A stretch of DNA of 24,235 nucleotides from a virus: the IMG/VR virus record IMGVR_UViG_3300045825_000093, positions 1 through 24,235 of that record, one strand, 5' to 3'. Positions 1 to 24,235 of the stretch are shown here, piece after piece. Every line of letters begins with the position of its first letter. The first letter of the stretch is position 1. Both the position numbers and the translations under genes were made by a program. The notes below the pieces were generated by a model, which was not told the origin of the DNA, ran no database searches, and worked only from the letters and a program-made list of their open reading frames with translations.

Positions 1-2
1 TA

Positions 3-77
3 ACTGATGAAGGTTTACTAGCTCCTTATGGCATCGGGGAGATAAATATCAAGGTGCAGTATCAAGTCCTAATCTAG
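3..77 (+). CDS. 3' end of an upstream tail or head-tail joining gene (partial)
   Basis: An open frame enters from before the window and ends at a TAG at 75-77. The 24 visible residues end in GIGEINIKVQYQVLI. This is too short to assign a family. Its place directly before the tail tube gene suits a lambda gpU/gpZ-type tail terminator or completion protein, but that is inferred from synteny only. The frame is the only one open across this stretch. Confidence 0.5.
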   Translation, partial: TDEGLLAPYGIGEINIKVQYQVLI

Positions 78-110
78 GTAACAAGGTAAATATCTAAAAA
101 CCTAGATTGG
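69..110 (+). promoter_or_regulatory. Inverted repeat (hairpin) between the upstream gene and the tail tube gene
   Basis: Bases 69-78 and 101-110 pair over 10 bp with one G-U wobble (core AATCTAGG / CCTAGATT), leaving a 22-base loop. The 5' arm covers the upstream stop codon. No T-run follows, so it does not look like a classic terminator. It may be an mRNA processing or stabilising hairpin ahead of the highly expressed tube gene. Confidence 0.4.
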
Positions 111-142
111 ATTCATAAATAATACTTAGGAGAATTAAGTAA

Positions 143-1573
143 ATGGCTTTAAATCTAATCCGTAACGCCCGAGTATTTGTTACTACAAACGTTAACGCAG
201 CTAATGGGGTATATGCAGGTCATGCTACTACTACTTCTGCAAATACCTTCGAAGTACAGGTACAACAAGGTTTCACCTTCAATCAGGGTACTGCTACACA
301 AAACATTACACTAAATGAAGCAGGCGCTACGCCCACACGTGGGCAACGCGCCTTCAACACAGCTTTAAACCCTGCAGACTTTAGCTTCCAAACTTATATG
401 CGCCCTGTAGTTACTGCAGGTATTGTAGATGCTTGCGAAAAAGTACTATGGAATGCTCTACTAAGCTCTTCAGTTATCCCTACGGCTATAGCAGCAGTAT
501 TTACTTCAGCTACTTACACAGTAGGTACAGGTAATATCGCAATTGTAGGTACTAGCATTACTGCAGGTCTTGCAATCGGCTCTTATGTTACCCTAACAGG
601 TTTCGCTGGGGCTAACATGGACTTCAATGGCGTAATTCAGCTAACTGCAGTTTCTACTACTACAGCCCTAACAGGTAACTATATTAACAAACCTGCTAGC
701 ACCTACGCAGCACCTACTGCTGCTAGTATTAAGATTTACGTAGGTGCAGGTTGGAGTGCTGGTGTTGGTACAGCTAATACCCCTAACTCTTGCTCAATTA
801 TCAGCTCAATAGGTACAGATGTACATGTACTCCAAAAGTTTGCCGTTATTATAGTTGCTGATACAGCAACCTACGTAATTAATAACTGTGGTCTAGACCA
901 AGCTACTGTAGATTTCGGTCTAGATGCTATCTCTAGTATCGCATGGACTGGTAAAGGTACTGCAATTGATACTACCCAAACTACTCCTACTCTAGCAGCT
1001 CTGGGTACTACTGTAGCTTCTGGTACAGTATCCATTCTTGGGTATACTGCCCCAGTACTAACTGCTAACTACTTACAAAATAAGCTATCTACCGTTACTT
1101 TGCAGTCTAATATCGGAGGTGTAGCAGGAACTTCATATACCTTAGCACTAACAGGCGGTTCAGTGCAGATTCAGAATAACCTGAACTACAAAACTCCTCA
1201 GAATCTAGGCGTAGTTAATACACCTATTGGGTATACTACAGGTGTTCGTGCAGTTAGTGGTAATATTACTGCGTATCTACGTACTGGTACAGCTGGTGAC
1301 GCTGGCTCTCTAATGAGTACTATCCTAGCCGCTTCTGCTACTGCTACAGATACTAAGTATCGTTTGCAAATCGAAATTGGTGGAGCTGCTAGTGGTACTC
1401 GTGTTGAGATTGAAACAGATGGTGCAATGCTTTCTGTTCCAACTATTAATACTGCTGATGTAGTAGCTACTCAGATTAACTTCGTAGCTCAAGGTACAGA
1501 CCAACTAGCCGCAACTACTGGTTACGATCTAACTAAGGGTAATGAACTAGTTGTCCGTTATTTGTCTATCTAA
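143..1573 (+). CDS. Major tail tube protein
   Basis: This 476-residue protein should form the stacked rings of the tail tube around the tape measure. What is seen: it lies just before the G/GT chaperones and the tape measure, the fixed place of the tube gene. Its N-terminal part has the pattern GFTFNQGTATQNITLNEAG followed by TPTRGQRAFNTALNPADFSF and a TYMRP motif, which I associate with tail tube proteins. The C-terminal third is beta-rich. It is about twice the length of lambda gpV (246 residues). That length is close to T5 pb6, whose monomer carries two tube domains. Residues about 110-205 (rich in T, A, G and V) could be an extra surface domain. The start has a clear ribosome site (AGGAG at 131-135). 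A strong hairpin follows the gene. Confidence 0.85.
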   Translation: MALNLIRNARVFVTTNVNAANGVYAGHATTTSANTFEVQVQQGFTFNQGTATQNITLNEAGATPTRGQRAFNTALNPADFSFQTYMRPVVTAGIVDACEKVLWNALLSSSVIPTAIAAVFTSATYTVGTGNIAIVGTSITAGLAIGSYVTLTGFAGANMDFNGVIQLTAVSTTTALTGNYINKPASTYAAPTAASIKIYVGAGWSAGVGTANTPNSCSIISSIGTDVHVLQKFAVIIVADTATYVINNCGLDQATVDFGLDAISSIAWTGKGTAIDTTQTTPTLAALGTTVASGTVSILGYTAPVLTANYLQNKLSTVTLQSNIGGVAGTSYTLALTGGSVQIQNNLNYKTPQNLGVVNTPIGYTTGVRAVSGNITAYLRTGTAGDAGSLMSTILAASATATDTKYRLQIEIGGAASGTRVEIETDGAMLSVPTINTADVVATQINFVAQGTDQLAATTGYDLTKGNELVVRYLSI

Positions 1574-1583
1574 ACTGTTTCAA

Positions 1584-1626
1584 AGGGACTAAGGGGGTTG
1601 CAACCCCCTTATCAACCCTCTTTTTC
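1584..1626 (+). terminator. Hairpin terminator or attenuator after the tail tube gene
   Basis: Bases 1591-1610 are a perfect 20-base palindrome (arm AAGGGGGTT). An outer GGG at 1585-1587 can pair with CCC at 1616-1618. A T-rich tract (CTTTTTCTTCT) follows from 1620. The U-tract starts about 10 bases after the inner palindrome but directly after the outer arm. This probably works as a leaky terminator that keeps tube mRNA above downstream mRNA. Confidence 0.7.
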
Positions 1627-1650
1627 TTCTAATATAATAAGGATAATATC

Positions 1651-2061
1651 ATGGCTGAAGTCGCAACCCTGAGTCTTAGCACTCTTTTAGTACCAAGCAA
1701 AGCAACTACTGTTGACTTTCCTGGTTACCCCGGTTTTGAAGTAGAACTATCATTTCTTTCACGTGAGGAACTAATTAAGATTCGTAAAAAAGCAACTACA
1801 ATTAGTTTTAAGAAGCGTCAACCAGTTGAAGAACTAAATGACGAGCTATTTTTGAGCTTGTATTGCCAAGCTACAATTAAGGGCTGGAAAGGCCTAAAAC
1901 TTGCTTATGTATCCCAACTTGCTCCTGTTGACCTAACAGGTAAGAACTTAGAAGATACTCTTGGGTTCTCTCAAGAAAATGCTTTATCACTAATGAAGAG
2001 TTCAGGTGACTTCGATAGTTTCGTAAGTGAAACTGTTGCAGACCTACAAAATTTTCAGTAA
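1651..2061 (+). CDS. Tail assembly chaperone, gpG-like
   Basis: This 136-residue protein is the short form of the tail assembly chaperone, which in lambda binds the tape measure protein and recruits tube subunits. It is assigned by position between tube and tape measure, by size (lambda G is 140 residues), and by the frameshift site at its 3' end that fuses it to the next open frame. Its middle carries acidic and basic stretches around an FLSLYCQATIKGWKG segment, which resembles tail chaperones of the G type. The start has AAGGA at 1639-1643. The same AT-rich leader (TAATAAGGATAAT) recurs before gpM at about 7414-7427. The last codons, AAT TTT CAG TAA, hold the slippery site. Confidence 0.8.
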   Translation: MAEVATLSLSTLLVPSKATTVDFPGYPGFEVELSFLSREELIKIRKKATTISFKKRQPVEELNDELFLSLYCQATIKGWKGLKLAYVSQLAPVDLTGKNLEDTLGFSQENALSLMKSSGDFDSFVSETVADLQNFQ

Positions 2062-2435
2062 GCCAGTGGCAGCTAGTTGAGAAGCAACTAGACTCATATT
2101 TTCAGAACTCAAGCGTAGCAATGACTAAAGAGCAGTACTTAGACATGTGTGAAGTTTTAGGTTCTGAACCTATAGAGGAAGAGATTCCTGTAGAGTTTAG
2201 CGACTTGCCTCTGGATATACAAGAAACCTACTGTATCTATGCTATGATGCAGGATATATGGGAACCAATGTCAGGCTCGTATATTGGTAAGAATTACTCG
2301 GGGCTTTCAGATATTTTAGATATTATGGAGGTCGATGATAAGCGCACTATGTTATTCTTAATTGAAGCAATAGATAGATTTAGGAAAAAATCAATAGCGG
2401 CGCAACGAGCTAACAATGAAACCCCGCCCGCATAA
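1651..2435 (+). CDS. Tail assembly chaperone fusion, gpGT-like, made by -1 frameshift
   Basis: The frame 2121-2435 (start TKEQYLDMCEVLG) lies in the -1 frame relative to the G-like gene and is open without a break from 2031. An in-frame heptamer A AAT TTT at 2049-2055 precedes the G stop at 2059. Slipping there continues as F-SVSQWQLVEKQLDSYF and on into the 2121 frame. The fusion is 135 + 126 = 261 residues, close to lambda gpGT (about 279). In lambda, G and GT are both needed in a fixed ratio, and the T part contacts the tube protein. The ATG at 2121 has no ribosome site, which supports frameshifting over independent initiation. The stop at 2433-2435 sits inside a terminator hairpin. Confidence 0.85.
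2049..2091 (+). promoter_or_regulatory. Programmed -1 ribosomal frameshift site
   Basis: Slippery heptamer A AAT TTT (X XXY YYZ, in the G frame) at 2049-2055. After a 6-base spacer comes a small GCC/GGC stem (2062-2070). Next is a perfect 7-bp hairpin, CTAGTTG (2073-2079) with CAACTAG (2085-2091) and a 5-base loop. These could stack as the stimulatory structure. The canonical heptamer phase and the open -1 frame are the main evidence; the role of the hairpins is inferred. Confidence 0.85.
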
Positions 2436-2451
2436 GGTGGGGTTTTATTTT
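2419..2451 (+). terminator. Rho-independent terminator after the chaperone genes
   Basis: A 10-bp stem (2419-2428 with 2436-2445, one G-U pair, core CCCC/GGGG) with a 7-base loop is followed by TTTTATTTT. The loop contains the GT stop codon. It stands directly before the tape measure gene and should reduce read-through into it. Confidence 0.8.
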
Positions 2452-2466
2452 AACTAAAGGAAAATA

Positions 2467-5400
2467 ATGTCTGATGATATAAAAATTGGCCTTAGTGTAG
2501 CTGATTCAGGTGGTTCCGTTAATAAACGTGCTGCTGAAGCTAAAGCACTACGTGAAGAACTAGATAAGGTTACTGCTTCTGCTAATGCTGCTAGTGCTGC
2601 ATTAAAGCAAGCAGCCTCGGCTCAATCAGCGGGGAGTACCTATGCTATGGGAGGTTCTCGTACTAGCCAAAAAGCACCTAGTATAGTAAATACTGATTCT
2701 GAAGGCGAAGAAACAGGATATCGTAGAGCTAGAGGAGTAGCTCAAGCAACAGGTGCAGGTGCTCGTGATTTTGCTAGAGAATCCCAAGGACTGGGCGGAC
2801 TAGTCCATCTGTATGCTACATTTGCAGCTAATATATTTGCGGTTGGCGCAGCTTACGAAATGCTTGATAAAACTTTTTCCGTATCTCGTATGGAAAAAGC
2901 TACAGATATGCTATCTGGTAAGTTCGGGGTTAACCTAAAACAAGTATCTAATAACCTAGTAGAAGCAACAGGCCATGCTATTAGTTTTCAAGAGGCTATC
3001 CAGTTTACCAATATGGGTACCGCTGCTGGACTAACGGGTAAGCAAATTGAAAACCTAACCGTTATTGCCAAGGGTGCCGCAAATGCTCTTGGTCGTGATA
3101 TGAGTGACTCTGTTAGACGTATTGTTCAAGGTACAGCTAAGCAAGAGCAGGAGATTCTAGACGAATTAGGCATCTTTGTTAAGGCTAAGGATGCTTATGC
3201 TGCGTATGCTAAAAAGATAGGTACTACAGCTAATGAGTTATCCGCTACTGAAAAAGTAAAAGCGTATGCGGAAGCTGTAGCATTATCAGGCGAGAAGTGG
3301 AAAGAGTTTGCAGCAATCGAAGACCCATTCTCGAAGTTTCTATCCGCCTCAAAAGAGGCGGGTATTGCCATACTTAAAAACATAGCAGAACCTATTAGTA
3401 AAGTACTTGGAGTTTTAGCAGATAGTAAGGGCGCTATTGAAGCTTTAATGGTTTTAGTAGTAGCTAAGCTAGCTGGAATGGCTGTGCCACACTTGGGAGA
3501 TAAGTTAAAAAAGGCCTTTGCTGTAGACCCCACTGAAATTGCTTCATTTAATGAGTCTAAGGAAGTTAACCTTAAGAATATTGATAGGGATATTCATACT
3601 CAAAAAAAGACTCTTAATACTGCTGAAGCTAGTTATGATAAGATTGGGTCACTACAGGATAACATATCTATAAATGGGTTTAATGCTAAACGGCTCTCTG
3701 CGCGCCTTAATGCTGATGTAGGGGATATAGCTAGAATAGAGGGTACTGATAGTGTCAAAATTAAAGATGCCATACAAAAATCCATAGTTACTTCTATAAA
3801 AACAGAAGATCAGCTAAATGACGCTATTAATAACAAACTTATTAATAAAACCTCCATTCTTGGTAAAATAGAGGTTAATGGTACTACAGTTAATAGACTA
3901 ACTAAGGAAACTCTAGCGTATGCTGAGGCTACTAATAAGGCTTACCAATCCCAAGTACTTGAGCAAGAGAAATTGAAAGCATTAGAGGGTCATAGAATGT
4001 CTATATCTGAAGAAACGCATAAGCGTTCAGATATAAATAACCCCTCTAGAGCCTTTAATAAAGACTTAGTTACAGAGAAAGTTAACCTAATTAACCAAGA
4101 CCTAGGCTCTTCAGGTATTGGAACATGGGAAAAACTAGGTAATACTTTTAGAAACTTAGGTGGAATAGTATCAGAGGCCAAAGGTAACTTTACTAGTTTG
4201 GGGGGCATAGCCTTAAAAACTGGGGCAATTATCCAGATGGTAGGTGTGGCAAGTAGTTTAGCTATAAGAGGCTTACTAGCAGTATTAGGTCCACTAATGC
4301 TAGCTTGGACAGCTTGGGAACTAGTAGGGGCTCGGATAGCTGAATCTTTAGGGTTCTTTGGTAAGGAAGCCTCTGTAGCCTCAGATAGTGCTAAAATACT
4401 AAAAGAGGATGCGGATATACTTACGTCAGCCACTTTAGCCCTTAATAAGGCTGAAGAAGACGCTACTATGACTAAGAAGGGGCTAGCTAAATACTCCGAG
4501 GCGTATGCTTCTGCACTAAATCAGCAAGTAGATGCTACTAGAATGGCTATAAATAAGTCCATCGAGGAAGAGGCCTCCTTTAAAAATAGGGGCATAGTAT
4601 ACTCTATATGGCGAGCAGCCGTGGCCCAGCTAACCCTAGTATTCAATAAATTGGGCGAAGCTATTAGTTTTGTAGGAGAAGTCGTATCCTCTAAGTTCTC
4701 TAACATAGGCGAGGGTATTAGTACTGCACTATTTAGAGCTAATATTATAATAGATAATAGCCTTCATAAGTTAGGAAGACTAGGAGATATCATCCTTAGT
4801 ATACTTAATGGTGTTCGAGACCTAGGCTCTTTAAGCTCGGACGCCCCTGTTGATAAGAAGGAGGGTAACCTAGATAAAGCTCGTAGACTCATAGGAGTTA
4901 CAGACTCAGGTGAATCTCAGGCTAAAATACTATCTAACGAAATAGCTAGCTTACAGGCTATTATAGATGCTAAAGACTCCACAAAAGGTTTAAAAGCCTA
5001 CGCGGAGTCCGCGAAGCTGAGTGTACAGAGCAACCTAGCGCTTGTACGCAAGGAGATGGATGCTGCCGCAAAGGGAATAACCTTATCTACCTCTACTGAT
5101 ATTCTAAAGTTAGCTCAAGTAGGACACACTACTGCTTTAGCGGTACTAGAGAAGGGGAAGAAAGAATCCGCTGATCTAGCAAGAATAAGGGAGAAGGATT
5201 CACAAGACCCTACAGAAGCTAACTCTAAAGAGTTAGCTATGCGTGAAAAGCTAGCTAAAGGGTTCGAGAGTCTATACCACTTAAGGGTGTCTAACGAAGA
5301 AAAACTACAAGGGTACGCTAGTAGTAATTTAATATCTCAAGAGTTCTCTAAAAAGGCTAAGGTAATAGAGGCGCAGTTTGCTAAGGAGGCTTTAACAGCA

Positions 5401-7362
5401 AAAGGAGACGAACTAGAACTAGCTAAATTACTTAGGGTAGAAAAGCTATCTGAGCTAAAAATACAACAAGCAATTATAGAAGCTACCCAGCAGTCAAAGA
5501 AAGCAGCAATGGATGCCGCAGAGGGTATCCGTAACAAAAAGCTTGCAGTTAGCTCCTCTGGGTTAGATATAGCCTTAGGAAATACTACACAGATTGAGCA
5601 TACTAAACTAGTAAATGAGGAGAAACGTCTAGAACTAACTAGAAAGAGAGCAACAGCAGAGGCTCTAGTGGTATCTTTTAGTAAGTCTGGTATACTGAGT
5701 ACAGAAGCGTCTAATAAGCTACTAGAAGCGGATCTAGCCCTTAATATCTTTGACTTAGAAGTACAGAAGGCTGAGGTCCTACGAGACCAAGTATCTACAC
5801 GTAATAAGCTCACTAACCAAGCTTTCCTATACTCTGAGTATATGAAAAAGGCTATTGAAGAAGGTGCTACACTTGCTGACTTCACCTCTTCAGAAGTCAA
5901 GGGTGAAGAACTAGTTCTTCAAAAGATGAATCAGCAGTTAGTAACACTGAATACTCTATCTGGAACTGAAAAAGTGTCATTTGCCGAAAAACTTAAGTTA
6001 GAGACTGATCTAGCACTTAAAGATGCTCAGAAACTAGAACGTAAGCGTGTATTACGTAATCTAGAGCAGGAAATAGATAAAATCGGTACTACTAAGCTAA
6101 CTAAAGATCGAGTAATGCCCGTACTAGCAGACGAATCATTCGCCAGATTTGAAGACTTCCGCAATAAAATGCGAGGCGTCATAACAGGCACCTTTGATGC
6201 AGTTTACAAAGGTATGGATGGTGTGATTGACTCTCTAACTACTAAACTAATGAAGCGTCAACGTATTGACGGAAGAGCCTTAATACGCGATTTCGGCAAT
6301 GCAATGGCCGAAGAGTTTAGGCAAATGGCTGCGGATCGTATGAAGTTATCTCTTCGTACTATGATTACTAACTCTCTAGGAGGTCCTGCAGCTGATAAAG
6401 CTAGGGAAGATAAGCGAGCTGAGGATATAAAGCTTGGAGGTCTTGATCTTAAGAGTATTATAGCAAAAACTGCAGGAGATACCTCCGCTAAAGCCAAGGA
6501 GGGGGCTCTAGGTACAGAGGCTACTACAGATGCGGGTAAAAAGGCTATAGAGGCTGCACGTAAGGGAACAGCTGATGCAGTTAATAGCCTAACAGACGCC
6601 CAGTTAAGTGTATCACTACTAGATAGGATTGCTAAGGCTACAGAAACTACAGCTTCTAGAACTTTAGACCCATCAATTCCTAAGCCAGCAGCCGTACAAG
6701 CAGTTGATAATGCTAGTGCCGTCCAAGTTAATAAAGCAATAGGTCAAGTATCTAAGGATGCTGCAATAGCACCTGGAGTGCTGCCTAGTACTGTAGGAAC
6801 TGGATGGATGGATGCAGGTTCTACTAAGAATAGTATAGGTAACGCAGGTATTGGTGCACTATCAGGACTTTTAATGAGTAAACTAATGGGCGGTAATAAT
6901 AAACTTGCTCCTTGGATTTCTGCTATAGGAGGAGGGCTTCTAGGGGGTTTAGGGAACCAACAAGGCGGTATAATGGGAGTCATAGGAAAGCTATTTGGAT
7001 TTGAGAATGGTGGGATTATGTCTTCGATGGGCTCTCTACCTCTGAATAAGTATGCTAATGGAGGTATAGCCGCAACACCACAATTAGCCTTATTTGGGGA
7101 GGGTAGAATGAATGAAGCATTTGTTCCATTACCTGATGGTCGTAGCATTCCTGTTAGTATGAAGAGCCCAATAGGTGCAGGTAATAATGTATCTAATCAG
7201 GCGAACCAAGTAACAGTTCATGTTAATCCTACTACAGGAACTTCTAGTACTAATGCTTCCGGTAATGACCCAACTATGATGCAACAGCTGGGCGCAAGTA
7301 TAGGTGCAAAAATTCGTGAAGAATTGATGTTCCAAAAACGTCCTGGTGGACTTCTCTACTAG
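2467..7362 (+). CDS. Tape measure protein, gpH-like
   Basis: This 1631-residue protein sets tail length and is expected to fill the tube lumen and enter the host envelope during DNA delivery. Visible features: an Ala/Lys-rich N-terminus; a hydrophobic helix at about 108-133; a second long hydrophobic block at about 578-626 (typical membrane-active segments of tape measures); long charged helical, coiled-coil-like stretches from about 700 to 1330; and a Gly-rich, then NGG-repeat C-terminus (FENGG, KYANGG, LFGEGRMNEAFVPLPDG) that I recognise from many tape measures. With the usual 0.15 nm per residue the tail would be about 245 nm, if the protein is not processed. The start has AAAGG at 2456-2460. 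No peptidase or lysozyme motif was seen inside it. Antisense open frames here are shadows. Confidence 0.95.
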   Translation: MSDDIKIGLSVADSGGSVNKRAAEAKALREELDKVTASANAASAALKQAASAQSAGSTYAMGGSRTSQKAPSIVNTDSEGEETGYRRARGVAQATGAGARDFARESQGLGGLVHLYATFAANIFAVGAAYEMLDKTFSVSRMEKATDMLSGKFGVNLKQVSNNLVEATGHAISFQEAIQFTNMGTAAGLTGKQIENLTVIAKGAANALGRDMSDSVRRIVQGTAKQEQEILDELGIFVKAKDAYAAYAKKIGTTANELSATEKVKAYAEAVALSGEKWKEFAAIEDPFSKFLSASKEAGIAILKNIAEPISKVLGVLADSKGAIEALMVLVVAKLAGMAVPHLGDKLKKAFAVDPTEIASFNESKEVNLKNIDRDIHTQKKTLNTAEASYDKIGSLQDNISINGFNAKRLSARLNADVGDIARIEGTDSVKIKDAIQKSIVTSIKTEDQLNDAINNKLINKTSILGKIEVNGTTVNRLTKETLAYAEATNKAYQSQVLEQEKLKALEGHRMSISEETHKRSDINNPSRAFNKDLVTEKVNLINQDLGSSGIGTWEKLGNTFRNLGGIVSEAKGNFTSLGGIALKTGAIIQMVGVASSLAIRGLLAVLGPLMLAWTAWELVGARIAESLGFFGKEASVASDSAKILKEDADILTSATLALNKAEEDATMTKKGLAKYSEAYASALNQQVDATRMAINKSIEEEASFKNRGIVYSIWRAAVAQLTLVFNKLGEAISFVGEVVSSKFSNIGEGISTALFRANIIIDNSLHKLGRLGDIILSILNGVRDLGSLSSDAPVDKKEGNLDKARRLIGVTDSGESQAKILSNEIASLQAIIDAKDSTKGLKAYAESAKLSVQSNLALVRKEMDAAAKGITLSTSTDILKLAQVGHTTALAVLEKGKKESADLARIREKDSQDPTEANSKELAMREKLAKGFESLYHLRVSNEEKLQGYASSNLISQEFSKKAKVIEAQFAKEALTAKGDELELAKLLRVEKLSELKIQQAIIEATQQSKKAAMDAAEGIRNKKLAVSSSGLDIALGNTTQIEHTKLVNEEKRLELTRKRATAEALVVSFSKSGILSTEASNKLLEADLALNIFDLEVQKAEVLRDQVSTRNKLTNQAFLYSEYMKKAIEEGATLADFTSSEVKGEELVLQKMNQQLVTLNTLSGTEKVSFAEKLKLETDLALKDAQKLERKRVLRNLEQEIDKIGTTKLTKDRVMPVLADESFARFEDFRNKMRGVITGTFDAVYKGMDGVIDSLTTKLMKRQRIDGRALIRDFGNAMAEEFRQMAADRMKLSLRTMITNSLGGPAADKAREDKRAEDIKLGGLDLKSIIAKTAGDTSAKAKEGALGTEATTDAGKKAIEAARKGTADAVNSLTDAQLSVSLLDRIAKATETTASRTLDPSIPKPAAVQAVDNASAVQVNKAIGQVSKDAAIAPGVLPSTVGTGWMDAGSTKNSIGNAGIGALSGLLMSKLMGGNNKLAPWISAIGGGLLGGLGNQQGGIMGVIGKLFGFENGGIMSSMGSLPLNKYANGGIAATPQLALFGEGRMNEAFVPLPDGRSIPVSMKSPIGAGNNVSNQANQVTVHVNPTTGTSSTNASGNDPTMMQQLGASIGAKIREELMFQKRPGGLLY

Positions 7363-7373
7363 GTTGTAGTATC

Positions 7374-7397
7374 GAGTAGCTCGGCAACGGGCTACTC
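7374..7397 (+). promoter_or_regulatory. Hairpin with GNRA tetraloop after the tape measure gene
   Basis: A 10-bp stem (7374-7383 with 7388-7397, one T-G pair) closes on a GCAA loop at 7384-7387. No T-run follows, so a processing or 3'-end protecting hairpin is more likely than an intrinsic terminator. It lies 12 bases after the tape measure stop. Confidence 0.6.
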
Positions 7398-7431
7398 CTT
7401 AGTACACTAACAATAATAAAGGATAATAAAT

Positions 7432-7794
7432 ATGGCCGCAGTATTTACATGGGTTCCCTCACTAAACTTCCGTAAACAAGTGAAAGCTCGTAATATTATA
7501 GCACAGTTCGGGGAAGGATACGCTCAGCGTACTGCCGAAGGAATTAATACACAAACTAATTCATGGTCCCTTAGTTTTGTAAATCAACCAATTGACATAG
7601 CCAATGCAATTGAGGACTTTCTTAGTACAGCTGGAACTGGTATTGCTACAAATGCGGGTAATGTGTACTTCTTATGGACACCCCCTAATAGTAGCGTACA
7701 GTACAAGGTTATATGTGATACATGGGATATTGAGGATACTTCTCATATATCCCGTACAATAACTACTACGTTTAATAGGGTATTTGACCTATAA
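7432..7794 (+). CDS. M: Minor tail protein M
   Basis: This 120-residue protein matches the lambda gpM family (Phage_min_tail) in size (lambda M is 109), order and motifs: FGEGYAQRTAEGIN near residue 27, a central YFLWTPPNSSVQYKV, and a C-terminal ITTTFNRVF. Lambda gpM acts in assembly of the tail tip baseplate between tape measure and L. It has a good ribosome site (AAAGGA, 7418-7423) in the same AT-rich leader as the chaperone gene. It ends shortly before a strong promoter, so it is the last gene of the upstream unit. Confidence 0.9.
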   Translation: MAAVFTWVPSLNFRKQVKARNIIAQFGEGYAQRTAEGINTQTNSWSLSFVNQPIDIANAIEDFLSTAGTGIATNAGNVYFLWTPPNSSVQYKVICDTWDIEDTSHISRTITTTFNRVFDL

Positions 7795-7804
7795 AATTTT
7801 ATAC

Positions 7805-7833
7805 TTGACTTTTTCTTTTGAGCTTGCTATACT
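7805..7833 (+). promoter_or_regulatory. Sigma-70-type promoter ahead of the tail tip operon
   Basis: TTGACT (7805-7810), a 17-base spacer, then TATACT (7828-7833), with a TG one base upstream of the -10 (extended -10, TGCTATACT). It lies in the only intergenic gap of this region, 28 bases before the L start. Five of six bases match consensus in each box, with ideal spacing. Confidence 0.8.
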
Positions 7834-7861
7834 AGTTCAAATAATCTATTGGTAGTAATAT

Positions 7862-9850
7862 ATGGAAGCCCATAAAAATATATCAGGTGAGGGAGGAGTA
7901 GTAACACCTCAACTACCCTACTATAACCCCCTTACAGTAGGCTATCTGTCTATAAGTACAAGTATAGATACTAACCCTAATCCTAACCCCGCAATTATAC
8001 CTGGTAGTACTAATACTCAAGTAAATCCTATAATTAAGGGTGTGTACCAGTCTTTAAACCCTGGTGCTATTGTAGAACTATTCGAACTAGATACTTCATC
8101 TATAGAACCAGCTACTCCAAATGTATATAGATTCCACTCAGGAGTATCTTTAGCTAATACAGAAGTAGTATGGCAGGGTAGAACTTACTTTAGATACCCG
8201 ATAGAAAGCTCAGGATACGAGTGGACAGGTAAGGGTCAGTTACCCAGACCTACTTTAAAAGTAGCCAATATTAGCGGATTAGTAAGTGCTATGAACCGAA
8301 CTAAGCAAGATTTAGTAGGTGCAAAGATTACTCGTAGGCAAACTTTTTATAAGTATATGGATGAAGTAAATCATTATACTGGTATTAGTTTAACAAAAAT
8401 GCCATGGCAAGTAGCAGTAACTATTAGTACAGTATCAGCCTCGCAGGATACAACAGTAGCTACTAATACGATGTTAAGTAGTTTCCCAATTAGTAGTACT
8501 GATTCTAGTTATTGGGAAACTTTAGTAACTATGGTAGGCTCTGGTATTTATTTAGGTATAGCGTACTCTGGTAATTCTCTTAAGTATGGAACTACTGGGT
8601 ACTTAGGTGTAGATACCTTATCCTGGGGGGCCTTATCTTCTGGAACTTTTTGGTATAACGGAGTATCTAGTACACTAGGCTTTACATTTACTACGGGGGA
8701 TACTGTTGGAATACTATATACCCCCAGTACTAATAGCTTAACTTTTTACTTAAATGGTGTACTAGCTAGTGTAAAGACCCTAAATGCGCCATCCTCTATA
8801 CAGCGAGCATACCCTGCTATTACTACCTCCACCTCTAGTGCATGTAAAATCGAGTGGGATGCTACTAAAGTTACGTATCCAATAAATCATAGTATGTATA
8901 TGTATAAAATACCTAAACAGGGTGGATTTTATACTAATAACTCCGACAACCTAAGCGCAGCAGACGCACTAATCCCCAAAACTATTAGTGATTCCACTAT
9001 AACTCGGGGAACCGGTGCAAGTAGCTGGCTATCTAGGTCTATAGGACCTAAGTTATTTAAAGGTAAGTATTACGTAGAAGTTAGCCTAACTGTAGGAGCT
9101 AATATGATGGTAGGTATTGCTAATAACCTACTAACTACTGATGCCTCTACGCATTTAAATACTAATGTATGGGTATACGATTTATATAACGCAGCTATAT
9201 ATGCTAATGGTGTACCTACTAGTGCAGGGCCCGCAGCTACTTTGGGAGCTAATATAGGCATCGCTATAGATATAGACTTACGTACTATTAGTTACTATAT
9301 AAATAGCAGTACTATACCATCAAAAGTGCAAACTTTTATTTTACCAGTAAATGGGTATGTATATCCTATTGTTTCTTGGTTTGATGCCGCTACATCTATC
9401 AAAATAAGATATGGATCAGCGTTTATAGATAATGCCTTTATTAATACTCCGCCTCCAGGTCACCAACCACTGCCTGCTGTTTCTAATCAAAATATATCTA
9501 CAGATGTAACTGTAGCCTTGGATGATGAGGTATACTTCATTAATCGTAAAATTAATGAAAATAGGGTACAAGTAGACTACGAGCTATCCTCATCTTTAGA
9601 TGTACAAGGTATTAAATTACCCCGCAGACAGGTACTACAGAATATCTGTGCCTGGGCCTATAAAGGTGCAGAGTGCGGGTATACTGGACCTGCTGTAGCA
9701 GATAACCTAGACCAACCTATTTTTTCACCTGCTACTACTTCTAGTAATAACTTACCAGATAGCTGCAGTAAAACATTAGATGGATGTAAAATGAGATTTA
9801 ATGGGCTAATTTTACCATATGGCGGCTTCCCAGGTAGTTCATTAATATGA
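7862..9850 (+). CDS. L: Minor tail protein L with a large internal SPRY-like insertion
   Basis: This 662-residue protein is a tail tip hub component; lambda gpL is 232 residues. The N-terminal L domain is clear at about 66-170 (GAIVELFELD, WQGRTYFRYPI, GKGQLPRPTLKVAN, DLVGAKITRRQTF). The C-terminal L domain starts at about 554 (INENRVQVDYELSSSLDVQG, LPRRQ). It keeps four cysteines, C596, C605, C635 and C642, whose spacing matches the lambda gpL [4Fe-4S] ligands. Between them lie about 380 foreign residues with two SPRY/concanavalin-like domains, about 200-345 (GDTVGILYTP, LTFYLNG) and about 385-545 (KGKYYVEVSL, GIAIDIDLRTISYYIN). The N-terminus also extends about 50 residues beyond lambda L, with an NPNPNP stretch. 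The start has only a weak GGTAG; no other suitable start exists. The stop overlaps the K start (ATGA). Confidence 0.92.
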   Translation: MEAHKNISGEGGVVTPQLPYYNPLTVGYLSISTSIDTNPNPNPAIIPGSTNTQVNPIIKGVYQSLNPGAIVELFELDTSSIEPATPNVYRFHSGVSLANTEVVWQGRTYFRYPIESSGYEWTGKGQLPRPTLKVANISGLVSAMNRTKQDLVGAKITRRQTFYKYMDEVNHYTGISLTKMPWQVAVTISTVSASQDTTVATNTMLSSFPISSTDSSYWETLVTMVGSGIYLGIAYSGNSLKYGTTGYLGVDTLSWGALSSGTFWYNGVSSTLGFTFTTGDTVGILYTPSTNSLTFYLNGVLASVKTLNAPSSIQRAYPAITTSTSSACKIEWDATKVTYPINHSMYMYKIPKQGGFYTNNSDNLSAADALIPKTISDSTITRGTGASSWLSRSIGPKLFKGKYYVEVSLTVGANMMVGIANNLLTTDASTHLNTNVWVYDLYNAAIYANGVPTSAGPAATLGANIGIAIDIDLRTISYYINSSTIPSKVQTFILPVNGYVYPIVSWFDAATSIKIRYGSAFIDNAFINTPPPGHQPLPAVSNQNISTDVTVALDDEVYFINRKINENRVQVDYELSSSLDVQGIKLPRRQVLQNICAWAYKGAECGYTGPAVADNLDQPIFSPATTSSNNLPDSCSKTLDGCKMRFNGLILPYGGFPGSSLI

Positions 9851-10548
9851 TAAGTACTAAGGAGTACTTAAAAGTTTTAGCGCATGCTAAGGCTGAATAC
9901 CCAAAAGAATCTTGTGGTGTTATAGTTAGTACAGGAGAGTATATTCCTTGTACTAATATAGCAGGTTCTGATAGCGAATTTATTATAAGTTATGAGGAAC
10001 TAGACAGCTTAGGGAAAGAGATACTGAAGTATATACACTCACACCCTACTACAGCTCCCATACCCTCTGAAGCTGATAAGCAAGGTATGCAGGCTACTGG
10101 TGTACCTTGGGGCATAATTAGTCCTAATACAGGAGACTACTTTGAGTATTTACCAGATAATACTATACCTCCTCTAATTGGTAGAGAGTTTAAGTTTGGG
10201 TCTATGGATTGTTACTCAATAGTACGTGATTACTATAAGTTAACGTATAATATAGACTTAATAAATCCTACTAGAGAAGATAGCTTCTGGGAACTTGGTA
10301 AGTCTTACTATATAGACTACTATGAAGCTGCAGGATTTATAAAAGTTATAGACTTAAAAATTGGTGACGTTATATTAATGACAATTGGCGCAAGTATCCC
10401 AAATCATGCAGCCGTGTACTTGGGAGACGAGCGTATGATACACCATATACAAAATAGGTTATCTAGTGAAGATATATACTCAGGGTACTGGGTTAAACGT
10501 ACTGTAGGGTACTATAGGCATAAGGATACTATTAATGAAAAAAGTTAA
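9847..10548 (+). CDS. K: Tail tip assembly protein K (JAB metalloprotease plus NlpC/P60 domains)
   Basis: This 233-residue protein has the lambda gpK two-domain plan. Residues 1-105 are a JAB/MPN domain with a full JAMM motif: E21, H64-S-H66, S74 and D77. Residues 110-225 are an NlpC/P60 cysteine peptidase with C122 (SMDCYS), H187 (NHAAVY) and a following HH at 199-200. The NlpC/P60 domain should cut peptidoglycan cross-bridges during entry or act in tip maturation; the JAB domain may process a tail protein. All catalytic residues are present. It overlaps L by four bases and I by 14, as in a coupled tail tip operon. Confidence 0.93.
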   Translation: MISTKEYLKVLAHAKAEYPKESCGVIVSTGEYIPCTNIAGSDSEFIISYEELDSLGKEILKYIHSHPTTAPIPSEADKQGMQATGVPWGIISPNTGDYFEYLPDNTIPPLIGREFKFGSMDCYSIVRDYYKLTYNIDLINPTREDSFWELGKSYYIDYYEAAGFIKVIDLKIGDVILMTIGASIPNHAAVYLGDERMIHHIQNRLSSEDIYSGYWVKRTVGYYRHKDTINEKS

Positions 10549-11146
10549 GCTATATGGGCATTTAGCAAAGGAATTTGGTGAAGAATTCTCTTTTTTAGCC
10601 AAATCCCCTGCAGAAGTTATACAGCTTTTAAATATTAACTTTAGTACTTTTCAGCAGGCTATACTAAACTTCAAAGGGGAAGGATACCTAGTTAAAGTTG
10701 GTATAGATATACTACCACTAGAAGATATACATAAGCCTACTTCTTCCTATGAAACTATCAAAATTATTCCTATAGTTAAAGGAAGTGGTGGTGGTAAGGG
10801 TGGGGGTCTTCTAATGTTAATAGCTGGAGCTGCTCTAATAGCCTTCTCAGGGCCTATAGGAGCAGCTATGGTAGGATCTGAAGTAGGGGCTACTACACTA
10901 GGGTTAACTGCAGGAGCTTGGGGCAGTATAGCCTCTTCTATAGGTATGTCTCTAGTATTATCCGGAGTTTCAATGCTACTATACTCACCCCCTCCTATAC
11001 CCTCTAACGCCCAGTCTATTAATTTTGATGGTGCAGTTAATACAATTAAACAAGGGGAATGTGTACCTGTAGGATATGGTAGGTGTATGGTTGGTTCCGC
11101 TGTAATTAGCGCGGGTATTAGTACTCAACTATTTAATGGTATATGA
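10535..11146 (+). CDS. I: Tail assembly protein I
   Basis: This 203-residue protein matches lambda gpI (Lambda_tail_I family; lambda I is 223 residues). It opens with a ubiquitin-like beta-grasp domain (about 1-85, MKKVKLYGHLAKEFG), then a Gly-rich hinge (KGSGGGKGGG). A hydrophobic Gly/Ala-rich segment follows at about 95-150. The C-terminus carries the family tail NTIKQGECVPVGYGR. gpI is needed for tail tip formation and is thought not to remain in the virion. The start lies inside the end of K (14-base overlap), and the stop overlaps the J start. Confidence 0.9.
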   Translation: MKKVKLYGHLAKEFGEEFSFLAKSPAEVIQLLNINFSTFQQAILNFKGEGYLVKVGIDILPLEDIHKPTSSYETIKIIPIVKGSGGGKGGGLLMLIAGAALIAFSGPIGAAMVGSEVGATTLGLTAGAWGSIASSIGMSLVLSGVSMLLYSPPPIPSNAQSINFDGAVNTIKQGECVPVGYGRCMVGSAVISAGISTQLFNGI

Positions 11147-14100
11147 TGAATAACTGTTTTAATATTAGCTATCCTGGAGTATCAGGGCAAGGTGGAGGCG
11201 GTGGAGGTAAGGGAGGGTCTAGTGGTGGAGGCGTAGAAGCCCCTGATAGCTTATTCTCCCATCAGTATGCTAAAGTTTTAGATGCTATATCCGAGGGGGA
11301 AATTGTAGGCTTAGTAAATGGATTACAGTCAGTATTTTTAGATGATGTACCTTTAATGAACACTTTAGGGCAGTATAACTATCAAGGATTTAGCTTGGCC
11401 TTTAGAACCGGCGTACCTAACCAGTCTATTATACAGGGATTTAATGCACAGGAGTCTAGTCAACCTATAAGTACTAGACTTAAGTATGGTGCACCATTAA
11501 TTAGGTCAGTACTTTCTAATACAGTTGATAGCGTAACAGTATCTATAGGTATTCCTAATTTAGGTAGTGTAGACTCTAATGGTAATATTAATAGTACTAT
11601 TGTATCCTATAGTATAGAGATTAAGCAATCTGGTGGAGCATGGTATCCTGCTAACCTATCTTCTACTAGGTATGTAGTTTATAGCAATACTACGGGTATT
11701 GCCACTACACCTATAGCTACGTCTATAATAGATGTAACAGCTACTATTGCCCTTGTATCTACATGGAGTAGTACAGGAGTAGCTAATGCGGCCCCTACTG
11801 GAACATTTGTACTAGAGTACGCCCCTATTAGTACCGGAGTATATATACTAGCTGCAAATTTAACACTTAGTCGAACATTACGGCCAAATGGGCTAGTTTA
11901 CGCCTACGATATATCTGTACCTAGTTTTAGTATACCAACTGCTGGGCAATACTTAGTTAGGGTTAGAAATAGTACTACAGGTACAGTGTACCCCTGCATA
12001 GTTGGGTGCTCTACGGCTTCCTATACATATACTATAAATGGTAAGTGTACAGGTAAATATATATCTGATCACTATATTAGTTTAGCTGGAATTCCTAACT
12101 CAGGATTCCCTGTGGATATTAGAGTTACTAGATTAACACCAGATAGCTTATCTGCAAAGCTTAATAATGAGACTTGGTGGGAAACGTTTACTGAAAGAGT
12201 AGAAGTTCCTATTAACTATACTAATACTGCAATTGCAGGCCTACAAATAGACGCTAGGTACTTTAGAGGTATTCCTAAAAGGTCATACGATTGTAAACTA
12301 CTAAAAGTAAAAGTACCCAGTAACTACTTTCCTGAGAAACAGATAATAGTATCGGCAGGTCAAACTACACAACAAGCGCTACTGCAAAGATACACTAGAA
12401 ATGCTACTACAGGTGTAGATACAGGAGTTCTACAAGTGTGGGATGGCACATTTTATACCGCTTGGACTGATAACCCCGTTTGGTGTTTTTATGATATGCT
12501 TACAAATACTAGGTATGGCCTAGGTAGTCATATAGCCTATAAGAATATTGGAACTACTAATTTATACAAGATAGCCCAGTACTGTGATGAACCCGTACAA
12601 GATGGGTTTGGTAATTATGAGTCTAGATTTACTTGTAACCTTTATATACAGTCTAGAGGGGATGCTTACCAAGTACTAAATACTATGGCATCTGTATTTA
12701 GAGCTATGGTATATTGGGATAGTGTAAGGGGTATGACTGCTGTACAGGACGCACCAGGTAGTATTATTGCTCAGTTTACTAATGCTAATATTATTGACGG
12801 TACTTTTAACTATACAGGTTCGGCGTCTCAAGCTAGGCATACTACAGCTCTAGTTACTTGGAATGACCCTGCTGAGCACTATAAGCAAAAAGTCGAATTT
12901 GTAGAAAACGCTACAGATGTATCTAGATTTGGTGTTAATCAACTTGATATCCCTGCTATTGGGTGTACCTCAAGAGGGCAAGCACACCGTATAGGTAAGT
13001 GGGCCTTATTTTCAGAATCGTTGGAAACTGAAATAGTACATTTTAAAACTGGCTTCGAAGGCCTAAGTATAAAGCCAGGAGATTTAATCCGTACAATAGA
13101 TAGTTTCCGTGCGGGTTTACGATATGGTGGTCGAATAGCTACAGTATACCCTAGTATTGACTTAGCTGTATTCACTGGTATAGGTAGTCTATCTAATACC
13201 TCACTAAATATAGGTATACCCTATGAGCAATTGACCGCGTATATAGATATATATAGTATTGTTACTACTAGCATTACTCTTAGTATAGAGAGAGTAGGTA
13301 TACCTCAGAATATCTTTGTTACTCAAGTAATACCTGCGGGAATATGGTCTAGAGTGCAAGTAAGTGGTACTCTAGATAGTAGTACATCTAGTCCTTTAGT
13401 AAAAGTTACCAGCTCTGCTACAACTTCGTTATACTTTGGTAAAGCACAACTAAATAATGGGCTAACAGCTCAGCTTTTTGATACCATAGGTACAGTAAAT
13501 AAATTAACTTTTCCGCATATATTAAGTAATACTGCCTGGGTAAAGGTAAATACTGCAATAACTACTACTAATACGGCACAAGTAACTATAGATGCACCCA
13601 TAACCTTAGCTACGGGTACTACGTATACGCTATCTTCCCAGACAGCTATAGGCACTTTAATAGATATGCCCATAGTTAATACAACTATGGGTAGTACACA
13701 AGTTCTACAAACAGCCCCTATGCTAGCACAGTTACCTCAAGAAGGAGCTATTTGGACAGTTACTAGTAGCGTACTAAATCCTGAAACTTGGCGTATTATG
13801 TCTATAGTTGAAGATCAAAAAGGTATCTATGCGGTTACTGCTTTAGAGCATAATACAAGTAAGTACGATGCAATTGAAAAAAACCTACAACTACAAGTAC
13901 TAAATACTTCAGTAATAACTACTGTACCAACACCTGTTACTAATATATTAGTAGTTGGCAGTAAATATACTATATCACCTGGAGTACAAGGTACTAAAAT
14001 GAGTATATCCTGGGATAAGTCTCCTACAGCAATTAAGTATATTGTTAGTTATATTGAAAATGCTAATCCACTAATAGAACTACCCCCTACTGCTAATACT

Positions 14101-14187
14101 TCAATAGAAATACTAAGTGCTGTTGTAGGAGCTACATATACAATTACAGTTACTGCGTATAACGCACTAGGAAAGGCGTCTCCTTGA
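11143..14187 (+). CDS. J: Central tail tip (host specificity) protein J, N-terminal part
   Basis: This 1014-residue protein is the hub of the tail tip and carries host-recognition functions. Landmarks: the Gly-rich N-terminus (GGGGGGKGGSSGGG); SEGEIVGLVNG; the J core with DIRVTRLTPDS, NYTNTAIAGLQIDARYF, GIPKRSYDCKLLKVKVPSNYFP and LTNTRYGLG; and a C-terminal FNIII domain (about 925-1013, SISWDKSPTAIKYIVSY). Two segments look inserted. Residues about 172-297 are a beta-rich domain between GGAWYPA and NGKCTGKYIS. Residues about 670-800 hold a CBM_4_9-like stretch (LTAYIDIY, IWSRVQVSGTLDSS, FGKAQLNNG). The frame stops in the FNIII region at a point where J proteins usually continue, and the next frame supplies that continuation. 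Starts ATGATG at 11143 or 11146. Confidence 0.9.
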   Translation: MMNNCFNISYPGVSGQGGGGGGKGGSSGGGVEAPDSLFSHQYAKVLDAISEGEIVGLVNGLQSVFLDDVPLMNTLGQYNYQGFSLAFRTGVPNQSIIQGFNAQESSQPISTRLKYGAPLIRSVLSNTVDSVTVSIGIPNLGSVDSNGNINSTIVSYSIEIKQSGGAWYPANLSSTRYVVYSNTTGIATTPIATSIIDVTATIALVSTWSSTGVANAAPTGTFVLEYAPISTGVYILAANLTLSRTLRPNGLVYAYDISVPSFSIPTAGQYLVRVRNSTTGTVYPCIVGCSTASYTYTINGKCTGKYISDHYISLAGIPNSGFPVDIRVTRLTPDSLSAKLNNETWWETFTERVEVPINYTNTAIAGLQIDARYFRGIPKRSYDCKLLKVKVPSNYFPEKQIIVSAGQTTQQALLQRYTRNATTGVDTGVLQVWDGTFYTAWTDNPVWCFYDMLTNTRYGLGSHIAYKNIGTTNLYKIAQYCDEPVQDGFGNYESRFTCNLYIQSRGDAYQVLNTMASVFRAMVYWDSVRGMTAVQDAPGSIIAQFTNANIIDGTFNYTGSASQARHTTALVTWNDPAEHYKQKVEFVENATDVSRFGVNQLDIPAIGCTSRGQAHRIGKWALFSESLETEIVHFKTGFEGLSIKPGDLIRTIDSFRAGLRYGGRIATVYPSIDLAVFTGIGSLSNTSLNIGIPYEQLTAYIDIYSIVTTSITLSIERVGIPQNIFVTQVIPAGIWSRVQVSGTLDSSTSSPLVKVTSSATTSLYFGKAQLNNGLTAQLFDTIGTVNKLTFPHILSNTAWVKVNTAITTTNTAQVTIDAPITLATGTTYTLSSQTAIGTLIDMPIVNTTMGSTQVLQTAPMLAQLPQEGAIWTVTSSVLNPETWRIMSIVEDQKGIYAVTALEHNTSKYDAIEKNLQLQVLNTSVITTVPTPVTNILVVGSKYTISPGVQGTKMSISWDKSPTAIKYIVSYIENANPLIELPPTANTSIEILSAVVGATYTITVTAYNALGKASP

Positions 14188-16373
14188 CAACTATAAATTT
14201 TACATTTGTATTAACTCCTAGTACTCCTGCAGATGTTACTAATTTTAATATAGCCATAGTTGGATCTGCAGCTACTTTAAGCTGGGACCCTGTATTAGGG
14301 GACCCTGACTTAAGCCACTATGTTATACGATATTCTTCGGATTTAGTAACCCCTCTATGGAATAATAGTAGCATATTAATACCTAGTATTCCCGCTAAGT
14401 CAGGAAGTGCTATAGTAGTTTCCTTAGTAGGGTCTTACCTTATTAAAGCAGTAGACTTACAGGGGTATGAAAGTAATAATGCCTCTATAATTAGTACTAC
14501 TATAGCAATACTAGATACTATTAATGTGATATCTACACATAATGAAACAGCTTTACTAGGAGCTAAAGTTAATTGTGGTGTTGGGGCAGGTATTTTGTAT
14601 ACCCAAGGAAACTCCGCGAGAGCTTGGAGTACTATGAGTGACGTAGTTAATATGGCTTATGGTAGTACTAATAGCTTACTTGGTATTACTGATAAAGACC
14701 CTTTACATACAGTAGCTAGTGATGGTACGGTGACTTTGGCTAGCCTATCAGGTTGGCGTACTTTTAGAGCCCCCGTAGGGATATCTAGAGGTAAATGGTA
14801 CTGGGAAATATACTGCTCCTCGAATGATATATCAGCTAACTATGCGGCATACCAAATGGTAGGGGTATCTGAAGCAGCCCTTAATGTAGGGTACCCTAGT
14901 TTGGGTAGTAATCCTGGTCCAGCACATATGTATTATGGTGCTACAGGACTATCCTATGGTAATGGTAGTACTGGACAAGCGTTACTTGGGGGGGTTTCAC
15001 GTCCTTGGGCGGTACTTAACACGGGGCCATACACTTTAGGTATTGCTTTTAATGCTGATATTGGGTTAGTAGAGTACTACTTGAATAATGAGTACCAAGG
15101 GGCTATTCCTACTAACTTACCTAGGAATAGCCTAGTATTTCCTACAGTATCTCAGTATGCTGGTTGGGCAGGTGTTACACAGTCTGCATTATTTAACTTT
15201 GGTAGTACAGCATATAAGTTTACACCACCTATAGGGTATTTAAGCCTTACTAATGGAGTAATGCCTAAAGCTTATTACTACTTTAGAGGAATACAAGATA
15301 CTAAAATAACTACTGATACCTCTCCTAGTATATTACTAACTAATAATGGTTTAACTATTCAAACAGCAACTACTACACCTAATTCATGGCATAGTGCTAG
15401 AGCTAATATTGGGGTATCTAAGGGTAAATGGTATTGGGAAGTAAGTGTAACTCAGAATTGTTTACTAGGTATTTCTCAAGCTTCCCATGTACTTACTAAT
15501 TACTGCGGATCGGGTATTACAGGGTATAGCTGGAGACCTAGTATTGGGCAACGATATAATAATGGGGTAGCTACTACTACAACAGGATACCCATCTAAAG
15601 ACTTAAGATGGTTAATAGGGGTATGTTTAGACTTAGATACTAATGTGTTAATATTTTACTATGATGGAATGTATATCACTGAGGCAGCCATAGCGAGTGG
15701 TACCTACTACCCTACTTTATCAGTATATAATAGTGTAGCTAATGTACCTACGGATGATGCTAGGTTTAACTTTGGGGCAAATGGATTTATGTTTAATCCA
15801 CCTGAGGGGTTTGAACCTTTAGTACTCCCTACTATTGACCTAGGAGTTAATACTACATCTAGAACTATTACAGATATTAGTTATACTCCACATAATATTC
15901 TTAATCTAGCAGTTGGTTGGAGTAATATGGCTAGTATAAGTGAGTTCTCAGGTACTGCAGCAGCAGATGCCTCTGCATTAATAGAGGTCTCTACTTCTCT
16001 AGACACATTTACTTGGGCTCCCTGGGCCCCTTTAGTAGCAGCTAGTTTTACTACTAGATACTATAAGCTACGAGTAAAACTACTAAGTACGCATAGTATT
16101 GATACACCCCTAGTATCTCTTATTAATGCAGTAATTGATATGCCAGATGTAACTCAAGCTGGTAATAATATAGCTTCCTCAAGTACTATAGATACTACTT
16201 GTGTTTATAGCTTTCATGAAGTTCCTGCTATTGCTATAGCTGGGCAAAATATGGCTACAGGGGATTACTACTCTATAACTAGTAAAACATCTAGCGGATT
16301 TACCGTTAATTTCTATAATTCCAGTAATATACGTATTTCACGTATATTTGACTGGGTAGCTAAAGGATACTAA
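14184..16373 (+). CDS. Tail tip protein J, C-terminal part (FNIII and two SPRY-like domains)
   Basis: This 729-residue frame looks like the second half of J. It begins inside or just before an FNIII domain with a typical J motif (PADVTNF, LSWDPVLGDPDLSHYVIRY, about 15-50). It ends with the usual J terminus (DYYSITSKTSSGFTVNF, FDWVAKGY). Between are two SPRY-like domains, about 180-355 and 385-545, each opening with GKWYWE and containing a YYLN- or FYYD-type strand after a G-(I/V)-x-hydrophobic stretch. The only start at this point is TTG at 14184, overlapping the upstream stop as TTGA and preceded by AGGAAAGG at 14169-14176. It may be made by re-initiation, or by a -1 frameshift that rebuilds a single J of about 1745 residues. 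Confidence 0.82.
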   Translation: MTTINFTFVLTPSTPADVTNFNIAIVGSAATLSWDPVLGDPDLSHYVIRYSSDLVTPLWNNSSILIPSIPAKSGSAIVVSLVGSYLIKAVDLQGYESNNASIISTTIAILDTINVISTHNETALLGAKVNCGVGAGILYTQGNSARAWSTMSDVVNMAYGSTNSLLGITDKDPLHTVASDGTVTLASLSGWRTFRAPVGISRGKWYWEIYCSSNDISANYAAYQMVGVSEAALNVGYPSLGSNPGPAHMYYGATGLSYGNGSTGQALLGGVSRPWAVLNTGPYTLGIAFNADIGLVEYYLNNEYQGAIPTNLPRNSLVFPTVSQYAGWAGVTQSALFNFGSTAYKFTPPIGYLSLTNGVMPKAYYYFRGIQDTKITTDTSPSILLTNNGLTIQTATTTPNSWHSARANIGVSKGKWYWEVSVTQNCLLGISQASHVLTNYCGSGITGYSWRPSIGQRYNNGVATTTTGYPSKDLRWLIGVCLDLDTNVLIFYYDGMYITEAAIASGTYYPTLSVYNSVANVPTDDARFNFGANGFMFNPPEGFEPLVLPTIDLGVNTTSRTITDISYTPHNILNLAVGWSNMASISEFSGTAAADASALIEVSTSLDTFTWAPWAPLVAASFTTRYYKLRVKLLSTHSIDTPLVSLINAVIDMPDVTQAGNNIASSSTIDTTCVYSFHEVPAIAIAGQNMATGDYYSITSKTSSGFTVNFYNSSNIRISRIFDWVAKGY

Positions 16374-17956
16374 TGTCACAATTTGATTGGGGTACGTTAA
16401 ACCCTCTTACAGAATCAGGAACTCAATTAATGCTAGACCTTAATGCGTTTAGGTCCGCAGTTGAAAGTACACATAGTGGAACAGTTAGACCTACGTATCT
16501 AGGTGCAGGGGGTACTTGGATTAATAATGCTTCAACTCCTTGGGTAGTTTACTCCTGCACTACTAGCAATAGTGCAGGAGACATAGTAATAGGGTACTTA
16601 GACCCTACAACACTAGTATATATTGGTGTTACTACAGAAGGACTTCTATCTAAAAGTGTAGCAGGGGCCTCTAATGTTACTCTAACACCTATTGAGAGTA
16701 TTAATAGTATCTTTGAATTTACAGGGGCTCTAACTGCTAGTATAGCAGTAATAGTACCTGATACTAAGAAGCGCTATCAAGTGGAGAATTTAACTACTGG
16801 TGCGTATACCTTAACTATAAAGACGGCAGGGGGTTCGGGTATCTCAGTACCCCAAGGTACTACAGCTTCTCTATACTGTAATGGAATAAATATAGAAGAC
16901 TCTAATAGCTCTAAACAGGGTATTAGTGGCCAGATTTCAGGCTTCCGTAACAAGATCATCAATGGAGATATGCAGGTAAGTCAGGTTAATGGTGGGACTG
17001 CGGTTACACCAACTGGCCTAGTTTATCCAATTGACCAATGGCAGTTTGTGCCAAGTGTAAGTTCTAAGTTAACATTTCAGCAAGTAGTTGACGCACCTGC
17101 AGGGTTCAAGTATTCGACGAAGATTACAGTTGCTACTCAATACTCACCATCAGCAGCAGATTACTTAATATTCCAGCAACCTATTGAAGGTCAAAACGTT
17201 GTTGATCTTGGCTTTGGTACATCAACCCCTGCAACCATTGCCGTAAGTATGTGGATTAAGGGTTCTATAGCTGGAACTTACGCATTCTCTATAACAAACC
17301 AAGGTGTAAGAGCTTATGTAGGTACAGTTAGTGTAACTGCTAGCTGGACTAAACAAACTGTAGTATTAGTTTGTGATAATATAGGTGTTTGGACTACTGA
17401 TAACACTCAAAGTGCAACAATCAGGTTCGACTTAGGGTGCGGAACTAATTATTCACAAGCGGCAAATACTTGGGTGGCTGGTACAATTGGTAATTGCAGA
17501 ACTTCAACCTCGACCATTTTTTGTAATCAAGTAGCTGGTAGCACCTTAAACATCACAGGTGTACAGTTAGAGCAAGTCTCTCCAGGCGCTACGCAAGGCA
17601 CTGCGTTTGAGCACGTTAGTTACGCTGACCAGTTGAGAGGGTGTCAGAGGTACCTCCCATACTTTAATGCTGGGGCTTATAGCATGGTTCTACAAGCTAC
17701 GGGCGCTACAGCGGCATATGGAGGACCTATTACATTCCCGGTTCAGACTAGAGTAGGTGTGACGGGTATTGTTTCGGTAGGTGTAGCTACTGCCTCAGCA
17801 GCTAATGGCGTATCGGCAGGGGGAACCCTAGGTGTATACATAAGTAGCAATACAAATCCGACTATTAGTATGACGGGATGCACGGGGTTAGTTGCGGGTA
17901 ACGCCTCAGCAGTGTTTGGAATGTCAGCAGTTTACTTTACTGGGAGTCAAATGTAA
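16373..17956 (+). CDS. Tail fibre or receptor-binding protein with a carbohydrate-binding-like domain
   Basis: This 527-residue protein follows J directly (1-base overlap) with a good ribosome site (AAAGGA, 16363-16368). Residues 1-185 look like a virion-attachment and shaft region, with a beta-rich segment TLTIKTAGGSGISVPQG near 150 typical of fibre trimers. From about 190 (FRNKIINGDMQVSQ, then YPIDQWQF) comes a jelly-roll, carbohydrate-binding-like module of about 220 residues, ending in the motif FEHVSYADQLRGCQRY (about 410) that I recognise in phage fibre and tail proteins. A C-terminal beta region ends SAVYFTGSQM. Base composition becomes GC-richer near 16930, exactly at the start of this module. 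Confidence 0.8.
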   Translation: MSQFDWGTLNPLTESGTQLMLDLNAFRSAVESTHSGTVRPTYLGAGGTWINNASTPWVVYSCTTSNSAGDIVIGYLDPTTLVYIGVTTEGLLSKSVAGASNVTLTPIESINSIFEFTGALTASIAVIVPDTKKRYQVENLTTGAYTLTIKTAGGSGISVPQGTTASLYCNGINIEDSNSSKQGISGQISGFRNKIINGDMQVSQVNGGTAVTPTGLVYPIDQWQFVPSVSSKLTFQQVVDAPAGFKYSTKITVATQYSPSAADYLIFQQPIEGQNVVDLGFGTSTPATIAVSMWIKGSIAGTYAFSITNQGVRAYVGTVSVTASWTKQTVVLVCDNIGVWTTDNTQSATIRFDLGCGTNYSQAANTWVAGTIGNCRTSTSTIFCNQVAGSTLNITGVQLEQVSPGATQGTAFEHVSYADQLRGCQRYLPYFNAGAYSMVLQATGATAAYGGPITFPVQTRVGVTGIVSVGVATASAANGVSAGGTLGVYISSNTNPTISMTGCTGLVAGNASAVFGMSAVYFTGSQM

Positions 17957-18237
17957 TGAACTGGAAACTTTCGCAAGACGGATTATCGGCTTATCGCGCA
18001 CTGGACAACGGTGGCGTGGAATCAAGACTTATTAGCGCAATTGACCCTAGTGAAGTAGTGCTTCCAGCTGACCCATTCCCTAACCCTCAATTAGGTATTA
18101 TTGACGCCCAGTTAGCCGCTTTGGATATTAAAAGAATTAGGCCTATAGCAGAAGGGGATAGTGTATACCTAGCTACTTTAAATATACAGGCTACAGCACT
18201 ACGAGCACAGCGAGCGCTTCTACCTACTACAGTATGA
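17956..18237 (+). CDS. Small fibre-associated protein (possible fibre assembly partner)
   Basis: This 93-residue protein overlaps the fibre stop by one base (TAATG), so it is coupled to it. The first half (WKLSQDGLSAYRALDNGGVESRLI) reads like a beta hairpin domain. The second half holds the helical motif LAALDIKRIRPIAEGD with a following ATALRAQRALL helix, a signature common at the end of small phage proteins next to fibres. Such genes are often chaperones or caps for the fibre, but the family is not certain. Composition changes from fibre-like to backbone-like near 18110, inside the gene, which suggests the gene end anchors a recombination join. Confidence 0.65.
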   Translation: MNWKLSQDGLSAYRALDNGGVESRLISAIDPSEVVLPADPFPNPQLGIIDAQLAALDIKRIRPIAEGDSVYLATLNIQATALRAQRALLPTTV

Positions 18238-18767
18238 TAGCTAGCCTAGCTAAGTGGTTAGTCTTATCCCTAGCGGGATTAAGTCTAACCATACTTACAG
18301 TACTTCTAAGCCCCCTGCTTGCGCTAACTATAAGCACAGAGGGGTACTTACCTGCCTGGCTAAGTTGGTTTCAAACTCCGGACGCCCCCGCTATAGGGGA
18401 TAAAGGATTTCAAGAAACTCAAATGTCTTGGACTACTAATAAGTACATTTATGCCCTATTCTGGCTATGCAGAAACCCTGCATATGGGTTCGACTATAAT
18501 ATACTTAGTTTTTCAGTACTTAAAGGTTTCAATTTAAAAAGTTTTGGAAACCCAAAGGTATCCAATAGTCCTTTAGTAGAGGGTTGGTGCTTTAGAAAAC
18601 TAGTTCAAGGTACTAAGACTTACTTTCAGTTTTACTATGTTAAGACTTGGTCAGCTAACTACTGCATAAGGCTAAACTTTGGATGGAAACTATGGGGAGA
18701 CATACACTCAGGGCAACTAAAACCTTTAGTATGTTCTCCAATGGTTACTGCAAAGTACACGTTGTAA
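18234..18767 (+). CDS. Membrane-anchored protein of unknown function
   Basis: This 177-residue protein starts at an ATGA overlap with the previous stop. Residues about 7-33 form one strong hydrophobic helix (KWLVLSLAGLSLTILTVLLS), without a clear signal peptidase site. The rest is aromatic-rich and soluble-looking, with motifs FWLCRNPAYGFDYN (about 76-89), VEGWCFRKL and LNFGWKLWGDIHSGQ. I have a faint memory of small phage proteins with a W-x-x-RNP-x-YG motif but cannot name a family with confidence. It is the last gene of the coupled unit and is followed by a new promoter. A role in lysis or superinfection exclusion is possible. Confidence 0.7.
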   Translation: MIASLAKWLVLSLAGLSLTILTVLLSPLLALTISTEGYLPAWLSWFQTPDAPAIGDKGFQETQMSWTTNKYIYALFWLCRNPAYGFDYNILSFSVLKGFNLKSFGNPKVSNSPLVEGWCFRKLVQGTKTYFQFYYVKTWSANYCIRLNFGWKLWGDIHSGQLKPLVCSPMVTAKYTL

Positions 18768-18777
18768 AATTTTAACC

Positions 18778-18806
18778 TTGACAATTTAATATGTGGGTAG
18801 TATAAT
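18778..18806 (+). promoter_or_regulatory. Perfect consensus sigma-70-type promoter
   Basis: TTGACA (18778-18783), exactly 17 bases, then TATAAT (18801-18806): a full match to consensus in both boxes. It lies in the 70-base gap after the membrane protein gene and should start transcripts at about 18812-18814, some 25 bases before the ATG at 18838. It makes the downstream genes independent of the tail operon. Confidence 0.88.
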
Positions 18807-18829
18807 TTAAAGATACTTATACTACCCAC
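18793..18829. promoter_or_regulatory. 13-bp inverted repeat overlapping the -10 box and start site (candidate operator)
   Basis: Bases 18793-18805 and 18817-18829 are perfect inverted repeats (arm GTGGGTAGTATAA) around an 11-base centre. The left arm covers most of the -10 box and the right arm ends 8 bases before the start codon of the next gene. A transcript from the local promoter would lack the left arm. The repeat therefore acts either as a DNA operator or as a hairpin only in read-through mRNA. No T-run follows. Confidence 0.7.
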
Positions 18830-18837
18830 CTACTTAT

Positions 18838-19242
18838 ATGACTGAACAAACTAGACGTAATAGCGACCATAGTATGATGGATATTACATCCATGATAGCC
18901 GCCGAGGATGACGCAAAACAGCGAGCATTTTTAATAGTTCTAAACTCTATAAATATGTCCTTAGTGGCTAATACAGCCACTATTAGGGATATATCTAGTA
19001 AACTAGAAACTCACCTTGATAACTTTGAAGTGCATACTGCAGCGGAGGAAGCCTTACTTAATAAAGGTAAAGGTGCTTGGAAAGTTATGGCTTGGGTAGT
19101 AGGACTAGTACAATCCCTAGCTTTAGCTTTATGGCTGACTATCAGTGCAGATGTTAATAATATTCACATAAGTGTCCAGGAATCTCGAGATAGTACTAGC
19201 CAACTGGGTGCAAGGGTACTAGTTCTTGAATCAAAAAAATAA
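18838..19242 (+). CDS. Coiled-coil protein with one transmembrane helix (holin-like or moron candidate)
   Basis: This 134-residue protein has a helical N-terminal part (about 20-75, including ATIRDISSKLETHLDNFEVH), one hydrophobic helix at about 82-103 (MAWVVGLVQSLALALWLTI), and a second short helix to a KK end. A single membrane helix between coiled coils is seen in phage membrane proteins near lysis genes, but no holin family is recognised. It has its own consensus promoter and candidate operator but no visible Shine-Dalgarno sequence (CCACCTACTTAT before ATG). Its own promoter suggests a moron-type or separately timed gene. Confidence 0.7.
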   Translation: MTEQTRRNSDHSMMDITSMIAAEDDAKQRAFLIVLNSINMSLVANTATIRDISSKLETHLDNFEVHTAAEEALLNKGKGAWKVMAWVVGLVQSLALALWLTISADVNNIHISVQESRDSTSQLGARVLVLESKK

Positions 19243-19255
19243 ATAAAGGAACATT

Positions 19256-19501
19256 ATGACAATCGTAGTAGACGGAATTAATTCTGCATCTTCAGTATGG
19301 ATTGTAGCGCCTAGTGACTCAGTTGACTTAGCTTATACAACTAGAGCTATTAGAGTTACTGTGGGGGGTGCAGTCAAAATTAATACACTAGCGGGGGATA
19401 CAGTAGTTTGCGCATTCTTAGATGGAGAAACTCGTGCTATTCGTGCAACTAGAATTTGGGCAACTGGCACCACTGCCACAGGCCTAGAAGGGATGTACTA
19501 A
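19256..19501 (+). CDS. Spike-base-like small structural protein (RCAP_rcc01079-like)
   Basis: This 81-residue beta-rich protein has the pattern TRAIRVTVGGAVKINTLAGDTVVCAFLDGE followed by ATRIWATGTTATGLEGMY. I associate this with the small spike-base protein family named after Rhodobacter gene transfer agent protein rcc01079, found just before receptor-binding proteins. It probably forms the collar or base that connects the next protein to the tail. The family call is from memory of the motif. It has a good ribosome site (AAAGGA, 19245-19250) 13 bases after the previous stop, and the next gene begins one base after its stop codon. Confidence 0.65.
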   Translation: MTIVVDGINSASSVWIVAPSDSVDLAYTTRAIRVTVGGAVKINTLAGDTVVCAFLDGETRAIRATRIWATGTTATGLEGMY

Positions 19502-20830
19502 ATGTTAGGCCTAGGCTTTGGCTTAGGCCTTTCGCGTATGGGGACGTTTAAACCTAATCCCTTCGCCACAGCCTCCTTCTTCGCCCCTCTAACCTCCTCG
19601 CTGGCATTGACTAAAGGTACGGGAGTGGCTACGTTTACGCGGGCAACAAGTGCGACTGTGATGGGATATGCTCCAACAGCCGTTGCTGGTGATGCACAGG
19701 TGTTGCTTACATGTGCAGCAGGCGAGGCGAGGTTTGAAGGTGCGCGGCGCGTATCTCAAGGGGTATGGTCTGAGATATTAAGTGATGGTACAGCAATCCC
19801 CGCAGCGACACTCAAAGGTTATCTAGCCGAGGGGGCGGCGACTAATTTGTGTTTGCAGAGTAATACTTTTACTTCTGCACCTTGGGTTGGCTACGGTAGT
19901 ACAGTCGCATTAGCTCCCTCAATTGTAGATCCTAGTGGCGGCGCTAATAGTTATTTACTAAGTGCAGGTGCAGGAGCCGCGTATTTTCTCCAGTCAGGCA
20001 ATATAGCTGCCAATAATACTCGCTCTATCTGGATGAAAGCAGGGACTACTCCATATGTATGGTTGAGTGGTGTTTACGCAAACAACTCAGAGGCTTGTTT
20101 TGATTTATTACTAGGGGTTGTCCAGCGCGTAAATGGAGTGGGCACTACTGCAAGCATGGTGGCTTATCCAAATGGTTGGTATAGATGTAGCCTAACCTCT
20201 CCTACTGTGGATCCTTATTTTTACCTAGTTGTCAGCCCTAAAAGTTTTTCAGGCTCTTTAAACGCAGCAGTCACAACATCAGCTTGCACTTGTTACATCT
20301 ATGGAGCACAAGCAGAACTCGGCGCAACAGCAACATCCTACATCCCAACAACAACAGCCGCGGTTACGCGGAATGTGGATGTGCTTACTTATCCTAGTGC
20401 GGGGAATATGGTCGGGGGTATAGGCGCTGCGAGCGTAGATATGTGTACATCTGGCGGTCACGCGATTGACACAGGTAGGGCGGTAATTTCAAGCTTTGTA
20501 GGGGCGCAAGGGATGCCTATAAGTGGCAACTTTGCGGGAAATAACACTGTCGGGATATATGACGGGGTAAGTTATGTAGCAACAAATATCTCGTATGGCC
20601 CTTTGCTGGCACCCACCAAAGTAGCAACTACATGGTCAGGAACAGTTGCTATCGCATCAGTGCAAAGTGGAATTAGCGCCTCTGTGGCGATTGTAGGGAT
20701 GCCTATAAGTTCTTTTATCGGTATCGGATGCTGGCCTGGAGGAAATGCTCCCTTAGGGGGAAACATCAAAAACGTCCGCCTCTGGACTACTCAACTCACC
20801 GCCACCCAACTGGTACAGATAACAATATGA
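19502..20830 (+). CDS. Tail protein with carbohydrate-binding and LamG-like domains
   Basis: This 442-residue protein opens with a Gly-Leu repeat (MLGLGFGLGLS), common right after spike-base genes. It continues with FTRATSATVMGY and EGAATNLCLQSN, a start I recognise in phage appendage proteins. Residues about 115-285 form a CBM_4_9-like module (SAPWVGYGSTV, NNTRSIWMKAGT, NGWYRCSLTS) and end in IYGAQAELGATATSYIPTT. The C-terminal 140 residues resemble a concanavalin/LamG fold (GNIKNVRLWTTQLTATQL). It is a likely receptor or glycan binder. The gene is visibly GC-richer than the tail backbone and uses different codons. The ribosome site is GAAGGGA (19487-19493). Confidence 0.75.
   Translation: MLGLGFGLGLSRMGTFKPNPFATASFFAPLTSSLALTKGTGVATFTRATSATVMGYAPTAVAGDAQVLLTCAAGEARFEGARRVSQGVWSEILSDGTAIPAATLKGYLAEGAATNLCLQSNTFTSAPWVGYGSTVALAPSIVDPSGGANSYLLSAGAGAAYFLQSGNIAANNTRSIWMKAGTTPYVWLSGVYANNSEACFDLLLGVVQRVNGVGTTASMVAYPNGWYRCSLTSPTVDPYFYLVVSPKSFSGSLNAAVTTSACTCYIYGAQAELGATATSYIPTTTAAVTRNVDVLTYPSAGNMVGGIGAASVDMCTSGGHAIDTGRAVISSFVGAQGMPISGNFAGNNTVGIYDGVSYVATNISYGPLLAPTKVATTWSGTVAIASVQSGISASVAIVGMPISSFIGIGCWPGGNAPLGGNIKNVRLWTTQLTATQLVQITI
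19507..19530 (+). promoter_or_regulatory. Strong hairpin directly after the start codon
   Basis: A 10-bp stem (19507-19516 with 19521-19530, one G-T pair, built from two AGGCCT copies) with a TTTG loop begins 3 bases after the ATG of the carbohydrate-binding tail protein gene. It arises from the Gly-Leu repeat codons and may slow initiation or mark a recombination join. No function is shown. Confidence 0.45.
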
Positions 20831-21168
20831 ACTACCATACAGTAATAGCAGTAGAAAAGCGCATCAGCACGGTAACTGCCCCACGGCAGTTGGCTATCCC
20901 TATTACATCAGGGGCAGTATCCACAGGTGTGCTGGATGCCAATGGATTACCTGTCATTGATACCTCCACTCAGGTTGAAGAGCTGCACAGCATGGGTACA
21001 GCGATTCAGGCGCTAACTAATCCGAATCTAATCTACTGTGCCGAGTGGGATGGTGTGGCAGATCACGTGACTGTGCTCAAAGGTAGTATGGTAGGGCTTA
21101 ACATGCAGTATGCTGGGTGGCCTGATCGGGATACACCTGTGAGGGGGGTTACAAATGGATTGTTATAG
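20827..21168 (+). CDS. Hypothetical protein coupled to the carbohydrate-binding tail protein
   Basis: This 113-residue protein starts at ATG 20827 in an ATGA overlap with the previous stop. The frame is open further upstream to 20728, but that part lies within the previous gene and encodes a basic, unconvincing segment. The sequence (MNYHTVIAVEKRISTVTAPR, then AEWDGVADHVTVLKGSM) looks like a compact alpha/beta protein with no motif I recognise. Composition matches the preceding GC-richer gene, so both probably moved together. A role as chaperone or cap of that tail protein is a guess from context. Confidence 0.65.
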   Translation: MNYHTVIAVEKRISTVTAPRQLAIPITSGAVSTGVLDANGLPVIDTSTQVEELHSMGTAIQALTNPNLIYCAEWDGVADHVTVLKGSMVGLNMQYAGWPDRDTPVRGVTNGLL

Positions 21169-21283
21169 CCTAGACCAGGTTGGCTTAGTAATTATAATAG
21201 TACAGTGTGCAATATTATACGTACAGTTACTTAGGTCTTTCCCTTATTTTTGTAAAAGGTGTAATAAACGTGATAACACTTGA
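21155..21283 (+). CDS. 42-residue single-pass membrane microprotein (lysis candidate)
   Basis: This small frame begins with MDCYSLDQVG and then a hydrophobic helix (LVIIIVQCAILYVQLL, about residues 11-26). It ends in a basic tail with a Cys-x-x-Cys pair (FCKRCNKRDNT). The start is preceded by a very purine-rich ribosome site, GAGGGGGG at 21141-21148, with a 6-base spacer. It overlaps the end of the upstream gene by 14 bases and the start of the M15 peptidase by 14 bases, so it fills the gap between two genes with typical coupling overlaps. Size, topology and place beside a peptidoglycan peptidase suggest a small holin or holin-like factor. No family was recognised. Confidence 0.6.
   Translation: MDCYSLDQVGLVIIIVQCAILYVQLLRSFPYFCKRCNKRDNT
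21171..21198 (+). promoter_or_regulatory. Weak candidate promoter upstream of the M15 peptidase gene
   Basis: TAGACC (21171-21176, four of six matches), 16 bases, then a perfect TATAAT (21193-21198). The -10 is again part of an inverted repeat (TATAATA at 21193-21199 with TATTATA at 21213-21219). It lies inside the microprotein gene. AT-rich coding sequence could produce this by chance. Confidence 0.3.
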
Positions 21284-21686
21284 ACAGTATCTAATGGGCA
21301 GAGACTTAAAATACTCTTGCTCAGAAGAGGTAAAAACTAATGCTTTAGAGACTATAAAGCGTACTAATGAGCTAAAGCTTATCTACGGTATTAAAGAAGA
21401 TATAGTAGCGTCAGGGTGGAGGCCTGCGGCCATCAACGACACTACTTGCAACGCTGCTAAAACAAGCACGCATATAACTGGTCAAGCACTAGATACTAAA
21501 GACCCTAATAGAAAGTTTGCTAAGTGGTGCTTGCAGAACTTACAGGAACTAGAAGAAATAGGCTTATGGATGGAAGACCCTAGGTGGACACCTACATGGG
21601 TGCACCTACAGACTATCCCGCCTAAGTCAGGTAAGCGAGTTTATATACCATCTACAAAACCTGCGTTGGCACCACCATTAATTTAA
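21270..21686 (+). CDS. M15-family peptidase, probable endolysin
   Basis: This 138-residue protein has the peptidase M15 zinc site: SGWRPAAIN, then STHITGQALD (S-x-H-x-x-G-x-A-x-D) giving H68 and D75, and a C-terminal WVH giving H112, with E/D at WMEDPRW as a possible catalytic acid. Such enzymes cut D-Ala or L-Ala-D-Glu peptide bonds of peptidoglycan; many are phage endolysins. I chose the GTG at 21270 because AAGGTG (21256-21261) stands 8 bases before it. The frame is open back to a GTG at 21207 without a ribosome site. No signal peptide remains with the short start. It overlaps the membrane microprotein, supporting a lysis pair. Confidence 0.85.
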   Translation: MITLEQYLMGRDLKYSCSEEVKTNALETIKRTNELKLIYGIKEDIVASGWRPAAINDTTCNAAKTSTHITGQALDTKDPNRKFAKWCLQNLQELEEIGLWMEDPRWTPTWVHLQTIPPKSGKRVYIPSTKPALAPPLI

Positions 21687-21695
21687 AGGACTAGA

Positions 21696-24235
21696 ATGAT
21701 AACTAGAGTTCTAAGTAACGCAGGAGCACCTTTGGTAAAGCCAGATGGAACTCTTTTAGCAAATGTACAGGTATCTTTCTTACTAGTTAATAGTACGGGA
21801 GTACCTTGTTCAGTTTTCGATGCCCTTACAGGTGAGAGGGTAACAGGACGTGTAACTACTACTACGAATGCCCAGGGTATATTTAGTATACCTCTATGGC
21901 CAAATGATCGTGGTGAGGTAGCTAGCCAGTATACTTGTATAATTGACTCGTATGGTGCGACGCCCTTCTCAGCAGGTGTGCCATCGGGGTCCCAGACCCT
22001 AACTTGGCTTCAATTTAAAACTTCAGGATTGCCTATTACTCCCCAGGTAGTAACAGCTATTACTGCGTATATCACTCAGTTAGAAGCCGATGTAGCATTA
22101 ACTCATGCTGATGTAGTTTTAACTCATGCTGATGTAGTTTTAACTCATGCTGATGTAGCATTAACTCATGCTGATGTAGCATTAACTCATGCTGATGTAG
22201 TTTTAACTCATGCTGATGTAATAACTGCTGGAACCAACGCAGGCACAGCAACAACTCAAGCTGGCACAGCAACAACTCAAGCGGGTATTGCATCTAGTGC
22301 GGCTTTAACAGCAACAAACGCAGCGGCAGCATTAGACGCGGCTTTGGCATCCTTCCGCAGTAAGTATCTTGGCAGTTTTACCACTGATCCCACCCTTGAT
22401 GGTAACGGAAATGCTTTAGTTTCAGGAGCAGAATACTTCAATTCCGTTTCTACTAAACTACGGTTCTATTCCGGTACGGCTTGGGTAGATTACGATGCCA
22501 CCGCTCAAGTTGAAATGAGCAATGCAGCTCTATCCGCAATAGCGGCAGCAGGTAGCGCATCGGCAGCAGGGACATGGGCAACGGCTGCAGCGGCATCACT
22601 CGTAGCAGCCACAACACAAGCGGCTCTGGCAACGACAAACGGACAGGCTCAGGTTACTTTAGCAACAACTCAATCAAATAACGCCGGAACATTTGCCTCC
22701 GCAGCATCATCGAGCGCAGCCACTGCCCTACAGGCAGCGGGAACAGCAACTCAGTACAGTACCGCCCTCGCAGCGATTGCCAGTCAGACGGCGATTGTTC
22801 CTGCCGCGACGGTGACGGGGTTTAATGGTACGGTAGTCGCATCCTATATCTACGACACTCGCACTGAATCAGACGGCGGGGCTTGGCGTAAGCGTTGCCA
22901 GAATACCTCTTGGTACAATGAGACTGTTTACGGGAAGTACTTGGGTGAGTGGAAAGATGAAGCCACAGCCAGAACTATAGGTAATTCTGTATATGGGCCT
23001 GAGTTGGTCGTTAATGGACAGTTTAATTCAGATGTTAGCAGTTGGTTCGCTCAGACAGGAAATCCTGTATATGGCTCCACCATAGCCTACAGTAATGGTA
23101 CCTTGCAAGTAACTCCTAATGGTACTTTTGGCATAGCTTATCAGACACTCTCCGGGCTAGTCTCAGGCAATGTGTATCGTGTCTCAGCACAATCTGTTCC
23201 AGGCGCTAGATTTGATATATCTCTCAACCCCGGGTATCCTAATGGAAACGCATTCTTCAGCTCTACTACGAATTCCGCAGGTATAGTGGAAGGATATTTT
23301 GTGGCAAGCTCTGCACCTACGTACGTAGCGTTATTTTCTTTGGTCAGCACAACAACTTCTTGGGATAACATCTCAGTCAAACAAGTAACCGCCCAGAACG
23401 CCACAACCACCGACTACTTTCACAATACCACAGACGGCAAGTTCTACGCACTGAAGGCCACATCAGGTGTAACTGAGGTTTTCCGTGGCAATCGTAGAGA
23501 ATTCCCAGAAGTTGTTGCCATAACTGCTGAAGCTGGTCGCGTGATTATCTGGGATTTGACGGATAGTAGTAGGCCTATGTGGCGTTCATTTCCGCCAAAT
23601 GTTGGTGTATTTGCAAGCATAGGGGTTGGTAGCTATTTACTTACTAGTATTTCTGCCATACATGGTCAGATGTTTATTGGCGTTGGTGGTGCGGCAGGTT
23701 CTGGTATTTTTATTGCAAATTTTATACTTGACAGATTTAACATATATTCGAGTGCTGGCTATTATGGAGGGGCTCCCGGAACTATAGGTGGTTCACAGCT
23801 AGCCCAGTCCCCTACTATAAAAATTAGTAACGTATCCCTGATCAATAATATCGTCAACTCCATCGCAGCCACAGTCCTTCCAAACGCACCCATAGACCCT
23901 GCGACTGGTCTGCCTATACCTACTATTTACGTTGGAACTGCAGGTGGAGTCTCACGAATCGCAGATGATGGTACTGTTAGCTCAACTGCTTCACAGAATG
24001 TTCAAAAAGTAGTGATTGATGGAATATTTGTAAAGGCATCGTCGGGCGCAAATAACGCTGTGGCGTCATGGCTGCTTACTGATGCCCTGCCTACTGGTTC
24101 TGGCGCCACATATATAAATAATGCTGGCTGGAATAAGGCAACCTACTATTCGACAAGTGGTTCAATTCCTGCAATTCTTGGGGCGAATGGGCAGGCTGTT
24201 AGAGGTGTGATTGGCGCATACACTGGGCTTGCCTT
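21696..24235 (+). CDS. Large tail fibre protein (3' end beyond the window)
   Basis: The frame is open from ATG 21696 (ribosome site AAAGGA, 21685-21690) to the window end, at least 846 residues. Residues about 1-115 form an N-terminal attachment domain (NVQVSFLLVN, WPNDRGEVASQYTCIIDSYG). Residues about 131-195 are 7-residue repeats. Then comes a T7-fibre-like segment (SKYLGSFTTDPTLDGNGNALVSGAEYFN, 226-253), an Ala-rich helix, a CBM_4_9-like module (about 433-565, ELVVNGQFNSDVSSWF, WDNISVKQV), and a distal beta-rich part (EAGRVIIWDLT, IYVGTAGGVSRIADDGTV) that may be a propeller. It lies directly after the peptidase gene. From about 22230 the DNA is GC-richer than the first 500 bases. Confidence 0.85.
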   Translation, partial: MITRVLSNAGAPLVKPDGTLLANVQVSFLLVNSTGVPCSVFDALTGERVTGRVTTTTNAQGIFSIPLWPNDRGEVASQYTCIIDSYGATPFSAGVPSGSQTLTWLQFKTSGLPITPQVVTAITAYITQLEADVALTHADVVLTHADVVLTHADVALTHADVALTHADVVLTHADVITAGTNAGTATTQAGTATTQAGIASSAALTATNAAAALDAALASFRSKYLGSFTTDPTLDGNGNALVSGAEYFNSVSTKLRFYSGTAWVDYDATAQVEMSNAALSAIAAAGSASAAGTWATAAAASLVAATTQAALATTNGQAQVTLATTQSNNAGTFASAASSSAATALQAAGTATQYSTALAAIASQTAIVPAATVTGFNGTVVASYIYDTRTESDGGAWRKRCQNTSWYNETVYGKYLGEWKDEATARTIGNSVYGPELVVNGQFNSDVSSWFAQTGNPVYGSTIAYSNGTLQVTPNGTFGIAYQTLSGLVSGNVYRVSAQSVPGARFDISLNPGYPNGNAFFSSTTNSAGIVEGYFVASSAPTYVALFSLVSTTTSWDNISVKQVTAQNATTTDYFHNTTDGKFYALKATSGVTEVFRGNRREFPEVVAITAEAGRVIIWDLTDSSRPMWRSFPPNVGVFASIGVGSYLLTSISAIHGQMFIGVGGAAGSGIFIANFILDRFNIYSSAGYYGGAPGTIGGSQLAQSPTIKISNVSLINNIVNSIAATVLPNAPIDPATGLPIPTIYVGTAGGVSRIADDGTVSSTASQNVQKVVIDGIFVKASSGANNAVASWLLTDALPTGSGATYINNAGWNKATYYSTSGSIPAILGANGQAVRGVIGAYTGLA
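22086..22220 (+). repeat. 21-bp tandem repeat encoding ADV(A/V)LTH heptads
   Basis: Six full 21-bp units (starting at 22086, 22107, 22128, 22149, 22170 and 22191) and a partial seventh (22212) encode A-D-V-A/V-L-T-H. Units differ almost only at GCA/GTT in codon four. The 7-residue period suggests a trimeric coiled-coil shaft in the fibre. Such repeats can expand or contract by slippage. Confidence 0.9.
22239..22280 (+). repeat. Second 21-bp tandem repeat encoding AGTATTQ (two copies)
   Basis: Two nearly identical 21-bp units (22239-22259 and 22260-22280) encode AGTATTQ twice and continue the same 7-residue period with a different sequence. They follow the first repeat array after a short linker and keep the fibre frame. 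Confidence 0.75.

Follow-up and report, generated by a model that had tools for sequence, protein, structure and literature searches.

Genes and transcription units at the locus

The window analysed here is the whole stretch of 24,235 nucleotides, positions 1 to 24,235 of IMG/VR virus record IMGVR_UViG_3300045825_000093, and the promoters and genes described in it lie on the plus strand. A sigma70-type promoter (TTGACT-17-TATACT, 7805-7833) is followed by genes that abut or nearly abut one another from 7862 to 18767, the last of which encodes a DUF7338 family protein (18234-18767). The gap that comes after it, at 18768-18837, is the first to exceed 15 nt in about 11 kb of packed genes. Because the genes behind the promoter at 7805 follow each other almost without gaps, read-through into the 18768-18837 gap is likely, and this upstream promoter is a candidate source of the read-through RNA. 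Downstream of the gap, the genes encode a 134-aa protein of the lysis region (18838-19242), an 81-aa tail-fibre-like protein (19256-19501), a 442-aa adhesin-like tail protein (19502-20830) and an M15-type endolysin (21207-21686), whose true start is probably a little further in than 21207, and are followed by another large adhesin-like ORF. Tandem near-identical short repeats (LTHADVV/LTHADVA) are present in this last ORF at 22072-22293. An initial annotation of this DNA had proposed that a second promoter, located in the gap at 18778, feeds the unit of lysis and adhesin genes, and this proposal is supported. Both the promoter at 7805 and the one at 18778 are sigma70-like.

The 134-aa product contains a single strongly hydrophobic segment near residues 84-102, which makes its previous description as a membrane protein a reasonable one. 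The sole homologue of this protein was found in the locus L003 (52%), and conservation of R6, R7 and D10 in the homologue backs the start codon at 18838; no relatives of the gene were found in bacterial genomes or in GenBank phages. The structure predicted by AlphaFold was of low confidence (pLDDT 61, two sequences). In L003, the homologue directly precedes a homologue of the M15-type endolysin, and an Rz-spanin-like protein then follows. On account of these neighbours, a lysis role for the 134-aa protein is probable. Neither a promoter nor a hairpin or repeat is found before the homologue in L003.

A consensus promoter overlapping a perfect inverted repeat

The predicted sigma70 promoter of the gap occupies positions 18778-18806. 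Its -35 hexamer TTGACA (18778-18783) and its -10 hexamer TATAAT (18801-18806) match the consensus at 6/6 positions each and are spaced by 17 nt (criterion, 16-18 nt), which confirms the consensus promoter that had been annotated and makes it the sole 12/12 match found. The perfect 13-bp inverted repeat that had been reported together with it is also present. The left arm GTGGGTAGTATAA (18793-18805) and the right arm TTATACTACCCAC (18817-18829) are separated by a spacer of 11 nt (18806-18816), stand 24 bp apart from centre to centre, and leave 8 nt (18830-18837), with no Shine-Dalgarno (SD) sequence, between the end of the right arm and the ATG at 18838. Under first-order Markov statistics of the window, the number expected in these 24 kb is 0.03 for perfect promoters and 0.02 for perfect 13-bp inverted repeats whose spacer measures 3-20 nt, and the sharing of one 70-bp intergenic gap by the two elements is far beyond chance.

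The position of the arms relative to the promoter had been described as covering both the -10 box and the start site. This holds for the -10 hexamer, whose first five bases out of six are inside the left arm, but not for the start site, which is expected in the spacer. Judged from the usual distance of 6-8 nt past the -10 hexamer, transcription would start at about 18812-18814, that is, between the arms. With a start site in the loop, the local transcript would carry only the right arm, as part of its leader, and the hairpin would be possible solely on RNA coming from upstream, where the left and right arms would provide its 5′ and 3′ strands, respectively. Two further readings of the repeat were rejected: phase-inversion of the promoter, because the arms do not flank it, and a minus-strand promoter in the right arm, because the sequence located 17 nt upstream of TATAAG is CAGTCA, a poor -35. 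An Rfam scan and a tRNA scan were both empty.

The initial annotation had interpreted this layout as an operator for a dimeric regulator. In a broader form of this explanation, a dimeric or tetrameric regulator of the phage or the host would bind the arms, over the -10 hexamer and the first transcribed bases, and keep the strong promoter repressed in a lysogen or until the time of lysis. The repeat does overlap a perfect promoter, which without repression would be permanently active, and a gene of the lysis region needs restraint. However, the search for the same arms elsewhere in the phage, which had been proposed with that interpretation, revealed no copy beyond chance. The exact arms are single-copy in the window, where looser matches occur at the chance level (14 found vs 14.9 expected); the 35.8-kb sister contig described below contains no copies beyond chance, and IMG/VR no exact copy elsewhere. 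Of the genes examined, within about 38 kb of contig fragments that lack the early region, none was recognised as encoding a regulator, an integrase or a repressor. The geometry argues in the same direction, since 13-bp arms with 24 bp between their centres are longer and more widely spaced than suits a single HTH dimer, and perfect arms that are not themselves palindromic fit an RNA stem better than a small dimeric regulator. Promoters of the lambda pL/pR type have several shorter operators near the repressor gene. The site shares with them an inverted repeat on a sigma70 promoter, but multiple operators near a repressor gene were not found here. Repression by a dimeric regulator thus gained no support, and an operator of any of these kinds appears unlikely. 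As for the delay of lysis that had also been suggested, it may still take place, more likely through RNA than through a repressor.

An exchangeable cassette in a near-identical phage

The comparison with the sister contig IMGVR_UViG_3300045918_000033 (L013/G001) showed that both phages are identical over positions 1-1189 of the window and 99.98% identical over positions 1143-18020 (16.9 kb). Past 18020, the sister contig carries other sequence up to the position equivalent to 19542, after which patches of about 90% identity appear in the adhesin. The switch in identity is sharp and occurs inside the gene at 17956, and the swapped interval corresponds to window ~18020-19542 versus L013:16878-17470. 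In that interval of the sister contig, the DUF7338 gene, the promoter, the repeat and the 134-aa gene are all absent. Because a near-identical sister lacks it, the element belongs to an exchangeable adhesin/lysis cassette, and the cassette is, by this sequence comparison, strain-variable. The idea of a moron gene expressed in a lysogen is therefore borne out in its first part, the variable carriage, and not in its second, as no repressor or integrase was recognised in the genes covered. Searches with the J protein, terminase, adhesin and endolysin retrieved many related contigs, none of which was found to have this leader or the 134-aa gene. In the collections searched, no second copy of the cassette with the leader was found.

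The fact that the 1.5 kb surrounding the repeat are swapped between otherwise near-identical phages might suggest that the repeat is a recombination-type site tied to cassette exchange, similar to the lox-like sites of tyrosine recombinases, with their 13-bp arms. Contrary to this, the borders of the exchange (~18020 and 19542) fall within coding regions at a distance from the repeat; the spacer of 11 departs from the 6-8 that lox-like tyrosine recombinase sites have, and neither another copy of the site nor a recombinase was recognised, all of which makes this explanation very improbable.

A composite of both contigs encodes a lambda-J-like tail tip protein and a large terminase whose closest counterparts (48% identity) belong to Vibrio phages having genomes of 112-121 kb. 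We take these phages to be T5-like and virulent, which does not favour the lysogen part of the earlier interpretation. The large terminase of the sister contig, in the locus L019, is flanked by GIY-YIG and HNH-type homing endonuclease genes (L019:3665-4276 and L019:5733-7397), the one at L019:5733-7397 being on the minus strand and having its own promoter-like sequence. Further, dense nested inverted repeats follow the capsid gene at L019:11142-11228, where 21-nt overlapping perfect palindrome arms are accompanied by a 21-nt 95% repeat.

Predicted folding of read-through and local transcripts

The stability of the hairpin and the cost of opening the translation start were calculated, as computed energies, and compared among 18 starts. 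The hairpin alone has a predicted stability of -17.0 kcal/mol. Folding of a 93-nt read-through RNA gave a z-score of -4.0, with no shuffle being equally stable, and in a 501-nt read-through RNA the pair probabilities of the hairpin ranged from 0.81 to 1.00. In the local RNA that begins at 18812 the hairpin cannot form. The predicted cost of opening the region from -20 to +15 around the AUG was 15.6 kcal/mol in the read-through RNA versus 3.2-3.3 kcal/mol in the local RNA, and it dropped to about 3 kcal/mol in the read-through RNA when the left arm was complemented in silico. The opening cost with a long leader exceeded that with a 25-nt leader by 12.2 kcal/mol at this gene, compared with 4.4 kcal/mol or less at the other 17 starts. 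In agreement with the earlier remark that no ribosome site is visible, the predicted pairing of the gene at 18838 with the anti-SD sequence (+2.8 kcal/mol) was the worst among the 18 starts, 13 of which reached -3.0 kcal/mol or better. The helix ends at -9, so that the AUG is outside it, and there is no SD to bury.

A canonical intrinsic terminator was rejected because a U-run is absent 3′ of the stem; the sequence after the hairpin is CUACUUAUAU, and the hairpin was not among the hits of the terminator scan. The structure could nevertheless have another function at the RNA level, as a processing, 3′-end or weak termination signal of the upstream tail mRNA that does not gate anything. The sharing of bases with the promoter would then save space, and there are long gap or terminator hairpins elsewhere in this phage (for instance at 1590-1611, L019:4270-4318 and L019:5698-5731), including a terminator with a promoter-like sequence immediately after it (L019:4270-4360). 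The missing U-run is at odds with such a signal, and so is the location of the hairpin at the AUG, from which it is separated by 8 nt, unlike the other hairpins in the gaps of the window, which stop about 27-39 nt before the AUG. We consider this function quite unlikely. Within the tail module, stem-loops were seen in three other intergenic gaps (1590-1611, 2062-2093 and 7375-7398); one of them is a perfect 22-bp palindrome, and all three lie at a good distance from the start codon that follows.

A proposed translational gate for read-through RNA

The explanation that we favour, with moderate confidence and on the basis of predictions from sequence, is that the sigma70-type promoter is nested in a hairpin that acts as a translational gate for read-through RNA. 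The -10 hexamer lies largely within the 5′ arm of the repeat, which ends 8 nt before the start codon of the lysis-region gene. In this model, the local mRNA would start in the loop, with a leader of about 25 nt that includes only the 3′ arm and forms no hairpin, whereas RNA from the upstream tail operon would have both arms, and its predicted stem would span from about -45 to -9. In the absence of a Shine-Dalgarno sequence, initiation would need an open leader, and for this reason the hairpin would block synthesis of the 134-aa protein on the tail-operon mRNA, whereas genes further along that carry a ribosome site of their own could still be translated from it. The dedicated promoter would be the sole source of the 134-aa protein. 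The dose and timing of the membrane protein of the lysis cassette would thereby be uncoupled from the tail genes. A perfect sigma70 promoter should act from the start of infection, and the gate alone would therefore provide no late timing.

A similar logic is known from phage T4 gene e, which encodes lysozyme. A structure over the start of this gene on long early transcripts cuts synthesis about 100-fold, and the late promoters of the gene encode the 5′ strand of the structure, so that their own RNA lacks it (PMC3014915). Precedents for the promoter-in-hairpin geometry are T4 e, soc, 49 and I-TevI (PMC3014915), and the gate logic has been described for I-TevI, I-TevII, I-TevIII, segB and Aeh1 mobE (PMC2988022). 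As in gene e, the promoter analysed here encodes the 5′ strand of the hairpin and the local transcript, given its expected start, would be devoid of it; the long upstream RNA is predicted to fold at the translation start, and the gene concerned belongs to the lysis region, gene e being a lysis gene. In contrast, T4 uses a late promoter (TATAAATA) instead of a sigma70 consensus promoter and buries the SD and/or the AUG in the helix, whereas the present gene has no SD and its AUG follows the helix at a distance of 8 nt. The tail genes differ as well, being lambda-J-like rather than T4-like in the present phage. By analogy, the site probably works like the gene e gate, but we do not file it as a member of that type because neither an SD nor the AUG is inside the helix.

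Two other systems share part of this arrangement. The leader of seg43 in Aeromonas phage 25 also has a very stable hairpin directly upstream of the initiation site and not over it, with a putative regulatory role, although its RBS comes after the stem and the present gene has none (PMC2988022). In Bacillus subtilis sigG, a gate has been proposed in which the large hairpin that blocks read-through translation is unable to form on RNA started at the promoter of sigG itself, as would be the case here; unlike the present phage gene, which has no SD and a sigma70-type promoter, sigG is a cellular gene of sporulation that has an RBS and whose promoter is of the sigmaF/sigmaG type (PMC5942855).

We tentatively suggest, as a more specific possibility, an SD-free gate of the T4 type that is run by the host sigma70 enzyme, in which the origin of the transcript alone would decide whether the membrane protein is translated. 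If the promoter were active only during host sigma70 transcription, the polarity of such a gate would be the reverse of that in T4, with the protein being made early and shut off on late read-through RNA.

Occurrence in other phage loci and a recurrent 10-mer

In 765 kb of phage loci that were scanned, the 18778 site was the only one at which a promoter was combined with arms over 8 bp in the gate layout. With arms of at least 8 bp, the layout before ORFs was found in four cases, including this site, versus one in each of two random sets; the other cases were weak 8-bp ones, near the random level, and recurrence in these 765 kb was not seen. The finding is based on one example. If the gate is real, a phage whose tail genes are unrelated to those of T4 has arrived at the same promoter-in-hairpin trick, using an ordinary host-type promoter and having no Shine-Dalgarno sequence to conceal. 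Calling a promoter with a repeat an operator could then be wrong, and a simple check for other phage genomes would be where the start site lies with respect to the arms.

The 10-mer TATACTTGAC is present in four copies in the window and the sister contig combined, versus 0.13 expected (window 7800-7809 and 23723-23732, L019:4315-4324 on the plus strand and L019:7453-7444 on the minus strand). Three of the four copies stand at the head of promoter-like sequences in intergenic regions, where a -10-like hexamer comes 17 nt later, and the fourth is within an adhesin-like ORF. The phage thus seems to use an extended -35 motif, a variant of which, TAACCTTGAC, is found in the promoter at 18778.
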